Positions 1-64,000 of a DNA stretch of 64,000 nucleotides are shown here, in pieces. This DNA is from an uncultured Dehalococcoidia bacterium (lineage in GTDB: Bacteria > Chloroflexota > Dehalococcoidia > Lucifugimonadales > UBA1123), in NCBI GenBank assembly GCA_951812505.1, contig CATOSI010000002.1, forward strand, positions 1,043,228-1,107,227, given 5' to 3'. The notes below the pieces were generated by a model that saw only the letters and a list, made by a program, of their open reading frames with translations, searched no databases and was not told the DNA's origin. Made by a program: the position numbers and the translations under genes. Within the stretch, counting starts at the first letter, position 1. Every line of letters starts with the position of its first letter.

Positions 1-318
1 CGGATTGTGGCTCGCGGTGATTATCGCTCCCGCTCCCGCGCTCATGGTCACGATCGAATGGCTGATGACCGGAGTTGGAGCGGGCCTGTCGCACAGAAAA
101 GTGGGGATGCCGTTGGCTGTGGTCACCTCGGCGACGGCCTCGGCGAACTCCCTCGATCCGAAACGGGTATCGTATCCTACGACGAAGCCTCGCGGGGCAA
201 GTCCCATCGCGTTCACATAGTCCGCTGTGCCTTGCGCGCAGATGCGGACGTTTTCGAAGGTGAAGTCGTCCGCTATGATCGCGCGCCAGCCGTCCGTTCC
301 GAATTTTATGTGGGGCAT
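1..318 (-). CDS. Phosphoglucomutase/phosphomannomutase family protein, N-terminal fragment cut by window edge
   Basis: Only the first 106 codons are in the window; the gene runs off the left edge. The N-terminus MPHIKFGTDGWRAIIADDFT is the classic start of alpha-D-phosphohexomutases. The last visible residues, ITASHNP, are the active-site loop whose serine carries the phosphate. These enzymes move phosphate between C6 and C1 of a hexose or hexosamine in the cytoplasm. Whether the substrate is glucose, mannose or glucosamine cannot be decided from this fragment. ATG start at 318. The upstream Uma2-type gene on the same strand ends at 357, 38 bases away. Confidence 0.9.
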   Translation of the reverse strand, partial: MPHIKFGTDGWRAIIADDFTFENVRICAQGTADYVNAMGLAPRGFVVGYDTRFGSREFAEAVAEVTTANGIPTFLCDRPAPTPVISHSIVTMSAGAGAIITASHNP

Positions 319-356
319 ACTGTTCTCACTATGCGCTCAATCAGGTCAGAATCCGG

Positions 357-1115
357 TTACTCGCCGCGAAGCCGTCGCAGTTCGGCTTCCATCTCCACAA
401 GCCGCGCCTCTGCTGACTCACGAGCGGCGCGTTCCCTCTCCGCAAGCGTTTCTGCTGACTCACGGGCGGCGCGTTCCCTCTCTGCTTCCTCCGCTGTCTC
501 TTCCATGTTCTGTAGCCAGCGGCCTTCCTCCGGGTCGTAGATACGCAGACGGCCGTCAACCCAATGCAATTCCAGGTTCAGCGCCGGGCTGTAGCCCCAC
601 GCGCCACCGTCCGGCTCGATATTCATGTCCAGCCGCCGGTACTCGCCATCTACCAACCGCTCTCCACGCAGCGCGAACCCGTAGTGCTCCCCGCCGCTCG
701 GATCGAACATCCAGTACTCGCCAATCCCGAGACTCGCGTACAAGTCCCGCTTGTTCCCCAGGTCATTTCGTCCTGTACTGGGCGAACCTATCTCCAGAAC
801 GAAGTCTGGCGCCTTGCCCATCTCCCACAGTAGATACATATTGTTGCTCAGCATCAACTCTTCACTGACACTGAACGCGACGTAGCAGTCTGGGGACACC
901 CATAGCCTCGGATTGCCCTCCACGTAATAGATAAACGTGTTTCCGCTGACCACGATGTCGGGACGGTTGAAGAAGAACTTCAGAATGGAGATGATGTCCA
1001 TGAAGTGTTGCAGTTGGTATTCTCCGTCGGCCAATGGCATACCGTCCGTTTCCGGATAGAAAATCTCGGTTGTGGTGGATGTGTCCGCGACGGGCACGGT
1101 GTTCTTTATGACCAT
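357..1115 (-). CDS. Uma2/DUF820-family PD-(D/E)XK protein with C-terminal coiled coil
   Basis: A 252-residue protein. The core has the Uma2 pattern: an Asp and a Glu in APDFVLEI and a Lys in NKRDLYASLGIGEYW, the usual restriction-endonuclease-like D, E and K. The family is widespread and mostly uncharacterised; nuclease activity is inferred from the fold. The tail (about residue 205 on) is a charged coiled coil with two copies of RERAARESAE, encoded by a 42-bp direct repeat at about 409-483. ATG at 1115 was chosen because AAGGAG lies 8 nt upstream; an in-frame start at 1151 lacks a site. Separated from metK by 87 bp, so it may be outside the methyl-cycle operon. Confidence 0.8.
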   Translation of the reverse strand: MVIKNTVPVADTSTTTEIFYPETDGMPLADGEYQLQHFMDIISILKFFFNRPDIVVSGNTFIYYVEGNPRLWVSPDCYVAFSVSEELMLSNNMYLLWEMGKAPDFVLEIGSPSTGRNDLGNKRDLYASLGIGEYWMFDPSGGEHYGFALRGERLVDGEYRRLDMNIEPDGGAWGYSPALNLELHWVDGRLRIYDPEEGRWLQNMEETAEEAERERAARESAETLAERERAARESAEARLVEMEAELRRLRGE

Positions 1116-1202
1116 GACATCTGCTCCTTCCCACAATGCTACCACACGCACCGGTCAGAGGCGTGTGTGAGAGCCTTCCACGAAACCGTGTTTACGGCAT
1201 CC

Positions 1203-2414
1203 TCAGATGCCGGCGTCCTTCCTGAGGGCGGCGGCCTTGTCGGTGCGCTCCCAGGGGAAGTCCTCTTCGGGCCTTCCGAAATGCCCGTAGGCGGCTGTCT
1301 TCTTGTATATCGGGCGTCTCAAATCCAGGTCTCGGATGATGGCTCCGGGCCTGAGATCGAAGTGCTTGTCTATCAGTTCGTTGATCTTCTCGTCAGGTAT
1401 CTTGTTGGTACCGAACGTCTCAGCGGAGACCGAAGTCGGCTGCGCCATTCCGATAGCGTAGGACAGCAATATCTCCACGCGCTCGGCGAGTCCCGCCGCG
1501 ACCACGTTCTTGGCCACCCAGCGCGCGGCGTAGGATGCGGAGCGGTCAACTTTCGTTGGGTCTTTGCCCGAAAACGCCCCACCGCCGTGTCGCGCCATAC
1601 CGCCGTAGGTGTCCACGATTATCTTGCGCCCGGTCAGCCCTGAGTCCCCTACGGGGCCCCCTATCACGAACCTGCCGGAGGGGTTGATCCACCAGAGGGT
1701 ATCGTCGTCCACCAGCTCGGCGGGGATGACTTCTCTGGCAATCGCCTCCAGATCGCGCGCTATCACTTTCTGGCTCACGGACTCGCTGTGCTGCGAGCTC
1801 ATAAGGACGGTGTGAACACGCTTGGGCTTGCCGCACTCGTATTCGACGGTAACCTGCGACTTGCCGTCAGGCCGAATCCAGTCGAACTCGCCGTCGCGTC
1901 GTGCCTGGGCCATGCGCTGGCACAGCCGGTGGGACAGAGCGATGGGCAGAGGCATGAGCTCCGACGTCTCGTTGCAGGCGTAGCCCACCATCATTCCCTG
2001 GTCGCCGGCGCCCAGGCTGTCCACGTCTCCGTATGTATCCGACGCCTTGTTTCTCGTCTCGACGGACTGACTCACACCCTGGGAGATGTCGGTCGACTGC
2101 TCATGAACCGATATGGTCACCCCGCACGACTGGTAATCGAACCCGTATGAAGAGTCCTGGTAGCCGGCGTCGCGGATGGTGTCACGCACTATCGAGGCTA
2201 TATCGACGTAGGTATCGGTGGTTATCTCGCCCATAACGAGGACGAGTCCTGTCGTAGTGCAGGTTTCGCATGCCACGCGGGCCGACGGGTCATCCGCCAG
2301 TATAGCGTCCAGCACCGCGTCTGAAATCTGATCGCATAGCTTGTCCGGGTGTCCTTCGGTAACCGATTCGGATGTGAACAAGTACGACGGACTGTCCATG
2401 AAGCTGTCGGGCAT
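1203..2414 (-). CDS. metK: S-adenosylmethionine synthase
   Basis: Makes SAM from methionine and ATP in the cytoplasm. The 403-residue length is normal. Signatures are complete: GHPDK at residues 21-25 (ATP/methionine site), GAGDQG at 135-140, and the P-loop-like GGGAFSGKD at 277-285. ATG start at 2414 with GGAG 7 nt upstream. It is the last methyl-cycle gene of a minus-strand run from mtnA at 7624, all reading away from the SAM-I riboswitch, so expression is probably repressed by its own product. A short dispersed repeat fills the gap to the thioesterase gene. Confidence 0.97.
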
Positions 2415-2426
2415 TTGGATTCTCCT

Positions 2427-2459
2427 AGTTGTTAGTCATTAGTCTTCAGTAATCAGTTG
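2427..2459. repeat. Dispersed short repeat, AGT-CAGT type (family C)
   Basis: A/T-rich run of AGTTGTTAG / TCAGTAATCAG words. Similar words occur at 4184-4220, 19278-19305, 25952-25979 and 26362-26396, always at gene borders. Here it overlaps the end of the thioesterase gene and encodes its last residues, QLITED. Confidence 0.55.
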
Positions 2460-2882
2460 GCGACGGCGGCTGTCGAGCTCGACCAGCGACGCCCTGCCTT
2501 CCGCGACGGTCTTGCCCTCGCTCTCAAGTCTGGACGCCACGCATATCTCGCGTCCTTCGCGCCTTTCCATCCAGGATGTGGCCCGGATAGTCCGGCCCAC
2601 GGTCGCGGGCGACCTGAGGCGGGTGTCCATCGAGCGCATCATCGTTACGATTCCGCGCCGATACGTCCAGTTCTCCATTATTTCGTACAGGAGAGCGGCT
2701 ATAATGCCGCCATGAACAGTACCGGGCCAGCCCTGATGATGAGGCATGGGCATGAAGTCAGCCCTGAGTTCGCCGTCTTCTATCTCCATCTTCAGGCGCA
2801 GGCCGTGCGAATTCTCGTCCCCGCATCCGAAGCAGTTCGGATACGGCGTCACGGCGATGTCCTGTTCCTCCGCGCGGGCCAT
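2439..2882 (-). CDS. PaaI-type hotdog-fold thioesterase
   Basis: A 147-residue single hotdog domain. The segment PGTVHGGIIAALLYEIME is the family's active-site helix (HGGxxxALxDE-like, here with Glu). Members hydrolyse acyl-CoA thioesters in the cytoplasm; the substrate here is unknown. It sits 10 bp after ahcY and 24 bp before metK inside the methyl-cycle operon, an unusual place for a thioesterase, so co-transcription is likely but a shared pathway is not obvious. The final residues QLITED come from a dispersed repeat, so the native C-terminus has probably been replaced. ATG start at 2882; the ribosome site is weak, consistent with translational coupling to ahcY. Confidence 0.8.
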   Translation of the reverse strand: MARAEEQDIAVTPYPNCFGCGDENSHGLRLKMEIEDGELRADFMPMPHHQGWPGTVHGGIIAALLYEIMENWTYRRGIVTMMRSMDTRLRSPATVGRTIRATSWMERREGREICVASRLESEGKTVAEGRASLVELDSRRRQLITED

Positions 2883-2892
2883 GATTCCAGGG

Positions 2893-4220
<1,328 letters not shown>

Positions 4221-4241
4221 TTGTCCTGAGTGCAAACGGCT

Positions 4242-5216
4242 TCATTCATGTCGCAGGAGATTGCCACTAGATTTGGCGGGGGACAGGAAGCCGCTTTCGT
4301 TTTCGAAGCCGTCGAACTGCGTAAGTCGAACGAATCTGTCGAATCTATCCTGTATGTCCTCAGTAGTCAGCGATGTCAGTCTGTCTGCGCTGAAGTCCTG
4401 CACCGCAAAGGAACCCATGACAGAGCCGACAATAGCCGCCCTGCGGATTCCGTCGTGTGATATATCCCCGGTGGCGGCAAGAACCCCCATGAATCCGCCG
4501 GCGAACGAGTCTCCCGCGCCCGTTGGGTCAACAACGCTGTCAAGTGGGAACGCGGGCGCGCTGAACATGTCCTTCTCGTCGAATACCAGGACGCCGTGTT
4601 CTCCACGCTTCACGACCACTGCCCGCGGACCCATGTCCTGAATGCGTCTCGCGGCCCTGACTATGTTCGCCTCGCCAGCATAGCTTCTGGCCTCTCCCTC
4701 ATCCAGGAAGAAGAGGTCAACCTCGCGCACTATCCGGTCCAGGTCGTCGCGCCTGCCCTCGATCCAGAAGTTCATCGAGTCCAGCGCGACAAGCCTTGGA
4801 CGCCGCTCCATCTGCTCCAGAACGAGCATTTGCAGAGCCGGATCAATGTTCGCGAGAAACACGAAGTCGGATTCGCTGTGCTTTGTGTTCAGCGCGGGCC
4901 TGAATTCCTCGAAGACATTCAATTGAGTGTCTAGCGTCTCCCGCTGGTTCACATCCTCGGTCGAGTACACGCCCGACCAGTGGAACGTCTTACCCGTAGC
5001 GCGCTCCAAGCCTGAGACGTCTATCCGGCGAGACTCGAGCATCTCGACGTGAGCTTCCTCGAAGTCCTCGCCCACGATGCCCACGAGACTGACGTCAGTG
5101 AGACAGCTTGCGGCTACCGAGAAATACATAGCGGACCCGCCCAGCGCCCTGTCGCGGCTGCTCACTGGTGTCTTGACCGAGTCGTAAGCTACGGATCCAA
5201 CTACAAGAAGAGACAA
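4242..5216 (-). CDS. PfkB-family carbohydrate/nucleoside kinase
   Basis: A 324-residue ribokinase-like kinase. N-terminal strand LLVVGSVAYDSV, the GG motif in LGGSAMYFSVAA, and the signature DPTGAGDSFAGGF near residue 245, whose last Asp is the catalytic base, are all present. The family phosphorylates sugars or nucleosides with ATP. Its place between ahcY (releases adenosine) and mtnP/mtnA suggests adenosine or a 5-thioribose-derived sugar as substrate, but this is inference. The likely start is TTG at 5216, with GGAAG just upstream and only 8 nt after the rhodanese stop. An upstream in-frame extension to 5369 would overlap the rhodanese gene and encodes Arg-rich nonsense. Confidence 0.85.
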   Translation of the reverse strand: MSLLVVGSVAYDSVKTPVSSRDRALGGSAMYFSVAASCLTDVSLVGIVGEDFEEAHVEMLESRRIDVSGLERATGKTFHWSGVYSTEDVNQRETLDTQLNVFEEFRPALNTKHSESDFVFLANIDPALQMLVLEQMERRPRLVALDSMNFWIEGRRDDLDRIVREVDLFFLDEGEARSYAGEANIVRAARRIQDMGPRAVVVKRGEHGVLVFDEKDMFSAPAFPLDSVVDPTGAGDSFAGGFMGVLAATGDISHDGIRRAAIVGSVMGSFAVQDFSADRLTSLTTEDIQDRFDRFVRLTQFDGFENESGFLSPAKSSGNLLRHE

Positions 5217-5224
5217 CGGTCTTC

Positions 5225-5578
5225 CTACGCTTCCGATCCGTAGCTGGTAGGGTAGCCCTTTTCGATCCAGGGGCCTGTGCCGTCTTCGATGTTGTAAAGC
5301 AGGTCGGTATCGTAGCCCATGGCGGCGGCCATTTCGCAGGCCAGACCGCTGCGGACGCCCGCCGCGCAAATGAACAGCAGGTTCTTGTCCTGCGGAAGCT
5401 CGTCTATGCGGGCGAGGAGGTCGTCAACAGTGATAAACACCGCGTCCTGCACGTGTCCGTCCACGTATTCATCCATGCGACGCACGTCAACGAATACGTG
5501 ATCCTCGCTGCCGTGGAGTTCGGCGGCCTCGTCAACGGTCAGCCTTGTGTATGGTTCTCCGGGTATCTGCTTGGGCAT
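5225..5578 (-). CDS. Rhodanese-like domain protein
   Basis: A single rhodanese domain of 117 residues. The active-site loop CAAGVRSG carries the persulfide-forming Cys and the conserved Arg. HVFVDVRRMDEYVDGHV is the usual DVR-x-EYxxGHI element. Such proteins transfer sulfane sulfur in the cytoplasm. Its place among methionine-salvage and SAM-cycle genes suggests a role in sulfur handling, but the acceptor is unknown. ATG at 5578 was chosen for the AGAGG site 8 nt upstream; a longer in-frame start at 5623 is less likely. It lies 94 bp after mtnP and 8 bp before the PfkB kinase. Confidence 0.88.
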   Translation of the reverse strand: MPKQIPGEPYTRLTVDEAAELHGSEDHVFVDVRRMDEYVDGHVQDAVFITVDDLLARIDELPQDKNLLFICAAGVRSGLACEMAAAMGYDTDLLYNIEDGTGPWIEKGYPTSYGSEA

Positions 5579-5672
5579 ATCGCCATCCTCTCTGTACTCA
5601 TTCCCGCTGAATCGGGAGTCCACCGTTTCCCAACTGGATTGAATCTCAATACTCTTTCCAGTTCCTGGAGTT

Positions 5673-6533
5673 CTAGTCCAGATACTTGTCCACGATCAGG
5701 CCGAGCCTCTCTCGCGTTTCGTGCGGTATCAGGTCTCGACCTGTGATTATCGCCGTTTGGAGGGCCGTACTGCAACCGCACTCGCGCGTGGGCGATACTC
5801 GTGCGGCGACGTTCCTGATGATCCTCCGCGCGGTCTCCACGTTCTTCATGAGATTGGCAACGACCATCTCGACCGACACGTCCTCCTCCGACTCGCGCCA
5901 CACATCGTAATCGGTGACGAAGGCCAGCGTCGCGTAGCAAATCTCGGCTTCCCGCGCGAGCTTGGCTTCTGGCAGCGCAGTCATTCCTATGACGTCGGCT
6001 CCCCATAAACGGTACAGAGCGGACTCCGCTCGCGTGGAGAACTGCGGCCCCTCTATGACGACGTAAGTTCCGCCGTCGTGGACGGTCGTAATATCTTGCG
6101 ACGCGTCCAGCGCGGCCCACCGCAGGTCGGCGCAGAACGGGTCCGCGAATCCGACGTGGGCCACCAGGCCGTCGCCGAAGAAGGTAGAGACGCGCGACTT
6201 GGTGCGGTCTATGATCTGGTCGGGGATAACAAGGTCCATTGGCCTCAGTTCCTCTTTCAGGCTGCCCACGGCGCTAACGGATAGGAGTCGCTCGACGCCG
6301 AGCGACTTGAGCGCGTAGATGTTGGCCCTGACCGGAATCTCGGTCGGCGTTATCCGGTGTCCCCTGCCGTGTCGCGGTAGGAACGCCACCCGGACACCGC
6401 CCAGGCTTCCGGTGACGATGGTGTCGCTGGGGTCGCCGAACGGCGTGGAGACTTCGACCTCGCGGCGGTCGGTCAGACCTTCGATGTCGTAGAGGCCCGA
6501 TCCACCGATGAATCCAAGCGCGGCTTCAGTCAA
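5673..6533 (-). CDS. mtnP: S-methyl-5'-thioadenosine phosphorylase
   Basis: Phosphorolyses methylthioadenosine to adenine and methylthioribose 1-phosphate, the first step of methionine salvage. 286 residues, normal length. Landmarks are IGGSGLYDIEGL at the N-terminus (phosphate site), STFFGDGLV near 125, VIEGPQFSTRAES near 170, and the base-binding GMTALPEAKLAREAEICY with VTDYD near 215. The start is TTG at 6533. The AGGG just upstream is supplied by a dispersed repeat that also encodes the end of mtnA, so translation of mtnP seems to depend on repeat sequence. mtnA is immediately upstream (17-nt gap). Confidence 0.92.
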   Translation of the reverse strand: MTEAALGFIGGSGLYDIEGLTDRREVEVSTPFGDPSDTIVTGSLGGVRVAFLPRHGRGHRITPTEIPVRANIYALKSLGVERLLSVSAVGSLKEELRPMDLVIPDQIIDRTKSRVSTFFGDGLVAHVGFADPFCADLRWAALDASQDITTVHDGGTYVVIEGPQFSTRAESALYRLWGADVIGMTALPEAKLAREAEICYATLAFVTDYDVWRESEEDVSVEMVVANLMKNVETARRIIRNVAARVSPTRECGCSTALQTAIITGRDLIPHETRERLGLIVDKYLD

Positions 6534-6540
6534 TGTTTTT

Positions 6541-6579
6541 CACCCTCACCCTAGCCCTCTCCCATCGAGGGAGAGGGGA
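6541..6579. repeat. Dispersed repeat, CCCTCACCCTAG...GGGAGAGGG type (family A)
   Basis: Imperfect palindrome CCCTCTCCC-ATCGA-GGGAGAGGG preceded by CACCCTCACCCTAG. On the minus strand it encodes the last residues of MtnA (VPSPSMGEG, stop) and supplies the GAGGG ahead of the mtnP start. Related copies are at 24022, 31464, 39523, 42832, 58905 and 62665. Confidence 0.75.
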
Positions 6580-7624
6580 CTTTGTCGTTCTTTTCCATGA
6601 TTGCGGCGAGGCTGCGACGGTAGGGCGGACGCGCCACGCCCAACTCGGTTACTATCGCGGTAACGTACCTGTTAGGGGTCACGTCGAATGCGGGGTTGAA
6701 TGCGGCCATGCCATCCGGCGCGGCGCGCATATCTCCATAGCCCAGGACTTCTTCTTCGCCACGCTCTTCGATGACGATCTCCTCGCCGTCCGACAGGCTC
6801 ATGTCCAGTGTGCCGGTGGGAGCGGCTACATAGAACGGAATGCCGTTTTCCTTGGCGAGAACCGCCAGATTGTACGTACCTATCTTGTTCGCAACGTCGC
6901 CGTTGGCCGCGATACGGTCCGCGCCGACCACGACCGCCTGGACCAGCCCGCGTCTCATCAGGACGCCGGATGCCGAGTCCGCAATCAGGCTTGCCGGAAT
7001 GCCCTCGCGAGCGAGTTCCCACGCGGTGAGTCGCGCGCCCTGGAGCAGGGGGCGGGTCTCGGTGGCGAAGACTCGCTCGATTCGACCGTCCGCCCACGCC
7101 GTCCTGATGATTCCGAGCGCGGTGCCGTGTCCGCCGGTGGCGAGCGCGCCGGTGTTGCAATGCGTCAGCGGACTGCTGCCCCAGGGAAGCAGCTTTGCTC
7201 CGCGCTCCCCGATCTGCAGGTTGCTCTCTATGTCTTCGCGATGAATCCTGGCCGCCTCGCTCAGAAGGTCCGCGACTACTTCCTCGGTGGTCTGAGCCGA
7301 GGCCACGCTCGAAAGCATCCGCCCAACGGCCCAGCCGAGGTTGGCGCCCGTCGGCCTTGCGTCCCTGATCTCGCGTGCGGCTGCGTGGAGCCTGTCGGAG
7401 AAGTCGCCGTTCGCGGACTGGGCCAGCTCCATTGCGGCCAGCGCGAGTCCGTAAGAGCCGACTATACCGATGGCGGGGGCTCCCCGCACCGACATATTGC
7501 GGATGGACTCTATGACAAGACGGTAGTCCGAGGTTTCGATCCACACCTCGTCGGATGGTAGTTTGCGCTGGTCGAGGATGCTCACGGAGTCACCCTGCCA
7601 GACCATTGGGGTAATTTGGGTCAA
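6551..7624 (-). CDS. mtnA: S-methyl-5-thioribose-1-phosphate isomerase
   Basis: Converts methylthioribose 1-phosphate to methylthioribulose 1-phosphate, using MtnP's product. About 357 residues. Family motifs: MSVRGAPAIGIVGSYG near 50, the catalytic Cys in THCNTGALATGGHGTALG near 160, and the catalytic Asp in VVGADRIAANGDVANKIGT near 240. Two starts are plausible: TTG at 7624 (GGGAG 8 nt upstream) and ATG at 7606, six codons later. The natural C-terminus appears replaced by repeat-encoded VPSPSMGEG. First structural gene after the SAM-I riboswitch. The next salvage genes (mtnB, mtnC, mtnD) are not in this window. Confidence 0.93.
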   Translation of the reverse strand: MTQITPMVWQGDSVSILDQRKLPSDEVWIETSDYRLVIESIRNMSVRGAPAIGIVGSYGLALAAMELAQSANGDFSDRLHAAAREIRDARPTGANLGWAVGRMLSSVASAQTTEEVVADLLSEAARIHREDIESNLQIGERGAKLLPWGSSPLTHCNTGALATGGHGTALGIIRTAWADGRIERVFATETRPLLQGARLTAWELAREGIPASLIADSASGVLMRRGLVQAVVVGADRIAANGDVANKIGTYNLAVLAKENGIPFYVAAPTGTLDMSLSDGEEIVIEERGEEEVLGYGDMRAAPDGMAAFNPAFDVTPNRYVTAIVTELGVARPPYRRSLAAIMEKNDKVPSPSMGEG

Positions 7625-7673
7625 GGTTCCTTCTCCCGCTCTGCTGGAGGGAGATGGGCCGCCCGCGCCAAAC

Positions 7674-7705
7674 AAAAAAGACTTCTCGGCGTGAGAGAAG
7701 TCTTT
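7674..7705 (-). terminator. Rho-independent terminator of the SAM riboswitch leader
   Basis: Read on the minus strand: an 11-bp perfect stem (AAAGACTTCTC / GAGAAGTCTTT, 7677-7687 with 7695-7705), a 7-nt loop, then a T run. It lies 18 nt after the SAM-I aptamer and 50 nt before the mtnA start, the usual place for a ligand-controlled expression platform. High SAM should favour termination. Confidence 0.9.
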
Positions 7706-7723
7706 CGGTAGTTCATTCTACCG

Positions 7724-7841
7724 CTCTCATCTCTCGAACGCCTTTTGCGCTCGCCGGAATTGGCACCTTCATCGGGTGTTGGGACACCGGATAGGTTGCC
7801 GGGCATCAAGGGGCCGGTCCCTCCGCCACTCTGGATAAGAG
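7724..7841 (-). promoter_or_regulatory. SAM-I (S-box) riboswitch aptamer
   Basis: Read on the minus strand, the sequence matches the S-box core in order: CTTATCCAGAG at the 5' side, GGAGGGACCGGCCC, TTGATGCCCGGCAACC, then GGTGCCAATTCC and the closing GAGAGATGAGAG. The P1 helix pairs 7834-7841 with 7724-7731 over 8 bp. It is followed by the terminator at 7674-7705 and preceded by the promoter at 7870-7899. It should switch off mtnA through metK when SAM is plentiful. Assignment is by direct match to the known consensus. Confidence 0.97.
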
Positions 7842-7869
7842 CCACGATATTCAGTTGTTCAACACGAGG

Positions 7870-7899
7870 ATTTTACCTTTCGGCTTCGGCGAGTGTCAA
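7870..7899 (-). promoter_or_regulatory. Sigma70-type promoter of the SAM-cycle operon
   Basis: Minus strand: -35 TTGACA (7894-7899), 18-nt spacer, -10 TAAAAT (7870-7875). The start of transcription would fall near 7863, about 20 nt before the riboswitch P1 helix. Confidence 0.8.
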
Positions 7900-7991
7900 G
7901 CGAGCCAGTCGGCGCTCTCAAGGCAGTCGCATCTGAACTTCAGTCTGTGCATAAATCCAGTTTATATATCAGAACAGGCCACCAGATTCGA

Positions 7992-8097
7992 AAACTGGTG
8001 ACCAGTTTCACTCCAAAACTGGTGGGAAACTGATACCAATAATCCGGGAAAACTGGTCTGTTCCAACCAGTTTAGACCAGTTTTCGCCGATTATTGG
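7992..8097. promoter_or_regulatory. Cluster of AAACTGGT/ACCAGTTT half-sites with nested inverted repeats
   Basis: Six AAACTGG/CCAGTTT words in about 100 bp. The first pair forms a perfect palindrome, AAACTGGT-G-ACCAGTTT (7992-8008). The last part is a 23-bp inverted repeat, 8036-8058 against 8075-8097, with two mismatches and a 16-nt centre. It lies in the 450-bp gap between the divergent mtnA operon and the enolase-family gene at 8358. It could be a multi-site operator or a stem-loop. The rest of the gap (8098-8357) shows no gene I can support. Confidence 0.6.
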
Positions 8098-8357
8098 CGT
8101 TTCCGGTATGTCCGGTCGTCTGGCATATACGTTCATTTATGATCCTCTCTTCCCGTCGTGTGCTGTATGCCTGGGTAGTATGTGTGTTCGGGTATGAGTT
8201 GATGATAGCACATGATAGAACTTTTGTACATATGGGTGGATCTGGGCCGTATGAACGAATTAGATGCGATTGTACTGAATGTCGTCTGGGCTTGTTCGAC
8301 ATACCTCGCACCCCTATTGTACGCTTGCCCAATCTCTGTAAAGGAACGCCGACAACC

Positions 8358-9407
8358 ATGAAGATCACCGACCTACAGGCCGTATATCCGAACTACAAGA
8401 ATGTCGCCCAGTCGTGGAGGACGAATCTGTGGCAGATTGTGGTTCGCGTGGAGTCGGAGGACGGTGTCGTCGGGCATGGGTACGGCGGTGGAGGCAGGGC
8501 GGCGGTGGAAGTGGTGAACGGGCATATGCGTGACCTGCTGGTAGGGCGCGAGGTCGAAAGCGTCGAGGACATCTTCGCCGCGTGGGACGCACTGTACTAT
8601 GAGTCTATTCCCTACGGTCGCAAGGGGATCGGCGTGATGGCGCTGAGCGGGATAGACCTTGCGCTATGGGACCTTCTGGCCAGGAGCCAGGACGCTCCGG
8701 TTTACGCGATCATCGGGCCGAGGACGAAGGACAGGATTGACTCATATGCCACTGGTATAGATGCTGAGTGGTACGCGGAACTCGGGTTCAGGGCGAACAA
8801 GTTCCCGCACCGATACGCGGGGCAGCCCGAGGACTACGACAGCGCCGAACGTGCCGCCGAGCGAGCGCGCCGGATTATGGGGCCGGACGCCCGTATTATG
8901 ATAGATACCTACATGACATGGGACTCGGAGTTCACGGTCGAGATGGGTCGCCGGCTCGCGCCCTACGATATTTTCTGGTTCGAGGACGTTCTGACGCCGG
9001 ACGACCTGTATGGACAGGCGGAGTTAAGGCCGCTGGTGAAACCGACGCTGATAGCGGGTGGGGAGCATGAGTTCACGCACATCGGCTTCGGAGACGCGGC
9101 CAGGGCAGGGGCTATGGACCTGTGGCAGCCGGATATTACCTGGTGCGGGGGGATAACCGCAGGCCTGAGAATCCTGGACATCGCGCGGGAGCACGGCATC
9201 CCGGTCGCGCCTCATCGCGGCGGGGAGGTCTGGGGTCTGCACCTGATAGCGTCGTCGGACTGCATGGACCTGGCGGAAGTGCTGCCCGGTCAGAGGGGCG
9301 CGCCGAAGGACGAGTTGTGGATTGGGGAGCCGTTCCCTGAGGATGGCTACATTTCGCCGACGGACGCTCCGGGGTTCGGGGTAAGGTTGAATGAGGCGAT
9401 GCTCTAG
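8358..9407 (+). CDS. Enolase-superfamily dehydratase, rhamnonate-dehydratase-like
   Basis: A 349-residue mandelate racemase/muconate lactonizing enzyme-type protein. It has an N-terminal capping domain from MKITDLQAVYP and a barrel with metal ligands in DTYMTWD, WFEDVLTPDD and IAGGEHEFTHIGFG. The acid/base segment is RANKFPHRY rather than KxK, and the C-terminal HRGGEVWGLH follows. The GEHEFT and HRGGE context resembles L-rhamnonate dehydratases, so a sugar-acid dehydratase is likely; the exact substrate is unknown. ATG at 8358 with AAGGA 12 nt upstream; an in-frame extension to 8094 crosses the operator-like region. The IS element begins at its stop codon. Probably one of a lineage-specific expansion. 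Confidence 0.85.
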   Translation: MKITDLQAVYPNYKNVAQSWRTNLWQIVVRVESEDGVVGHGYGGGGRAAVEVVNGHMRDLLVGREVESVEDIFAAWDALYYESIPYGRKGIGVMALSGIDLALWDLLARSQDAPVYAIIGPRTKDRIDSYATGIDAEWYAELGFRANKFPHRYAGQPEDYDSAERAAERARRIMGPDARIMIDTYMTWDSEFTVEMGRRLAPYDIFWFEDVLTPDDLYGQAELRPLVKPTLIAGGEHEFTHIGFGDAARAGAMDLWQPDITWCGGITAGLRILDIAREHGIPVAPHRGGEVWGLHLIASSDCMDLAEVLPGQRGAPKDELWIGEPFPEDGYISPTDAPGFGVRLNEAML

Positions 9408-10762
9408 CAGGCTGCGGAAGAATGGGTTGCAGAGCGGCGTAGGAGCAAGACTCGCTGCCTTGAAGAGCCTCATTCCGGCGCTTTTTGGCTCTCAGGAGGT
9501 TCCTGCACCGCTGTAATCGGCTTTCAGAAGGTTCGGCAGACACACCTCGCCCTGGGCAGAGCTATGCGAAGACGGGGACTCTGGCCTCTTCCTCAGCTAT
9601 CAGTCTCGACATTCTCACCAGGTTGTACGCAGTAGCCACCAACTCCCCATACAGTCCGGTTCTCTCCACTCCGCGATACCGACTCCGACGAAAGCCTCCC
9701 ACTGTCTTCATCCACCCGAAGATCGACTCCACACGCTTGCGAACCTTCTGACTCGCCGCATACCCGGCATGATGGGTCGTCCTCCCGTCTATCGCAGACC
9801 ATCTCTTCTTCTGGGCCACGTGCGGAGTGATGTTCAGGTCCCTGCACTCGGCAACGAAGTCCCTGCTGTCGTAGCCCCTGTCCGCTCCAACAGTCAGACG
9901 GCGGCTACCGGGTATCCGGATCAACATGTCCAGCGCCGCATCCCTCTCTGCCATGCCATTGGCCTCGGTCAGTCGGAAGTCGCTCACAAGACCGTGCCTG
10001 TTGTCCATAAGCGCATGGGCCATGAACACCAGCTTCGCCTCCTTACCCTTGCCCTTCCTCATCAGCCTGGACTCGGGGTCGGTCGTGCTCTCGTGTGTCT
10101 CGTTGCTCAGCTTCTCCCCCCGAAAGTCCTCCGTACGGCTTCCACCTTCCCCCGGACCCTTCGGGTTATCGTCAGCATCCTCATCCCGTCTTCTGAAGCT
10201 CTTTATGCTCGCGGCAGCCTCTATCAGCGTACCATCCACGCTGAAGCGCTCGTCTGACATGAGACCTCGGCGGTCAGCCTCGTACGCCACCTCCTCGAAC
10301 AGGGTCCTCCCCACCCTGTGTCTGAGCAGTCTTCTTCTGTTCTTGGTGAACACGGTCGCGTCGAAACTCGGCTCCATAAGGTCCATGTCCAGAAACCAGC
10401 GATACAGCAGGTTGTAGTCCAGTTCCTGGCAGAATGCTCTCTCACTGCGTATCGAGTACAGGGAGATCAGAAGAAGAGACTTCAGCAGTCGTTCGGGTGG
10501 GACGGAGGCTCGACCGACACTGGAGTACATCCTGTCGAAGTCGTCCGACATGCGGGAGAGAACGTCCTCGGCGACCTGTTTGATAGTCCTAAGAGGGTGG
10601 TCCGGTGGAACTCGTTCGTCGAGGTTGACGAAGGCAAGCATAGTGGACTGTGGGTTGCGTTTGCCTCTCATGGGACGGTCTCCTCTGTTGTCGCTTGTGG
10701 AGCTATTTTACTCCACAGACTCAGGGAAGACCTCCTATGCGGCTTTTTTCAGCAGCCTGCTA
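9405..10762. mobile_element. IS5-family insertion sequence
   Basis: About 1.36 kb, bounded by inverted repeats TAGCAGGCTGC (9405-9415) and its complement (10752-10762), with further partial match inside (GAA-AA). One transposase gene fills it. The left end coincides with the TAG stop of the enolase-family gene, so that gene keeps its reading frame. A short target duplication (TA or TNA) is possible but too small to prove. The copy looks intact. Confidence 0.85.
9562..10671 (-). CDS. IS5-family DDE transposase
   Basis: A 369-residue transposase. The N-terminal part (LLKSLLLISLYSIRSERAFC) is the usual IS5 DNA-binding region. Catalytic residues: Asp in FSVDGTLIEA, Asp in VGADRGYDSRDF, and Glu in RKRVESIFGWMK (the R-x3-E-x6-K pattern). 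Start ATG at 10671 with AGGAG 8 nt upstream. The frame is intact, so the element may still be active. Base composition is like the host. Confidence 0.92.
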   Translation of the reverse strand: MRGKRNPQSTMLAFVNLDERVPPDHPLRTIKQVAEDVLSRMSDDFDRMYSSVGRASVPPERLLKSLLLISLYSIRSERAFCQELDYNLLYRWFLDMDLMEPSFDATVFTKNRRRLLRHRVGRTLFEEVAYEADRRGLMSDERFSVDGTLIEAAASIKSFRRRDEDADDNPKGPGEGGSRTEDFRGEKLSNETHESTTDPESRLMRKGKGKEAKLVFMAHALMDNRHGLVSDFRLTEANGMAERDAALDMLIRIPGSRRLTVGADRGYDSRDFVAECRDLNITPHVAQKKRWSAIDGRTTHHAGYAASQKVRKRVESIFGWMKTVGGFRRSRYRGVERTGLYGELVATAYNLVRMSRLIAEEEARVPVFA

Positions 10763-10805
10763 AAGCATATCCATCAACCGTAATTCAGATTTAAGGAACA
10801 CAAAT

Positions 10806-11741
10806 TTGGCCAAGCGTATTAGTATAATCAATTTTAAGGGAGGCGTTGGCAAAACGACTCTCGCATTTCATCTTGGAACAGGACTCGCATGGATACATGA
10901 CGCCCGAGTGTTGCTTATCGATGTGGATCATCAAAGTAGTCTCTCTATCCTTTGCATGAGACCAAACGGATGGCAAAGTGCCATCCGAAGTAATCGGACC
11001 ATTGTTGAAGTATTCCGTTCATTCGTCAACCAACAAGCCAACAACCTCCCCGCTGACGAAATAATCGCCAAATCTCCGATGCATACAATTGACACCGACT
11101 ATGACACAATGGATGTTGTACCTGCTGATCTCGGACTAGACAATCTTGAAATCGAATTAACTTCCTCACTCCCTCAGGGAACCGCTATCCGGTCAGAATG
11201 GGACAAGAGAACGCTATTGTGTCGTTGGATTGAGGAGACTGGCATAGATGAACGATATGATTACATTATCTTCGATTGTCCACCTGCTACCAAGATTGTC
11301 TCTCAGAATGCAATTGCAGCTAGTCACAGCTATATCGTTCCGGTAGTACCCGAAGCAGTGATGGAACGTGGCGCCCCCCATTTGCGTGAGATGATGAGAA
11401 CGGGTATCGACGACCGACTAAAGGCCCTCGCTCAGTTTGGTGAGCACCGCGATATACACGTACCTGATACTGAGTTGGTCGGGTTGGTAATCACACGGAT
11501 ACAGTCCGCAAGTGGGGGGTACACCATTGACCATACGCAGCATCTAGGGTCATTAAGGAGACGTTGGAGTGATTCCTTGATTCGACCTTACATCTCGCAG
11601 GGTATTGGCGTCTCCGAGGCACTATCGCGCTATATTCCTGTTTACAACATGCATAAAACCCAGAATGTCGGTAAACGAGAAATTGATATTCAGTATATGA
11701 ACCTGACTAGCGAAATCAAGAAGAGGATTGATGGCTTATGA
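10806..11741 (+). CDS. ParA/Soj-family ATPase
   Basis: A 311-residue P-loop ATPase with the deviant Walker A KGGVGKTT at residues 11-18, the LLIDVDHQSS switch near 36-45 and the Walker B-like IIFDCPPA near 155. ParA proteins form nucleoid-bound ATP dimers that position DNA or protein cargo. Start is TTG at 10806 with AAGGAA 7 nt upstream. It overlaps the next gene by 4 nt, so the two are a unit. The pair is visibly AT-richer than its neighbours and follows an insertion sequence, signs of transfer. No ParB, parS cluster or replication gene is nearby, so plasmid partition is not supported. Confidence 0.85.
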   Translation: MAKRISIINFKGGVGKTTLAFHLGTGLAWIHDARVLLIDVDHQSSLSILCMRPNGWQSAIRSNRTIVEVFRSFVNQQANNLPADEIIAKSPMHTIDTDYDTMDVVPADLGLDNLEIELTSSLPQGTAIRSEWDKRTLLCRWIEETGIDERYDYIIFDCPPATKIVSQNAIAASHSYIVPVVPEAVMERGAPHLREMMRTGIDDRLKALAQFGEHRDIHVPDTELVGLVITRIQSASGGYTIDHTQHLGSLRRRWSDSLIRPYISQGIGVSEALSRYIPVYNMHKTQNVGKREIDIQYMNLTSEIKKRIDGL

Positions 11742-12253
11742 GAAACAATGACTCTAAGCGTATCCAATCGCTTCCCTATACAGAGGAGTGCCAAGTTCTT
11801 GTTACTGACATAGTAGGGTATCTGTCTGGTTTGGCGAAACTTCATGAGGCAGAAAAGACTGGCAATATACGATTGAGCGTAGGATTAAGACAGTTGGTAG
11901 AAGTCTTGCGCCCATATGCTAACGTCCCGGTATCGGAATTATCCGAAGTACTCAAACAACCAACCCTCCAGACAAAAACCAAACATGCCAATAGACAACC
12001 TAAAGTAACATTGCCATTCTGTCTTGAGAATCTGGGGCAACGGGAAATTGAAGGGATACTGGGTAACGACAGCTACACCAAAGATCAGATAGCAGAGCTC
12101 GGAGTTAAACGCTTCGGCATTTCCAGGTCGAAACTCTCCCGGCTTCGGAAGAGGGACGCCCAAGAATCTATACGTGCTGCGCTAGAGAATGAGAAGGCCC
12201 TCGATGTGATCTCTAGAGAGGCGCGTATCAGCGGTAGAGCAAGGTCGGCGTAA
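11738..12253 (+). CDS. Unknown ParA-linked protein, possible DNA-binding partner
   Basis: 171 residues, not recognised. The start overlaps the ParA stop (ATGA), implying translational coupling. The second half reads like a helix-turn-helix region: YTKDQIAELGVKRFGISRS followed by LSRLRKRDAQESIRAAL, strongly basic and helical. The middle is basic (KTKHANRQPK). By position it is the best candidate for a ParB-like or adaptor partner of the ATPase, but it shows no ParB nuclease-like motif. AT-rich like ParA. Function unknown. Confidence 0.65.
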   Translation: MRNNDSKRIQSLPYTEECQVLVTDIVGYLSGLAKLHEAEKTGNIRLSVGLRQLVEVLRPYANVPVSELSEVLKQPTLQTKTKHANRQPKVTLPFCLENLGQREIEGILGNDSYTKDQIAELGVKRFGISRSKLSRLRKRDAQESIRAALENEKALDVISREARISGRARSA

Positions 12254-12281
12254 GGGTTAAGGTCTGTTCAATTGGCTGCCT

Positions 12282-12587
12282 CTATTTGAAGGCTTCGAGG
12301 CGGTTGTTGGCGGCACGGACGGCCTTTTTCACCGCGTCGGCGGGGTCGGTGGCGGTTATGATGGATGTGTCGGCGGGCTCTCCTGAGCCGGTGAGTGCCC
12401 AGGTTTCGAGGCCGATTACGGGGATGTCTTCGGCGAGGGTGTGGCCTATCTAGGACAGGGTGCCGTAGGCTCCGCCGACGGCGATTACGGCCATGCCGGT
12501 CTTTACGACTATGACGTTGCGCGCGTATCCGAGGCCCGTGCCATTCTCATTGAAGCGGTATCTCTCATCGTCGCCCTTGGTTTCCAT
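12282..12587 (-). pseudogene. Decayed LOG/TIGR00725-family gene (nucleotide-binding Rossmann type)
   Basis: On the minus strand the frame reads GLGYARNVIVVKTGMAVIAV then GGAYGTLS, a stop, and IGHTLAEDIPVIGLETW to the end ANNRLEAFK. This is the C-terminal half of a TIGR00725/LOG-type protein. The expected Glu after GTLS is replaced by TAG at 12450-12452. The N-terminal half is missing. The stretch 12254-12987 otherwise holds only a repeat (12726-12842) and the leader of the next gene. Confidence 0.75.
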
Positions 12588-12725
12588 ATTCACTTCATAT
12601 CCATACCTTCTGTGTGCTACTATACGAACATAACATCTGGGCATTGTCGGTTGGTTGGCCGTAAACAAACATAAATCGAAGATTATGTTATGAAAATTCA
12701 TAGGCCCGCAAAAAAGATGCTCCAT

Positions 12726-12842
12726 AGCTAACGCTGGGAAAACACTGGGCAAACTCTGGTGTTCTAATGACCCTGTTGACTCCTGTGACTACCCAGTTTC
12801 CTACCCTGTTGAATTCCTGTTGATTATAAATCAGGATATATG
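12726..12842 (+). repeat. Long intergenic repeat, copy 1 (family D)
   Basis: Shares an ordered set of words with the complement of 24858-24970: GCTAACGC-GGG, GGGCAAACTC-GG, CCTGTGACT-CCC-GTTCC, ACCCTGT and TATAAA. The copies are diverged. This one ends about 145 bp upstream of the enolase-family start at 12988; the other ends about 155 bp upstream of hpf in the same orientation, so it may carry promoter or regulatory information. Confidence 0.5.
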
Positions 12843-12987
12843 ACACACCCATCCCAACCGTCGTTCGAGAGGATTCGCCGTGCCGACCTCGCAAGCGCCT
12901 GCCGTCTAAGGTCAAACGGTTTCGGGGCGAAGACAATGGATATACAATGCGCGGCGTCGGTCTAATAGAAGCGAAGGGGGCAATCGC

Positions 12988-14130
12988 ATGAAAGTTACGG
13001 ACGTGAAGACGATGGTGGTGGAGAACGAACCGCCGTACAGGGGGGGACGATATTTGCTGTTCATCCAGGTCGAGACGGACGAGGGGATCACCGGACTCGG
13101 AGAGCGCATTACGGGCAACACCTACTCGGACAGGCTGGGGGACCTGCAGTCGCAGATCAGCCTGATCAACGAGTTGGCCGGGATGTTCGTCGTAGGAGAG
13201 AATCCCTTCAACATCGAGCGCATCTGGGACCGGATGTACTCGGCGAGGCACGACTTCCGCCATCCGAGCCTCCAGGCGACTCCGGTGCTGAGCGGTATCG
13301 AAATGGCGCTGTGGGACATCGTGGGGAAAGCCACGAACCAGCCTATCTACAATCTGCTGGGCGGCATGTATCACGAGAAGCTGCGCGCCTACGCCTATAT
13401 GCCGGAGGGCGGGTTCAGGGAGAATCCCGAACGCGCCGGTGAGATAGCGGTGCAGTTGCTCGAAGAAGGCAACACTGCGTGCAAGCTCGACCCGTTCACT
13501 CCGCTGTGGCCGATTCCGCGAGACATCCCGCTGTGGGAAATAGAACACGCGGCAAAGATATTCGAGAGCATCCGCAACGCGGTGGGAAACGACATGGAGG
13601 TCGGGATCGGCACACACGGACAGCTCACTACGTACAGCGCAATCAGGGTCGCGGATATATTGGAGCCATATCATCCATTCTGGTTCGAGGAGCCAGTGCC
13701 ACTGGAGAACGTGGAGGAGATGGCGCGAGTAGCGGCTCATACAAGCATCCCCATCGCGACGGGCGAGCGTCTGGTGACTAAGTACGAGTTCTCGAACCTA
13801 TTGGAGAAGCAGGCGGCGCAGATCATTCAATTGGATGTCGGTCAGTGTGGCGGGATCATGGAGGCGAAGAAGATCGCGAGCATCGCTGAGGCGCACTACG
13901 CGGTGATCGCTCCTCACATGGCGTGCGGACCGGTCGCGGCTGCGGCGGCAATCCAGGTGGATACCTGCTCGCCCAATTTCCTGATACAGGAAGCAAACCA
14001 AGGGCCGCTCCATAAGACCATCTTCAAGGAGCCACTCGTGTTCGAGAACGGGTTCATCACACCTCCGACGGGCCCCGGTCTCGGCGTCGAGTTCGACGAG
14101 GATGTGATTAAGGACAGGATCGTGGAGTAG
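12988..14130 (+). CDS. Enolase-superfamily protein, galactonate-dehydratase-like
   Basis: A 380-residue mandelate racemase/muconate lactonizing enzyme-type protein with capping domain and barrel. Landmarks: MKVTDVKTMVVENEPPYRGG at the N-terminus, the divergent acid/base strand TACKLDPF, GIGTHGQLTTYSAIRVADIL in place of the usual Asp ligand strand, PFWFEEPVPLEN, IPIATGERLVTKYEF, and APHMACGPVAAAA. TGERL and the PH near the C-terminus resemble the galactonate/mannonate dehydratase branch; the substrate is not fixed. ATG start with AAGGGGG 8 nt upstream. Convergent with the E2 gene, stops 9 bp apart. Confidence 0.85.
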   Translation: MKVTDVKTMVVENEPPYRGGRYLLFIQVETDEGITGLGERITGNTYSDRLGDLQSQISLINELAGMFVVGENPFNIERIWDRMYSARHDFRHPSLQATPVLSGIEMALWDIVGKATNQPIYNLLGGMYHEKLRAYAYMPEGGFRENPERAGEIAVQLLEEGNTACKLDPFTPLWPIPRDIPLWEIEHAAKIFESIRNAVGNDMEVGIGTHGQLTTYSAIRVADILEPYHPFWFEEPVPLENVEEMARVAAHTSIPIATGERLVTKYEFSNLLEKQAAQIIQLDVGQCGGIMEAKKIASIAEAHYAVIAPHMACGPVAAAAAIQVDTCSPNFLIQEANQGPLHKTIFKEPLVFENGFITPPTGPGLGVEFDEDVIKDRIVE

Positions 14131-14139
14131 TCAGGACGC

Positions 14140-15450
14140 TCAGTACAGGCCGGTGTCGGGGCCGATGACCTCGATGCGGGCCTTGACGGAGTTGATGAAC
14201 GCGCTGGCTTCGGCGCCATCCATGATGCGGTGGTCGAAGCTCATGCAGAGGTTCATCATGTGGCGGATGGCTATGCCGTCGCCGATGACGACGGGACGGC
14301 GAACGATGGCCTCGGTGGTGAGGATGGCGGCCTGCGGGAAGTTTACGAGCGGCTGGCTGAGTACCGATCCGAGAGCGCCGGTGTTGTTAAGCGTGAACGT
14401 GCCGCCCTGGACGTCGTCCAGGGTGAGCGCACCTCGTCGGGCACGGTCCGTGAGGTCGGCTATCTTGCGGGCGAGTCCGGCGACGCTGAGGGTGTCGGCG
14501 TCATGCACGACCGGCACGACGAGTCCATCGCGTCCGGCGGCGGCTATGCCGATGTTGATTCGGCGCTTGTAGATGATTGCGTCGTCGTCCCAGGAGGAGT
14601 TGAGGAGCGGGTTCTCTTTGAGGGACTCAGCAACCGCCTTCATTATGAATGGCAGATAGGTGATATTGATGCCCTCGCGCAGTCGGAAGTCGTCGCGAAC
14701 GGCGCGGCGGCGGGCGACCAGGCCGCTGACATCCACCTCGACGAGCGTCCAGGCTTGGGGAATCTGAGACGCGCTCCTGACCATGTTCTCGGCTATCATC
14801 CGGCGGACGGGGCTGAGGGATATTCGCTCGTCTTCGGTCGAGACGGGCATTGACTGGACCGCCGGGGCCGGCGGAGGGGAAGGCTCGATTGCCACAGGCG
14901 CTTCGGCCCGGGTCTCGAGGAAGCGGCGGACATCTTTCAGGGTCACTCGTCCGTTGAGGCCGGTACCCTGTACTTGGTCGAGGTCAACGTTGCGCTCATC
15001 GGCGAGCCTGAGAACGGCGGGAGAGTAGCGTCTGCGGGCACGCCTGGGCTGGGCATCCTCCGCGGGTTTGTCGGCGGATATGGGACCGCCCGAACCCGTC
15101 GGGCCGACTGGGGCGACATCCTTGAGCAGTGTGCCTATCCTGTCGGTGGTCGGCTCGGCAGCAACTCCGGCGGGGGTTTCGGTTTGGGTCGGCGGTGTTG
15201 CCGAGGTCGGTTCGGCACCTTCGGCGTCCATTTCGGCGATGGGGGCGCCCATGGGGATGGTCGCGCCTTCTTCTACGAGGATGGCGGTTAGGGTGCCGGT
15301 GACCGGCGACGGCATCTCCATGTTGACCTTGTCGGTCACGACCTCGACGAGGGGGTCGTAGCGCTCGACGCGGTCGCCGACCGACTTGAGCCACTTTCCG
15401 ATGACGCCTTCGGTTACGGATTCTCCAACGTGGGGCAGTTCGATGATCAT
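14140..15450 (-). CDS. 2-oxoacid dehydrogenase E2, dihydrolipoamide acyltransferase
   Basis: Core component that receives the acyl group on lipoate and passes it to CoA. 436 residues in three domains: a lipoyl domain (residues 1-75, lipoylated Lys in TDKVNMEMPSP), an Ala/Pro-rich linker, a peripheral subunit-binding domain (SPAVLRLADERNVDLDQV to RFLE, about 140-180), and the catalytic domain ending in SFDHRIMDGAEASAF with the His and Asp of HRxxDG. Start ATG at 15450, 3 bp after E1beta, so one operon with E1beta and E1alpha. The branched-chain or acetoin type fits best. No E3 gene follows. Confidence 0.92.
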   Translation of the reverse strand: MIIELPHVGESVTEGVIGKWLKSVGDRVERYDPLVEVVTDKVNMEMPSPVTGTLTAILVEEGATIPMGAPIAEMDAEGAEPTSATPPTQTETPAGVAAEPTTDRIGTLLKDVAPVGPTGSGGPISADKPAEDAQPRRARRRYSPAVLRLADERNVDLDQVQGTGLNGRVTLKDVRRFLETRAEAPVAIEPSPPPAPAVQSMPVSTEDERISLSPVRRMIAENMVRSASQIPQAWTLVEVDVSGLVARRRAVRDDFRLREGINITYLPFIMKAVAESLKENPLLNSSWDDDAIIYKRRINIGIAAAGRDGLVVPVVHDADTLSVAGLARKIADLTDRARRGALTLDDVQGGTFTLNNTGALGSVLSQPLVNFPQAAILTTEAIVRRPVVIGDGIAIRHMMNLCMSFDHRIMDGAEASAFINSVKARIEVIGPDTGLY

Positions 15451-15453
15451 GGG

Positions 15454-16437
15454 TTAGTACTCGGCGAGATTTCTTATCGCGGCGGATATCTTGTTGGAGT
15501 CGAGCATGAATTCGGCTTCGAGCGTGGGGGCGAAGGGCATTGCGGGGACCTCGGGGCCGGCGAGACGTGTCACGGGGCCGTCGAGGTATTCGAATGCTTC
15601 CTCGCTGATGATTCCAGCTACCTCGGCTCCTATGCCCCCTGCCTTGGTGTCCTCGTGAACTATGAGCGCCTTGCCGGTCTTTCGGACGGAGTCGAGGACT
15701 GTGCGGGAATCTATGGGGCGGACGGTGCGCAGGTCAACGACCTCCGCGTTTATCCCCTCCGACTGTAGCTCGCGGGCGGCCTCGATGCAGTGATGCACCA
15801 TGAGTCCATAAGTTATTACGCTGACATCCTCCCCTTCTATTTTAACGTCCGCCTCGCCTATCGGGACGGTGTAGTCACCATCGGGGACCTCGCCACGCAC
15901 GAGGCGATATGTGCGCTTGTGCTCGAGGAAGACGACCGGGTCGTCGTCGCGGATGGCGGACTTGAGCAGGCCCTTGGCGTCGTAGGGGGTGGCGGGGGTG
16001 ACGACCTTGAGTCCAGGGGTGTGGGAGAAGAAGGCCTCGACGCTCTGCGAGTGGTAGAGCGCTCCGCGAACGCCGCCGCCCTGGGGAGCTCGGAGCACCA
16101 TCGGTACGTTCACCTTGCCATTAGTTCCGTAGCGTATGCGGGCGGCCTCACCCACTATCTGGTTGATTGTGGGCCAGATGAAGTCGGCGAATTCAATTTC
16201 GGCGATGGGCCGCATCCCGTTCATGGCGGCGCCGATAGCGATGGCGGCTATGGAGGACTCGGCGAGCGGGGTGTCTATGACGCGCGTCTCGCCGAACTCA
16301 TCGAGAAAGCCGTCTGTGGCTAGGAATACTCCTCCGCGCGCGCCGATGTCCTCGCCCATCACGAAGATACTTTCGTCACGGCGCATCTCCTCGCGCATGG
16401 CGTCTCTGACTGCTTCTATGACACTTTGCTCAGCGAT
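15454..16437 (-). CDS. 2-oxoacid dehydrogenase E1 beta subunit, apparent ATC start
   Basis: Beta subunit of the thiamine-diphosphate E1 enzyme; pairs with E1alpha. FVMGEDIGARGGVFLAT near the N-terminus, MNGMRPIAEIEFADFIWPT and LRAPQGGG are family hallmarks. Coding similarity (AEQSVIEAVRDAMREEMRRD) begins 13 codons before the first ATG (16398). No ATG, GTG or TTG lies in frame between an upstream stop and that point. GGAGG sits 7 nt before an ATC codon at 16437-16435, so ATC is the likely start, giving 327 residues. If ATG 16398 is used, the first helix is lost. A sequencing error (ATG read as ATC) is the alternative. Confidence 0.9.
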   Translation of the reverse strand: MAEQSVIEAVRDAMREEMRRDESIFVMGEDIGARGGVFLATDGFLDEFGETRVIDTPLAESSIAAIAIGAAMNGMRPIAEIEFADFIWPTINQIVGEAARIRYGTNGKVNVPMVLRAPQGGGVRGALYHSQSVEAFFSHTPGLKVVTPATPYDAKGLLKSAIRDDDPVVFLEHKRTYRLVRGEVPDGDYTVPIGEADVKIEGEDVSVITYGLMVHHCIEAARELQSEGINAEVVDLRTVRPIDSRTVLDSVRKTGKALIVHEDTKAGGIGAEVAGIISEEAFEYLDGPVTRLAGPEVPAMPFAPTLEAEFMLDSNKISAAIRNLAEY

Positions 16438-16480
16438 GGCTCTGCCTCCGGTTTTGTCTGAATTGGATTGTCTCTTTTTG

Positions 16481-16516
16481 TCAGAAGCAGGATTTTCAGG
16501 ATCTCTGGATGCTCAG
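16481..16516. repeat. Dispersed repeat, TCAGAATCAGGATTTACAGG type (family B)
   Basis: TCAGAAGCAGGATTTTCAGGAT-TGGATG between E1alpha and E1beta. Related copies at 17594, 24800, 27795-27904 and 31556. Confidence 0.6.
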
Positions 16517-16565
16517 ATTTAGGTTCATCTGCGATACGTCGCAATTCCTACCCACATTAGAGTCT

Positions 16566-17579
16566 TCAGGCGTACACGTGCTTGTAGAAGTCATTGACTT
16601 TCGGGTATGGGGCGGACTCGACGGCGTCGGTGGCCTCGTTGACTGTGGTGCGGGCGTCGCGATTGAATTCTTCCTCTAGTTCGTCGGTCAGGACGCCGAT
16701 GTCTCGGAGTTGTTCGGAGAGTATCTTGAGAGGGTCGCGCTTGCGGGCTTCTTCAAGCTCTTCGCGAGGGCGGTAGCGGGTGTCGTCGTCGTCGGAGGTG
16801 TGGGGCAGGTAGCGCTCGACGTGGGCCTCGATGAGGGTCGGACCCTGACCTGAGCGAGCGCGGCGGGCGGCCTCGGAGGTCGCCTCGTACACGGCGACGA
16901 TGTCGCAGCCATCCACCTCTATTCCGGGCATTCCGTATCCCTCGGCTCGGGAGGCGATGCTGTCCACAGCCATCTGCTTGGATATGGGCACGGATATAGC
17001 GTACTTGTTGTTTTCGCAGAAGAAGATGACGGGCAGGTCGTGAATGGCGGCGAAGTTCATGGCCTCGTGACAGTCGCCGACGCTGGACGCGCCGTCGCCG
17101 AAGTAGGTTATGACGATTCCGTCGTCGCCGCGCATCTTATTGGCGAGGGCAGCTCCAACGGCCTGGGGGATGTGCGTTCCGACGACGTTGGATATATTCA
17201 CGAGTCCGATGCTGGGATACGCCCCGTGGGTTGGGAATTGTCGCGCTCCGCTGAGGGGTTCACCCTCCTTGGCGAGGAAGCCAGACATTATCTCGACGGG
17301 CGTCATACCGAGCATGAGCATCACGGCGAGGTCGCGGTAGTAGATGTAGAACTGGTCCTTGCCCTTCTCCAAGGCGGACACGCTGCCGATCTGCCCAGCC
17401 TCGTGCCCCTGGGAGGATGCTACGATGGCGGCCTTGCCCTGCCGGTTGAGCATCCAGATGCGCTCGTCGAGGGTGCGGACGAGGGTCATCTGGCGGTACA
17501 TCTCCAGCAGATCGGCGTCGGACAGCCGAGCGCCGGTCATCGCATCTGCGGGGATAATTCCAATGTCAGCGTCCGCCAT
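16566..17579 (-). CDS. 2-oxoacid dehydrogenase E1 alpha subunit
   Basis: Thiamine-diphosphate-binding alpha subunit of an alpha2beta2 E1 (337 residues). The cofactor motif runs from GDGASSVGDCHEAMNF near residue 165 to FFCENNKY. RTLDERIWMLNRQGKA and SSQGHEAGQIG near the N-terminus place it in the branched-chain/acetoin/pyruvate E1 group. ATG at 17579 is preferred over the in-frame start two codons earlier because AGAGG lies 7 nt before it. First gene of the E1alpha-E1beta-E2 operon; the 128-bp gap to E1beta contains a family B repeat. Confidence 0.92.
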   Translation of the reverse strand: MADADIGIIPADAMTGARLSDADLLEMYRQMTLVRTLDERIWMLNRQGKAAIVASSQGHEAGQIGSVSALEKGKDQFYIYYRDLAVMLMLGMTPVEIMSGFLAKEGEPLSGARQFPTHGAYPSIGLVNISNVVGTHIPQAVGAALANKMRGDDGIVITYFGDGASSVGDCHEAMNFAAIHDLPVIFFCENNKYAISVPISKQMAVDSIASRAEGYGMPGIEVDGCDIVAVYEATSEAARRARSGQGPTLIEAHVERYLPHTSDDDDTRYRPREELEEARKRDPLKILSEQLRDIGVLTDELEEEFNRDARTTVNEATDAVESAPYPKVNDFYKHVYA

Positions 17580-17593
17580 GTGCATACCTCTTC

Positions 17594-17638
17594 TGTCAGA
17601 ATCAGGATTTACAGGATTCCAAAATGTTCAGGATGTGA
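17594..17638. repeat. Dispersed repeat, family B
   Basis: GTCAGAATCAGGATTTACAG then GATT and TTCAGGATGTG, upstream of E1alpha. Same type as 16481-16516. Confidence 0.65.
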
Positions 17639-17723
17639 ATGACGAACTCTAACCTGATTCATAGTAATAGCGAATATGGTTGGCCAGCGCTGGTGTTCAT
17701 TATTTCACGGCACAGAGTAATCG

Positions 17724-19271
17724 TCAAAGAGTGGAGCGCAGGTTTTGGATGACTTTGGGAAGTTGGGGGAGGAGGTCGCTCGCGAGCATTCCGGTGTCTC
17801 CGAGGGCGGACCTGACACGCTCCCCTGCCTCGCCGTGGAGGTACACGCCGAGCGAGGCGGCGTCGGCGAGGGGCACGCCCTGTGAGAGCAGGCCGACGAT
17901 TGCACCGGCAAGGACGTCGCCCGTGCCCGCGGTGGCGAGTCCAGGATTCGAGTACGGGGAGAGCATCGAGTTGCCATCCGGGGCGGCAACGACGGTGAAC
18001 GCGCCTTTGAGGATGACGGTCTTGTTCCACGAAGCGGCGGACCGGCGTGCGACTGCGATGCGATCGGAGCGAGCGTCCATTTCAGTCAGGCGAGTCATCT
18101 CGCCGGGATGGGGCGTGAGAATCGAATCGGCGGGCCATTGCTTCCACCAGTCCGATACCTGGGCGAGAGTGTTGAGACCATCAGCGTCGACCACGGTTGG
18201 AGGAAGCTGTGTTTCCGCGAGTAGAAGATCCCTGACCATTTGTCGGGTCTCGGAAGCCTGGCCGAGTCCGCAGCCGACGAGCAGAGCGCTGTACCCTTCT
18301 AGGGAGTCGAGGATGAGTTGGGCGGCGCTATTGGCGACTATTCCGGGGCTGGATTCGGGCAGGGGCAGGAAGGTCGGTTCGATGGCTTTGGAAGCGACGG
18401 ACGGGACGAGGCTTTCAGGAATGGCTATAGTCACCAGTCCGGCTCCGACGCGACCGGCGGCGCTTGCGGCGAGATAGGCCGCTCCAAGAAAGTTTCGGGA
18501 GCCGGCGACTATCATGGTGCGTCCGTAGGTGCCCTTGTGGGAGTTGGAGGGACGGGATGGTAGCACGGATGCGGCCCAGCGGTGGTCAATGAGGTCAAGG
18601 TGTACATCGGAGTCGAGGCCGAGAGGGATGCCGATGTCGGCGGTCTCAAGAGCGCCTGTGAAGTCGGCGCCAGGGAACGCGAGGTGTCCGCGCTTGGGGT
18701 AGCCGAGAGATACGGTGACATCGGAGGGGATGCAGGCGTGGTCAACTTCTCCCGTGTCGCAGTCGAGGCCGGTGGGGAGATCCATTGCGAGAAGGTGGAG
18801 TCTGGGGTTGTTTGACCTGGCTTCGTGGAGGGTGGTGAGTATGCCCTTGAACGCTCCTTCTATGGGTCTGGTGCGGCCTGTTCCGAGTATGGCGTCTATT
18901 ACGAGGTGCGAGTATGACAGAGACGCTTTCAGACGGAAGAGACCGGGATCGTTGGGGGCGGAAATGACACTTACGCCAACGTCTATTGCGGCGTCCAGCT
19001 TGGGATCGGGAGTGGCACGCTCTCGGCAGAGGTAGGCGGTGACATCCGCTCCCCAACGCTGGAGGTGTCGGGCGGTGACGAAGCCGTCGGCGCCGTTGTT
19101 GCCAGGGCCGATGAGCGTAAGTATAGGGACGCCCGCGAGAGGCCCCAGCATCCGGCGGGCGGCACGGGCAACGGCGAGACCGGCGTTCTCCATGAGGGTA
19201 TCGGTAGAGACGCCCGCGGTCTCGGAGCGTGCCTCTATTTCTCGCATCTGGTCGGCGGTGACGATTTTCAT
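17724..19271 (-). CDS. nnr: Bifunctional NAD(P)H-hydrate epimerase / ADP-dependent NAD(P)H-hydrate dehydratase
   Basis: Repairs damaged hydrated NADH and NADPH. 515 residues in two fused domains. N-terminal epimerase (1-215): MKIVTADQMREIEARSE, LMENAGLAVARAA and IGPGNNGADGFVTARHL. C-terminal ribokinase-like dehydratase (about 230-515): GSRNFLGAAYLAA, LTPHPGEMTRLTEMD and the nucleotide loop GTGDVLAGAIVGLL. ATG start at 19271. Before the cassette at 19315-22801 entered, glyA probably lay directly upstream on the same strand. A family C repeat occupies the short leader. Confidence 0.95.
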   Translation of the reverse strand: MKIVTADQMREIEARSETAGVSTDTLMENAGLAVARAARRMLGPLAGVPILTLIGPGNNGADGFVTARHLQRWGADVTAYLCRERATPDPKLDAAIDVGVSVISAPNDPGLFRLKASLSYSHLVIDAILGTGRTRPIEGAFKGILTTLHEARSNNPRLHLLAMDLPTGLDCDTGEVDHACIPSDVTVSLGYPKRGHLAFPGADFTGALETADIGIPLGLDSDVHLDLIDHRWAASVLPSRPSNSHKGTYGRTMIVAGSRNFLGAAYLAASAAGRVGAGLVTIAIPESLVPSVASKAIEPTFLPLPESSPGIVANSAAQLILDSLEGYSALLVGCGLGQASETRQMVRDLLLAETQLPPTVVDADGLNTLAQVSDWWKQWPADSILTPHPGEMTRLTEMDARSDRIAVARRSAASWNKTVILKGAFTVVAAPDGNSMLSPYSNPGLATAGTGDVLAGAIVGLLSQGVPLADAASLGVYLHGEAGERVRSALGDTGMLASDLLPQLPKVIQNLRSTL

Positions 19272-19277
19272 TTTGGA

Positions 19278-19305
19278 GTTGTCAGTTGTCAGTTATTAGT
19301 TTTTA
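19278..19305. repeat. Dispersed short repeat, family C
   Basis: AGTTGTCAGTTGTCAGTTATTAG between nnr and the glyA tail copy. Confidence 0.5.
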
Positions 19306-19314
19306 AGTTGGGGA

Positions 19315-19383
19315 TCAGAATTCTATGCCGGGGATGGGGAAGGATTTGGTCATCTGGATGACCTGTTCGCAGACGTGGGACTG
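19315..19383 (-). pseudogene. Displaced 3' end of glyA (second copy), possible attachment-site half
   Basis: Minus strand, in frame: [20 protein letters not shown] then EF and a stop. Intact GlyA ends [20 protein letters not shown] then DY. The DNA at 19322-19383 matches 22740-22801 at 57 of 62 positions. Similarity ends just inside the unit. The two copies are direct repeats enclosing the three-gene cassette, the pattern left by an element that inserts at the 3' end of a gene and restores it. Confidence 0.85.
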
Positions 19384-19407
19384 TGAGTTGCACAGTAGCA
19401 TCACTCA

Positions 19408-20367
19408 TCAGCGTGTAGTTATTTTCCTTCCGACATACACAACATACAGTCGCCCATCGTCAGATACAGGCCATGAAAAATGGACACGCAATAAGTCGCG
19501 ACTTACCTTACCGTGCCATGTGCAGAACAAGTATTTGTCTGGCTGTGTTGGGTGACGAAATGTTAGCTGACTGCGAAAATCACGTTTTTCAGGATCGGAC
19601 GAATCAGAAAATACGGCTCTTTTTCCAGTAAAGTGATTTTCGTACAACTTTCGGCTTTCAGGTGTCCAACGACCAACTCCACTGAGTGATTCTACAAATC
19701 GGTTCAACAGGTCCAACCGACTGACAATACCGTTTACCGCAGAAACTGAGAATGGGCGACCATCTAGGTCCTTGAAGCTGTCTTCCGCAAACGTGAGTCG
19801 TTGAAATCTGTGTCTCGAAACTGCTTCAAGTTCAACCCAAGTTGAAATAGGTGGTTCTACCACTTGCAAAGCAGATTCCAAATCCGAGGGTTGTCTGAAG
19901 TTACTGATCTCAATGTCATTTCTGGTATCCACTTCCCCTTTGGTCACCGTTATCGGCGAAAAGTCCCATTCGGACGGGATAAGGCTAACGACAGCACGTT
20001 CAATTCCAGTCATTGAACAGTACGCCACTTCAGCCAAAGCTGTATCATTCACCAACTCACCATTGCATTCGAACCATTCATTGGGATCGTGTTCAGGTAT
20101 ATCTTCCCAGAAAGGACCCTGTTGTGTGAGCCAAACCAAGAGAGCAACTTTTTCCTCTCTGGAGAATGTCTGGAGTTGCCGAAACACTGATGTGGTTGGA
20201 TTCACCATCCTATTAACGGTATTCCTATGGCAGTGTAGTTCTCGACCAAACTTTCTTGAGATAATCCTCATCTGTTGGATCCGCCCGATGGCAGATCGAA
20301 ATGTTGATGTGTCGTAGAACTGCCCGTGAATTGAGAGATCGTTGAGAATCAAGTCCACGCTATTCAC
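19408..20367 (-). CDS. Unknown protein, third gene of the DUF262/AAA cassette
   Basis: 319 residues, function not recognised. No signal peptide or membrane span. An N-terminal basic helical stretch (RKFGRELHCHRNTVNRMV, about 38-55) could bind nucleic acid. The C-terminus has a distinctive block CTWHGKVSRDLLRVHFSWPV from Cys282, then LYVVYVGRKIT, rich in aromatics, Cys and His. That is what one expects of a conserved effector-like domain, though I cannot name it. The GTG start at 20367 overlaps the AAA stop by 8 nt, so translation is coupled. AT-rich like its partners. Possible effector or nuclease, inferred from position only. Confidence 0.7.
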   Translation of the reverse strand: MNSVDLILNDLSIHGQFYDTSTFRSAIGRIQQMRIISRKFGRELHCHRNTVNRMVNPTTSVFRQLQTFSREEKVALLVWLTQQGPFWEDIPEHDPNEWFECNGELVNDTALAEVAYCSMTGIERAVVSLIPSEWDFSPITVTKGEVDTRNDIEISNFRQPSDLESALQVVEPPISTWVELEAVSRHRFQRLTFAEDSFKDLDGRPFSVSAVNGIVSRLDLLNRFVESLSGVGRWTPESRKLYENHFTGKRAVFSDSSDPEKRDFRSQLTFRHPTQPDKYLFCTWHGKVSRDLLRVHFSWPVSDDGRLYVVYVGRKITTR

Positions 20368-21520
20368 CCCAGCCAGCGAAATAGTTCATGTCCTTGTCGA
20401 ATTGGTCGAAGAAGTCTTCAGGCCATACATCAATGTTTCCCGCACTATCTAATGTTGGACTCAACACCTGCGGTTCATCTTCAGACGGCCTTCTAAAAAA
20501 GTGAATAACTACGTCTCCTGCGGCTATCTTATCCGACTTCACGGCCCTACGAATGCCATTGAGGACGTGGTCGCTATGGGTCTCAACTATGACTTGGCAT
20601 CCTGAATTCGCAGCTTCAGCTAGGAAATGGCCCATAAGAGCTTGACCGGCCGGGTGTAAATGAACTTCGGGGTTTTCGATCAGCAAGACGTTTTCATCGT
20701 TGTACGGCCTAGAGAGGGCGGCGACTATTATCGGAAGAACTTGTGTGATGCCAAAACCGCAGTGAATAGGGCGTAGGAATCCAGTACCGTCCAATACCCT
20801 TATTCCCAACGTTACGGCACTAACGTTGGATACTTGTTGCAAATCAAGCGAACATCCTGGGAAGAATCGAGCTAACCAAGCTTCGGTTTGCCGCAACAAA
20901 GTAGGTACTGTGTCCTGAAGACGCAACTCGCGAGCAACCCTTCTGTCTCGGCTGTTGAACAATACACTAACAGCATTCTCGCCTCGAGGACCAACCAAAT
21001 CTACTGAGTGCCGATCCTCAAGTGAATATAATTCACGTGGCCCCTCTCTTTCAGCCGTAAGGTAGGTCAGATTTAGAATCTGATTGGTCACTCGCCAAGC
21101 AACTTCGTCTTCATATTCTGAGTCAAAAGTGTAAGGCATCAGATGTCGCAGGACAGGTCGAGTTTGGCCTACCTCACCTCCAACCTCCACTCTGTCAACA
21201 GCAAGAGACATATCATCGCGATCTCCTGTGAACACCCACTCGCATGTTTCTCCTGAGTCGATTAGGCCGATACTGAAACTATCTCGACCGTATATCTGGC
21301 TAACAACATCGGGTAGCGTGCCTAATCTAACCACACTCCCATTTAAAATAAGGCGTTCAGCCCACTCGTCATCACGCATTGTTTGATGTAACAATGCAAG
21401 AGATTGAAGAACCGAAGACTTACCAGAAGCATTTGTCCCTGACAATAGTGTTAGAGGCGCAAGTGGAAGTTTTAGCAACTCAAAGCACTTGAATCTCCTA
21501 AGCTCAAGCTGCTCAAGCAC
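20360..21520 (-). CDS. AAA family ATPase, DUF3696/SMC-ABC-like
   Basis: A 386-residue ABC-type ATPase. Starts LEQLELRRFKCFELLKLPL, with Walker A GTNASGKSS at 28-36, a signature-like GFGITQVLP at 255-263, Walker B VLLIENPEVHLHP at 278-290 and switch His in VETHSDHVLN near 315. This is the layout of the OLD/RecF-like ATPases with DUF3696-type tails, common in phage-defence operons. The start is GTG at 21520 behind a perfect AAGGAGG, 8 nt inside the end of the DUF262 gene. A longer in-frame start at 21619 would overlap DUF262 by 107 nt and is unlikely. No nuclease (TOPRIM) domain is visible in it. Confidence 0.88.
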   Translation of the reverse strand: MLEQLELRRFKCFELLKLPLAPLTLLSGTNASGKSSVLQSLALLHQTMRDDEWAERLILNGSVVRLGTLPDVVSQIYGRDSFSIGLIDSGETCEWVFTGDRDDMSLAVDRVEVGGEVGQTRPVLRHLMPYTFDSEYEDEVAWRVTNQILNLTYLTAEREGPRELYSLEDRHSVDLVGPRGENAVSVLFNSRDRRVARELRLQDTVPTLLRQTEAWLARFFPGCSLDLQQVSNVSAVTLGIRVLDGTGFLRPIHCGFGITQVLPIIVAALSRPYNDENVLLIENPEVHLHPAGQALMGHFLAEAANSGCQVIVETHSDHVLNGIRRAVKSDKIAAGDVVIHFFRRPSEDEPQVLSPTLDSAGNIDVWPEDFFDQFDKDMNYFAGWGE

Positions 21521-22625
21521 CGAAAACCTCCTTAAGCATCTCGTGAACCGCTTTGAAACGAGTAGTGACTCTTCTGGTATCGTTTGTACCATAGGTAATT
21601 GCTGAAATGAATTCGTCATCCTTCATCAGGTAGAAAAATGCGGATCGGAGTTTATGAACTTGAGATTCAATTAACTTAGGCTCATATCTGGAAAGCCCAG
21701 TTGACATTACATCCCATAAAGATGCATTAATCACATTTCGGTGCTCCTGGAATTCTGTATGCTTGCGAAAAGCGTGCCTACCAAAAACCTTAAGGTTATT
21801 GGTAAGACCGGTCCGAAACTGGGACGACAGTTCCGAGAGTTCAATCTCTTCCATCTTATTCATACGTGTAAGCGTTTTGGCGAGAAGTTCGTCCATTTCT
21901 CCACGATATTCCTTTAGAGCAAGGAGTTGAAATCCACAGAATCTGTTTACGAACTCACGATCTCGCATCGTAGTGGTTCTTAAGCTTCTTCCGGTGGCAT
22001 CTAAAAACAGCGTCGTGGTTGCCTCTTCTTTGAGAAAACGGGTAGCGGGACCCATATAGAGAGAATTCCGCATTTGTTGCCTTGTCAAGGGTACGCCGCT
22101 GTTTACTCTTTCAAAAATATCCAACCTTGCCCTCTCCGGTGCTTTGGAGTCAATAACATATAGAGTTAGATTGCAGTCTTCGACTCTGTTCTGTAGTTTA
22201 GTAGCAATATCACTAAAATGTTTACCGTTCAACTCCTCTTGATCTTTCAGGCGAAGACGCAACTCATCATCCACAAACCTTCGAAAAGTGGATAAACGCT
22301 GCAATCCGTCAACCACTATCATTCGACCTTGTTCGTCTTCAGCAAGATAAAACACAGGCAATGGTATCCTCATCAGTACTGATTCGATTAGCTTGCTCTG
22401 TTTAGTATCATCCCATATAAAATCTCTTTGAAAATCTGGATCCATTACATATTGCCCTTGTTTTATTCTCCGCAGCACATCATGTACAGTACGGTTCTCA
22501 TTTCGGATTAATACCGTATCGAGTGGATAGTCTCCCCAAGAAGCATCGTCGTCAAAGCCTATACCTTCCGGTTCTTCTTCCAACTCTGGACGTGTCTGTT
22601 CTGTGGTCATCGCCTTCATCTCCAT
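21513..22625 (-). CDS. DUF262-domain protein (ParB/GmrS-like)
   Basis: 370 residues. The DUF262 core is clear: PDFQRDFIW from 63, KLIESVLMRIPLPVFYL, VVDGLQRLSTF from 104 (usual DGQQR, here Leu for the first Gln), and FERVNSGVPLTRQQMRN from 171. DUF262 is the ParB-like NTPase/nucleotide-sensing half of GmrSD-type restriction systems. The DUF1524 HNH nuclease half is absent, so cutting would have to come from another protein. ATG at 22625 with AGGA 7 nt upstream. First gene of the three-gene operon; the 107-bp AT-rich leader has a possible but weak promoter. AT-rich composition and the flanking glyA repeats indicate acquisition. Confidence 0.88.
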   Translation of the reverse strand: MEMKAMTTEQTRPELEEEPEGIGFDDDASWGDYPLDTVLIRNENRTVHDVLRRIKQGQYVMDPDFQRDFIWDDTKQSKLIESVLMRIPLPVFYLAEDEQGRMIVVDGLQRLSTFRRFVDDELRLRLKDQEELNGKHFSDIATKLQNRVEDCNLTLYVIDSKAPERARLDIFERVNSGVPLTRQQMRNSLYMGPATRFLKEEATTTLFLDATGRSLRTTTMRDREFVNRFCGFQLLALKEYRGEMDELLAKTLTRMNKMEEIELSELSSQFRTGLTNNLKVFGRHAFRKHTEFQEHRNVINASLWDVMSTGLSRYEPKLIESQVHKLRSAFFYLMKDDEFISAITYGTNDTRRVTTRFKAVHEMLKEVFGA

Positions 22626-22732
22626 ATCGGATTCCTATCTGAATCTCTGCGAAGAATCTAACATCATCTCAATATCTTTGACAAACTATCAGAGGAACCA
22701 TACTGATTTTAGGTAGGCGGAGTGGTTTGGAT

Positions 22733-23977
22733 TCAGTAGTCTATGCCGGGGATGGGGAAGGACTTGGTCATTTCGATGACCTGTTCGCGGACGCGGGACT
22801 GGGTGTGTTTGCTGCCGATGTCCTGGAGGACTTCGAGGATGAGTCGTCCGACGCGGCGCGTTTCCTCTTCCTTGAAGCCGCGACTTGTAATGGCAGGAGT
22901 GCCAAGCCGGACTCCGCTGGCGGTCCTGGGAGGCTTAGGGTCGTAGGGGATGGCGTTGCGGTTGACGACGATGTTTGCCCTGCCAAGGGCTTCCTCGGCC
23001 TGCCTACCCGTAACATCGAGGGGTCTGAGATCAACGAGGGTCATGTGGTTATCGGTGCCGCCCGCGACGAGTCGAAGGCCGCCCTGGGCAAGTGTGTCGG
23101 CGAGAGCTACGGCGTTTGCCCTGACCTGACGCTGGTACTGGATGAATTCTTCAGTCATCGCCTCGCCGAAGGCGACCGCCTTGGCAGCGATTGTGTGCTC
23201 CATCGGGCCGCCCTGGGCGTTTGGGAAGACGGCGCTGTTGACGGTGCGGGCGTGGCCGGAGTCGGACAGGATCATGCCGCCGCGAGGACCTCTGAGCGTC
23301 TTATGGGTGGTGGAGGTGACGATCTGAGCCTCGCCGACGGGTGAGGGATGCTCTCCGGCGGCCACCAGTCCGGCGATGTGCGCCATGTCCACCATGAGCT
23401 TCGCACCGACCTCGTCGGCAATCTGCCGGAACCGGGGAAAGTCTATGGTGCGGGTGTAGGCGGTCGCGCCGGTCACTATCAGCCTGGGGCGGCTCTCTTT
23501 CGCCTGCCTCTCGACCTCGTCGTAGTCAATGGTCTCGAGTTCCCTGTCCACTGTGTACGACACGAAGTTGTAGAGCTTGGATGAGAAGTTGACCGGGCTG
23601 CCATGCGTCAGGTGGCCGCCGTGATCAAGTCCGAGTCCCATGACGGTATCGCCGGGCTGGAGGGCGGCGAAGTAGGCGGCCATGTTCGCCTGGGCACCCG
23701 CGTGGGGCTGGACGTTGGCGTGCTCTGCGCCAAAGAGTTCCCTGGCGCGGTCTATCGCGAGCTGTTCGACCACATCCACGAACTCGCATCCACCGTAGTA
23801 GCGCCTTCCAGGGTATCCCTCGGCGTACTTGTTGGTGAATACGGAGCCCTGCGCCTCCAGCACGGCCCGGCTGGCGTAGTTCTCGGACGCTATCAGGTTG
23901 ATGTTCTCGCGCTGTCTGCGATTTTCGCTATCTATAGCGTCTGCGACGCGGGGGTCGAGTTCGCGGAGTGTGGTCAT
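22733..23977 (-). CDS. glyA: Serine hydroxymethyltransferase
   Basis: Interconverts serine and glycine with tetrahydrofolate, using pyridoxal phosphate. 414 residues, normal length. The cofactor Lys is K226 in [27 protein letters not shown] and [10 protein letters not shown] are also diagnostic. ATG at 23977 with GGAG 6 nt upstream. The last 62 coding bases before the stop are repeated at 19322-19383. The 3' end now attached to glyA was therefore probably brought in by the cassette, with the native end displaced toward nnr. Composition of the gene itself is host-like. Confidence 0.97.
22740..22801. repeat. Direct repeat with 19322-19383, 3' end of glyA
   Basis: 62 bp, 5 mismatches to the distal copy, same orientation, 3.4 kb apart. 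Interpreted as the right attachment half of the DUF262/AAA cassette. Confidence 0.85.
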
Positions 23978-24021
23978 GTGGGTCTCCGGGCGGATTCGCG
24001 GATTTAAGGTGGCGGTGATGT

Positions 24022-24058
24022 CCCCCTCACCCTAGCCCTCTCCCCTGGGGGAGAGGGA
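24022..24058. repeat. Dispersed repeat, family A
   Basis: CCCCTCACCCTAGCCCTCTC then CCCTGGGGGAGAGGG, between hpf and glyA. It is followed by GGGACGCCCACGAGGGACGC, a second small motif seen again near 31680. Confidence 0.75.
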
Positions 24059-24121
24059 ATTGGGACGCCCACGAGGGACGCCCCTACGGGAACTGTAGGT
24101 CCGGTATTCATGGAACAACTG

Positions 24122-24703
24122 CTAGACGAGTTCGGGTTCGATGAGGCCGTAGTCGCCGTCGTTACGGCGGTAGGCGACGTTATATTCGCTTGTGTCGGTG
24201 TTGAAGAACAGGAAGAAGCTGTGTCCGAGCATCTCCATCTGGAGAATAGCGTCCTCGACGGACATTGGGGTCATGGAGAACCGTTTTGTGCGGACGACTT
24301 CTCCGATGTCCTCGATGGCTTCCTCTTCGGCGGATTCAGGCAGTTCTATGATGGCGTCGAGAGGGATGTCGCGCATTCCGGCGCGGTCTCTCCTGCCCTT
24401 CTGTGAGCGATAGACCTTTCCCTTGAAGCGGCGAATCTGCCTGTCCACTATGTCGGTCACGGCGTCCACGGCGGCGAAGAGATTGTCGCCGCTCTCCTGT
24501 CCGCGCAGCGTGTAGCCGCCGATTCTGAGAGTCATCTGCGCGTGAACCTGCTCCCCCGTGGAACGGGAGGAGCGGCGCGAGACTTCGATTTTGGCATCGT
24601 CCATGTTGGGCAGGTGCCGCTGGACACGGTTGAACTTCTTCTGCACGTAGTCCTCGGCGTTCGGGTTGAGATCGAGGTTCCTGGCGTAAATCTTGATGTC
24701 CAC
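24122..24703 (-). CDS. hpf: Ribosome hibernation-promoting factor, long form
   Basis: Binds idle ribosomes and, in the long form, dimerises them. 193 residues in two domains: the S30AE domain (MDIKIYARNLDLNPNAEDYV to about 105) and the C-terminal dimerisation domain (VVRTKRFSMTPMSVEDAILQ, then FFLFFNTDTSEYNVAYRRND). The GTG start at 24703 has a full AAGGAGG 8 nt upstream. A GC stem-loop (24742-24764) and a family D repeat lie in the upstream 400 bp, suggesting regulated expression. Next gene downstream is glyA, 144 bp away. Confidence 0.94.
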   Translation of the reverse strand: MDIKIYARNLDLNPNAEDYVQKKFNRVQRHLPNMDDAKIEVSRRSSRSTGEQVHAQMTLRIGGYTLRGQESGDNLFAAVDAVTDIVDRQIRRFKGKVYRSQKGRRDRAGMRDIPLDAIIELPESAEEEAIEDIGEVVRTKRFSMTPMSVEDAILQMEMLGHSFFLFFNTDTSEYNVAYRRNDGDYGLIEPELV

Positions 24704-24741
24704 TTCAGAAGCCTCCTTTCGTATGGAATCCAGTTAACAAA

Positions 24742-24764
24742 CCCGCGCCGGGAATGGGCGCGGG
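24742..24764 (-). promoter_or_regulatory. GC stem-loop in the hpf leader
   Basis: Stem CCCGCGCC / GGCGCGGG with a 7-nt loop. On the minus strand it is followed by TTTGTTAACT, 38 nt before the hpf start. Could be a weak terminator, an attenuator or an mRNA-stabilising hairpin. Confidence 0.4.
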
Positions 24765-24799
24765 ATGGTATGTCTATAAATTCTAACACAGACGCCTTT

Positions 24800-24824
24800 G
24801 TCTGAATCAGGATTTGCAGGATGA
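24800..24824. repeat. Dispersed repeat, family B
   Basis: GTCTGAATCAGGATTTGCAG then GATG, in the gap upstream of hpf. Confidence 0.6.
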
Positions 24825-24857
24825 GTTGGTTGGTGGTCCTCGATTTTTGTGGTTGCC

Positions 24858-24970
24858 ATATATATTGGTTTATAATTGTACAGGGTGGGAACAGGGGAGT
24901 CACAGGCATGTCCAGGGGACGATTTTGCCCTGAGTTTGCCCTGCGTCGCCCTGCGTTAGCGTGTTTTGAA
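24858..24970 (-). repeat. Long intergenic repeat, copy 2 (family D)
   Basis: Complement matches 12726-12842 in an ordered, diverged way (GCTAACGC, GGGCAAACTC, CCTGTGACT, ACCCTGT, TATAAA). Oriented toward hpf. The remainder of the 24704-25126 gap shows no gene I can support. Confidence 0.5.
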
Positions 24971-25126
24971 ATCTCCGAGGCTTCGATATTCGGTAAATAT
25001 AAATTTGTATTTATGTTTCACTGCTAGAAATTTTGTTCTCTATGGGTATATTGTAGCGCATGGATGGGGTGGCTGTGAACAGAAGTGTGAACGGAGTGAA
25101 CTTCAATGGTCTTGAGAGGAATCGAG

Positions 25127-25951
25127 ATGGTTCTGGTTACGGGTGCATCGTCGGGGATTGGGCGGGTGACCTGCCTATACCTGGCGGAGCGAGGATACAC
25201 GGTGGTCGGGACGAGCCGGTCGCTGGAGCGGCTGTCGGGTTTGTTCGACGACGCGGAGGAGCGCGGGCTGCGAGTGTGGGGCGTGGAGATGGACGTGAAC
25301 TCGGACGAATCGGTGGAGTCGGTCATGCCCGGGCTCATCGAGCAGTTCGGAGGATTCGACGCGCTGGTGAATAACGCAGGATTCGGTGTGTGGGGGCCGA
25401 TTGAAAGTCTTTCGATAGAGGAACTTAAGCTGCAGTTCGAGACGAACTTCTTCGGGGCGGTCAGGATGATTCATGCGACGCTACCGGGGATGCTGGAGCG
25501 GGGATCGGGTCGGGTCGTGAACATAAGCTCGGTGCTGGGCAGGATCGGGACACCGTTCAACGGAGCCTACGTGTCCAGCAAGTACGCGCTCGAGGGTCTG
25601 AGCGAGTCGCTGCGGACGGAGGTTGCACCGTTCGGAGTAAAGGTATGCCTGATAGAGCCGGGGCTGTTCGAGACCAATTTCCAGAATAACCAGCTGAGGG
25701 CGGCGCGGTCTGACGATCCTTCGCTGGCTTACGCTCCCTACGTGGAAAGTTACAACAGGCGACACGACCAGTTCGACTGGTTCGCCGCCGATCCGATAAA
25801 GGTGGCAATGGTGATAGAGAAGGTGATCAGGTCGCCGAACCCGGCTCTGAGACATCCCGTGGGGTTGGATTGCAGATTGGGGACGGTGGGAGCGCGGATA
25901 CTGCCGGAGAGGTTGTTTCACGCGCTGATGTCCAGGGCGACGATGAGGTGA
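25127..25951 (+). CDS. Short-chain dehydrogenase/reductase
   Basis: Classical SDR of 274 residues. NAD(P) loop TGASSGIGR at the N-terminus, NNAGFG near 80, catalytic Ser in NISSV and the Tyr-x3-Lys pair in YVSSKYALEG near 150. The loop MDVNSDESV gives no firm cofactor preference. Substrate unknown; the extended C-terminus (about 190-274) is like the oxidoreductases annotated as SDR family 'oxidoreductase' acting on ketones. ATG at 25127 has GAGG 7 nt upstream; ATG at 25106 in frame is a second choice. It stands alone, with rnpB just downstream. Confidence 0.85.
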   Translation: MVLVTGASSGIGRVTCLYLAERGYTVVGTSRSLERLSGLFDDAEERGLRVWGVEMDVNSDESVESVMPGLIEQFGGFDALVNNAGFGVWGPIESLSIEELKLQFETNFFGAVRMIHATLPGMLERGSGRVVNISSVLGRIGTPFNGAYVSSKYALEGLSESLRTEVAPFGVKVCLIEPGLFETNFQNNQLRAARSDDPSLAYAPYVESYNRRHDQFDWFAADPIKVAMVIEKVIRSPNPALRHPVGLDCRLGTVGARILPERLFHALMSRATMR

Positions 25952-25979
25952 TTGTTAGTTTTCAGTGTTCAGTTTTCAG
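25952..25979. repeat. Dispersed short repeat, family C
   Basis: GTTAGTTTTCAGTGTTCAG then TTTTCAG between the SDR gene and rnpB. Confidence 0.5.
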
Positions 25980-26002
25980 AGGGTTGTCTGTACACTTAGA
26001 TG

Positions 26003-26360
26003 GCCAAGGCGGCTGGGCGGTCGCTGTTCCGGCTTGCGCCGGAATAGAGGAAAGTCCGAGCTTCGCCGGACAGGATGCCCGCTAACGGCGGGGCGGGGCG
26101 ACCCGACGGAAAGCGCCGCAGAAATATACCGCCCGCTTCGCGCGGGTAAGGGTGAAAAGGTGAGGTAAGAGCTCACCGCTCCGCTGGCAACAGCGGGGGT
26201 CCAGGCAAGCCCCATCCGAAGCAAGGCCGAATAGGGGGAGCTACAGGTGTCCGGCCCATCCCCGGGTTGGCCGCTAGAGCCTGTCGGCAACGACAGGCCC
26301 AGATAGATGACCGTCGTCCGCACTCGCGGATACAGAACTCGGCTTACAGGCTGCCTTGGC
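26003..26360 (+). ncRNA. rnpB: RNase P RNA, class A
   Basis: Catalytic RNA that trims tRNA 5' ends. Conserved segments in order: GAGGAAAGTCCG near 26045, the middle helix ending GGAAAGCGCCGCAGAAATA, GGTAAGGGTGAAAAGGTGAG, AGATAGATGACCG, and the 3' core ACAGAACTCGGCTTACAG. The ends pair over about 12 bp (GCCAAGGCGGC at 26003 with the complement ending at 26360), giving a P1 helix and the boundaries. A -10-like TACACT lies 7 nt upstream of 26003; the -35 is weak. Flanked on both sides by family C repeats. Confidence 0.96.
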
Positions 26361-26361
26361 G

Positions 26362-26396
26362 TTTAGTTGTTAGTTCTCAGTGAATAGTCTTCAGTG
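26362..26396. repeat. Dispersed short repeat, family C
   Basis: TTTAGTTGTTAGTTCTCAGT and AGTCTTCAGTG directly after rnpB. The following 26397-26499 holds a small ACGGGCAAC / GTTGCCC inverted repeat and no gene. Confidence 0.5.
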
Positions 26397-26499
26397 GTCT
26401 GGTGAGCAGCGCGTTTCGGTCGTCCGATTTCATTCCCGATTAACGGGCAACCACAAGGGTTGCCCCTACTCCGGCTTACCACTTGGCCGGAAGTTCCTC

Positions 26500-26563
26500 T
26501 TGACTCAACTTTGCCGATGCCTTATCTTTATTGATAGAACAAATATACTATCAGTTGAGTTAA
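26500..26563 (+). promoter_or_regulatory. Promoter and dyad upstream of the portal gene
   Basis: -35 TTGACT (26500-26505), 17-nt spacer, -10 TATCTT (26523-26528). The -35 lies in TTGACTCAAC (26500-26509), which is repeated inverted as GTTGAGTTAA (26554-26563) just ahead of the ribosome site. A second dyad, GATAG/CTATC, is nested between. This looks like an operator pair around the start of transcription. Confidence 0.55.
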
Positions 26564-26575
26564 GGAGAGATTCGG

Positions 26576-27790
26576 GTGATGACGCAGGTTGCGGGACGGA
26601 ACGGTGTCGGCGGTGGAATTGCGGGATGGATGTCGCGGCGGTTCGGGCGCGGGAGGCGGGAATCTGATGTCGCTCCCCTGCCCGTCATATCGTCGGACAC
26701 GACAAAGGGGCACCTCGGGGTCCTGGACAGCGGGCTTCCGGGCACATACGCCGGGTACTACTTCACGTCGGTGCCGGTGTATGCGGCTATCAAGCTGAGG
26801 GCGGACGCGGTGGCGAGGCCGGGTCTGAAGGTGTACCGGGTCAGCACGATCCACGGTCAGCCGCGCAGGGAGTGGGTCGGGCACGATCATCCGGCTCAGG
26901 AGCTCCTGGATAGAGTGAATCCCCACTGGACGGGCGGCGACCTTTGGCGGGCGACGGAGACGTACTTGAATCTCTGGGGCGAGTCGTACTGGGCAGTGGA
27001 ACGGGACGAAGCCGGCGTTCCAGTCGAACTGTGGCCGCTGAGACCGGACAGGGTGAGGGTCGTGCCGGACGAGAGGGAGTACATCCACGGATATGTCTAT
27101 AGCGGGCCGTCGGGGGACTCGGTCCCGCTGGCGCCGGACGAGGTGGTGCGGCTGCGGTACTTCAATCCGCTTGAGGAGTACGCGGGCCTGTCACCGGTCG
27201 GGCCGGTGCGCCTGTCGGTGGATATGGGTCGGGACGCGCTGAAGGGAAACAGGTCGGGGTTCGAGAACGACGCCACTCCGGGTGTCCTGTTCGAGACGGA
27301 TACGGCGTACTCGGACGCTGAAATCGACAGGTTCTACAAGATCTGGACGCTGAGGCACAAGGGCCCAAATAACAAGCTGCGTCCGGGAATCCTGTCGCCG
27401 GGGATGAAGGCGTCGCAGGTAGGGTTTTCTCCGAAGGATATGGAGTATCTGAACACACTGCGCTGGACGGTAGAGGACGTGGCGCGGGCGTTCAACGTTC
27501 CGAAGCCGCTGCTGCACGACCTGGAGAGGGCGACTTACGCGAATATAGAGACGACGCGCCGGATGTTCTGGGAGACGTGCGTCGTACCGGAGCTAAAGTT
27601 CTTCGAGGAGGTGCTGCGGGAGCGCCTGCTGCCGATGTTCGGGGAGTCGTCGCTGGTGGCGGAGTTCGATACGTCGAGTATCGAGGCGCTGCGGGAGTCG
27701 GAGACGGAGCGCGCCCGCCGGATCAGCATGTACGTGTCGGCGGGGGTAATGACCGTGGAGGAGGCGCGGGCGGAGGTGGGGCTGGGGTGA
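26576..27790 (+). CDS. Phage portal protein, HK97 family
   Basis: Forms the dodecameric ring at the capsid vertex through which DNA enters. 404 residues. Diagnostic stretches: AAIKLRADAVARPGLKVYR near 75, LWGESYWAVERDEAG near 140, HGYVYSGPSG, SPGMKASQVGFSPKDMEYL near 275, and RAFNVPKPLLHDLERATYAN near 300. The start is GTG at 26576 with AAGGAG 8 nt upstream. The protease and capsid genes that normally follow directly are 3 kb downstream, separated by unrelated genes. No terminase gene precedes it; rnpB does. Confidence 0.9.
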   Translation: MMTQVAGRNGVGGGIAGWMSRRFGRGRRESDVAPLPVISSDTTKGHLGVLDSGLPGTYAGYYFTSVPVYAAIKLRADAVARPGLKVYRVSTIHGQPRREWVGHDHPAQELLDRVNPHWTGGDLWRATETYLNLWGESYWAVERDEAGVPVELWPLRPDRVRVVPDEREYIHGYVYSGPSGDSVPLAPDEVVRLRYFNPLEEYAGLSPVGPVRLSVDMGRDALKGNRSGFENDATPGVLFETDTAYSDAEIDRFYKIWTLRHKGPNNKLRPGILSPGMKASQVGFSPKDMEYLNTLRWTVEDVARAFNVPKPLLHDLERATYANIETTRRMFWETCVVPELKFFEEVLRERLLPMFGESSLVAEFDTSSIEALRESETERARRISMYVSAGVMTVEEARAEVGLG

Positions 27791-27794
27791 AGTT

Positions 27795-27904
27795 TGTCAG
27801 AATCAGGATTTGCGGGATTGGGGGCTGTTCAGGATGTGCATTGTGGGTGCGGCGCTGTGGTTATCCTGTTTATCTTAACATCCTGTGCATCCTGATTCTG
27901 ATGG
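27795..27904. repeat. Inverted pair of family B repeats
   Basis: GTCAGAATCAGGATTTGCGG from 27795 and the reverse form ending CATCCTGATTCTGATGGG at 27904 face each other around a 20-30 bp centre. Together they could form a long hairpin after the portal gene. Confidence 0.65.
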
Positions 27905-27942
27905 GGATGAGGGGATGCTTGTAGCATAGCCGCCTTAATGCC

Positions 27943-28572
27943 TTATGTACTAACTGATACGGCCAGGTAGCGGAATTGTTCACCAGGGCCGATTCCTAAA
28001 TTCGAATAGTTTTCCCACTGCAGGTGATAAGAGTTCTTCAGATTTATCTGCTCTTCCCTGCCCTTAACCGTATTCTTATTGACTGTGGCTGACCAGTGGA
28101 GATTTCCTCCAAGTTGCCTGTCTTCGTGGAGGCGAAAGGCAGCGTCCATAGTATTTTGCCAATTCGACGACGGTGGTCTCCAGTAATAAGAGTCGTTTGT
28201 GAGCAATACCGCGAATCCATTCCTAGCGGTCTTTCCTTGTCCCACGATGCTCTCGATCCGTTCAATGTCCTTGACGAAGTCGTATCGGCGCAATGGGTTA
28301 GCAGCCTGGTTTCTCAGGGAGAAGATCTCCCCGCCATATTCAGATTCCAACTGCCTTGTGAAATATTTCAATTCGATCACTGTACCCTCGTTCGACAGCC
28401 ATATATCGACGTAAATCCCATCAAGTGGAAATGGCTTGAATTCTAGCCTTATCTCGGATTCGGGCATTGATTTCTTGATATGCCACGCAAGCGCAAATTG
28501 GAAGTCGGCCTCCAAATGGAAGATTGGTCTTCGTATTGCGAGTTCTTCCATTATCTTGTGAATGTCTATCAA
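27943..28572 (-). CDS. Putative PD-(D/E)XK nuclease-like protein
   Basis: 209 residues. The N-terminal half reads HLEADFQFALAWHI, then DGIYVDIWLSNEGTVIELKY: a Glu, an Asp and an ELK spaced as in the restriction-endonuclease fold. LRRYDFVKDIERIES and GFAVLLTNDSYYW follow. I recognise this as a widespread uncharacterised family; nuclease activity is inferred from the motif. It is on the opposite strand to the phage genes and AT-richer, so it was probably inserted into the head module. The region 28573-28793 upstream shows no other gene. Confidence 0.65.
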   Translation of the reverse strand: MIDIHKIMEELAIRRPIFHLEADFQFALAWHIKKSMPESEIRLEFKPFPLDGIYVDIWLSNEGTVIELKYFTRQLESEYGGEIFSLRNQAANPLRRYDFVKDIERIESIVGQGKTARNGFAVLLTNDSYYWRPPSSNWQNTMDAAFRLHEDRQLGGNLHWSATVNKNTVKGREEQINLKNSYHLQWENYSNLGIGPGEQFRYLAVSVST

Positions 28573-28793
28573 CTCACTCCTCGTTTCTATTTTCAGAATT
28601 TTGGTGTCGCCGGTTCACAGGCAGACAACGGTATCAGCCGTATTTCGGCCCTGTTTCATCGCATCAGTCAACCAAATTGGCCGTGCATGGGATTCTGTTA
28701 GAATCTGGGCTGATAGTGGGCCACTCGTTTAGGTCAATTTCATGCAGGCACCAGTACAAGTCGCAAAGCGCCATGAAATGAAAGGATAGTACA

Positions 28794-29894
28794 TTGAAGA
28801 TAACGAACGTGAAGGTGGAGATGTTCAATTGGAAGTCGGAGCCGTGGATGACGGGGGTCGGGACGACGTTCGGGGATACCCGGCAGCTTGGGATCGTTAC
28901 GGTGGAGACGGACGAAGGGGTGAGTGGCAACGCGTTCCTGGGGTCGTCGCGGGTGGGGGCGAATCACTTCGCGCCCGGGCTCATCGAGTTCATCAAGCCG
29001 ATAGTCATGGGCCGCAATCCGCAGGACATCGGCGCGATCTGGTGGGATATGTGGAAGATGAACAGGTCGGTCTCGACGTATGTGATCGGCGCGATTGACA
29101 TCTGCCTGTGGGACATCAACGGGAAGATCGCCGGCCAGCCGATTCATAGACTGCTGGGGACGTGCAAGGACTCTATGCCGGTGTATTCGAGCACAGCGTA
29201 CCACGAGTCGAAAGAGGAGTACGCGGAGGAGGCGATCCGGTTCAAGGAGATGGGCTGGCAGGCGCACAAGATCCATCCGCACGGGAATCCGATGTACGAC
29301 ATCGAGATTTGCCAGGCGGTGCGCGAGGCAGTCGGCGACGACATGAAGCTGATGCTGGACTCGATGTGGGCGTACCAGTACGAGGACGCGATGCGCGTCG
29401 GACGGGCCATCGAGGATCTGAATTACTACTGGTACGAGGACCCGCTCGTCGAAGAGGACATATACAACTACGTGAAGCTGCACCAGAAGCTGGACATTCC
29501 GATCATGTCCACCGAGTACGCTCCCGGCCGGTACTACGGTATGACATCGTGGATCACGCAATACGCGACTGACATCCTGCGCGGGGACGTGGCGGTCACG
29601 GGTGGCATAACCCCGATGGTGCGGCTGTGCCACCTCGCCGAGGGCTTCAACATGAAGTGCGAGATTCATCACGGGGGGAATTCTCTCAACAATGTGGCGA
29701 ATCTGCATATCATGATGGCGGTACCGAACTGCGAGTTCTTCGAGTTCTTCCCCTGCACCGGGGACAATATGTACGGTCTGGTGAACGACATAGACATGAC
29801 GGGCGGCATGGTCCACGCACCGACGGAGCCGGGCCTGGGCTACGAGATAGACTGGGACCTGGTGAAGCGGGAGTACACGGCGACGGCGGAGTAG
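28794..29894 (+). CDS. Enolase-superfamily protein (mandelate racemase/muconate lactonizing type)
   Basis: 366 residues. Capping domain from MKITNVKVEMFNWKSEPWMT, acid/base strand QAHKIHPHGN (a K-x-H pair rather than K-x-K), metal ligands in MLDSMWAYQ, YYWYEDPLVEED and MSTEYAPG, and CEIHHGGNSLNNVANLH near the C-terminus, whose His could be the second base. Substrate not known. The start is TTG at 28794 with AAGGA 7 nt upstream. It lies in the middle of a phage head module, an odd place for a catabolic enzyme; composition is host-like. One of four superfamily members in 30 kb. Confidence 0.85.
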   Translation: MKITNVKVEMFNWKSEPWMTGVGTTFGDTRQLGIVTVETDEGVSGNAFLGSSRVGANHFAPGLIEFIKPIVMGRNPQDIGAIWWDMWKMNRSVSTYVIGAIDICLWDINGKIAGQPIHRLLGTCKDSMPVYSSTAYHESKEEYAEEAIRFKEMGWQAHKIHPHGNPMYDIEICQAVREAVGDDMKLMLDSMWAYQYEDAMRVGRAIEDLNYYWYEDPLVEEDIYNYVKLHQKLDIPIMSTEYAPGRYYGMTSWITQYATDILRGDVAVTGGITPMVRLCHLAEGFNMKCEIHHGGNSLNNVANLHIMMAVPNCEFFEFFPCTGDNMYGLVNDIDMTGGMVHAPTEPGLGYEIDWDLVKREYTATAE

Positions 29895-29966
29895 ATCAAT
29901 TAGGAATTCGGGGCGTCCGGCGTTGGCGCGGGCGTCCCCGGTCAGGATGGGGTTAGGAGGTTGGCG

Positions 29967-30269
29967 ATGCGGATAGACATTGAGGAGGCGGGGAAACAGC
30001 TCGCCAAGCTGGGCAGTTACGCCCAGACAGGCGAGAAGGTGGTGATTACGAAGGACGGGGAGGCATATATGGAGCTTGTTCCGTGTCCAGAACATCGGGA
30101 GGGGCGGGAAAGAGACAAAGGCACTTCTGTTCGCAGGATAGGAATCATGGAGGGAGAGATTTGGATGGCGCCAGACTTCGATGAAACACCGGAGGACCTG
30201 ATAGATTTGTTCTATAATGCGCCAGTCTTCCCTTCAGACGATAACGAAGACAGTAAGGACAGGCAGTAA
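29967..30269 (+). CDS. Phd/YefM-type antitoxin
   Basis: A 100-residue antitoxin. The N-terminal DNA-binding segment MRIDIEEAGKQLAKLGSYAQ then TGEKVVITKDGEAYMELVP is the Phd/YefM fold; the acidic tail (APDFDETPEDLIDLF) should wrap the toxin. ATG at 29967 has TAGGAGG 6 nt upstream. It is followed after 2 nt by the VapC-type toxin. Such pairs usually repress their own promoter. The tail is longer than in many YefM proteins. Confidence 0.85.
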   Translation: MRIDIEEAGKQLAKLGSYAQTGEKVVITKDGEAYMELVPCPEHREGRERDKGTSVRRIGIMEGEIWMAPDFDETPEDLIDLFYNAPVFPSDDNEDSKDRQ

Positions 30270-30271
30270 GA

Positions 30272-30649
30272 TTGCGTCTTCTGCTGGATACCCATGCACT
30301 GATATGGGCGCTCAGAAACGATCCGACGATAGGCACGCAGGCGCGGGAAGCTATCGGGGACCCGGACAATGAAGTCTTCGTAAGTGTGGTCAGCGTTTGG
30401 GAGATTTCAATCAAGCGCGCCATGGGCAGACTTGATGTCCCGGCAGATTTTGTCGAGCGGATAAGAAACGCGGACTTCGTACCACTTCCGGCAGACTTCG
30501 ATCATGCAGAGTTGGCGGGTCGGCTGCCTCTGCATCACAGAGACCCGTTCGACAGGATGCTGGTGGCGCAGGCGCAGGTCGAGAATCTCATTTTGGTCAC
30601 CCGGGATCGCAACATTCTGCGTTACGAAGTGGAGACATTGACGGCTTAA
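30272..30649 (+). CDS. VapC-type PIN-domain toxin
   Basis: A 125-residue PIN ribonuclease. Catalytic acids: Asp in LLLDTHALIWAL, Glu in SVWEISIK, Asp in HHRDPFDRMLVAQA and Asp in LVTRDRNI. VapC toxins cut tRNA or rRNA when their antitoxin is lost. The TTG start at 30272 follows the antitoxin stop by 2 nt. The pair sits between the inserted enolase gene and the protease leader, and may stabilise the inserted block. Confidence 0.88.
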   Translation: MRLLLDTHALIWALRNDPTIGTQAREAIGDPDNEVFVSVVSVWEISIKRAMGRLDVPADFVERIRNADFVPLPADFDHAELAGRLPLHHRDPFDRMLVAQAQVENLILVTRDRNILRYEVETLTA

Positions 30650-30662
30650 TCCGAAATTGCTC

Positions 30663-30693
30663 TTGACAAACGTACAATTGTTCGTGCTAGTAT
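30663..30693 (+). promoter_or_regulatory. Promoter of the protease-capsid unit with palindrome in its spacer
   Basis: -35 TTGACA (30663-30668), 19-nt spacer, extended -10 TGCTAGTAT (ends 30693). The spacer contains CGTAC-AATT-GTTCG (30671-30684), a palindrome one base away from the Gram-positive-type LexA box CGAAC-N4-GTTCG. A repressor bound here would block transcription. Confidence 0.6.
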
Positions 30694-30793
30694 AGGACAT
30701 TGATTGTTGCCCTATGCGAAATCGGGCGGCGCCTGCATCAGGACTGCCGAGACAATCGAATAGAGACGGAGTAACCGTCCCAAACAGGTCTGT

Positions 30794-30837
30794 AAACGGC
30801 CCTCTCTGGCGAGTGAATCGCCTTGGAGGGCCGTTTT
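30794..30837 (+). terminator. Terminator-like hairpin in the leader of the prohead protease gene
   Basis: Outer stem AAACGGCCCTC / GAGGGCCGTTTT (11 bp) with an inner GGCGA/TCGCC stem, then TTTTG. It ends 12 nt before the ribosome site of the protease gene and about 100 nt after the promoter's start. Possible attenuator, or terminator of a short RNA of about 140 nt. The leader also has a small GACGG/CCGTC hairpin near 30765. Confidence 0.7.
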
Positions 30838-30861
30838 GCGTTAGCGAAGGGAGGATGATTG

Positions 30862-31581
30862 ATGAGGAATGACGGAGTGAGTGGTGGAGAGGTTGGAGAT
30901 GGCGACGGTTATGCCGGCGCGGCGCTCAGATCGGCGGCGACCATAGGAGACAGCAGGGCCATCGGCGAAGACATGTACTCGGTGACTATCTTCGCCAACG
31001 AGCTTTCCAGGGACGGAATGAGCGTGGACCTGGATGGAATGGACTTCTCCAACTATGAGAAGAACCCGGTGGTGCTCTACGCGCACGACCATATGGGCAG
31101 GACGGATTCGGGCGGTCTTCCAATAGGCCGGACGGTTCGGCTGGCGCGGACGAGCGACGGGCACATCAGGGCGGACTTCGAGTTTCTGGCGGGCGACGCG
31201 TTCGCGGAGCGGGTGCGGAACGCCTGGGAGCAGGGCTTCCTGCGTGGGGCCTCAATCGGATGGCGTCCGGTGGAGACGCGGCCATCCGGTCGCAGAGTGA
31301 GAGCGGTGAGGTCGGAGTTGCTGGAGTGGTCAATCGTGGCTGTTCCGGCAGACCCGGACGCTCTGAGAGACGTGTATCTGCGTGTGGTGAGAGCGATGCT
31401 GAATCCGCCGCCGGACGGCGCGAACGCAGGCGAGTCGGTGATATTCGACCATCGGGGCGAGTCAACCTCTCCCATCGAGGGAGAAGGGTTGAATGAAGAG
31501 GAGGTGGATCTGGGAGAAACACGGAGACTGCTGACTGATTTCAAAGAGCGAGTTCTGTCTGAATCAGGATTTACGGGATGA
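30862..31581 (+). CDS. Phage prohead protease, HK97 family
   Basis: Serine protease that matures the capsid. About 239 residues. Catalytic His is in VVLYAHDHMG near 78 and Ser in LRGASIGWRP near 132; WSIVAVPADPDA near 160 is also typical. ATG at 30862 with GGGAGG 7 nt upstream. The last 40 residues are not native: STSPIEGEG is encoded by a family A repeat (31464-31490) and SESGF by a family B repeat (31556 on). Two dispersed repeats have therefore run into its 3' end, and the gene may have lost its original tail. Confidence 0.9.
   Translation: MRNDGVSGGEVGDGDGYAGAALRSAATIGDSRAIGEDMYSVTIFANELSRDGMSVDLDGMDFSNYEKNPVVLYAHDHMGRTDSGGLPIGRTVRLARTSDGHIRADFEFLAGDAFAERVRNAWEQGFLRGASIGWRPVETRPSGRRVRAVRSELLEWSIVAVPADPDALRDVYLRVVRAMLNPPPDGANAGESVIFDHRGESTSPIEGEGLNEEEVDLGETRRLLTDFKERVLSESGFTG
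31464..31490. repeat. Dispersed repeat, family A, inside the protease gene
   Basis: AACCTCTCCC-ATCGA-GGGAGAAGGGTT, in frame within the protease coding sequence. Confidence 0.7.
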
Positions 31582-31598
31582 GCTTGATGTACAGGATG
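31556..31598. repeat. Dispersed repeat, family B, at the end of the protease gene
   Basis: GTCTGAATCAGGATTTACGG and TGTACAGGATGG. Encodes the last residues of the protease. It is followed by CCTTCGGGATTCACGCCTTC (31613-31632), a further dispersed motif repeated near 33344. Confidence 0.7.
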
Positions 31599-31734
31599 GT
31601 CGGGTTGTGGAGCGGCGAGCCCTTCGGGATTCACGCCTTCGTGGATATGACAGTAGTGGGTTAGACAAAAGTAGGGACAGGGCGCCCACGAGGGACGCCC
31701 CTACGTGTTTGGCATATATAGCAATAGTGAGAAT

Positions 31735-33276
31735 ATGGGAGAAAGAGAATTGACGAACGCGATTGAAGAGATAAGAGAGATCAACAGGAGCATCGGGGAG
31801 ATCGGGAGCTTCGTGAAGGAGCGCACCGACGAGTTGAGCGGCGACGTGAGTCTGCTGAAGGAGGAGAACGAGCGGCTGAAGCTGGATGTCGGGAGGATGC
31901 AGGAGCGGATGCGGGAGCGTCGTCGCTCCGAGATCGCCCGCGTGGACGGCTCAGAGCGCGGCATCAGGGTCAGAGAGGGAAGGTTCGCGGGCTACAGTCC
32001 GCTGGACGTGGGAATCATGCGCGTGGTGGCCCAGAACCACCGCGACGACCCTGACGCGCCCCACGCCCGGGTCTGGGCGGAACAGCTCGGTGAAGCGACG
32101 CGCTCGCTGATAAGCGGGATTGGGGCGGACGATGTTGACCGCCACTTCCAGAGCATCGAGCGGCGTCTCAGAAAGGCCTACGTACAGGAGTCGCTGCCGG
32201 GCACGCTCGCGAGGGACCCGGAACTCCAGTACAGACAGGTGATCCAGCCGATGCTGACCCACCTCCGCGACCTGGCGATAAGGGCGGCGCTGGACTCCAC
32301 GACGGCGGGCGCGGGCGACGAGCTCGTCCCGACGCTGGAACGCGCGGAGTTGTGGATGGACGTGAATCTGCGGACTCTGGTGGCGGGACTGATCCCGACG
32401 TTCTACATGCCGAGCCAGCCGTTCGACATACCGACACAGCTCGGGGAAGTGAACTTCTTCCCCGGAACCGAGAACGCGGCGGCGAGTTCGTCCGCGCCCT
32501 CGACCGGGAAAGTTTCGCTGTCGGCGCACGAACTGGTAGCGCAGGTGCCATTCAGCTTCTCGCTGGAGGAGGACAACGTTCTGCCCTCGCTGCTGGGGGA
32601 GATCCGGTCGAGCCTGGTGAGGAACACGGCCGAGGTGCTGGACGACATCATCCTTAACGCCGACACGAGCCAGAGCAACAACATCAATGCGGACGGCGCG
32701 AGTGTCAGGAACGACACGGCCGGGAAGGCGCACTGGCTGGTGGGCTACAACGGCCTCATCCACCTGCCGCTAGTCGACAACACGGAAATGGCCAACAACC
32801 ACAACGCCGTGGTATCGGCGGATATGTTCAACGAAATACGGGCGAAGATGGGCCGCTACGGAGTGCGTCCGTCGGAGCTGGCGTGGGTGATGGACGTCAA
32901 TACCTACATTCGCGCGCAGTCTGTCGAATCGTTCAGGACAATGGACAAGCTGGGGCCGAACGCGACGCTGCTGAGCGGAATGCTGGGCGCGGTGGAGGGC
33001 ATCCCCGTGATCGTGTCCGAGCACATGAGGCTGGCGGACGAGGACGGCAAGGTGACCGACGCGGGCAACGCGACGGATACCGGCCGCCTGCTCCTCCTGA
33101 ACCGCACCCAGTGGGCGCAGGGCTTCAGACGGCAGCTGAGGGTGGACGTGGACCGCGATACCCAGAAGCGGCAGACGGTGGTTACGGTCAGCTTCAGGCA
33201 CGCGCTCGCGGAGCGGAGCGGGAATCGCTCGGAGGCGACGCACACCGCTCTCCAGTACAACATCAAGATCAATTGA
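31735..33276 (+). CDS. Phage major capsid protein, HK97 fold
   Basis: 513 residues. The N-terminal 90 residues are a charged coiled coil (IEEIREINRSIGEIGSFVKE and LKEENERLKLDVGRMQER), the delta/scaffold region normally removed by the protease. The HK97-fold part runs from about 180: TTAGAGDELVPTLERAELWM, AHELVAQVPFSFSLEEDNVL, VMDVNTYIRAQSVESFRTMD and MLGAVEGIPVIVSEHM. Start uncertain: ATG 31735, TTG 31750 (GGGAG 8 nt upstream), or a longer form from 31705. It lies 150 bp after the protease across several dispersed repeats, so the cluster is intact but littered. Confidence 0.9.
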   Translation: MGERELTNAIEEIREINRSIGEIGSFVKERTDELSGDVSLLKEENERLKLDVGRMQERMRERRRSEIARVDGSERGIRVREGRFAGYSPLDVGIMRVVAQNHRDDPDAPHARVWAEQLGEATRSLISGIGADDVDRHFQSIERRLRKAYVQESLPGTLARDPELQYRQVIQPMLTHLRDLAIRAALDSTTAGAGDELVPTLERAELWMDVNLRTLVAGLIPTFYMPSQPFDIPTQLGEVNFFPGTENAAASSSAPSTGKVSLSAHELVAQVPFSFSLEEDNVLPSLLGEIRSSLVRNTAEVLDDIILNADTSQSNNINADGASVRNDTAGKAHWLVGYNGLIHLPLVDNTEMANNHNAVVSADMFNEIRAKMGRYGVRPSELAWVMDVNTYIRAQSVESFRTMDKLGPNATLLSGMLGAVEGIPVIVSEHMRLADEDGKVTDAGNATDTGRLLLLNRTQWAQGFRRQLRVDVDRDTQKRQTVVTVSFRHALAERSGNRSEATHTALQYNIKIN

Positions 33277-33422
33277 GAATTGGCAATTAGGAGTTAAGAA
33301 TCAGGGGCAGGGTCCCTGCCCCTATGGATTGCCTAACGGCGAGCCCTTCGGGGTTCCCGTTTTCACGGGAATGACGAGTGGGCGGGGCTTGTCCTCGCCC
33401 CTGATCTTTAGAGGAGAAACGG

Positions 33423-34241
33423 ATGAACTCTTATACGACGGTGGACATTCTGAAGAGCGCGGCTGTGCTGGACATCGCCGGGTCTGAGGACGACGAACGG
33501 CTTCTCATGCTTCTGGAGAGCGTATCCAGGCAGGTGGATTTCTACTGCAACAGGCACTTCTTCTCTCAGAGGGCAACGATGGTGTTCGACGGGGACGGCT
33601 CGACGGCGCTGCGTGTCCCGGACCTCGTTTCGGTGGACCCGGACGGCCTGGCCGTGGACGACGACGACGACCGGACATTTGAGAGCGTCTGGGATGAATC
33701 GGACTATCTTCTGAGTCCGGCGAACGCGGACCCTGCCGGCGGGCACGATCTGTCGTCGCCGTACACAGAAATCGTGGCGGACACGGAAGCGGGATCGAAG
33801 AGCGCGTTCCCGATTGGGATGCGCAGGGTGCGCATCGCGGGCGAGTGGGGATACTGGCGGCGGATGAGACGCGCTTCCGAGATCGTGTCACACGCGCTCG
33901 ATGTGGATACGAATGAGATAGAGGTCAGCGGTGGGGAGGACGTCGGCGCTGGGCACACTCTGCTGGTGGGGTCTGAGCAGGTTTATGTATTCAGCCGAAC
34001 GGGAGACAAGCTCGGCGTACTGCGCGGCGTAAACGGGACTGAGGCGGCAGCCCATGGCGCGGCGGCCGAGGTCCGCATGTTCCAGTATCCGGGACCCGTG
34101 AGCGAGGCGGTGATCATCCAGGCGTCGCGGCTGTGGAAACGCAAGGACTCGGCTTATGCCGATACGTCCGGATTCGCGGTCGGACTCGACCGGGATGCGA
34201 TGGAACTGCTCGCGCCTTATCGAAAGATTGTCGCGCTTTAG
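33423..34241 (+). CDS. Phage head-tail connector-like protein
   Basis: 272 residues. The N-terminal part (VDILKSAAVLDIAGSEDDER then LLMLLESVSRQVDFYCNRHF) is the helical gp6-like connector fold that binds under the portal. A beta-rich middle and a C-terminal helix (VSEAVIIQASRLWKRKDSAY) follow, as in large connector proteins. ATG with AGAGGAGA 6-8 nt upstream. In HK97-type phages this gene follows the capsid gene, as here. The gap 33277-33422 contains GGGCAGGGTCCCTGCCC and CCCTTCGGGGTTCCCG dispersed palindromes. Confidence 0.75.
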   Translation: MNSYTTVDILKSAAVLDIAGSEDDERLLMLLESVSRQVDFYCNRHFFSQRATMVFDGDGSTALRVPDLVSVDPDGLAVDDDDDRTFESVWDESDYLLSPANADPAGGHDLSSPYTEIVADTEAGSKSAFPIGMRRVRIAGEWGYWRRMRRASEIVSHALDVDTNEIEVSGGEDVGAGHTLLVGSEQVYVFSRTGDKLGVLRGVNGTEAAAHGAAAEVRMFQYPGPVSEAVIIQASRLWKRKDSAYADTSGFAVGLDRDAMELLAPYRKIVAL

Positions 34242-34264
34242 TAGAAGCAGGAGTCTGGAATAGC

Positions 34265-36076
34265 ATGACGAACGAGATATTCAAACTGAAAAGAGGGTTA
34301 AAGGCGCGGCTGGAAGGCATTCCCGGACTGAGGGTAATTACATTCGAGCCCGAGGACTGGCGCGACTTCCCGGTGGCTATCATCAGGACTGAGCGCAGTA
34401 GCGCGTCGCGCGCCGGAGTGAACGGGTCGCGGTTCGAAGCCGAGTTCGTGGTCACGGTCATGGCGGGCGGGTCTAAGAGAAGCGAGTCATACGACGCGCT
34501 CGACTCCTACATCGCCACAGACGGCGATATGAGCGTCGAAGCGGCCATTGCGGACGACCTGACGCTTGGCGGCGTGGCGAACTGGGCGCACCCGGTCGGG
34601 GTCGAAAACATTCGCATTGTGCGGATGGGAGGGGGCCGGTACGTGGCAGCGGACTTCAGGATTCGAGTTGAGCGACGGACGGCAAACGAAACTCTGGAAC
34701 TGGCTTACGGTAACGAGGTGATTGACCTCACCGGCGAACCTTATTACGCCAACGGAGATGTGAGGTTTTCGGCCACGGATCGCGGTCCGGACGACGCTCT
34801 TGGCGCACGAGCTGTCGAGGTCGAACTGCGGATGAGAGAGGCCGAGGCCGGGCAGATTCCGGATGGGTTGAGCAAGCTCCATTCGGTGTGCGCCCTGGCG
34901 GAACGAAGAAGCGGTGCGGCATGGGACTCCTCGGTAAGGTTCAGGCACACACGCGGCGACGCGAACGTCGAGTACAGGACGCTGCGAGGTCGCGTGGAGA
35001 CTGATCCCGAGACAAGCAAGGATGGTCCTGGGCTCAATGCAAAGTTGGTCCTGACTATCGAGGCGCTTGGAAGGCTGGCGAGCGTGGAGGTGTCGCGCAC
35101 GCTTTCGAACGAACATGATGGAACGAATCTCAACTATGCCGACATAACTGATATCCCCGGCGACCATGGCGCTCTGTCGCAGATCAAGATTCACGATCCC
35201 TCCGGTACCTGGTCGGGTGAGCGAAGGATGTGGATAGGCGTGAAATCGGGCGAAGGTCGCGGGGTCAACCTGTTCTTCCAGGGAGAAAGCGGCTCGGCGG
35301 CGCGCGGCGAAACGATGTTCGAGGAAGCCGATGCGATATGGTCCGGCGGTGTACAGCCGCTGACCGAGGCGAGTGGCGGGGAATATGCGCGGATGTCGTG
35401 GACCAAGGCCGGACTCTACACTACGCGCTCCGAATTCACGCTGTGCGGAAGTGTGCGTATCACGATTGCCGCTCCCAATGTTCCTCGAGGGCGATTCAGG
35501 GCGCTCGCAAGGGCGCGGACGGACTCGGACAACTCCCAACTGCAAGTCGGCCACCTGGGGTTCGCGCTGGGTTGGTCCTTCGGCGCGACATCGAAGACCC
35601 CGGTGGAAGCCGATGCCGTCTTTCCACAAACGTCGTCAGAGTTCAGAGTGCTCGATCTGGGCGAACTGACCCTGCCGCCCTCGCCTGTGCCGGAGGGCTA
35701 TTCGATGCCTGCTTTCAGGATTGATGTTTACGGCGTATTCGCCGGTGGAGGCGCAGGGAGCGCTCAAGGCACTCATCACTTCAGGTGGGCGATTGACTAC
35801 GTGATGCTCCTGCCGATTGACGAAGGGGAAGTGTCCGTAGATGCGGTTGGGACGACGAAGAGGATCCTAGTAGATACGCTGACCAAATCCGAGCAGGAAG
35901 TGTATCTGCTGGACGAATCGGACGCGGTTCTCGGCTCCGCCCGGTTCCAGGGCACGCGCCTAACGATAGGGCCGGAAGATACGCGCATCTACACGGTACG
36001 TGACGATGCCGGAGACCCGTCGTCAGTCAATTTCGAGTTGACGACACTTCACACTCCCCTCACGACCGGTGTGTAG
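34265..36076 (+). CDS. Large phage virion-like protein, unassigned
   Basis: 603 residues, not firmly recognised. The first 140 residues (FKLKRGLKARLEGIPGLRVI, DSYIATDGDMSVEAAIADDL, FRIRVERRT) resemble tail-terminator/neck proteins of the DUF3168 type. The remainder is beta-rich with no transmembrane segments, and could be a tail or baseplate-type structural domain. If so, two neighbouring phage genes may be fused here. ATG at 34265, 24 nt after the connector gene; a longer frame from 34133 would overlap that gene. Role inferred from position. Confidence 0.55.
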   Translation: MTNEIFKLKRGLKARLEGIPGLRVITFEPEDWRDFPVAIIRTERSSASRAGVNGSRFEAEFVVTVMAGGSKRSESYDALDSYIATDGDMSVEAAIADDLTLGGVANWAHPVGVENIRIVRMGGGRYVAADFRIRVERRTANETLELAYGNEVIDLTGEPYYANGDVRFSATDRGPDDALGARAVEVELRMREAEAGQIPDGLSKLHSVCALAERRSGAAWDSSVRFRHTRGDANVEYRTLRGRVETDPETSKDGPGLNAKLVLTIEALGRLASVEVSRTLSNEHDGTNLNYADITDIPGDHGALSQIKIHDPSGTWSGERRMWIGVKSGEGRGVNLFFQGESGSAARGETMFEEADAIWSGGVQPLTEASGGEYARMSWTKAGLYTTRSEFTLCGSVRITIAAPNVPRGRFRALARARTDSDNSQLQVGHLGFALGWSFGATSKTPVEADAVFPQTSSEFRVLDLGELTLPPSPVPEGYSMPAFRIDVYGVFAGGGAGSAQGTHHFRWAIDYVMLLPIDEGEVSVDAVGTTKRILVDTLTKSEQEVYLLDESDAVLGSARFQGTRLTIGPEDTRIYTVRDDAGDPSSVNFELTTLHTPLTTGV

Positions 36077-36102
36077 AAGAGTACAACTGAAAGGAACGGG
36101 TG

Positions 36103-36309
36103 ATGAGACAACTACCGAGTAGATTCGAACAGAGGAGGCACATGGAGATGGAAAACCGCTTGGCTATGCTTGAAAACGATACGGACATACTCGAAGGCAA
36201 GCTGGACAGGATCATCAGAATCCTTCAGGGCATACTGCTGACCGGCATAGGAGCAGTGCTGACGACAGTGATAGGGGTGCTCCTGCAGGTGGTCATCAAA
36301 GGTACATGA
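36103..36309 (+). CDS. Small XhlA/holin-like membrane protein
   Basis: 68 residues: an N-terminal helix with charged coiled-coil character (LAMLENDTDILEGKLDRIIR), one membrane span (GILLTGIGAVLTTVIGVLL) and a short tail. This is the layout of XhlA-type accessory holins. Such proteins help lysis in phages and prophage-like particles. ATG at 36103 with AAGGA 7 nt upstream. No endolysin gene is near. It closes the phage-like block. Confidence 0.6.
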   Translation: MRQLPSRFEQRRHMEMENRLAMLENDTDILEGKLDRIIRILQGILLTGIGAVLTTVIGVLLQVVIKGT

Positions 36310-36394
36310 TTCGCATATGAAGGGAGAGTGGATTTCCCACCGTCCATTCTCCCATCTCCGCTTCTAGCACATTTGTGTCAATGAATTTCTGTAA

Positions 36395-36423
36395 TAGACA
36401 CGGTATCATGTAAGCCATACTAT
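36395..36423 (+). promoter_or_regulatory. Promoter of the XRE regulator gene
   Basis: -35 TAGACA (36395-36400), 17-nt spacer, -10 TACTAT (36418-36423). A GTGTC/GACAC dyad (about 36375-36401) surrounds the -35 and could be an autoregulatory site. The predicted transcript start near 36430 excludes the ATG at 36426 and supports ATG 36441. Confidence 0.6.
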
Positions 36424-36440
36424 ATATGAGGCTGGTAATA

Positions 36441-36830
36441 ATGCCGCAACCCGCAACTGTTGGTGGTAGAAAGCTAGAAATCGGACTCAGAGTCAAGGAA
36501 GCCAGACAAGCCATTTCCATGAGTCAGGAAGAGTTCTCCAAGCTCATGGGGAAGTCGGGCAGGCACTGGGCATGGAAGGTCGAAGCCGGACAAATCGGTC
36601 TGTCGGCGGAGCAGATTCCGAATGCCGCGGAGATACTCGGGCGCTCGGTCCAGTGGCTTATAGAGGGTCGAGAAGAGGTGTTCGAAGTCGAAGACCCCGA
36701 GCTTCGCCTGTTCTTCCGCCAGTACGAATGGGGCGATTTCACCGATGAAGAGCAGGAGATTGTTCGCCAGGGCATCAAGATGGCCCAGGCCTACAGAGCC
36801 GCTCGCAAGCAGGTGGAACCCTCCGCATAG
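36441..36830 (+). CDS. XRE-family transcriptional regulator
   Basis: 129 residues. The helix-turn-helix spans roughly residues 14-65: GLRVKEARQAISMSQEEFSK, WAWKVEAGQIGLSAEQI and AAEILGRSVQWLIEGRE. The acidic C-terminal tail (FTDEEQEIVRQGIKMAQAYR) is likely for oligomerisation. XRE proteins usually repress a nearby promoter; the phage-like genes upstream or its own promoter are candidates. ATG at 36441 with GAGG 9 nt upstream, chosen over ATG 36426, which lies only 2 nt after the -10 box. Confidence 0.85.
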   Translation: MPQPATVGGRKLEIGLRVKEARQAISMSQEEFSKLMGKSGRHWAWKVEAGQIGLSAEQIPNAAEILGRSVQWLIEGREEVFEVEDPELRLFFRQYEWGDFTDEEQEIVRQGIKMAQAYRAARKQVEPSA

Positions 36831-36933
36831 ATTCTCTCCCCGCGATGATCGCGCTCCGCCACTCACGGGGTAAGAGCGACACAAACCGTCGAGTTCCCTG
36901 AACGGAACTTCTATTCACTTTGGAGCAGAGATC

Positions 36934-38100
36934 TTGAAGATAACTGACGTTCGCGCGATACCCATGTCGGACCCGATTCCATCCGAAAGGCGGCATCGTA
37001 CAGACCTCGGCACCAAGGTAAAGAGCGACGCAGTCCTCATACTGGTGGACACGGATGAGGGACTGACCGGAATGGGAGCTTCGCTCGGCAGCCCTGAGAC
37101 GGTGTCCGCCATCGTCAAGTACGACCTTGCGCCCGTTCTGGTGGGCGAGGACCCGATGTACTCGGAGTTCCTGTGGGAAAAGATGTACAACGGCTCGCGC
37201 TGGAAGCCCGCGCTGGAACGCGGACACTCGCAGCCGATGGACGGTCGGCGCGGCGTGACCATGGAAGCGGTCGCGGGCGTTGACATAGCGATATGGGACG
37301 TCAAGTCCCAGGCGCTCGGCCTGCCCGTCTATAAGGCGCTGGGCGCGGTGCGCGACTCGATTCGCGGCTACGGGTCGGGCGGATGGGCACCCGGAGACGA
37401 GGCCGAGCAGGAGATGGGCGGGTACGCCGCCAAAGGCTTCAGCGCGGTCAAGATGCGGGTGGTCGGACGAGACGGCTTCTCTGTCGAAAACACCATACGC
37501 CGGGTGAGCGCCGCGAGGCGAGGAATCGGGGACGACGTGGAGCTGATGATTGACGCTCACGGGTCGCTGGACGTTTCGACCGCCATCAGGCTGGCGCGCC
37601 AGCTGGAGGAGTACGATCTGGCGTGGTTCGAGGAGCCCATTTCGCCGGACGACCATCCCGGGCTTGCGGAGGTGCGACGTTCTACCATCATTCCGATAGC
37701 TACGGGCGAACGTGAATTCACGAGGTTCGATTTCGAGGACCTGTTCATGCACCGAGCGGTGGATATAGCGCAGCCGGACATAGCGAGGGCGGGCGGCTTC
37801 ACCGAGATACGGCGCATCGGCGCGATGGCCTCGGCACGCGGAATCAGGCTCGCGCCGCACGCGTGGGGTTCCGGCGTGCTCTTCGCGGCGAGCATCCACA
37901 TGGCAATGGCGTCTCCCAACTGCCACATCCTCGAGGTCAGCCAGGGCTACATGCCGATGATGAACGAACTGTTCAACGAGGCGTACGACATCAGGAAGGG
38001 GACGGTCCACGCTCCGCAGACTCCGGGACTCGGCTTCACTCTCAGGGAAGATGTCTTCGACAGGTTCGAGTACGTGCCGGGCCCTGAGTACGTGTTCTGA
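36934..38100 (+). CDS. Enolase-superfamily protein (mandelate racemase/muconate lactonizing type)
   Basis: 388 residues. Acid/base KxR strand SAVKMRVVGRD, metal ligands in MIDAHGSLD, AWFEEPISPDD and IATGEREFTRFDF, and second-base region LAPHAWGSGVLFAAS. TGERE and PHAWG are typical of the mandelate-racemase-like branch acting on acid sugars. The insertion GSRWKPALERGHSQPMDGRR near 90 is not usual and could shape the pocket. TTG start at 36934 with GGAG 8 nt upstream. The 3' end has been duplicated downstream in degraded form (38123-38203). Substrate unknown. Confidence 0.87.
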   Translation: MKITDVRAIPMSDPIPSERRHRTDLGTKVKSDAVLILVDTDEGLTGMGASLGSPETVSAIVKYDLAPVLVGEDPMYSEFLWEKMYNGSRWKPALERGHSQPMDGRRGVTMEAVAGVDIAIWDVKSQALGLPVYKALGAVRDSIRGYGSGGWAPGDEAEQEMGGYAAKGFSAVKMRVVGRDGFSVENTIRRVSAARRGIGDDVELMIDAHGSLDVSTAIRLARQLEEYDLAWFEEPISPDDHPGLAEVRRSTIIPIATGEREFTRFDFEDLFMHRAVDIAQPDIARAGGFTEIRRIGAMASARGIRLAPHAWGSGVLFAASIHMAMASPNCHILEVSQGYMPMMNELFNEAYDIRKGTVHAPQTPGLGFTLREDVFDRFEYVPGPEYVF

Positions 38101-38122
38101 GTTGCCCCACGGGACGGGACAG

Positions 38123-38203
38123 TCTATGCCGCTCAGATGCCGGGCCTCGGATCCACACTCAGGGACGACGGGTTCGATCACGCTCGGTCCTGAGTACGTG
38201 TTC
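38123..38203 (+). repeat. Degraded tandem copy of the preceding gene's 3' end
   Basis: Matches 38009-38101 in order: CCGCTCAGATGCCGGGCCTC ... CACTCAGGGACGACG ... GGTCCTGAGTACGTGTTCTG then AG. The last 20 bases are identical; the rest has drifted. Not translated as a gene. Confidence 0.7.
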
Positions 38204-38207
38204 TGAG

Positions 38208-38516
38208 CTACCCTCGGAACCTTCGGGGTATCAGGCGACTCCACATCTTCACGACTCTCTGAGCGAAGTATTCGCGCTTGCCGAATAAAGCTCCCACAAG
38301 TACCAGCATCGCCGAATAGAACGGCGGGATCACGGCCAGGTACAAAATCCGGTAAGACCAGGGACCGGACCACAGACTGCCTTCCATTCCGAGAATCACG
38401 TTGAACAGCAGGCGGCTGAAGACGAGCGCGCTGAATCCCGTGATTCCGAACACTATCATCACTATAAGCCAGTGACGCAGGTCGTGGGTGTATTCAAGTT
38501 TGCGGGGCATTGGCAT
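38208..38516 (-). CDS. Small two-span membrane protein, DUF6787-like
   Basis: 102 residues with two or three hydrophobic segments (LIVMIVFGITGFSALVFSRL and YLAVIPPFYSAMLVLVGALF) and a basic C-terminus (MWSRLIPRRFRG). FGITGFSA and IPPFY-x-LVLVGALFG-K-EYF recall the DUF6787 family; this is from memory of that family's pattern. No ribosome site is clear before ATG 38516. Function unknown. Confidence 0.55.
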   Translation of the reverse strand: MPMPRKLEYTHDLRHWLIVMIVFGITGFSALVFSRLLFNVILGMEGSLWSGPWSYRILYLAVIPPFYSAMLVLVGALFGKREYFAQRVVKMWSRLIPRRFRG

Positions 38517-38658
38517 GGTTGAAAAGATTATCGTTCTGACTTTCGTTCGACCCGAACTTACATCAAAACACTCTTATGCTACAATACGATTCAAACAGGA
38601 GCTCTCAGCCGACCTATAGTAGCTATCTCGCCGGGAAGTTTTTGTTGGGAGTGGAGAC

Positions 38659-39033
38659 ATGGATCCCGATATTCTGTCGGTAGGCGCAATCCTAGCAGGC
38701 ATATTCGCCGCGACAGCCGTGTTTATCTGGCAGATAAACACCCAGAGCAGCCGACTGGAATCCAAGATAGAGGATCAGGGTACAGATCTCAGGGCTGGGA
38801 TAGAAAATCTCAGGGCAGAGATGGAAAATCAGGGCAGAGAACTCAGAACTGAGATGGAAAACCAGGGCAGAGAACTCAGAACTGAGATGGAAAACCAAGG
38901 CAGAGAACTCAGAACTGAGATGGAAAACCAGGGCAGAAGAGTCAGCGACTCCGAACTGGATCAGGCCAGGCTCAATGGCGTGAACAGCGTCCTCATGGCT
39001 CAGGCTCACACCCACGAATCCATGGCCGACTAG
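38659..39033 (+). CDS. Membrane-anchored coiled-coil protein with 11-residue tandem repeats
   Basis: 124 residues. N-terminal membrane anchor (ILSVGAILAGIFAATAVFIW), then a continuous coiled coil with four copies of MENQGRELRTE, and a short C-terminal region (SELDQARLNGVNSVLMAQAH). The repeats are near-identical at DNA level (33-bp units, 38818-38938), so copy number can change. Similar small proteins resemble phage-tail or DUF1640-like coiled coils. ATG with GGGAG 7 nt upstream. Stands alone between opposite-strand genes. Confidence 0.7.
   Translation: MDPDILSVGAILAGIFAATAVFIWQINTQSSRLESKIEDQGTDLRAGIENLRAEMENQGRELRTEMENQGRELRTEMENQGRELRTEMENQGRRVSDSELDQARLNGVNSVLMAQAHTHESMAD
38818..38938. 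repeat. 33-bp tandem repeat, about 3.7 units
   Basis: Units start at 38818, 38851, 38884 and 38917 (last one partial), with one or two substitutions between units. In frame with the coiled coil. Confidence 0.9.
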
Positions 39034-39048
39034 CCTGCTCCCTACCCG

Positions 39049-39366
39049 TCAGTCTTCCACGACGACGGCCGTTCCGAACGCGAGTATCTCGGAGGCGCCC
39101 TGCGTTATGCCGGCCGTAGTGAATCGCGCGCCGACTATCGCGTTGGCTCCCAGCTCTTCGGCCTGCGCGACCATGCGATTCATGGCCAGAGCGCGTGACT
39201 CTTCCAGCAGGTTCGTGTACTCGGGCAGTTCTCCGCCCACTATGTTGCGAAAGCCGGCTGTTATATCCCTGCCGATGGAGCGCGCCCGGACGGTACTGCC
39301 GCGCACAATCCCCTTCACTTCGGTTATGTTCCTGCCGGGTATGCTTTCGATGGTGGTTATCAGCAC
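39049..39366 (-). CDS. YbjQ/UPF0145-family protein
   Basis: 105 residues. The family pattern is complete: ITTIESIPGRNITEVKGIVR, RNIVGGELPEYTNLLEESRA, AMNRMVAQAEELGANAIVGA and a hydrophobic end. These proteins form pentamers and have been proposed to bind heavy metals, but the function is unproven. GTG at 39366 gives the usual family N-terminus; a TTG at 39408 would add 14 residues. Upstream (39409-39808) is a 400-bp gap with a family A repeat and the promoter of the binding-protein gene. Confidence 0.8.
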   Translation of the reverse strand: MLITTIESIPGRNITEVKGIVRGSTVRARSIGRDITAGFRNIVGGELPEYTNLLEESRALAMNRMVAQAEELGANAIVGARFTTAGITQGASEILAFGTAVVVED

Positions 39367-39522
39367 TGTTTCATATTCCTCGATACTGCCGCTCTTCGTA
39401 CCGGGCAAAGATTAACCCAAGTGTATCAGAATCACTTGGTACGCCGTTAAACGTATAGCAAGCAGCTTTTGAGGACGAGTGTATCCGAGCGATGCTGTAT
39501 CAGTTTTATTAATATAGGGAAT

Positions 39523-39560
39523 CACCCTCACGCTAGCCCTAGCCCATCAAGGAAGAGGGG
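39523..39560. repeat. Dispersed repeat, family A (diverged)
   Basis: CACCCTCACGCTAGCCCTAG, then CCCATCAAGGAAGAGGGG, upstream of the peptide-importer operon. Confidence 0.7.
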
Positions 39561-39617
39561 ATTTTGAGACACAGGCAGCACCGACTAAGTTGATACGGGT
39601 TCTGTCGAACTTTCCGT

Positions 39618-39646
39618 TTGACAGCGTCAGATTGCGGTGATACTGT
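39618..39646 (+). promoter_or_regulatory. Promoter of the first peptide-importer operon
   Basis: -35 TTGACA (39618-39623), 17-nt spacer, extended -10 TGATACTGT (ends 39646). Leader about 155 nt to the ATG at 39809. Confidence 0.65.
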
Positions 39647-39808
39647 TCGCGGAAATTAAAGTGTGAATCCTGTTTCATGCTAACAGCTTCCTTCTGGGAG
39701 AATCCGATTCGTGTGTCCGGTCCGGCTTCAGCCGCTCTGTTTCGCAGTTGAGTGCAATTCCCCCAGAGCAGGAGAATATCTCCCCCCGCAAGTCCAAGGA
39801 GGATTGCA

Positions 39809-41719
39809 ATGCGAGTAGGCTATCGTGAAGTCCGGGTATGGAGTCTGTTTGGTCTGGTGGTCCTGCTGACTATGATGGCGGGGCTCGCCTTGGCCGCGTG
39901 CAGCAGCGCCGCCGAACCGGTGATCCAGGAGAAGATAGTAGAGGTAGAGAAAGAGGTGGTGGTGGAGAAGGAAGTCGTCAAGACGGTCGAAGTGCCGGGT
40001 GAGACCGTCGTCATCGAGAAAGAAGTGGTCAAGGAAGTGGAGGTCCCTGGCGAGACGGTCGTCGTCGAGAAGGAAGTAATCAAGGAAGTCGTCAGAGAGG
40101 TGATGATCGAGCCGAAGGCGACGCCCGAGCCGCTCAGGATGGACGCGTCCAAGTTCGGCTACCTGATGGCCGCCGTCGAGTCCAACATCACGCGCGGCGG
40201 TGTCGTCAGGACGGCGGGACCGGTCGAGATGGCGCACTGGGACCTTCACCAGGGCGCTCCAGCCTACACCGGCATCACCAACATGTACAACAACCTCACC
40301 TACCGAAACGTGGGTGAGGGACAACGGGACATAGTCCCCGATCTCGCGACCGGATGGGAGGTCTCCAATGACGGCCTCACATATACCTTTACGCTGAGAG
40401 AGGGCGTCGAGTGGCATGACGGCGTTGGTTTCACCGCGCTGGACGTAATCGCCACGTTCGACAGGATAATGGACCCGCCCGAAGGGGTGATCACAGGCTC
40501 CATAAAACAGAGTTTCGAGCCTGTCGAGGAGGTAAGACTGCTCGACACGTATAAGGTCGCATTCGACCTGGTACGTCCCACGCCATGGTTCGTGAACGTG
40601 CTGGGCGCGGCTCCACACTTCGGCTACCCGGTCATGTACCCTAAGCACTTCCTGGATCTGCACAACCAGAACGTTCGCGAAAACCTTCCTCCGGGGACCG
40701 GCGCGTTCATATTCCAGGAACGCGTGCCGGGCGAGCACCTCGCTCTGGAGGCCAACACCAACTACTGGAACCCGGACCTTCCCTATGTGGACGGCATAAA
40801 GGCGCTGCACATACCCGTATGGGCAAATAGAGGCGCGGCAGTTCTGACGGGAATCGTTGACTTCACATGGAACGGCAACCAGGAAACATGGGCAAGGGCG
40901 ATGGCGCAGCCGGACATGTTCCACGGGAGCAACCCTCCTATCAATGGGACCTCGCCGATGTGGACGAACAACTCCAAGGCGCCACTGGACGATGTTCGCA
41001 TTCGAAGAGCCATACATATCGGCCTGGACAAGAAGTTCGACCTCGAAGTGGCGGGGGCGATCGCGCTACCCAACTACAAGGCGCGCTGGATAACCAAGGC
41101 CGTGCCCGGCCACATGTCCGATGAAGAAATACTGCAGCTGCCGGGCTGGCGGGAAGACCCTGAGGGCAGGGCCGCCGACATAGCCGAGGCGAAACGCCTC
41201 ATGGCCGAAGCGGGATACGCGGACGGCTTCCACATCAAGGCCGTTGGCAATAACACGCCGGCCGGCGGTGAGGTGCGTGGAGTATCGTGGCTTCAGCAGG
41301 CCGAGGACATTCTCGGAATCACGTCCGATCTTGAGATCATCGAGAGGGGCATCGAGGGCGAGATACTCGTCGACGGCGAGTGGCACGTAGCCTTCGTTAC
41401 CGGCACCGGCTCCGACGTTGCGGACCCGACCGCGCAGTGGAACGGCATCTTCAGGTGCGACGCCGACGGCAACTACTACCGGTACTGTAACCCCGAGTTC
41501 GACAAGTTGCTGGACCAGCTTCTCGTGGAGTTCGACCCAGACGAGCGTGTGAAACTGCTCCACCAGGCGATGGACATGCTGGACGAGAATCCTCCCGGCT
41601 ACCAGGCAGGTGGAGGAAGCGGTCTGCCGATGGGCGGCGTACACGTCAGGGGAATCATGATAGAAGATCTGGGCGGATACCCGTGGGGTCGCTACGAGAC
41701 CGTGTGGCTGGACAGATAG
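39809..41719 (+). CDS. ABC transporter substrate-binding lipoprotein, family 5 (peptide/nickel type)
   Basis: Extracytoplasmic binding protein of 636 residues. Lipobox LALAACS near residue 30 anchors it to the membrane. A long Val/Glu linker with repeats of VEVPGETVV-EKEV (about 40-95) lifts the binding domain from the surface. The SBP_bac_5 domain starts near 120 (RTAGPVEMAHWDLHQGA, VPDLATGWEVSNDGLTYTF, LREGVEWHDGVGFTALDVIA). Ligand unknown: oligopeptides or other small organics. ATG with AAGGAGG 6 nt upstream. Followed by two permease genes; a GC stem-loop separates them. Confidence 0.92.
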   Translation: MRVGYREVRVWSLFGLVVLLTMMAGLALAACSSAAEPVIQEKIVEVEKEVVVEKEVVKTVEVPGETVVIEKEVVKEVEVPGETVVVEKEVIKEVVREVMIEPKATPEPLRMDASKFGYLMAAVESNITRGGVVRTAGPVEMAHWDLHQGAPAYTGITNMYNNLTYRNVGEGQRDIVPDLATGWEVSNDGLTYTFTLREGVEWHDGVGFTALDVIATFDRIMDPPEGVITGSIKQSFEPVEEVRLLDTYKVAFDLVRPTPWFVNVLGAAPHFGYPVMYPKHFLDLHNQNVRENLPPGTGAFIFQERVPGEHLALEANTNYWNPDLPYVDGIKALHIPVWANRGAAVLTGIVDFTWNGNQETWARAMAQPDMFHGSNPPINGTSPMWTNNSKAPLDDVRIRRAIHIGLDKKFDLEVAGAIALPNYKARWITKAVPGHMSDEEILQLPGWREDPEGRAADIAEAKRLMAEAGYADGFHIKAVGNNTPAGGEVRGVSWLQQAEDILGITSDLEIIERGIEGEILVDGEWHVAFVTGTGSDVADPTAQWNGIFRCDADGNYYRYCNPEFDKLLDQLLVEFDPDERVKLLHQAMDMLDENPPGYQAGGGSGLPMGGVHVRGIMIEDLGGYPWGRYETVWLDR

Positions 41720-41742
41720 TCTCTCCTATAGCTAGATAGAAT

Positions 41743-41774
41743 GGCGCGACCGGGTAGTTTCATCCGGTCGCGCC
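41743..41774 (+). promoter_or_regulatory. GC stem-loop between binding protein and permease genes
   Basis: 11-bp perfect stem GGCGCGACCGG / CCGGTCGCGCC with a 10-nt loop and no T run. Probably protects the upstream mRNA 3' end or causes partial termination, allowing more binding protein than permease. Confidence 0.65.
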
Positions 41775-41866
41775 GAAGATTGAAAGTCGAAGTTATTCGC
41801 GCGTTTCCCTGCCTATGCTGAGCGGTGGCTACGCGCGCTTCACATACTTATGACGGTGCAGAATTT

Positions 41867-42826
41867 ATGCGATCCTACCTAGCGCGCAGGCTGATGCTGG
41901 CCATCCCGACGGTGATCGGGGTAACCATAATGATATTCCTCGCCATGCGTGTTATCCCCGGCGACCCCCTGAGGTCTATAATCGGGGAGGGGCAAATTTA
42001 CGTGCTGAGCGACGAGGAACTCGCGGCGGTCAAGGCGTCGCTCGGATATGACAAACCCCTGATAATCCAGTACCTCGTATGGATGCGGGACGTAGTTAAG
42101 GGCGATCTGGGCTACTCTTTCTGGCAGAAGGACAAGTCCATAGCCGACATGGTAATCAGGCGCGGGCCGATTACGCTCCAGATATCGCTGATGGCTCTGC
42201 TCATCGCATGGGTTATAGGACTCCCAACCGGAATTGTGACCTCGCTCTGGCGCAACTCGGCCCTCGACTACGGGATCCGTGGCGTGGTCACGCTCTTCAT
42301 GGCCATACCCAACTTCTGGCTTGGGCTGGCAATGATTCTCGCCACGATTCTGATATGGAACTGGCGGCCGCCGGTCGAGCTTGTCTCTTTGTGGGAGTCG
42401 CCTTGGACCAACCTGCAGATGACGATAGGACCGGCCATAGCCATGGGACTCGGCTTTGGCGCGATCATAGCCAGAATGGTGCGCTCCGGTATGCTGGAAG
42501 TCCTGACAGAGGACTACGTCCGGACCGCCATGGCCAAGGGTCTGGCCAGCAGGACGGTCGTGGTCAGGCACGCTCTCAGAAACGCGCTGCTGCCTACTAT
42601 CACGCTTTCCAGCTTGTACCTGGGCGCGACACTTGGAGGGGCGGTAGCGGTGGAGCGCGCTTTCTCAGTGCCTGGACTGGGCTACAGCCTGATATACGCG
42701 GTGCAGGCGCGAGACTGGACGGTGATCCAGAGCCTGGTTCTGCTGTTCGCGGTGGCATACGTGGTCATCAATCTCGTCGTGGACGTCATCTACGGCCTTG
42801 TGGACCCGAGGATCAGGTATGAGTAG
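41867..42826 (+). CDS. ABC transporter permease, DppB type
   Basis: Inner-membrane channel subunit of 319 residues with six spans. N-terminal MRSYLARRLMLAIPTVIGVT and MRVIPGDPLRS are typical of DppB/OppB. The EAA loop lies in YVRTAMAKGLASRTVVVRHA, and VERAFSVPGLGYSL is the family's end motif. ATG 41867 gives the family N-terminus; a longer in-frame start at 41825 is less likely. Pairs with the DppC-type gene downstream. No ATPase genes follow, so the ATPases must be encoded elsewhere. Confidence 0.9.
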   Translation: MRSYLARRLMLAIPTVIGVTIMIFLAMRVIPGDPLRSIIGEGQIYVLSDEELAAVKASLGYDKPLIIQYLVWMRDVVKGDLGYSFWQKDKSIADMVIRRGPITLQISLMALLIAWVIGLPTGIVTSLWRNSALDYGIRGVVTLFMAIPNFWLGLAMILATILIWNWRPPVELVSLWESPWTNLQMTIGPAIAMGLGFGAIIARMVRSGMLEVLTEDYVRTAMAKGLASRTVVVRHALRNALLPTITLSSLYLGATLGGAVAVERAFSVPGLGYSLIYAVQARDWTVIQSLVLLFAVAYVVINLVVDVIYGLVDPRIRYE

Positions 42827-42831
42827 GGTTT

Positions 42832-42864
42832 CACCCTCACCTTAACCCTCTCCCATCGAGGGGA
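42832..42864. repeat. Dispersed repeat, family A
   Basis: CACCCTCACCTTAACCCTCT then CCCATCGAGGGG, in the short gap between the two permease genes. Confidence 0.7.
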
Positions 42865-42905
42865 TATGAGGCAGATTGCAGCCATATTGGAAGGAAGGTC
42901 AGTCT

Positions 42906-43808
42906 TTGGCAACGCAGAGGAACAGCCGTACCGCGCAAACGCTGACTGCAGCGAGCAGACAGCCATTCGAGAGTCTGGTGGGATTCATCAGATCCTCAGT
43001 CCTTGGCTCGGTCTCGCTTATTCTGCTCGCGCTTCTGCTGTTCATCGGTCTGTTCCCGCAGGCGGTAGCGCCCTACGACCCCGACCAGCTATTTTATGTG
43101 AACCTGAAGCAGCCGCCTTCCATGGACCACTGGGCAGGGACTGACTTCATATCCAGAGACAGCCTCACGCGGATCATCTTCGGCGCGCGAATTACGCTGC
43201 TTGTGGCCTTCGTCTCGGTATTCATCGGCGACGCCTTTGGGTTCGCCTGGGGCGTGATGTCCGGATACCTGGGCGGCAGGTTCGACATGGTGTCCCAGAG
43301 GATGGTGGATATGTTCATCGCGTTTCCGACCATCATTCTGGCGCTTCTTCTGCTGGCCGCGCTTGGCTCCGGTCTGTTCACCGTGATTCTGGCAATCGCC
43401 GTCATCAGGATTCCTGGAACCGCGAGAGTTATAAGGTCGGTCGCGCTTTCAACGCGAGCCACGCAGTACGTGGAGGCCGCAGGAGCGGTCGGCGCGTCTC
43501 AACTCAGGATCATGGTGCGCCACATAGCGCCGCAGTGCTTCGCGCCGCTGTTCGTGGTGGCGAGCGCGGGTCTTGGCTCGGCCATCTTCACCGAGGCCGC
43601 CCTGAGCTTCCTGGGCATGGGCGTTCCCCCTCCGACGCCGACTTGGGGCAATATGCTCGGCGGCGTCCTGAACGAACTGTTCCAGCCACCATGGTGGCTG
43701 GTGATCTACCCAGGCGTGGCAATCACGATCACGATTCTGGCATTCAACCTGCTGGGAGACGCGCTGAGAGATTATCTCGATCCGAGACTCAGAGGGCATC
43801 TGAACTAG
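42906..43808 (+). CDS. ABC transporter permease, DppC type
   Basis: Second channel subunit, 300 residues. VGFIRSSVLGSVSLILLALL is the first span, HWAGTDFISRDSLTRIIFGA the conserved periplasmic loop, and YVEAAGAVGASQLRIMVRHI the EAA loop. FTEAALSFLGMGVPPPTPTW and the C-terminal LGDALRDYLDPRLRG are standard. The TTG start at 42906 has AAGGAAGG 7 nt upstream; another TTG at 42876 is in frame but lies in the repeat. Ends the operon. Confidence 0.9.
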   Translation: MATQRNSRTAQTLTAASRQPFESLVGFIRSSVLGSVSLILLALLLFIGLFPQAVAPYDPDQLFYVNLKQPPSMDHWAGTDFISRDSLTRIIFGARITLLVAFVSVFIGDAFGFAWGVMSGYLGGRFDMVSQRMVDMFIAFPTIILALLLLAALGSGLFTVILAIAVIRIPGTARVIRSVALSTRATQYVEAAGAVGASQLRIMVRHIAPQCFAPLFVVASAGLGSAIFTEAALSFLGMGVPPPTPTWGNMLGGVLNELFQPPWWLVIYPGVAITITILAFNLLGDALRDYLDPRLRGHLN

Positions 43809-43833
43809 CGCCATAATCCAACTACCAGTCGTC

Positions 43834-44271
43834 TTACGCCGGTAGATCTACCGAGCACACCCGGCGAGTCTCTGCGCAGCAGAACCATATCCGGCCCTGG
43901 TGCAGTGTCATGCCATGCAGTTCCGGTTCAGGCACGGAAACCTCGCTCCGAACCTCGCCGCTGTCCGGGTCCATTCTGTATATCTTGCAGTCCTGGGTGT
44001 CCGCGAGCCACAGGTCGCCTTCGTGCATGAAAATACCATGGGGCCGGATTCCGGGCGTCGGTATGGAATGTTTGACACTCATCGTACCCGGGTCCATCAG
44101 ATAGACGCGCTGCGCCGGAGGAACGGCGACCCACATATTGTCATCATCAACCCACTCCATCCCGTGCGCCCCGGTCACTACCGGATTGTCCGGGTCGGAG
44201 TACGCGACGACGCCCTTGCCCAGTGTGTCGTGTCGCGCGATTGTCGAGCCGTCGTTTGCTGGTGGGATGCA
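43834..44271 (-). pseudogene. Truncated beta-propeller (Vgb/NHL-like) gene
   Basis: The open frame reads VVCIPPANDGSTIARHDTLG, GAHGMEWVDDDNMWVAVPPA, PTPGIRPHGIFMHEGDLWLA and ends RRVCSVDLPA. This is a run of three or four propeller blades, where a full protein needs six or seven. No ATG, GTG or TTG precedes the similarity in frame; the first is GTG at 44178 inside it. Taken as an N-truncated remnant. The following 44272-44577 holds only a weak TTGACT-17-GACTAT promoter-like site (44380-44408). Confidence 0.6.
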
Positions 44272-44577
44272 TACTACACCATAAACACCCCTTACACGGT
44301 TCTCCGTGCTACATGTCGCAGGGCACCTTCGGACTAATTTACGAATCCGAATCTGACTTGGCGATTTTTGAACACCCTATTGACTAAGAACCAATACCTT
44401 GCGACTATATGTTTGATATTCAGTACCAACAGCTACGGGACACTGACTAGATACAACCCCTGCTGGGATCGTTATCGCACTTGGTTGGCAGCCTCCCACG
44501 GAGACGGCGCTCCCGTCGGCCCGCATACTTAACAATTGACTACTGCGCCGCTCGCTTGAGTAAGGAGTAACCGGAAA

Positions 44578-44898
44578 ATGGATATCTACGAATACCGGAT
44601 CTGGGAGAGGCGTCACTGGAACGGGCATATCACCCATTGGACGCCCATTTTCGCAATCAGCGACTTAGAGGCACTGGAAGTAGTCAAGACGCGAGTTGAC
44701 TGGGAGTCGCTGATCGCGAATGCGGATACTCCCCCCGACGTACCCCCTCTGGACCAGATTCGCACACTGGCCGCGCACGGACGAATGGACGCGGGCGTGT
44801 TTGTATATGACTTCTGCCCGGATTGCAATGAGCCGTGTATCGTCAGGGCGACCACGCCGGTGACGGAATCGCACCAGTGCGCCGTCGCCGATAGCTAA
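44578..44898 (+). CDS. Hypothetical protein with C-terminal CxxC
   Basis: 106 residues, not recognised. Aromatic-rich N-terminus (MDIYEYRIWERRHWNGHITH), a helical middle, and FCPDCNEPC near residue 80 that could bind zinc. ATG 44578 with GGAAA directly before it and AAGGAG 12 nt upstream. It overlaps the tail of the opposite-strand gene at 44895 by 4 nt. Function unknown; it may be lineage-specific. Confidence 0.5.
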   Translation: MDIYEYRIWERRHWNGHITHWTPIFAISDLEALEVVKTRVDWESLIANADTPPDVPPLDQIRTLAAHGRMDAGVFVYDFCPDCNEPCIVRATTPVTESHQCAVADS

Positions 44899-45839
44899 CC
44901 GGAACTACCGAGCGATAGCGTCTCCGGCACGAACAATTCCGCAGGATCGACCGCCTCCGGTATTACACCCTGCTCCACGTTGAATCCGATGAATGTCTCC
45001 AGAGTCTTGAGTGAACTCTCGTATCCGTAAGGGATTGGGTCATCCCCCACAATCTCTGCCATCTTGAGCACCGACTGGTCCCACGCCTCCGTAGCATCCC
45101 CGGACATCAGTCTGCAAACGTACTCCGACTTAGCCTCGCTGAACATCCCGAACAACTCGGTCGCCAGACCCTCATTTTCATCCAGCGTAGCGTCCTTTGC
45201 CACCAGAAGATGACTTATCGGGTATAGCCCCGTCCTCTGGTGCCACCCGTCCGCCGCCTCGTGCGACTCTGAGATAAGAGGCAGCACGTCGGGCGAATCA
45301 ACAGGCCCCGGCGCAATCGCGGCGTCAATCTCGCCCGAAAGCAGCATTTCGCCAAGGTCGTTGCTGGACGACGACACCACATTCGATGGGGCCACATACT
45401 CCTCCACGTGCTCATCTCCCGAAAGCACCCATGTGACCGCGTCCAGGTCAACACCGTACTCCGAGCTTAGAATCCCCCGCGTCCACACGCCCGGGGTGAA
45501 CGTGTAGCTGCGCACGCCGACCTTGCGTCCCTCCAGGTCCTTGGGCGACTCTATGCCGCTGCGTCTGTTATAGACCAGCGCCCCGTGATAGAAGTCCCTC
45601 GTCAGGAAGATCGGTATCCCGATGAACTTCTTGCCGTGAGCGCGAGCGCAGAAGTAAGTAGCAAGCGCCATCTCCGCGACATCGAACTCAAGGTTGCGCA
45701 CCATACGACGGAATATCATGGGCACCGGAGTTATCTCTATGTGCTCCATGTCGAATCTCTCGGATGTGAGAGTCCCGTCCTTCAGCGGCGTCGTATGTCC
45801 GTAGTTTCCGATGGAAGTCCGCAATGTCAAGTCGGCCAT
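44895..45839 (-). CDS. 4,5-dihydroxyphthalate decarboxylase-like protein
   Basis: 314 residues with the periplasmic-binding-protein type II fold but no signal peptide. It follows the family pattern: LKDGTLTSERFDMEHIEITP, MVRNLEFDVAEMALATYF, IPIFLTRDFYHGALVYN, GIESPKDLEGRKVGVRSYTF, TPGVWTRGILSSEYGVDLDA. Related proteins include the phthalate-pathway decarboxylase and many uncharacterised homologues, so the reaction is uncertain. ATG at 45839. Reads with the amidase/aldolase group on the same strand, which together look like a catabolic set. Confidence 0.75.
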   Translation of the reverse strand: MADLTLRTSIGNYGHTTPLKDGTLTSERFDMEHIEITPVPMIFRRMVRNLEFDVAEMALATYFCARAHGKKFIGIPIFLTRDFYHGALVYNRRSGIESPKDLEGRKVGVRSYTFTPGVWTRGILSSEYGVDLDAVTWVLSGDEHVEEYVAPSNVVSSSSNDLGEMLLSGEIDAAIAPGPVDSPDVLPLISESHEAADGWHQRTGLYPISHLLVAKDATLDENEGLATELFGMFSEAKSEYVCRLMSGDATEAWDQSVLKMAEIVGDDPIPYGYESSLKTLETFIGFNVEQGVIPEAVDPAELFVPETLSLGSSG

Positions 45840-45878
45840 ATTCCGTTGTCTCCTGGTCCGGTGAGATAATTCAAATTC

Positions 45879-47294
45879 CTACGAATGGGGAATTCCCGAC
45901 ATCAGCGGCCTCGTCTCGAAAAACCGCGCGCTTTGTTCGTAGGCGTAGGATACCTGGAACACCGTCGGCTCGTCGAACGGCTTACCCGCGATCTGCAGTC
46001 CCACCGGCAGGCCCTCCGGTGTAAATCCGCAAGACACCGAGATGGCGGGCATCCCCGTCAGATTATAGGGACCGGTGAAGCTAGGTACCCTCGATGTGGT
46101 CATCGCGTCCGTCTCGTCGAAGCGCGGCGGCGGATTCGACATCGTCGGCGACGCTATCACATCGACTTCTCTCAATACTTGCGCGAACTGACGCTTCAGC
46201 ACGTTTCTGACGCGCTGCGCCTGGGCATAGTCCGACGACGCGAACAGTCCGCCCGTCCTGAACCGCGCTCTGACCATCTCCCCGAACAGTTCCGGGTTAC
46301 TACGCAGGTTGTTCTGGTGATACGAGAACGCCTCGCTGAGCATGATGACCGGCTGCGCCGCGCCCGCGTGCTCCAGCATCGGCACACTCACTTCTTCCAC
46401 GTGGGCACCCATGTCCTCCAGGGTCTTGAGCGCATCTTCTACTGCGGAGAGCATATCCTTGCTGATGAGAGGGTCGTCCACGAAGAAGAAGTGCCTCGGC
46501 ACTCCTATTCTCAGACCGCGAATATCTTCAGTCAGCGATGCGGTGTAGTCAGGCACCGGCGCACGGCTGGTCGTCGGGTCCTTGGGATCATAGCCCGCGA
46601 TAACCCGGAGCATGATCGCCGAATCCTCAACAGTCCACGTCATGGGACCGCAGTGGTCGAGCGTCCAGCTCAGAGGCACCACGCCATACCGGCTCACACG
46701 ACCATAGGTCGCCTTGATGCCGGCAATGCCGCAGTGGGATGCCGGACCGCGTATCGAACCGCCCGTGCATGATCCCAGCGTACCCATACAGAGACCGGCC
46801 GCAATACCCGTACCCGAGCCGCTGCTCGAACCGCCCGGAATATGGTCCAGGTTCCACGGATTGCGCGCCAGCGGAAAGCCGTTCGACGGGTCCGGCCCGC
46901 CAAGCGCGAACTCGTGCATCGCCAGCTTGCCCAGCAGAACCGCCCCTGCCGCCCTCAGCCGGGCGGTCGTGGTCGCGTCCTCGGACGGGACCCTGTCCGC
47001 CATCACCTTCGAGCTGGCCGTGGTTAGTACGCCCTCGGTGTCATACAGGTCCTTCAGCGCGATTGGTATGCCGTGCATCGGCCCCCTGTACTCGCCGCGC
47101 AGGATTTCCGCCTCCGCCTGCCGCGCCTCGGACATCGCTTCGTCATGCAGAACGGTGATATAGCACTCCAGCGCCTCGTCCAGCGCCTCGATTCGGTCCA
47201 GGAAGGCGCGCGTAAGCTCGACAGGTGAGAGTTCACCGGCTTTCAAAAGTACTCCGGCCTCGCCAATAGTCAGGTAGTGCAGTTCTGTCGTCAT
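45879..47294 (-). CDS. Amidase, amidase-signature family (GatA/AtzE-like)
   Basis: Hydrolyses an amide bond. 471 residues. The Ser-cisSer-Lys triad is present: K81 in IALKDLYD, Ser in GGSSSGSG (about 156-158), and S180 in GSCTGGSIRGPAS. The usual Asp in GSDTGGS is Cys here. PVGLQIAGKPFDEPTVF near the C-terminus is also standard. It follows a 66-residue GatC-like gene by 2 nt, the arrangement of AtzG-AtzE pairs, so the enzyme may be a two-subunit amidase for a small nitrogen compound. ATG at 47294. Substrate unknown. Confidence 0.9.
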   Translation of the reverse strand: MTTELHYLTIGEAGVLLKAGELSPVELTRAFLDRIEALDEALECYITVLHDEAMSEARQAEAEILRGEYRGPMHGIPIALKDLYDTEGVLTTASSKVMADRVPSEDATTTARLRAAGAVLLGKLAMHEFALGGPDPSNGFPLARNPWNLDHIPGGSSSGSGTGIAAGLCMGTLGSCTGGSIRGPASHCGIAGIKATYGRVSRYGVVPLSWTLDHCGPMTWTVEDSAIMLRVIAGYDPKDPTTSRAPVPDYTASLTEDIRGLRIGVPRHFFFVDDPLISKDMLSAVEDALKTLEDMGAHVEEVSVPMLEHAGAAQPVIMLSEAFSYHQNNLRSNPELFGEMVRARFRTGGLFASSDYAQAQRVRNVLKRQFAQVLREVDVIASPTMSNPPPRFDETDAMTTSRVPSFTGPYNLTGMPAISVSCGFTPEGLPVGLQIAGKPFDEPTVFQVSYAYEQSARFFETRPLMSGIPHS

Positions 47295-47296
47295 GG

Positions 47297-47494
47297 CTAT
47301 ACCTCCGGGTCCCAGCCGGGCTGGAACACGACCGCCAGGTCTTCCGCGTCAAGCTCCAGCGCATTCATGCGTGCGATTGGCTCCAGGAAGTGCTCGTACA
47401 TCGGCTTCAGATGCTCGAGCTCCTCGTCGTTCAACTCCAGCCCGACACGACTTGTCAGCCCCCGAAACTCTTCCATTGAGATTGTTTCAGCCAT
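47297..47494 (-). CDS. Small GatC/AtzG-like amidase partner
   Basis: 65 residues, almost all helical: MEEFRGLTSRVGLELNDEEL followed by EHLKPMYEHFLEPIARMNAL and a Pro/Trp-containing tail (VVFQPGWDPEV). The GatC/AtzG pattern is two helices plus an extended tail that wraps the amidase. ATG at 47494 has GGAGG 7 nt upstream; GTG two codons earlier is less likely. 2 nt before the amidase start, so co-translated. It probably stabilises the amidase. Assignment rests on size, helices and position. Confidence 0.65.
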   Translation of the reverse strand: MAETISMEEFRGLTSRVGLELNDEELEHLKPMYEHFLEPIARMNALELDAEDLAVVFQPGWDPEV

Positions 47495-47544
47495 AGCCAC
47501 TCCTCCCTTGGTATGGGCGTTAACATATCACAGACCTGCCCGAC

Positions 47545-48300
47545 CTATCTCCCAAGCTCCGCCAACGTCCGACGTGCGCCGTCCACTACCCACGGACCGT
47601 CGCCGCCCGTCGTGAGGAATAGTCCGCCCTGTTCGTGTCGGCGCAGCGCCTCAGACGCGCTCCCCGTCCAGATTCCCGGTATTTTGCCCGCGCGCTTCGT
47701 CGCCTCGAACATCTCAACTATCAGGTCGTCGTGAGCCTTCCAGCCAGCGTCGTCCGAGAGGTCCACTCCCATGGACATGCTCAGGTCTCCGGGGCCGATC
47801 CAGCAGCCATCTATCCCCTCCACCGAGAGGATGTCTTCGGCGATCTCGGCTGCCCTGACTGTCTCTAGCTGGATGGCCAGGAATATCTCGTCGTTCGCCC
47901 ACTGCATATATCCGTCGCCCAGGTAGCCCGTCCCGAACGCGCCGCCGGACCGCCCGCCGATGGGCGGATAGCGCACCGCTTCGGCTGCTGCCTCCGCCTC
48001 CTCGACCGAGTTCACCATCGGGACCACGATCCCCATCGCGCCGCGGTCCAGCAGCCTACCGATAGCGCCGAACTCATTCTTGCGAACGCGCGCCATCGGC
48101 GTAGCCACACCCAAAGCAATGCTCCTGAATGCGGTCATCGAACTGTTGTCGTCCCATGCCCCGTGCTGGTTGTCCACCAGGATGAAGTCGAACCCCAGCG
48201 GCGAGATCAGCTCCGCCGACAGAGACGACCCAAGTCCGACCTCCGCTCCATACGCCGGCTTGCCTTCCAGCATTCTCTGTTTTGCCTTATTGATTGCCAT
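47545..48300 (-). CDS. HpcH/HpaI-type aldolase
   Basis: A class II (metal-dependent) pyruvate aldolase-like enzyme of 251 residues. GFDFILVDNQHGAWDD near 37, RVRKNEFGAIGRLLDRGAMG near 72, the metal Glu in IQLETVRAAE near 145 and IDGCWIGPGDLSMSMG near 165 are diagnostic. Such enzymes cleave 2-keto-3-deoxy sugar acids or 4-hydroxy-2-oxo acids into pyruvate and an aldehyde. The 2-keto-3-deoxy acids produced by the enolase-type dehydratases in this window are plausible substrates. ATG at 48300 with AGAGGA 6 nt upstream. Confidence 0.9.
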   Translation of the reverse strand: MAINKAKQRMLEGKPAYGAEVGLGSSLSAELISPLGFDFILVDNQHGAWDDNSSMTAFRSIALGVATPMARVRKNEFGAIGRLLDRGAMGIVVPMVNSVEEAEAAAEAVRYPPIGGRSGGAFGTGYLGDGYMQWANDEIFLAIQLETVRAAEIAEDILSVEGIDGCWIGPGDLSMSMGVDLSDDAGWKAHDDLIVEMFEATKRAGKIPGIWTGSASEALRRHEQGGLFLTTGGDGPWVVDGARRTLAELGR

Positions 48301-48412
48301 GACTCTTCCTCTCATATCTGTCTTGGAATGTTGAAGCTACCTACTATTATCACATTCGGCAAGACAAATGACGATGACCGCCGAATGAGACGAGGCGACC
48401 TGATCCGACATA

Positions 48413-49267
48413 TCACGACTTCCTGACAGCTTTCTTCCCCAACGGCTGATACCCAATCATGAATAGCGCAGCCTCCAAAGCCCGAACCCGCCTATTCTTG
48501 GGAACTTTGCTGAAGTCCCCGTCCTCTATCTCGGCCAATTTCCCAAGTATCCAAGCGGCCTTCAGGTTGGAGTCTGCGTGCCTCGTATATTGCGCTCCTC
48601 GTATATTAGGGAACTCATAGAAACCGTCCGATGGATTTCGGCTTTCACCTGCGTCGCCCCTGCCCGGTGGAACGCCAAAGCTGAGCAATGCCGGAACTCC
48701 GTTGTATCGTCTTTCCTTGCAGAATTGCTTAATCAGAGATGTGAGCGCACACCCCACACGGCTGTCATAGATGGGGAAATCATCTATCATGGCGGAGTAT
48801 ATCTTGGTGAAACTCGAGTTCATGTACTTGAAGCCTCTTAGATTATCTGTGTCCGTGTTCTTCGGGTCCAAACGTTCGGCATTGGCATTGAGTTTTTCTA
48901 ACGCGCCTCTCCCCATATTGGTGAGACTCTTGAGATTGTTGATGCCTCCCCATTTGGCGATACTGTCGGCAGCCTTCAAGAACGAATCCTTGTCCTCATC
49001 AGTAGCGGGGTCTGCGTCGGTCGCCTCTTTAAGTTCGCGCCTGAACTCATCGAAACGCGCAGCCATGCCCTCGAACGAACCTCCGTTCCAATAGTAACTC
49101 TCACAAGCCTCGTAGAGAGACTGGCAGTCGAATTGTCTCGGATTCCTCCCTTGCGGATCATTGCTACTCCAACTATGCTCCAGCCCCCACTCACCGCTCA
49201 CCAGCTTGGCGGCCCACTCTATGAACGCGCTTACATCTTGGTCTTTGAGATATTCGTCCCGCTTCAT
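48413..49267 (-). CDS. Unknown AT-rich protein
   Basis: 284 residues, not recognised. Starts MKRDEYLKDQDVSAFIEWAA and contains LYEACESYYWNGGSFEGMAA, IAKWGGINNLKSLTNMGRGA and FPIYDSRVGCALTSLIKQFC. IYDSRV and the aromatic spacing look like a conserved uncharacterised family, with a helical, DNA-glycosylase-like feel in the middle; that is only an impression. Composition is AT-richer than neighbours, a sign of transfer. Lies alone between the aldolase and HicB. 49268-49585 shows no gene or clear site. Confidence 0.6.
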   Translation of the reverse strand: MKRDEYLKDQDVSAFIEWAAKLVSGEWGLEHSWSSNDPQGRNPRQFDCQSLYEACESYYWNGGSFEGMAARFDEFRRELKEATDADPATDEDKDSFLKAADSIAKWGGINNLKSLTNMGRGALEKLNANAERLDPKNTDTDNLRGFKYMNSSFTKIYSAMIDDFPIYDSRVGCALTSLIKQFCKERRYNGVPALLSFGVPPGRGDAGESRNPSDGFYEFPNIRGAQYTRHADSNLKAAWILGKLAEIEDGDFSKVPKNRRVRALEAALFMIGYQPLGKKAVRKS

Positions 49268-49585
49268 CCGTATTGCCCTCCTTGCAGAGTTAGGTTCAAT
49301 CGCTTGCGAGTCTTGTCCGTTCCGAGTCGTGTCAGATATTCAGTCAATGCCTTAATGGTCCTGAGTGTTTGATTTTGTTGAACGCCTCCTCGATAGCTTG
49401 TCTGAATCTTAAATCGGGATGGTTAATTTATTCATGCTCACAACGCAACATAACAAAATACACTTTCCAGATCTGTGCAATGTGTCATGAAAAATTTCAC
49501 TATCATTCCATGTTCATCCAATGTGGCATATTTGAAGGGCGTACAGAAATGTACTAAAGTGGGCTATCAATGGATCGGAGGCAAA

Positions 49586-49762
49586 ATGCGCAACGAACTC
49601 ACCGCCATCATAGAAAAAGACGACGACTGGTACATCGCATACAACCCCGAGATCCCAGGCGCGAACGGCCAGGGCAGAACCAAAGAGGAAGTCCTCGAAA
49701 ACCTGTCCGAGGCTATTACGCTCATCCTGCAAGACCGAATTGCGCCCCTAACGAGCCGTTGA
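49586..49762 (+). CDS. HicB-like antitoxin, solitary
   Basis: 58 residues: the HicB partial RNase-H fold (LTAIIEKDDDWYIAYNPEIP, GANGQGRTKEEVLENLSEAI, TLILQD). No HicA toxin gene is adjacent on either side, and the usual C-terminal DNA-binding part is lacking. It may be an orphan or a truncated antitoxin, or a HicB-family protein unrelated to toxicity. ATG with GGAG 5 nt upstream. Confidence 0.75.
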   Translation: MRNELTAIIEKDDDWYIAYNPEIPGANGQGRTKEEVLENLSEAITLILQDRIAPLTSR

Positions 49763-49804
49763 TAGAATCGGCTTCCGACCTACCCCTGGCACACTTCGGA
49801 GCGC

Positions 49805-50797
49805 GTGTTGAACAACCTCGGCATAACATCAGTGTCCGGCATACGAGTCGGACACTACACCGACACGGCCAACGCCACAGGCTGCACCGTCGTCCTATGC
49901 GAGGATGGCGCGGTGGGCGGAGTTGACGTTCGTGGATCCGCCCCCGGCACCCTCGGGACCGACTCCCTCGCCCCTACCGCTCTCGTCGAACAGGTTCACG
50001 CGGTCGTTCTCAGCGGCGGCAGCGCCTTCGGACTCAATACCATCGCCGGCGTCGTGAGCTATCTCGAAGAGAAGGGGGTGGGCATCGAATTCGGAAACGC
50101 TACGATTCCGATAGTCTCCGGAGCCATTCTGTTCGACCTCGGTCTGGTGAATGGCGCGATACGTCCCGGCATGTTCGAAGGCCGCTCTGCGTGCCTCGAC
50201 GCATCTTCAGGCCCTTTGGACGAGGGAACCGTGGGAGCGGGAACGGGAGCTACGGTAGCCAAGCTGCTCGGACGCGACAGGTGCGTCAAGGGCGGCATCG
50301 GAACGTCCGCCCTCGACCTGGGCGACGGCCTCATGGTCGGCGCGATTGTAGCGGTAAACGCCGTCGGGGGGGTCGTGGACCCTGAGACATCGGAGATCGT
50401 CGCCGGGCCACTGGACGACGACACGACTATGCTCGACTCGATGGCGCTGATAACCGCTCCCGACTTTGAGTCCCCACAGCCTCGGGCGGGACAGAACACC
50501 ACCATAGGAGTAGTAGCCACCAACGCCAGACTCACAAAGTCGCAGGCCAACAAACTCGCCGACGTCTCCCACGACGGGCTCGCGATGGCCGTTCGCCCCG
50601 CGCATCTTATGAGCGACGGTGATACCATGTTCGCGCTCGCAACCGGCGGACATGAGGCCGACGCCAACATGAACCGCCTCTGCGCCGCCGCCGCTTTATG
50701 CACAAGCCGCGCCATAGTCCGCGCAGTCACAAAGGCCACCGGGCTCGGCGGCGTGAAATCCGTCTCTGAACTTACGAATAGGAGTACATGGGAATGA
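49805..50797 (+). CDS. P1/S58-family peptidase (DmpA/BapA-like)
   Basis: An N-terminal-nucleophile aminopeptidase of about 330 residues. Motifs: GIRVGHYTDTANATGCTVVL at the start, DVRGSAPGTLGTDSL, VVLSGGSAFGLNTIAGVVSY near 65, EGTVGAGTGATVAKLLG near 140, and IGVVATNARLTKSQANKLAD near 235. Members cut themselves and then remove N-terminal or beta-amino residues. The start is either GTG 49805 or TTG 49808 (GGAG 3 or 6 nt upstream). No signal peptide. Probably processes short or unusual peptides in the cytoplasm. Confidence 0.9.
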   Translation: MLNNLGITSVSGIRVGHYTDTANATGCTVVLCEDGAVGGVDVRGSAPGTLGTDSLAPTALVEQVHAVVLSGGSAFGLNTIAGVVSYLEEKGVGIEFGNATIPIVSGAILFDLGLVNGAIRPGMFEGRSACLDASSGPLDEGTVGAGTGATVAKLLGRDRCVKGGIGTSALDLGDGLMVGAIVAVNAVGGVVDPETSEIVAGPLDDDTTMLDSMALITAPDFESPQPRAGQNTTIGVVATNARLTKSQANKLADVSHDGLAMAVRPAHLMSDGDTMFALATGGHEADANMNRLCAAAALCTSRAIVRAVTKATGLGGVKSVSELTNRSTWE

Positions 50798-50804
50798 CCA
50801 GGCG

Positions 50805-51131
50805 ATGACACTTCAGACGCTGGACCAGAAAACGCTGGACGATATTGTTCAGCGTGTCGTAGAGGTCGCCCAGCCGGAACAAGTCATCCTGTTCGGGTCC
50901 GCTGCCCGCGGGGATATGGGTCCACACAGCGATGTGGATCTCCTCGTCGTGAAAGAAGGGGCCAATCGCCGAGGTCTCAGCGCGCGGATACGGCGGAATC
51001 TCTACGGGGTACGAGCCGCGGTGGATGTCATCGTAGTCACGCCAGATGACTTGGAACGTTACAAGGACTCGCACGGATTAGTCATCAAGCCTGCGCTCAG
51101 GGGAGGGACGGTAGTATATGACAAGGAATAA
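50805..51131 (+). CDS. MNT-type nucleotidyltransferase domain protein
   Basis: 108 residues with the pol-beta superfamily motif GSAARGDMGPHSDVDLLVV near residue 32, containing GS and the DVD metal pair, and a third Asp in AAVDVIVV near 73. MNT proteins are usually the antitoxin of HEPN-MNT pairs, where they modify (AMPylate) the HEPN toxin. No HEPN gene is adjacent, so this is an orphan or a housekeeping relative. ATG at 50805 lies 8 nt after the peptidase gene. Confidence 0.85.
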   Translation: MTLQTLDQKTLDDIVQRVVEVAQPEQVILFGSAARGDMGPHSDVDLLVVKEGANRRGLSARIRRNLYGVRAAVDVIVVTPDDLERYKDSHGLVIKPALRGGTVVYDKE

Positions 51132-51183
51132 GAGCAAGTATGGATACGGATAACTGCCCGACGAATTGATGATAGAGGTCTCC

Positions 51184-51450
51184 ATGCAAAATGGCTCAGG
51201 ACCATTGTCGTACAGTTTCCATGCTCAAGTCGCTATGGCGGAGCGAGTGATACCGAAAGAATGGATAGAACGAATAGTGGCCGAGCCGGAATTACGCACT
51301 GATGATCCAAACGACCCTGAACTTGAGCGTTTCTTCGCTCGTGTGCCAGAGCGGGATGATCGTGTCTTGCGTGTGATCGTCAACACTCGCGTTTTACCAT
51401 GGAAAGTCGTCAGCGTATTTTTTGACCGCCGAATGAGGAGAAGATTGTGA
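51184..51450 (+). CDS. DUF4258-family protein, putative toxin
   Basis: About 88 residues. YSFHAQVAMAERVIPKEWIE is the DUF4258 N-terminus (conserved Ser-His-Ala and Arg), followed by VLRVIVNTRVLPWKVVSVFF and the basic end DRRMRRRL. DUF4258 is a RelE-like fold often paired with a small partner and suspected to be a toxin. The next gene (DUF2283) overlaps its stop by 4 nt. ATG 51184 (AGAGG 5 nt upstream) is preferred; ATG 51169 is in frame. Confidence 0.8.
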   Translation: MQNGSGPLSYSFHAQVAMAERVIPKEWIERIVAEPELRTDDPNDPELERFFARVPERDDRVLRVIVNTRVLPWKVVSVFFDRRMRRRL

Positions 51451-51647
51451 AACTTCATGTGGATAAGGAAGCGGACGCCCTGTATCTGCGTCTTGACGAA
51501 TCTGCGATTGTCGAGTCGGAAGAAGTTGCGCCCGGCGTGGTGTTGGATTACAACGAATCTGATGAAGTCATCGGAATAGAGTTGCTCTATCTCTCGAAGC
51601 GGTCTTCGGAGTTGAATCTGTCGGCGTTGCAATTTGAGACGACTTAA
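51447..51647 (+). CDS. DUF2283-family protein, partner of DUF4258
   Basis: 66 residues: MKLHVDKEADALYLRLDESA, IVESEEVAPGVVLDYNESDE and VIGIELLYLSKR match the DUF2283 pattern closely. The GTG start at 51447 overlaps the DUF4258 stop; GAGGAG lies 6 nt upstream. DUF4258/DUF2283 pairs behave like toxin-antitoxin operons by arrangement, though activity is not established. Typical antitoxin-sized acidic protein. Confidence 0.88.
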   Translation: MKLHVDKEADALYLRLDESAIVESEEVAPGVVLDYNESDEVIGIELLYLSKRSSELNLSALQFETT

Positions 51648-51710
51648 TCCCGAAGATGAAAGATCAAAATTGCTTATCGCGCCCGCGTTACTAACAACTA
51701 AGAACTAAAT

Positions 51711-52592
51711 ATGACCATCTTCCACAAATCCACATCCATAGGCTTCATTGGCGCCGGAGCGGTCGGCGGATCGCTGTCCGTCGCGCTCCACAACGCGGGC
51801 TATCCCGTGTTGGCGGTCGCCAGCAGGACACACGCTTCGGCAGAGACCTTCGCCGCGCGCATTCCGGGCTGTACGCCGTACCGCAGCTTCCAGAAGCTGA
51901 CTGACTCGGTGGGCTTCGTATTCATAACGACATCCGACGACGCGATTGGCGCCGTCTGCGACTCCGTCCGATGGAGAGAAGGCCAGGCCGTGGCGCACTG
52001 CTCCGGCGCGGCCAGCCTCGACTCGCTTCAGGGAGCGGTCGAAGCCGGAGCCGCATCGGGCGCTTTTCATCCCCTCCAGGCATTCTCATCCGTCGAAGAG
52101 GGCGTACAGAACATACCGGGCACAACCTTCGGCATCGAGGCAGGACCCGAACTGCACGACTACCTCGAGCAGATGGCGCTGGACATAGGCGGCAACCCCA
52201 TCTTCCTGAGACCGGAGGACAAGGTGCTGTACCACATATCCGGCGTGCTTATGGGCAACCTACTCTCTGTGCTCGCGTCAGTCGCGGCATCCGTGTGGCC
52301 CAAGTTCGACCGCAGCCGCGACGAGGGCATCCACGCCCTCACCCCCATGATGGTGGCGGCGGCCCGCAACATGGACGCGAACGGCGTGCCGCAGGGAGTA
52401 GCCGGTCCCTACCCGCGCGGAGACCTGGGAACGATTCGCAAGCATCTCGAGGCCCTCAGCGCGAGCGCGCCGGAGTATCTTCCGCTATACTGCGAATTAG
52501 CCCTTGCCGGCCTGCCCTTCGCCGTTGAGAAAGGAGCGCTCAAGCCCGAACTCGCCGACGAGATTGCGGAGATCGTCAAGAGCTATCGGTAA
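51711..52592 (+). CDS. Rossmann-fold DUF2520 oxidoreductase, possible ketopantoate reductase
   Basis: 293 residues. N-terminal NAD(P) domain (SIGFIGAGAVGGSLSVALHN; VASRTHASAE) and C-terminal DUF2520 (FHPLQAF near 120, LYHISGVLMGNLLSVLASVA and the GPYPRGD loop). The gene directly precedes panB (37-bp gap), and a reductase is exactly what the pathway needs after PanB. Ketopantoate reductase of the PanG kind is thus a reasonable guess, not proven. ATG at 51711. No panE homologue is seen here. Confidence 0.78.
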   Translation: MTIFHKSTSIGFIGAGAVGGSLSVALHNAGYPVLAVASRTHASAETFAARIPGCTPYRSFQKLTDSVGFVFITTSDDAIGAVCDSVRWREGQAVAHCSGAASLDSLQGAVEAGAASGAFHPLQAFSSVEEGVQNIPGTTFGIEAGPELHDYLEQMALDIGGNPIFLRPEDKVLYHISGVLMGNLLSVLASVAASVWPKFDRSRDEGIHALTPMMVAAARNMDANGVPQGVAGPYPRGDLGTIRKHLEALSASAPEYLPLYCELALAGLPFAVEKGALKPELADEIAEIVKSYR

Positions 52593-52629
52593 ACAAACGG
52601 ACTTCACTCACAACGAGGAGGTACCAGAA

Positions 52630-53478
52630 GTGCGAGTAACGATCAGAGACCTGAAACGGATGAAGCGGGACGGGGAGAAAATCCCCATGATAACCGCCTA
52701 CGACTACACCTCGGCCTGCCTGGTCGAAGAGGCCGGCATTCCCCTGATTCTCGTCGGCGACAGCCTCGGACAAGTGATGCTCGGACACGACTCCACCGTG
52801 CCGGTGACTATGGACGACATGGTTCATCACACAAAGACCGTCGTCCGCGGCACGCGGAAGGCGCACATTGTCGGCGACTTGCCCTTTCTCAGCTACCACA
52901 CATCGGCATTCGACGCCATGCGCAACGCGGGTCGGCTGTTGAAAGAGGGCGGAGCGCAGTCGGTGAAGCTCGAAGGAGGCCAGAGCCAGGCCGCGACCGT
53001 GAGCCGCATCGTAGAGAGCGGCATCCCGGTTATGGGCCACATAGGGCTTACTCCCCAGTCGGTCAACCAGTTGGGCGGCTATCGTGTTCAGGGCAAGAGC
53101 CTCAAGGCCGCGCTCCAACTCATGGAGGACGCCCGCGCGCTGGAAGAGGCCGGGGCCTACGCGATAGTTCTGGAATGCGTCCCCGCTCCACTTGCCAAAA
53201 TGATAAGCGAGCGAGTAGCCGTGCCTACCATCGGCATTGGCGCGGGAGCAGACTGCGACGGTCAGGTGCAGGTTTTCCACGACTTGCTCGGCCTGTACCA
53301 GGACTTTGTCCCCAAGCACGCCCGCAGGTACGCGAACCTGGGCGATGCCGTGATACAAGCCACGTCGGACTACATCAGCGATGTCCGCGCCGGACAGTTC
53401 CCGTCCGACAAGGAGAGCTATACACTGGGCAGGAAGGTCCTGGACGCGCTTACCGATCATTCGACCAGTCCGGTGTAA
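52630..53478 (+). CDS. panB: 3-methyl-2-oxobutanoate hydroxymethyltransferase
   Basis: Transfers a hydroxymethyl group from methylene-tetrahydrofolate to ketoisovalerate, giving ketopantoate, the first step of pantothenate and CoA synthesis. 282 residues. Motifs: MITAYDYTSACLVEEAGIPL, VGDSLGQVMLGHDSTVPVTM, GDLPFLSYH, VKLEGG (the Lys and Glu of the site), GHIGLTPQSVNQLGGY and IGIGAGADCDGQVQVFHDLL. The GTG start at 52630 has GGAGG 8 nt upstream. Followed by a TPR gene 4 nt later. Confidence 0.97.
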   Translation: MRVTIRDLKRMKRDGEKIPMITAYDYTSACLVEEAGIPLILVGDSLGQVMLGHDSTVPVTMDDMVHHTKTVVRGTRKAHIVGDLPFLSYHTSAFDAMRNAGRLLKEGGAQSVKLEGGQSQAATVSRIVESGIPVMGHIGLTPQSVNQLGGYRVQGKSLKAALQLMEDARALEEAGAYAIVLECVPAPLAKMISERVAVPTIGIGAGADCDGQVQVFHDLLGLYQDFVPKHARRYANLGDAVIQATSDYISDVRAGQFPSDKESYTLGRKVLDALTDHSTSPV

Positions 53479-53482
53479 GCGT

Positions 53483-53977
53483 ATGACCTCACCTCCAGGC
53501 ACATCGGATCTCGACGCCGTTATCGGGGACATGACCGAGGCCATCGAGCGCGATCCCATGGATTCGGACGCATACTTCAGGCGCGGTAACGCTTACTCGA
53601 ACAAGAGGCGGTACGTCGAAGCAAGGGAGGATATGCGGAGGGTAATCGAGCTCGATCCCACAAACGCTATGGCGCACAATAACCTTGGCGTAGCCAACCT
53701 GTGCCTGGGAGATTTCGAGGCCGCCGCGCAGAACACCACCGCGGCAATAGAGCTGGATCCCGAATACCGCGACGCATATCACAACAGGGGCCTCGCTCAT
53801 TCCGAGACCGGAGCGCTCGACCTTGCGCTCACCGACTTCGACCGCGCAATCGCCCTCGACCCCGAATACTGGCCCACTTATCGCCACAGAAGCGTCATCC
53901 ACCATATGCTCGGCAACTCCGACGCCTCGTACAGGGACTTTCTCAGGGCAAGAGAACTCGGGGCATCTACGCAGTAA
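53483..53977 (+). CDS. Tetratricopeptide-repeat protein
   Basis: 164 residues made of four TPR units, each with the A-Y/N-x-R/N-G-x-A and LDP pattern (SDAYFRRGNAYSNKRRYVEA; AMAHNNLGVANLCLGDFEAA; RDAYHNRGLAHSETGALDLA; WPTYRHRSVIHHMLGNSDAS). TPR domains bind partner proteins. No signal or membrane segment. Starts 4 nt after panB, so probably co-transcribed; a specific partner is not evident. Confidence 0.9.
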   Translation: MTSPPGTSDLDAVIGDMTEAIERDPMDSDAYFRRGNAYSNKRRYVEAREDMRRVIELDPTNAMAHNNLGVANLCLGDFEAAAQNTTAAIELDPEYRDAYHNRGLAHSETGALDLALTDFDRAIALDPEYWPTYRHRSVIHHMLGNSDASYRDFLRARELGASTQ

Positions 53978-53995
53978 GGAGACTTTTGCACAACC

Positions 53996-54030
53996 GCCGT
54001 CATGCCCGCGAGGGTGGGCATCCAGGCGTG
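53996..54030. repeat. Dispersed palindromic motif upstream of SulP
   Basis: CGTCATGCCCGCGAGGGTGG then GCATCCAGG. Resembles the CCCGC-TTCG-GCGGG-AATGAC class of short palindromes; related pieces lie near 31613 and 33344. Confidence 0.45.
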
Positions 54031-54073
54031 GCGGGGTAGTGCTCACAGCAATGATCAATACCCACTCTGTACC

Positions 54074-55735
54074 ATGATTATCCGCTCCGTCAGACGCATA
54101 ACAGGCTGGCAGCCGTCATACGGAGTCGCCAATCTCAAGGGCGATCTGTTCGGCGGAGTTGTGTCCGCCGTCATGATGGTGCCGGTCGCGCTCGGCTTCG
54201 GAGCGCTGTCAGGGCTTGGCCCGGTCGCCGCGTTCTACGGCGCGATTGCCGTCGGATTCTTCACAGCCACGCTCGGCGGGGCGGCCCCCATGATCTCAGG
54301 GCCCAGCGCCCTGATTACCATATTCACAGCCGTAATAATCAGTTCCTATGCTGATAGTCTGGCCGAAGCGTTCACGATAGTAATGATGGCCGGACTCATC
54401 CAGATTGCTTTCGGTCTCCTGCGTCTGGGCAGATTCGCCAACTGGCTGCCCTTCTCAGTGGTCCGCGGAGTATTCGTGGGCGTGGGCGGATACATATTCA
54501 TTACCCAGACACTCTGGTTTCTCGGCTCGCCCATCGAACCCGGCATAGGACTGTTCGACATAATCGCCTCCTGGCCGAACGCGGTCCTCAACGTAAACAT
54601 TCACGCGCTCGCGGTGGCCGTCATAACGCTGGCAGTGTTCATCTCCTGGCCGGACAGACTGCATCGTTTTGTGCCGGATGCTCTTGTAGCGCTGATAGTT
54701 GGCGCGCTCGCGGGCTTGTTTCTGTTCGACTCCGCGCCGCGGCTGGGGGATACGCCGATTGGCCTTCCCGAATTTCAGATACCCGTATTCCACAGCCAGG
54801 TTCTGATAGATGCTATACAGCCCGCCCTTATCCTGGCCTTTCTCAGCTCCATGTATAACCTTCTCACCGCTCTGATCATAGATCCACTTACGGGACGCAC
54901 GCATCAGCCCAACCGCGAACTTGTCGGACTCGGCATCGGCAACATCGTGACAGGCGCGTTTGGAGGGCTGCCGGGTGCGGCTTCAGCCCCCTGCTCGCTC
55001 CTCGCGGCGCGCGCCGGGGGCAGATCGGCGGTGACCGGCATGGTCTGCGCCGGCGTCCTGTTGGCTATCCTCTTCGGGCTGGGCAGGGCGATCTCCTACA
55101 TTCCTCATGCCGCCTTCGCCGGAATTCTCATCAAGGTCGGCTGGGACATGATGGATGTGCGATTCCTGCGACGCATACCCAAGCTGTCCCCGGACATCGG
55201 TCTGGTTACCCTGCTCACCGCCCTGCTCTCACTCGTCTTCGACGTCATTTCCGCAATCGCGGTGGGATTCATCGTTTCAGGCATGGCCAACGCGCTGCGT
55301 TTCCAGAGTCAGCAGCTGAATCAGACCATCTCCACGCCCCTGCTGGACATGATCCTGTTCCCCGACGCGGCGGACGACCCGGACTTCGACCCGTTCCGCG
55401 CGCGGGTGGGACTCCTCTCACTACGCGGAAGCTACTCGATAGCGTCCGCCAGGGAGATAGTGCGCGTCATCAGCCCCGACCTCGCCGACCACGAAGTGGT
55501 CATCTTCGACTTCAGTGAGACCTCCGGTATGGACGACAGCGCGGCGATGGCCGTGGAAGACCTCATAAACTCAATCGTGCGCGACCAGGACAAAGCCTGC
55601 ATCATATCGGGCCTCTCAGACCAGCTTGAGGAAAACCTCAGCGCCCTGGGCATTTTCGATAACGTTCCCGGAGAGGACTTCGCCAAAGACATGGACGAAG
55701 CAAAAGTGATCGCCGCCCGAATCCTGGAGGAATGA
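54074..55735 (+). CDS. SulP-family anion transporter with STAS domain
   Basis: 553 residues. Ten or more membrane spans (about 20-400), beginning GVVSAVMMVPVALGFGALSG, with SulP landmarks GPSALITIFTAV and PFSVVRGVFVGVGGYIFITQ. The C-terminal STAS domain (about 425-550) has the strand GLLSLRGSYSIASAREIV and the regulatory DFSETSGMDDSAAMAVEDL. Imports sulfate, bicarbonate or other anions; the ion is not predictable. The ATG at 54074 starts the family-like sequence but lacks a ribosome site; an in-frame start at 54002 lies in a repeat. Confidence 0.9.
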   Translation: MIIRSVRRITGWQPSYGVANLKGDLFGGVVSAVMMVPVALGFGALSGLGPVAAFYGAIAVGFFTATLGGAAPMISGPSALITIFTAVIISSYADSLAEAFTIVMMAGLIQIAFGLLRLGRFANWLPFSVVRGVFVGVGGYIFITQTLWFLGSPIEPGIGLFDIIASWPNAVLNVNIHALAVAVITLAVFISWPDRLHRFVPDALVALIVGALAGLFLFDSAPRLGDTPIGLPEFQIPVFHSQVLIDAIQPALILAFLSSMYNLLTALIIDPLTGRTHQPNRELVGLGIGNIVTGAFGGLPGAASAPCSLLAARAGGRSAVTGMVCAGVLLAILFGLGRAISYIPHAAFAGILIKVGWDMMDVRFLRRIPKLSPDIGLVTLLTALLSLVFDVISAIAVGFIVSGMANALRFQSQQLNQTISTPLLDMILFPDAADDPDFDPFRARVGLLSLRGSYSIASAREIVRVISPDLADHEVVIFDFSETSGMDDSAAMAVEDLINSIVRDQDKACIISGLSDQLEENLSALGIFDNVPGEDFAKDMDEAKVIAARILEE

Positions 55736-55749
55736 TCCCGGAGACGCTG

Positions 55750-55779
55750 TTGCCCGCCGTCGCCCGGACACACTACAAT
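55750..55779 (+). promoter_or_regulatory. Promoter of tRNA-Ser
   Basis: -35 TTGCCC (55750-55755), 18-nt spacer, -10 TACAAT (55774-55779). Transcription would start about 37 nt before the tRNA. Confidence 0.6.
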
Positions 55780-55823
55780 TGAAGTAGCGTGGTGCGTCCC
55801 CACCATCCTCAGGCATCACACAC

Positions 55824-55914
55824 GGAGGGGTGGCCGAGTGGACGAAGGCACCTGTCTTGAAAACAGGCATACGTTAAGCGCGTATCATGGGTTCGAATCC
55901 CATCCCCTCCGCCA
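55824..55914 (+). tRNA. tRNA-Ser, anticodon UGA
   Basis: 91 nt including the encoded CCA end. Acceptor stem GGAGGGG / CCCCTCC, D arm TGGCCGAGTGG, anticodon stem-loop CCTGT-CTTGAAA-ACAGG with anticodon TGA, long variable arm (CATACGTTAAGCGCGTATC) typical of serine tRNAs, and T arm ATGGGTTCGAATCCCAT. Confidence 0.98.
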
Positions 55915-55945
55915 TTCTTTTAGTGAGCCTCACTCGGCAACCTGC

Positions 55946-56893
55946 CTACTGAAAAGCTGCAATGACCTCCTCATCGAGGCGCTGAAGGGATTCGGCGTCC
56001 GAGGGCCTTGGGGCGAGCATAATCTCCTCGACGCCGGCCTCGGCGAATTCTGCAATACGGTCAATGATGTAACCTGCGCTCCCGGCAACTGTGCCCGGAC
56101 CCACATTCCCGATGAACTCATCAGCATCGGACCGGTTGTCCGTGAGCTTGGTTGGCATGAAGACCGTATGCCTGATTTCTCCCGGATCGCGTCCTGCGTC
56201 TTCACAGTGCCGCTCTATTACGCTGACCTTGTGTCTGAACAGGCCCAGGGACATGCCACCCAGACGCCGGGCGTCCTCGCGGCCCATCGCGAACCCGTCC
56301 AGATTCCACACATCTCCGTACCTTGCCAGCGTGCGCAGTGTCCGACGCTCGCCCAGTCCGCCCACCATGATCGGTATGTGAGGCTTCTGTACCGACCCGG
56401 GTGACAACGGCGCGCTGTCAAGACTATAGTAGCGACCCTGAAAGTCCACCGGCTGCCCCTCGGCGGTGAACAGCGCGCGAATCAAGGCGCACGCTTCCTC
56501 GAAACGGTCCTGTCGCTCGCGCATGGATGGGTATTCCCAGCCGTAGGCTTCGTGCTCACGCTTGAGCCACGCAGCTCCCACACTCAGGGTGAATCGCCCG
56601 TGGGAGACCTGGTCAATCGTGGTCGCCATCTTGGCCACGAGAGCCGGATTCCGGTAAGTATTGCCCGACACGAGATGCCCCAGGCGCAGCTTCTCCGTCA
56701 TGCCGGCGACGGCTGCGACAAGTGTCCAGGCTTCGTAGATAGGCTCGTTCTCCGCTCCCTTCCACGCAGACGGCGGAATAAAGTGGTCCGGGAACCATAC
56801 GCTGTCCCAGCGTCCCGCCTCCAGCGTCTTGATCGCTGCAGATATGTCGTCCCACGTAGTGGTGTAGCTGGCTACGGATGCGCCGATTTTCAT
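55946..56893 (-). CDS. Luciferase-like (LLM) F420/FMN-dependent oxidoreductase
   Basis: 315 residues of the bacterial luciferase superfamily. MKIGASVASYTTTWDDISAA, WDSVWFPDHFIPP, LRLGHLVSGNTYRNPALVAK, MATTIDQVSHGRFTLSVGAA, WLKREHEAYGW and PIMVGGLGERRTLRTLARYG follow the family order. MVGGLGE and the N-terminal ASV pattern fit the F420-dependent group. Such enzymes oxidise or desulfonate diverse organics. ATG 56893. Located between tRNA-Ser and the second importer, on the same strand as the latter. Confidence 0.88.
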   Translation of the reverse strand: MKIGASVASYTTTWDDISAAIKTLEAGRWDSVWFPDHFIPPSAWKGAENEPIYEAWTLVAAVAGMTEKLRLGHLVSGNTYRNPALVAKMATTIDQVSHGRFTLSVGAAWLKREHEAYGWEYPSMRERQDRFEEACALIRALFTAEGQPVDFQGRYYSLDSAPLSPGSVQKPHIPIMVGGLGERRTLRTLARYGDVWNLDGFAMGREDARRLGGMSLGLFRHKVSVIERHCEDAGRDPGEIRHTVFMPTKLTDNRSDADEFIGNVGPGTVAGSAGYIIDRIAEFAEAGVEEIMLAPRPSDAESLQRLDEEVIAAFQ

Positions 56894-56943
56894 GTATATC
56901 CCTCTCCTGGTTCAGCGGACTTGTCGTTCAGTCCTTCGCCCCT

Positions 56944-57846
56944 TCAACCTTCCCCGCCCCTCAGCCTGGGGTCGAGCAGGTCCCTCATGGCGTCGCCGAA
57001 CATATTCAGACTGTAAACTACGATTGTCAAGGCAAGGCCGGGCCACAGAGCCAGCCGTGGGGCGATCTCCATGTACTGCCGACCCTCCCGGCTCAGCATA
57101 CCGCCCCAGCTCGGCACGTCCAGCGGCAAACCGAATCCCAGGAAGCTCAGCGACGCCTCGGCCATGATCACCCCGCCGACGCTGATGCTGAATATGATTA
57201 TCATGACGGGCATTATATTGGGCAGCACATGTCTGATCAGGGTTGCGGTGGTGGGGCTGCCAATTGCCCGAGTCGCCAGAAAATAGTCGTTCTCCTTAAT
57301 GCCGATGACTGCGCCCCGGATTATCCTCGATGCGCCAACGCCTCCCGATAGGCCCAGCACCAGTATCATTTGCGATACACCCCGTCCCGTTATGGACATT
57401 ATCGTCAGCAATATCAGAAGTCCCGGAAAAGCGATCCAGGCATCTACGAATCTCTGCACGGCCAGGTCGAATTTACCACCGAGGAATCCTGAAGTGCCTC
57501 CTATGAGGAGCGCGACAATGACAGTGAGAGTGGTTGCCGCCAGACCTACGCCTAGCGAAAGACGGGCCCCGTACATGAGGCGGCTCAGCAAGTCTCGCCC
57601 CAACTCGTCGTTGCCCAGCAGATACTGGGCCGACGGACCCTGCAGCCTGTCTATCAGGTGCATCTCATAGTATGGGTAGGGTGCCAGAGTATCGGCAAAG
57701 GTCGCCACAAATATCATTAGCAATATGATGATTCCGCAGGCAGTACCCAGGGGCTTCTCCCTGGCAAGCCTGATAAAGAATTCAACCAAACGGGAACGTC
57801 TCTTCGGCAGAATCTCCAGTGACGGCATCCCTGCTGGGTCGTTCAT
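56944..57846 (-). CDS. ABC transporter permease, DppC type
   Basis: 300 residues, second membrane subunit of importer 2. REKPLGTACGIIILLMIFVA is the first span; LLGNDELGRDLLSRLMYGAR the conserved loop; YFLATRAIGSPTTATLIRHV the EAA loop; MAEASLSFLGFGLPLDVPSW and FGDAMRDLLDPRLRG the C-terminal marks. ATG at 57846 (GGGAG 9 nt upstream) is taken instead of an in-frame start at 57906 that would overlap the partner gene. Follows DppB by 13 nt. No ATPases follow. Confidence 0.9.
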   Translation of the reverse strand: MNDPAGMPSLEILPKRRSRLVEFFIRLAREKPLGTACGIIILLMIFVATFADTLAPYPYYEMHLIDRLQGPSAQYLLGNDELGRDLLSRLMYGARLSLGVGLAATTLTVIVALLIGGTSGFLGGKFDLAVQRFVDAWIAFPGLLILLTIMSITGRGVSQMILVLGLSGGVGASRIIRGAVIGIKENDYFLATRAIGSPTTATLIRHVLPNIMPVMIIIFSISVGGVIMAEASLSFLGFGLPLDVPSWGGMLSREGRQYMEIAPRLALWPGLALTIVVYSLNMFGDAMRDLLDPRLRGGEG

Positions 57847-57859
57847 ATGCCTGGTCTCC

Positions 57860-58816
57860 CTAGCTATACCGGACCCTGGGGTCCAGATAGGGATACAGCA
57901 GATCAATAAACAGATTGTTCAGCAAGACTATAGAGGCCAGAAACAGGTTTATGCCTGACACCATCGGGTAGTCCCTTTGACCCAGTGCATCCACAAAGAG
58001 ACGACCCAGCCCCGGCAGGTTGAATATGTTCTCCATGATTACGGAGCCGCCAACCAGGATAGGCAGCTGCGCGCCTGCCAGCGTGACTACCGGAATGAGG
58101 GCATTCTTGACAGTGTGTCTTAGAATAACAACCCTCTCCCTGAGACCCTTGGACCTGGCCGTCCTTATATAGTCCTGCCTGAGCACCTCCAGCATCATCG
58201 TCCGCGTCAACCGCATCGTGCCCGCGGACATCGCCGTGCCCAGGATCACGGCGGGAATGATGAGCGTCCCGAAATTCGCCACAGGGTCTTCGGATAGAGA
58301 AATGTATTCCATCGGTGGCGACCAGCCCCACCAGATTCCCGGGTAGATCATGACCAACAGGGCGAGCCAGAAGTTGGGGGTCGCCATGCCGATGACGGCG
58401 ACGGTGCGTCCCACATAGTCTGCGGGCGTATCCTGGCGAATCGCCGAGTAGATGCCGACCGGCAGCGCTATCAGCTGCCCCAGCACGAGCGCCATCGCGC
58501 CAAGCTGAATGGTCACCGGCAGGCCGGCTAATATTTTCTCCTCTACCGTATGTCCGGCAAACAGCGACTTGCCAAGCGTGCCGTGCAGGAAGATGCCTTC
58601 CATCCATCGTGCATACTGCACGTAGAAGGGTACGTCCAATCCCAGAAGCCGCATAAGAGCTTCACGGTCTATCTCCATGTCCCGGTATTCCATGTCGGCT
58701 TCCAACAGGTCAATTACATTGCCCGGTAGGAAGCGGACCAGGAAGAAGACGAGGATCGTCAGTATCAACAAGGTGGGAATGATCAGCAGGAGCCTTCTGA
58801 TGACATAAGTTGTCAT
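57860..58816 (-). CDS. ABC transporter permease, DppB type
   Basis: 318 residues, six spans. MTTYVIRRLLLIIPTLLILT, FFLVRFLPGNVIDLL, YIRTARSKGLRERVVILRHT (EAA loop) and MENIFNLPGLGRLFVDA are standard DppB features. ATG at 58816, on the minus strand downstream of the binding-protein gene at 59075. The 258-bp gap to that gene holds tandem repeats (58905-58989) and a stem-loop (59017-59049), so the permeases may be read at lower level. Confidence 0.9.
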   Translation of the reverse strand: MTTYVIRRLLLIIPTLLILTILVFFLVRFLPGNVIDLLEADMEYRDMEIDREALMRLLGLDVPFYVQYARWMEGIFLHGTLGKSLFAGHTVEEKILAGLPVTIQLGAMALVLGQLIALPVGIYSAIRQDTPADYVGRTVAVIGMATPNFWLALLVMIYPGIWWGWSPPMEYISLSEDPVANFGTLIIPAVILGTAMSAGTMRLTRTMMLEVLRQDYIRTARSKGLRERVVILRHTVKNALIPVVTLAGAQLPILVGGSVIMENIFNLPGLGRLFVDALGQRDYPMVSGINLFLASIVLLNNLFIDLLYPYLDPRVRYS

Positions 58817-58904
58817 GTGTCACTCCTCACTGCGGTAGTACCATGTCCACTTAGTTTCGCTATATTCAGTGAACTTTCAACTTCTAATAGTCATCTGTAT
58901 TTTG

Positions 58905-58989
58905 CAAAGTCCCTTCCCCCTTCACGGGTTGAGAGGGGTATGCAAAGTCCCTTCCCCCTTGACGGGGGAAGGTTAGGATGGGGGTGAAA
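58905..58989. repeat. Two tandem copies of a family A-like repeat
   Basis: GCAAAGTCCCTTCCCCCTTC and GCAAAGTCCCTTCCCCCTTG, followed by ACGGGGGAAGGTTAGGATGG and GGGTG. Variant of the family A theme; a third copy is at 62665-62707. Confidence 0.8.
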
Positions 58990-59016
58990 CACCTTAAGGA
59001 CGATGCCAATCAGCAA

Positions 59017-59049
59017 GGGAGCCGGGAAGGCTCATGCCTCCCGGCTCCC
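59017..59049 (-). promoter_or_regulatory. GC stem-loop after the binding-protein gene
   Basis: GGGAGCCGGGA-GGC pairs with GCC-TCCCGGCTCCC; no T run after it on the minus strand. Same position relative to the binding-protein gene as the hairpin at 41743-41774 in the other importer. Partial terminator or mRNA stabiliser. Confidence 0.6.
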
Positions 59050-59074
59050 GGTAAGCCACTAGGGGCGAGGACCG

Positions 59075-61189
59075 CTAACGGCCCGATGCCTCCTTCAACG
59101 CGCTGTCTATCCAGATTCGCGAGAAGCCAACGTAGTTCTGCCCACCGCCAAAGCCGCGTTCCAGGTTGTAACCCACCACCCACGGCTGCCACACGCTGTA
59201 CTTCGACTCATCACCGCCCCAGACGACCCAGTGCTGGTCTATCATGCGCATATCGAGCGCCGTTACCAGATCCTTCCGCTCCTGTTCGGAGCCGGAAACC
59301 AGTACCTGCTCGTACAGGGCGTCATATTCCGGATCCTGAATTAGGTTGCTTCTGCCGCTGTAGAGGTAGCTGGTCTGCCAGACCGGGTCGGCCTTGACTC
59401 CCGCTATCCACCCGCGCAGATTGTACTGTCCGGCATTTGCTCTGGACCCATATTCTGCCCCTGAGGCAACCGTAACAATCTTCACGTCGGCCCCAATCGC
59501 GCGCCAGTACTCGGCGTGTATCTGCGGCAGGCTCGCATCTTGGCTGGTCCCGAGCAGGTACTCGGCCGTGAACCTGACTCCATCGGAGCCGCGAGGATAT
59601 CCTGCCGCATCGAGCAGCGCTTCCGCGCCTGCCGGGTCGTAAGTATAGTATCCCCTCAGCTCGTCCGACCACTGATCGAACGGGACGTGATACCCCACCG
59701 CTCCTGTGTATATTCGCCCTCGAGGAACTATATCCGCTCCATACTTGAAGTAGGTGGCGTTGATTGTCTCGAGGTCCAGAGCCATCTGCATTGCCCTGCG
59801 GACCATGACGTTGTCAAAAGGCGGCTTGTGAATGTTGAATAGATGGCTCGCTTCTGACCGTTCAGACCACGCGCCAAACACGAGTTCGGGGTTGGTCCGC
59901 TCCAGGCTCTCCTTCTCGTCTATAGAGTTCAGGTGAGTAACACCCTGCCAGCCTATGTAGTCGAGCTTGCCTGTGCGTATTCCGGCGATCCATGTGGCCC
60001 GTTCCGGTATTTCAAATCCCTTTACCACGTCAATGTAGGGCAGCCGGTTCTCCGGGAATTTCTCGTCGTGGCGATAGTAGTCCACATTCTTGGAATAGGT
60101 AATGCCCGTCCCCGGAGCCAGGTCGGTTATCATATACGGCCCTGTGCCGACCACCTTGTCCCAGTCCCAGTCGTCGCCGTATGTCTCGACCAACTCGGGC
60201 GGATATACGAACATGCTGTACCAGTCCATGGTGAAGCGTGGGCCATAGAAACGTGGCTCACTCAGCTCCATTTCCACCGTCCACTTGTCGGTGGCCTGTA
60301 TCGTTTCCCAGGGCAGATTTCCGAGGCTGCCCGCTCCGGGCGAAGGCTCGGCCTCACTGTACATGCTCCCTGTCAGCTTATTTCCCAACATCCGGTGGAA
60401 GGCGAACTCGACGTCATAGGCATCCATCTCCCGGCCGTCCACCGGGGCCTTGTCATGGAAGTTGACTCCCTGGCGGATGTTGAAGGTATAGGTAGTCCCG
60501 TTGTGAGAAGCGTCCCAGCTTTCGGCCAGCGACCCGATCATCGCGCTTACCGGCGGAGGGTAGCCGCCGAAGGAGTATGTGGACCTGTCTATTGCCCAGT
60601 CCACAATTCCCAGCTTCTCCATCACGCCGCTCGCGATGGCGGACATAGACGGACCGCCGGTATAAGGATCCATTCGTCTGTCGAAAGTGTTCCTGCTGGC
60701 GAAGGCGAATGTCCCGCCGTACTCAGGCGCGGGAATCACGTTGCCGATTACGGGGTCGGTCACATACTTCTTGCCCGCCACCTCTTTGACGACGGTTTTG
60801 ACCACCTCCACCTCTTTCTCTACCACCACCTCTTTAGGCACCTCGATCTCAACCGTCTTGACCACCTCTCTCTCAACCACTACCTCCTTGGGCACTTCGA
60901 CCGTCTCGGTCACCACCTTTTCGACTACCACGGTCTCACCGGGCACCTGAACAGTCTCGGTCACCACCTTTTCGACCACCACCGTTTCGCCCGGCACCTC
61001 GACAGTCTTGACGACCTCCTTGACGATTGTCTCGCCTGGTACCTCAACCGTCTTGACGACTTCCTTCTCGACGACGATGGTCTCGCCCGGCACCTCGACC
61101 GTCTCCGCAGAGCAGGCCGCTGCGACCGCCAAGAGCGTCACCGCTGATAGGGCGACTATCAGCCAACGCAGTGAAGTAGATGTAGGCAT
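59075..61189 (-). CDS. ABC transporter substrate-binding lipoprotein, family 5, with long Val/Glu repeat linker
   Basis: 704 residues. Lipobox VAAACS near residue 26, then an exceptionally long linker (about 30-140) of VEVPGET-VVEK-VV and VPKEVVVE repeats, then the SBP_bac_5 domain (GGTFAFASRNTFDRRMDPYT, IGSLAESWDASHNGTTYTFN, IRQGVNFHDKAPVDGREMDA). Ligand unknown. ATG at 61189 with AGGAG 8 nt upstream. Read before two permeases (58816 on) as importer 2. The linker is about twice as long as in the protein at 39809. Confidence 0.92.
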   Translation of the reverse strand: MPTSTSLRWLIVALSAVTLLAVAAACSAETVEVPGETIVVEKEVVKTVEVPGETIVKEVVKTVEVPGETVVVEKVVTETVQVPGETVVVEKVVTETVEVPKEVVVEREVVKTVEIEVPKEVVVEKEVEVVKTVVKEVAGKKYVTDPVIGNVIPAPEYGGTFAFASRNTFDRRMDPYTGGPSMSAIASGVMEKLGIVDWAIDRSTYSFGGYPPPVSAMIGSLAESWDASHNGTTYTFNIRQGVNFHDKAPVDGREMDAYDVEFAFHRMLGNKLTGSMYSEAEPSPGAGSLGNLPWETIQATDKWTVEMELSEPRFYGPRFTMDWYSMFVYPPELVETYGDDWDWDKVVGTGPYMITDLAPGTGITYSKNVDYYRHDEKFPENRLPYIDVVKGFEIPERATWIAGIRTGKLDYIGWQGVTHLNSIDEKESLERTNPELVFGAWSERSEASHLFNIHKPPFDNVMVRRAMQMALDLETINATYFKYGADIVPRGRIYTGAVGYHVPFDQWSDELRGYYTYDPAGAEALLDAAGYPRGSDGVRFTAEYLLGTSQDASLPQIHAEYWRAIGADVKIVTVASGAEYGSRANAGQYNLRGWIAGVKADPVWQTSYLYSGRSNLIQDPEYDALYEQVLVSGSEQERKDLVTALDMRMIDQHWVVWGGDESKYSVWQPWVVGYNLERGFGGGQNYVGFSRIWIDSALKEASGR

Positions 61190-61267
61190 ATCGCTGTCTC
61201 CTAATTGGCTCAAATCCTAGAAAAGTTCCGATAGTGGGGATTCCAACGCGCGGTTAGAATTGCGCCA

Positions 61268-61296
61268 ATAACAACATAACATCGAGAGAATGTCAA
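61268..61296 (-). promoter_or_regulatory. Promoter of importer 2
   Basis: Minus strand: -35 TTGACA (61291-61296), 17-nt spacer, -10 TGTTAT (61268-61273). About 70 nt of leader to the ATG at 61189. No gene is seen in 61297-61460. Confidence 0.75.
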
Positions 61297-61460
61297 CTAT
61301 GTTTTCAGGAATTATTATTCCCGAAGCACAGCTGCGTTAACCCTGTAGGAGAAATCCCCACGCCGCCCGACTCCGGCTTGCCCGGAACGACTGCATAACG
61401 CTCCGCGAAGCATTCACTCCATTCGTATTCGCCTCGCGGTGAAGCCCGGCAAATTGCACT

Positions 61461-62513
61461 CTATGCGAAGGCGAGTATCCTGGCAGGGTTGTCCACAACA
61501 ATCGCTTGAATCACATCTTCAGAAAAGCCTTTGCGCCGCATCTGGGGAACGATGTTCTCGATGATGTGACCATAGCCATGCCCGCCATATCTCACGAGGC
61601 GGTGCTTGGTGGCTATGTCCTGCCCGATGACGATCCGGTCGGAATAGCCTGCGTCGGCTATGCGTTTGATGAAATCCAGCCTCTGGGCGTCGCTGGGCAT
61701 ATCCAGATCGGCGAGAGGATAGTACGACCCCTCATTGCCGAACAGGTCCCATTCCAGGTAGCAGCCCGACGTGGCAATCTCACGGAGTGCTTCGAACTCG
61801 AACACGGTGCGGTCCAGATGTCCCATTATCACTCGAGTTACGTCCGCGCCGCCCTTCGTCAGAAGTTCCAGTATCTCAGTGGGCGCGTCAGGGTGTCGTC
61901 CGGGGTGGATCAGTATAGCCGCGCCGGTCTCGCGCTGCGCGATTGCCGACGCCGCAAGCGACTTGCGCTCGTTCGGAGTCAGAGGCCATGTGCAACCGAC
62001 CTCTCCGATTATGCCCGCCTTTACACCGCTGCCGTCCACGCCTTCCGTGATGTCGTCGGCAATCTCCCGCGCCATATCGTCCACGCTCCGCTCGCCCATA
62101 TCTTCCGGATGGACCGCGTCCACGTAGAAGCCCGCGCCCATGATTACGTGGACCCCCGATTCACGGGATATTCGCGCCAGCGCGTCCGGGTTGCGACCTA
62201 TGCCTATCGTGGTCGCCTCCACGATTGCGCCGCCTCCTATCTCCCTGTAAATCCTGAGTTCTTCGATGGTAGTGTCCGGGTCCATCAGCTGTACATTGAA
62301 GCGATTGCTGTAATAGTTGCGCCGTATCCATCCCAGGTTCTCAAGAGCTATGGGCGCATCTTCCAGTTCCTGAGACGGAGAGTCCTGTGCCGGACGGTAC
62401 ATGAAGGAGAAGTCTAGGTAGAGGTGTTCGTGGGTGGTGGTGGGACCGAGCTCCGACGACGGCACGAGCCCCAGCACAGTCTGAACAAGCCCCCGATTCC
62501 GGCCTGATGGCAT
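61461..62513 (-). CDS. Phosphotriesterase-family metal hydrolase
   Basis: 350-residue amidohydrolase barrel. The metal pair His-x-His is in TTTHEHLYLDF; IIGEVGCTWPLTPNE carries a Glu where classical phosphotriesterase has the carboxylated Lys. Further ligands: His in ILIHPGRHPDAP, His in VIMGHLDRTVF and Asp in IVIGQDIATKHR. Members act as lactonases, amidohydrolases or phosphotriesterases. The Glu variant fits the PHP/lactonase-like branch rather than insecticide-type enzymes. ATG 62513. Divergent from the LLM gene at 62834. Confidence 0.87.
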   Translation of the reverse strand: MPSGRNRGLVQTVLGLVPSSELGPTTTHEHLYLDFSFMYRPAQDSPSQELEDAPIALENLGWIRRNYYSNRFNVQLMDPDTTIEELRIYREIGGGAIVEATTIGIGRNPDALARISRESGVHVIMGAGFYVDAVHPEDMGERSVDDMAREIADDITEGVDGSGVKAGIIGEVGCTWPLTPNERKSLAASAIAQRETGAAILIHPGRHPDAPTEILELLTKGGADVTRVIMGHLDRTVFEFEALREIATSGCYLEWDLFGNEGSYYPLADLDMPSDAQRLDFIKRIADAGYSDRIVIGQDIATKHRLVRYGGHGYGHIIENIVPQMRRKGFSEDVIQAIVVDNPARILAFA

Positions 62514-62664
62514 GTAACTTCTCCTTGTTGTAGAGTAGGCCGCAAGCGTACCACGACCCTCCTGGCAGCGTAAAATTGCCCCTGTCTGCCAGACAATCTA
62601 TCACTTCCCCTCTCACTTGATGGGCTGACAGGGATAGGCAAACGTGTAAGCTGGCCATGATAAA

Positions 62665-62707
62665 ATCCCTTCCCCCTTGATGGGGGAAGGTTAGGATGGG
62701 GGTGAAT
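62665..62707. repeat. Dispersed repeat, family A variant
   Basis: AATCCCTTCCCCCTTGATGG then GGGAAGGTTAGGATGGGGGTG. Same unit as 58905-58989. The rest of 62514-62833 shows no gene. Confidence 0.75.
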
Positions 62708-62833
62708 CCGCAATTTCAAGCGTGGTCACACTAACCACCTACCCTTCAGTTCCCCTGTGCAAGAGGATTAAGATGAGGCCAGAATTCCTTACGGTTGAAT
62801 TTTGAGACGGTCAGTAAGGGGGATGTTAACAAA

Positions 62834-63967
62834 ATGAAATTCGCCGCATTCACCACAGTAGCTGGCTCCGCTGGAGAGGCCACAGGTGCCGAGGGCCTGC
62901 TGGACAACCTCAGACAGCAGACAATCATCGCAGAGGAGCTCTGCTTCGAGGCAATCTGGCTGGGAGAGCATCACTTCGGCCCCTACGGAGCGGGAGACGT
63001 ACCGAACCCGATTCTTCTCGGCGCCGACCTCGCGGCCCGGACGTCGCGCATTCGCATCGGTCAGATGGCCAACATAGCCCCCTGGTGGCATCCCATAAGG
63101 CTGGCCGAGGACCTGGCGACTCTGGACAACATGTCGGGAGGGCGAGTCGAAGTCGGCTTCGGCAGGGGAATATGGCCCTACGAGGGCCCGCAATTCCACC
63201 CCAACGCCGACCCACGCAAGGACGCGGAAAACAGGGAACTGTTCCGTGAGACCGTTGAGATTGTGCGCAAAATATGGACCAACGAATATTTCTCCCACCA
63301 GGGAGAAAACTACACCTTCCCCGTTGAGGACACAGTCTTTTCCCACCCGTCATATCCGTCGAACCCCATCTGGCAGGACGGGGACAGCGTGACCAAACTA
63401 CGCGTAACGCCGAGACCCTACCAGGACCCCCACCCTCCGATGTGGATGACCGTCTCCACCGACCGCTCCGTGTCCACGGCGGCTGAACTCCGGCTGAAGG
63501 CCTGCTACTGGCAGCCTCCCGCGCTGAGAATCAGGCAGAGAATGGAACTCTACGCCGAGGTCAGGTCGAAGGTCGAGGGACGGCCGTTCAGCCTCGGAGA
63601 AGACCAGGCGGTCATGCGGTCCACATACGTCGCTTCCTCCATGGAAGAGGCCAGAAGAGACGCCGAAGAAGGGATCATGTCCGCCTTCATATTCAACGAC
63701 CCGTTCAGAGGCAGACAGGTGTTCACGAATCCGGGAGAGGAGCTGGCCCCCGAAGTGAAGCTGGACTGGGACTTTCTCGAGCCACGCACGCTGCTGGTCG
63801 GCTCTCCTGAGAACGTGGTGGAGAAAATCCAGGAATTGCGCGACGTATGCAGCCTGGACTACCTGCTCGTCGAATTCACCCACCAGGGCCTCCCACTGCG
63901 CAAGTCCCTGCGCAACCTGGAGAACTTCGCCACCAAGGTCATGCCCAAATTCACCGCCGACGACTAG
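62834..63967 (+). CDS. Luciferase-like (LLM) flavin-dependent monooxygenase
   Basis: 377 residues. MKFAAFTTVAGSAGEATGAE, LCFEAIWLGEHHFGPYG, IRIGQMANIAPWWHPIRLAE, LDNMSGGRVEVGFGRGIWPY and PPMWMTVSTDRSV follow the bacterial luciferase/alkanal monooxygenase pattern. WLGEHHF is the flavin-site motif. Distinct in type from the LLM protein at 55946. Likely oxygenates or degrades an organic compound; the substrate is not known. ATG 62834 with AAGGGGG 11 nt upstream; an in-frame start at 62795 is possible. Ends 33 bp before the window edge. Confidence 0.87.
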   Translation: MKFAAFTTVAGSAGEATGAEGLLDNLRQQTIIAEELCFEAIWLGEHHFGPYGAGDVPNPILLGADLAARTSRIRIGQMANIAPWWHPIRLAEDLATLDNMSGGRVEVGFGRGIWPYEGPQFHPNADPRKDAENRELFRETVEIVRKIWTNEYFSHQGENYTFPVEDTVFSHPSYPSNPIWQDGDSVTKLRVTPRPYQDPHPPMWMTVSTDRSVSTAAELRLKACYWQPPALRIRQRMELYAEVRSKVEGRPFSLGEDQAVMRSTYVASSMEEARRDAEEGIMSAFIFNDPFRGRQVFTNPGEELAPEVKLDWDFLEPRTLLVGSPENVVEKIQELRDVCSLDYLLVEFTHQGLPLRKSLRNLENFATKVMPKFTADD

Positions 63968-64000
63968 TAGTTCGACAACTTAGTTATGATGGATATGCAG

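Follow-up and report, generated by a model that had tools for sequence, protein, structure and literature searches.

The names NsnA, NsnB and NsnC belong to the Menshen anti-phage system (Millman et al., 2022). In passages of a review, Menshen is described as a DUF262 component with an OLD-type partner (PMC10952713), and a 2025 study of Menshen domain polymorphism (Li et al., gkaf357), as cited in passages of PMC12704722 and PMC12839542, may already describe the effector domain of NsnC. A second kind of element relevant to this work is the integrative island that enters at the 3' end of a gene, exemplified by SGI1 at trmE (PMC8409611). Here, we describe a locus of an uncultured Dehalococcoidia bacterium that bears likeness to both, located in a 64,000-nucleotide stretch of DNA that was analysed as a whole (the window). 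Going by its genes, the host might be a SAR202-like member of the Chloroflexota.

The whole interval between nnr and glyA holds three genes, all on the minus strand. On one side lies nnr (NAD(P)H-hydrate epimerase/dehydratase; 17724-19271, minus strand), identified by Pfam, NCBIfam and the sister locus; on the other lies intact glyA (serine hydroxymethyltransferase; 22733-23977, minus strand; Pfam SHMT, 539 bits; NCBIfam PRK00011, 620 bits). The three genes are nsnA (21513-22625; 370 aa), encoding a DUF262 (GmrSD_N) protein and supported by PADLOC, Pfam PF03235 and an alignment of five lineages; nsnB (20360-21520; 386 aa from a GTG codon), encoding an ABC/AAA ATPase with a DUF3696 end and supported by PADLOC, Pfam and homologue starts; and nsnC (19408-20367; 319 aa from a GTG codon), recognised by the PADLOC NsnC model. 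A mechanical list of open reading frames began the middle gene at ATG 21619, giving a 107-nt overlap. The most likely start is GTG 21520, which matches the starts of homologues; therefore, the genes overlap by 8 nt at both junctions, and the tight overlaps of the original prediction are correct provided that nsnB begins there. An AT-rich spacer of 99 nt (22626-22724) separates glyA from nsnA, and this spacer, together with 19 nt at the opposite end, is the only non-genic room within the unit. The AT-rich interior that had been claimed was borne out: its GC content is 0.454 versus 0.618 and 0.603 in the 5-kb flanks, the minimum among 607 stretches of equal length taken across the window in 100-nt steps.

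Judged by PADLOC profiles, the trio is the Menshen system NsnA-NsnB-NsnC, with which it shares the three components, all present and adjacent, the gene order A-B-C and the overlapping genes. NsnA matched PDLC03877 (392.8 bits, E 4.6e-118, residues 19-368), NsnB matched PDLC03878 (338 bits, E 2.2e-101, residues 35-415 of the longer ORF) and NsnC matched PDLC03896 (341 bits, E 1.9e-102, residues 5-318). As this type of NsnC is covered by an existing PADLOC model, the trio belongs to a known system; the profile matches rule out an unnamed new one, and the earlier statement that no named system has this trio did not hold. Novelty may lie in the setting, in which duplicated glyA ends enclose scarcely more than the three genes. 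Protection against phage by this particular trio is a prediction from sequence.

Like GmrSD type IV restriction systems (DUF262 plus DUF1524), NsnA has a DUF262 domain, PF03235 being its sole Pfam domain at E values up to 1. Unlike them, it gave no DUF1524 or HNH match in Pfam at the same threshold, in keeping with the original prediction that DUF262 lacks this domain beside it, and its motif, conserved in the five-lineage alignment, is VDGLQR rather than the (I/V)DGQQR given for GmrS in a passage of the review (PMC10952713). NsnB matched Pfam AAA_15, AAA_21 and DUF3696 and resembles OLD-family ATPases (6p74, E 9e-11). In contrast to the OLD-family ATPase-nucleases GajA and OLD, a C-terminal TOPRIM nuclease domain was found neither in this NsnB (E up to 1) nor in four homologues (E up to 0.01).

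The same trio was compared at 10 other NsnC-bearing loci, from six genomes of the same phylum, one Acidimicrobiia genome and plasmids of Crinalium, Cupriavidus and Gluconobacter. The order A-B-C was kept at all 10, and PADLOC confirmed the names of the nine proteins tested, which came from three of these loci; the Acidimicrobiia proteins showed 65, 55 and 48% identity. At 11 of 11 loci, including that of the window, the cassette is AT-richer than its own 4-kb flanks. The window's trio differs in its borders, since gene-end repeats within 2.5 kb of the cassette were found at 0 of the 10 other loci. On the Cupriavidus taiwanensis plasmid, the trio is flanked on both sides by H-NS-family genes, which constitute a direct repeat of 335 nt (80% identity), and on the Gluconobacter thailandicus plasmid (L145, 2351-7387) it is directly flanked by two recombinase-family genes in a cassette-like layout. 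At 20 further loci of the class, an NsnA-like DUF262 gene was present, and tblastn recognised neither NsnB nor NsnC in the DNA retrieved.

Both borders of the unit in the window carry a glyA 3' end. The proximal copy (22725-22806, minus strand) is the working end of glyA with its stop codon, and the distal copy (19307-19388, minus strand), detached from any gene, is likely the displaced former end; both assignments draw on a repeat search, a genome search and comparison with the sister genome. The two copies form a direct repeat of 82 nt with 85% identity, the longest direct repeat within 17800-23800. The 62-bp repeat with 57 identical positions reported initially is exact for the core by a codon-table count, and homology extends beyond this core on both sides. 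A search of the organism's own genome returned just two strong copies of the glyA tail (E 4e-37 and 7e-21), the next match having an E value of 0.27. Its 27-residue translation, set against that of intact glyA, confirmed that the distal copy still reads as a GlyA tail. With the sister as outgroup, eight of the nine differences between the tails were assigned to the far tail, in which six of seven changed codons are nonsynonymous, versus one of six when the working tail is compared with that of the sister (Fisher p 0.029). A tail pushed out of its gene would show such a pattern of decay, small as the numbers are.

An insertion at the glyA 3' end had been predicted, and the glyA-nnr site is indeed empty in the sister G002, the closest genome searched (GlyA 93% identical), in which a 28-nt gap with nothing inside separates the two genes. 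Among the glyA loci of 29 relatives, each compared with flanks of up to 1.5 kb, only that of G002 has nnr, the former neighbour of glyA in our organism, next to glyA; a single genome therefore documents the empty site. The intergenic DNA on the nnr side (19272-19314), which is continuous with the distal tail and whose last 8 nt also belong to the distal repeat as its outer margin, aligns with the 28-nt intergenic DNA of the sister, with 0 of 5000 shuffles equally good, whereas the glyA-side spacer showed no match to it beyond chance (415 of 5000 shuffles equally good). Therefore, the far tail and the adjoining intergenic DNA are likely the native old end, and the foreign DNA likely begins directly after the near tail. 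NsnC of the window's type was found in one of 393 genomes sampled from the class, namely the organism's own, and in seven of 400 from the phylum, its own included; given this rarity, acquisition is likelier than loss. A fixed arrangement of glyA, cassette and second tail across relatives was not seen, the sister site being empty and NsnC being confined to one of the 393 class genomes. In 20 relatives, G002 included, a comparable second tail was not found in the DNA that follows glyA (0.4 to 15 kb; three stretches shorter than 2 kb), where the best match reached E 8e-4 over 21 nt versus 5.6e-23 in the window. By eye, HicA/HicB-like small open frames follow glyA in a congeneric genome (G001; L012, 2655-3271).

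Direct repeats of the target end at both borders, an intact, restored glyA, foreign composition and an empty site in a relative are features that this unit shares with integrative elements at gene 3' ends such as SGI1. It differs from them in its size of only 3.3 kb and in lacking an integrase or other mobility gene. The proposal of a compact, recombinase-less cassette was upheld, as no recombinase-family match lies inside, and 10 other-strand open frames of at least 60 aa within the unit gave no recombinase or transposase family (Pfam, E up to 1). With somewhat better than even confidence, we favour the reading that the Menshen trio joined the chromosome through recombination at the glyA 3' end, as one mobile unit of 3.3 kb, and that its predicted phage resistance acts through a RelE-fold domain of NsnC. 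A unit bearing a glyA tail would have been joined to the resident tail by a recombinase that acted from outside the unit or has meanwhile been lost; glyA would have retained a functional 3' end, and its former end would have been displaced toward nnr. The insertion may be due to a recombinase in trans, to an integrase since lost or to recombination with a fragment of incoming DNA that bore glyA.

Direct repeats of this length at gene ends are typical of integrase elements, which favours a history in which a larger, integrase-bearing element inserted at the 3' end of glyA and was later reduced by deletion, so that its attachment sites now enclose only the Menshen genes. The organism's genome does contain such enzymes, with 14 tyrosine-integrase and four resolvase-type matches in a six-frame search, none of them in the window; none of the 14 has a copy of the glyA tail within 1.5 kb. 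The two recombinase-family genes beside the plasmid-borne trio described above, and an integrase gene about 5 kb from the trio on another plasmid, point the same way. However, the 10 other-strand frames without a recombinase-family match argue against this history, as does the tight packing: with only 99 and 19 nt outside the genes, the deletion would have had to be nearly perfect on both sides. We consider it rather unlikely.

Similarly doubtful, in our judgement, is the view that the repeat is a local duplication scar and the trio non-mobile, brought in by homologous or illegitimate recombination, for instance through natural transformation with a fragment carrying a glyA end. The missing recombinase gene would be expected under this view, which also agrees with the finding of such borders in 0 of the 20 relatives and 0 of the 10 other NsnC-bearing loci. 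Yet the foreign DNA is bounded on each side precisely by one repeat copy, of which the nearer still supplies glyA with its end and the farther abuts native intergenic DNA, as site-specific insertion at a gene end predicts. An insertion of the IS-borne or integron-like kind is rejected by borders that are glyA ends and by the three genes and ten other-strand frames without a transposase or recombinase match, and a tRNA target by the position of the window's sole tRNA at 55824.

Several other features were noted in the window. Phage head genes in host-like GC occupy 26576-36076 (plus strand) and represent a prophage remnant or a cluster resembling a gene-transfer agent; they encode a portal (26576-27790), a maturation protease (30859-31581), a major head protein (31705-33276), a head-tail adaptor (33423-34241) and a protein with a tail terminator-like start (34241-36076), all on the plus strand, and among them, with other DNA, lies an enolase-superfamily-like gene recognised by eye only (28794-29894, plus strand). 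Two proteins encoded on the minus strand (27943-28572 and 48413-49267), one of them inside the phage gene cluster, matched neither a Pfam family at E values up to 0.01 nor a PHROG at E values up to 0.001. At 9562-12253, a DDE IS transposase gene adjoins a ParA-like gene and a gene for a 171-aa protein without a PHROG match. Repeats of 45-47 nt fall into two families, TGTCAGAATCAGGATTT... and AAAGTCCCTTCCCCCTT..., with three copies each (16479, 17594, 27795 and 58906, 58944, 62662), which are 62 to 96% like the reference copy.

NsnC, which contains zero Pfam domains, appears to consist of two parts. Residues 1-175 (19843-20367, minus strand) are common to other NsnC types, five of the 10 PADLOC NsnC models that match this protein having their best stretch within residues 4-170. 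Residues 187-319 (19411-19809, minus strand) carry the conserved motifs WHGK, R-x-H-x-x-WP and Y-x-G-x-K, and these C-terminal 133 residues are predicted to adopt a RelE/YafQ/YoeB-like fold, making them a candidate effector. Toxins of the RelE/ParE superfamily are characterised by a beta-alpha-alpha-beta-beta-beta fold and act through ribosome-dependent cleavage of mRNA or inhibition of gyrase. The original suggestion that the third protein is the effector thus gains the predicted fold of this domain, its one line of support. The domain differs from RelE/YafQ/YoeB/ParE toxins in sitting within a larger protein, in an extra segment at about residues 250-280, in the lack of room in the Menshen unit for a separate small antitoxin gene and in sequence, as no significant similarity to the RelE/ParE family was found (hhalign probability below 5%). 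The hhalign score exceeded those of 99 of 100 column-shuffled decoys for the whole domain and 100 of 100 with the insert removed, in alignments confined to the first strand and helix; for the C-terminal 40 residues, the score was no better than that of decoys, 44 of 100 being equally good.

Under our preferred reading, NsnA and NsnB would form a sensor and switch, DUF262 being an NTP-binding domain in studied relatives of NsnA; residues 1-175 of NsnC would dock onto NsnA/NsnB, and the last 133 residues, once released, would act on translation or mRNA. A different effector, with the NsnB ATPase or the DUF262 protein cutting nucleic acid as in OLD-family or GmrSD-type systems, seems to us a weaker possibility. 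It draws on passages of the review in which an OLD-type TOPRIM is tied to a Menshen component and Menshen resistance is reported to be lost when the DUF262 gene is mutated or deleted (PMC10952713), and on the likeness of NsnB to OLD-family ATPases. Against it, the window's NsnB differs from that description in having no TOPRIM match, a lack shared by the four homologues searched, and NsnA has no DUF1524 match. A fuller scheme, in which phage infection triggers a stop of translation, a DUF262 switch and an ABC ATPase restrain a RelE-fold toxin that has no separate antitoxin, and the integrase-free 3.3-kb cassette is moved by a recombinase in trans and mends glyA with its spare end, is improbable as a whole.

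With these results, Menshen gains a testable effector candidate, the last 133 residues of NsnC, for a system whose mode of killing is undescribed in the literature passages that we searched. The glyA-end cassette, so far a single case, is an anecdote, though a testable one. It is nevertheless a clean case, with an empty site, a restored gene and a decaying old tail around a defence unit whose size scarcely exceeds that of its genes. Should gene-end cassettes without an integrase prove recurrent, the repeats at their borders could reveal mobile defence units that are missed by searches for integrases.
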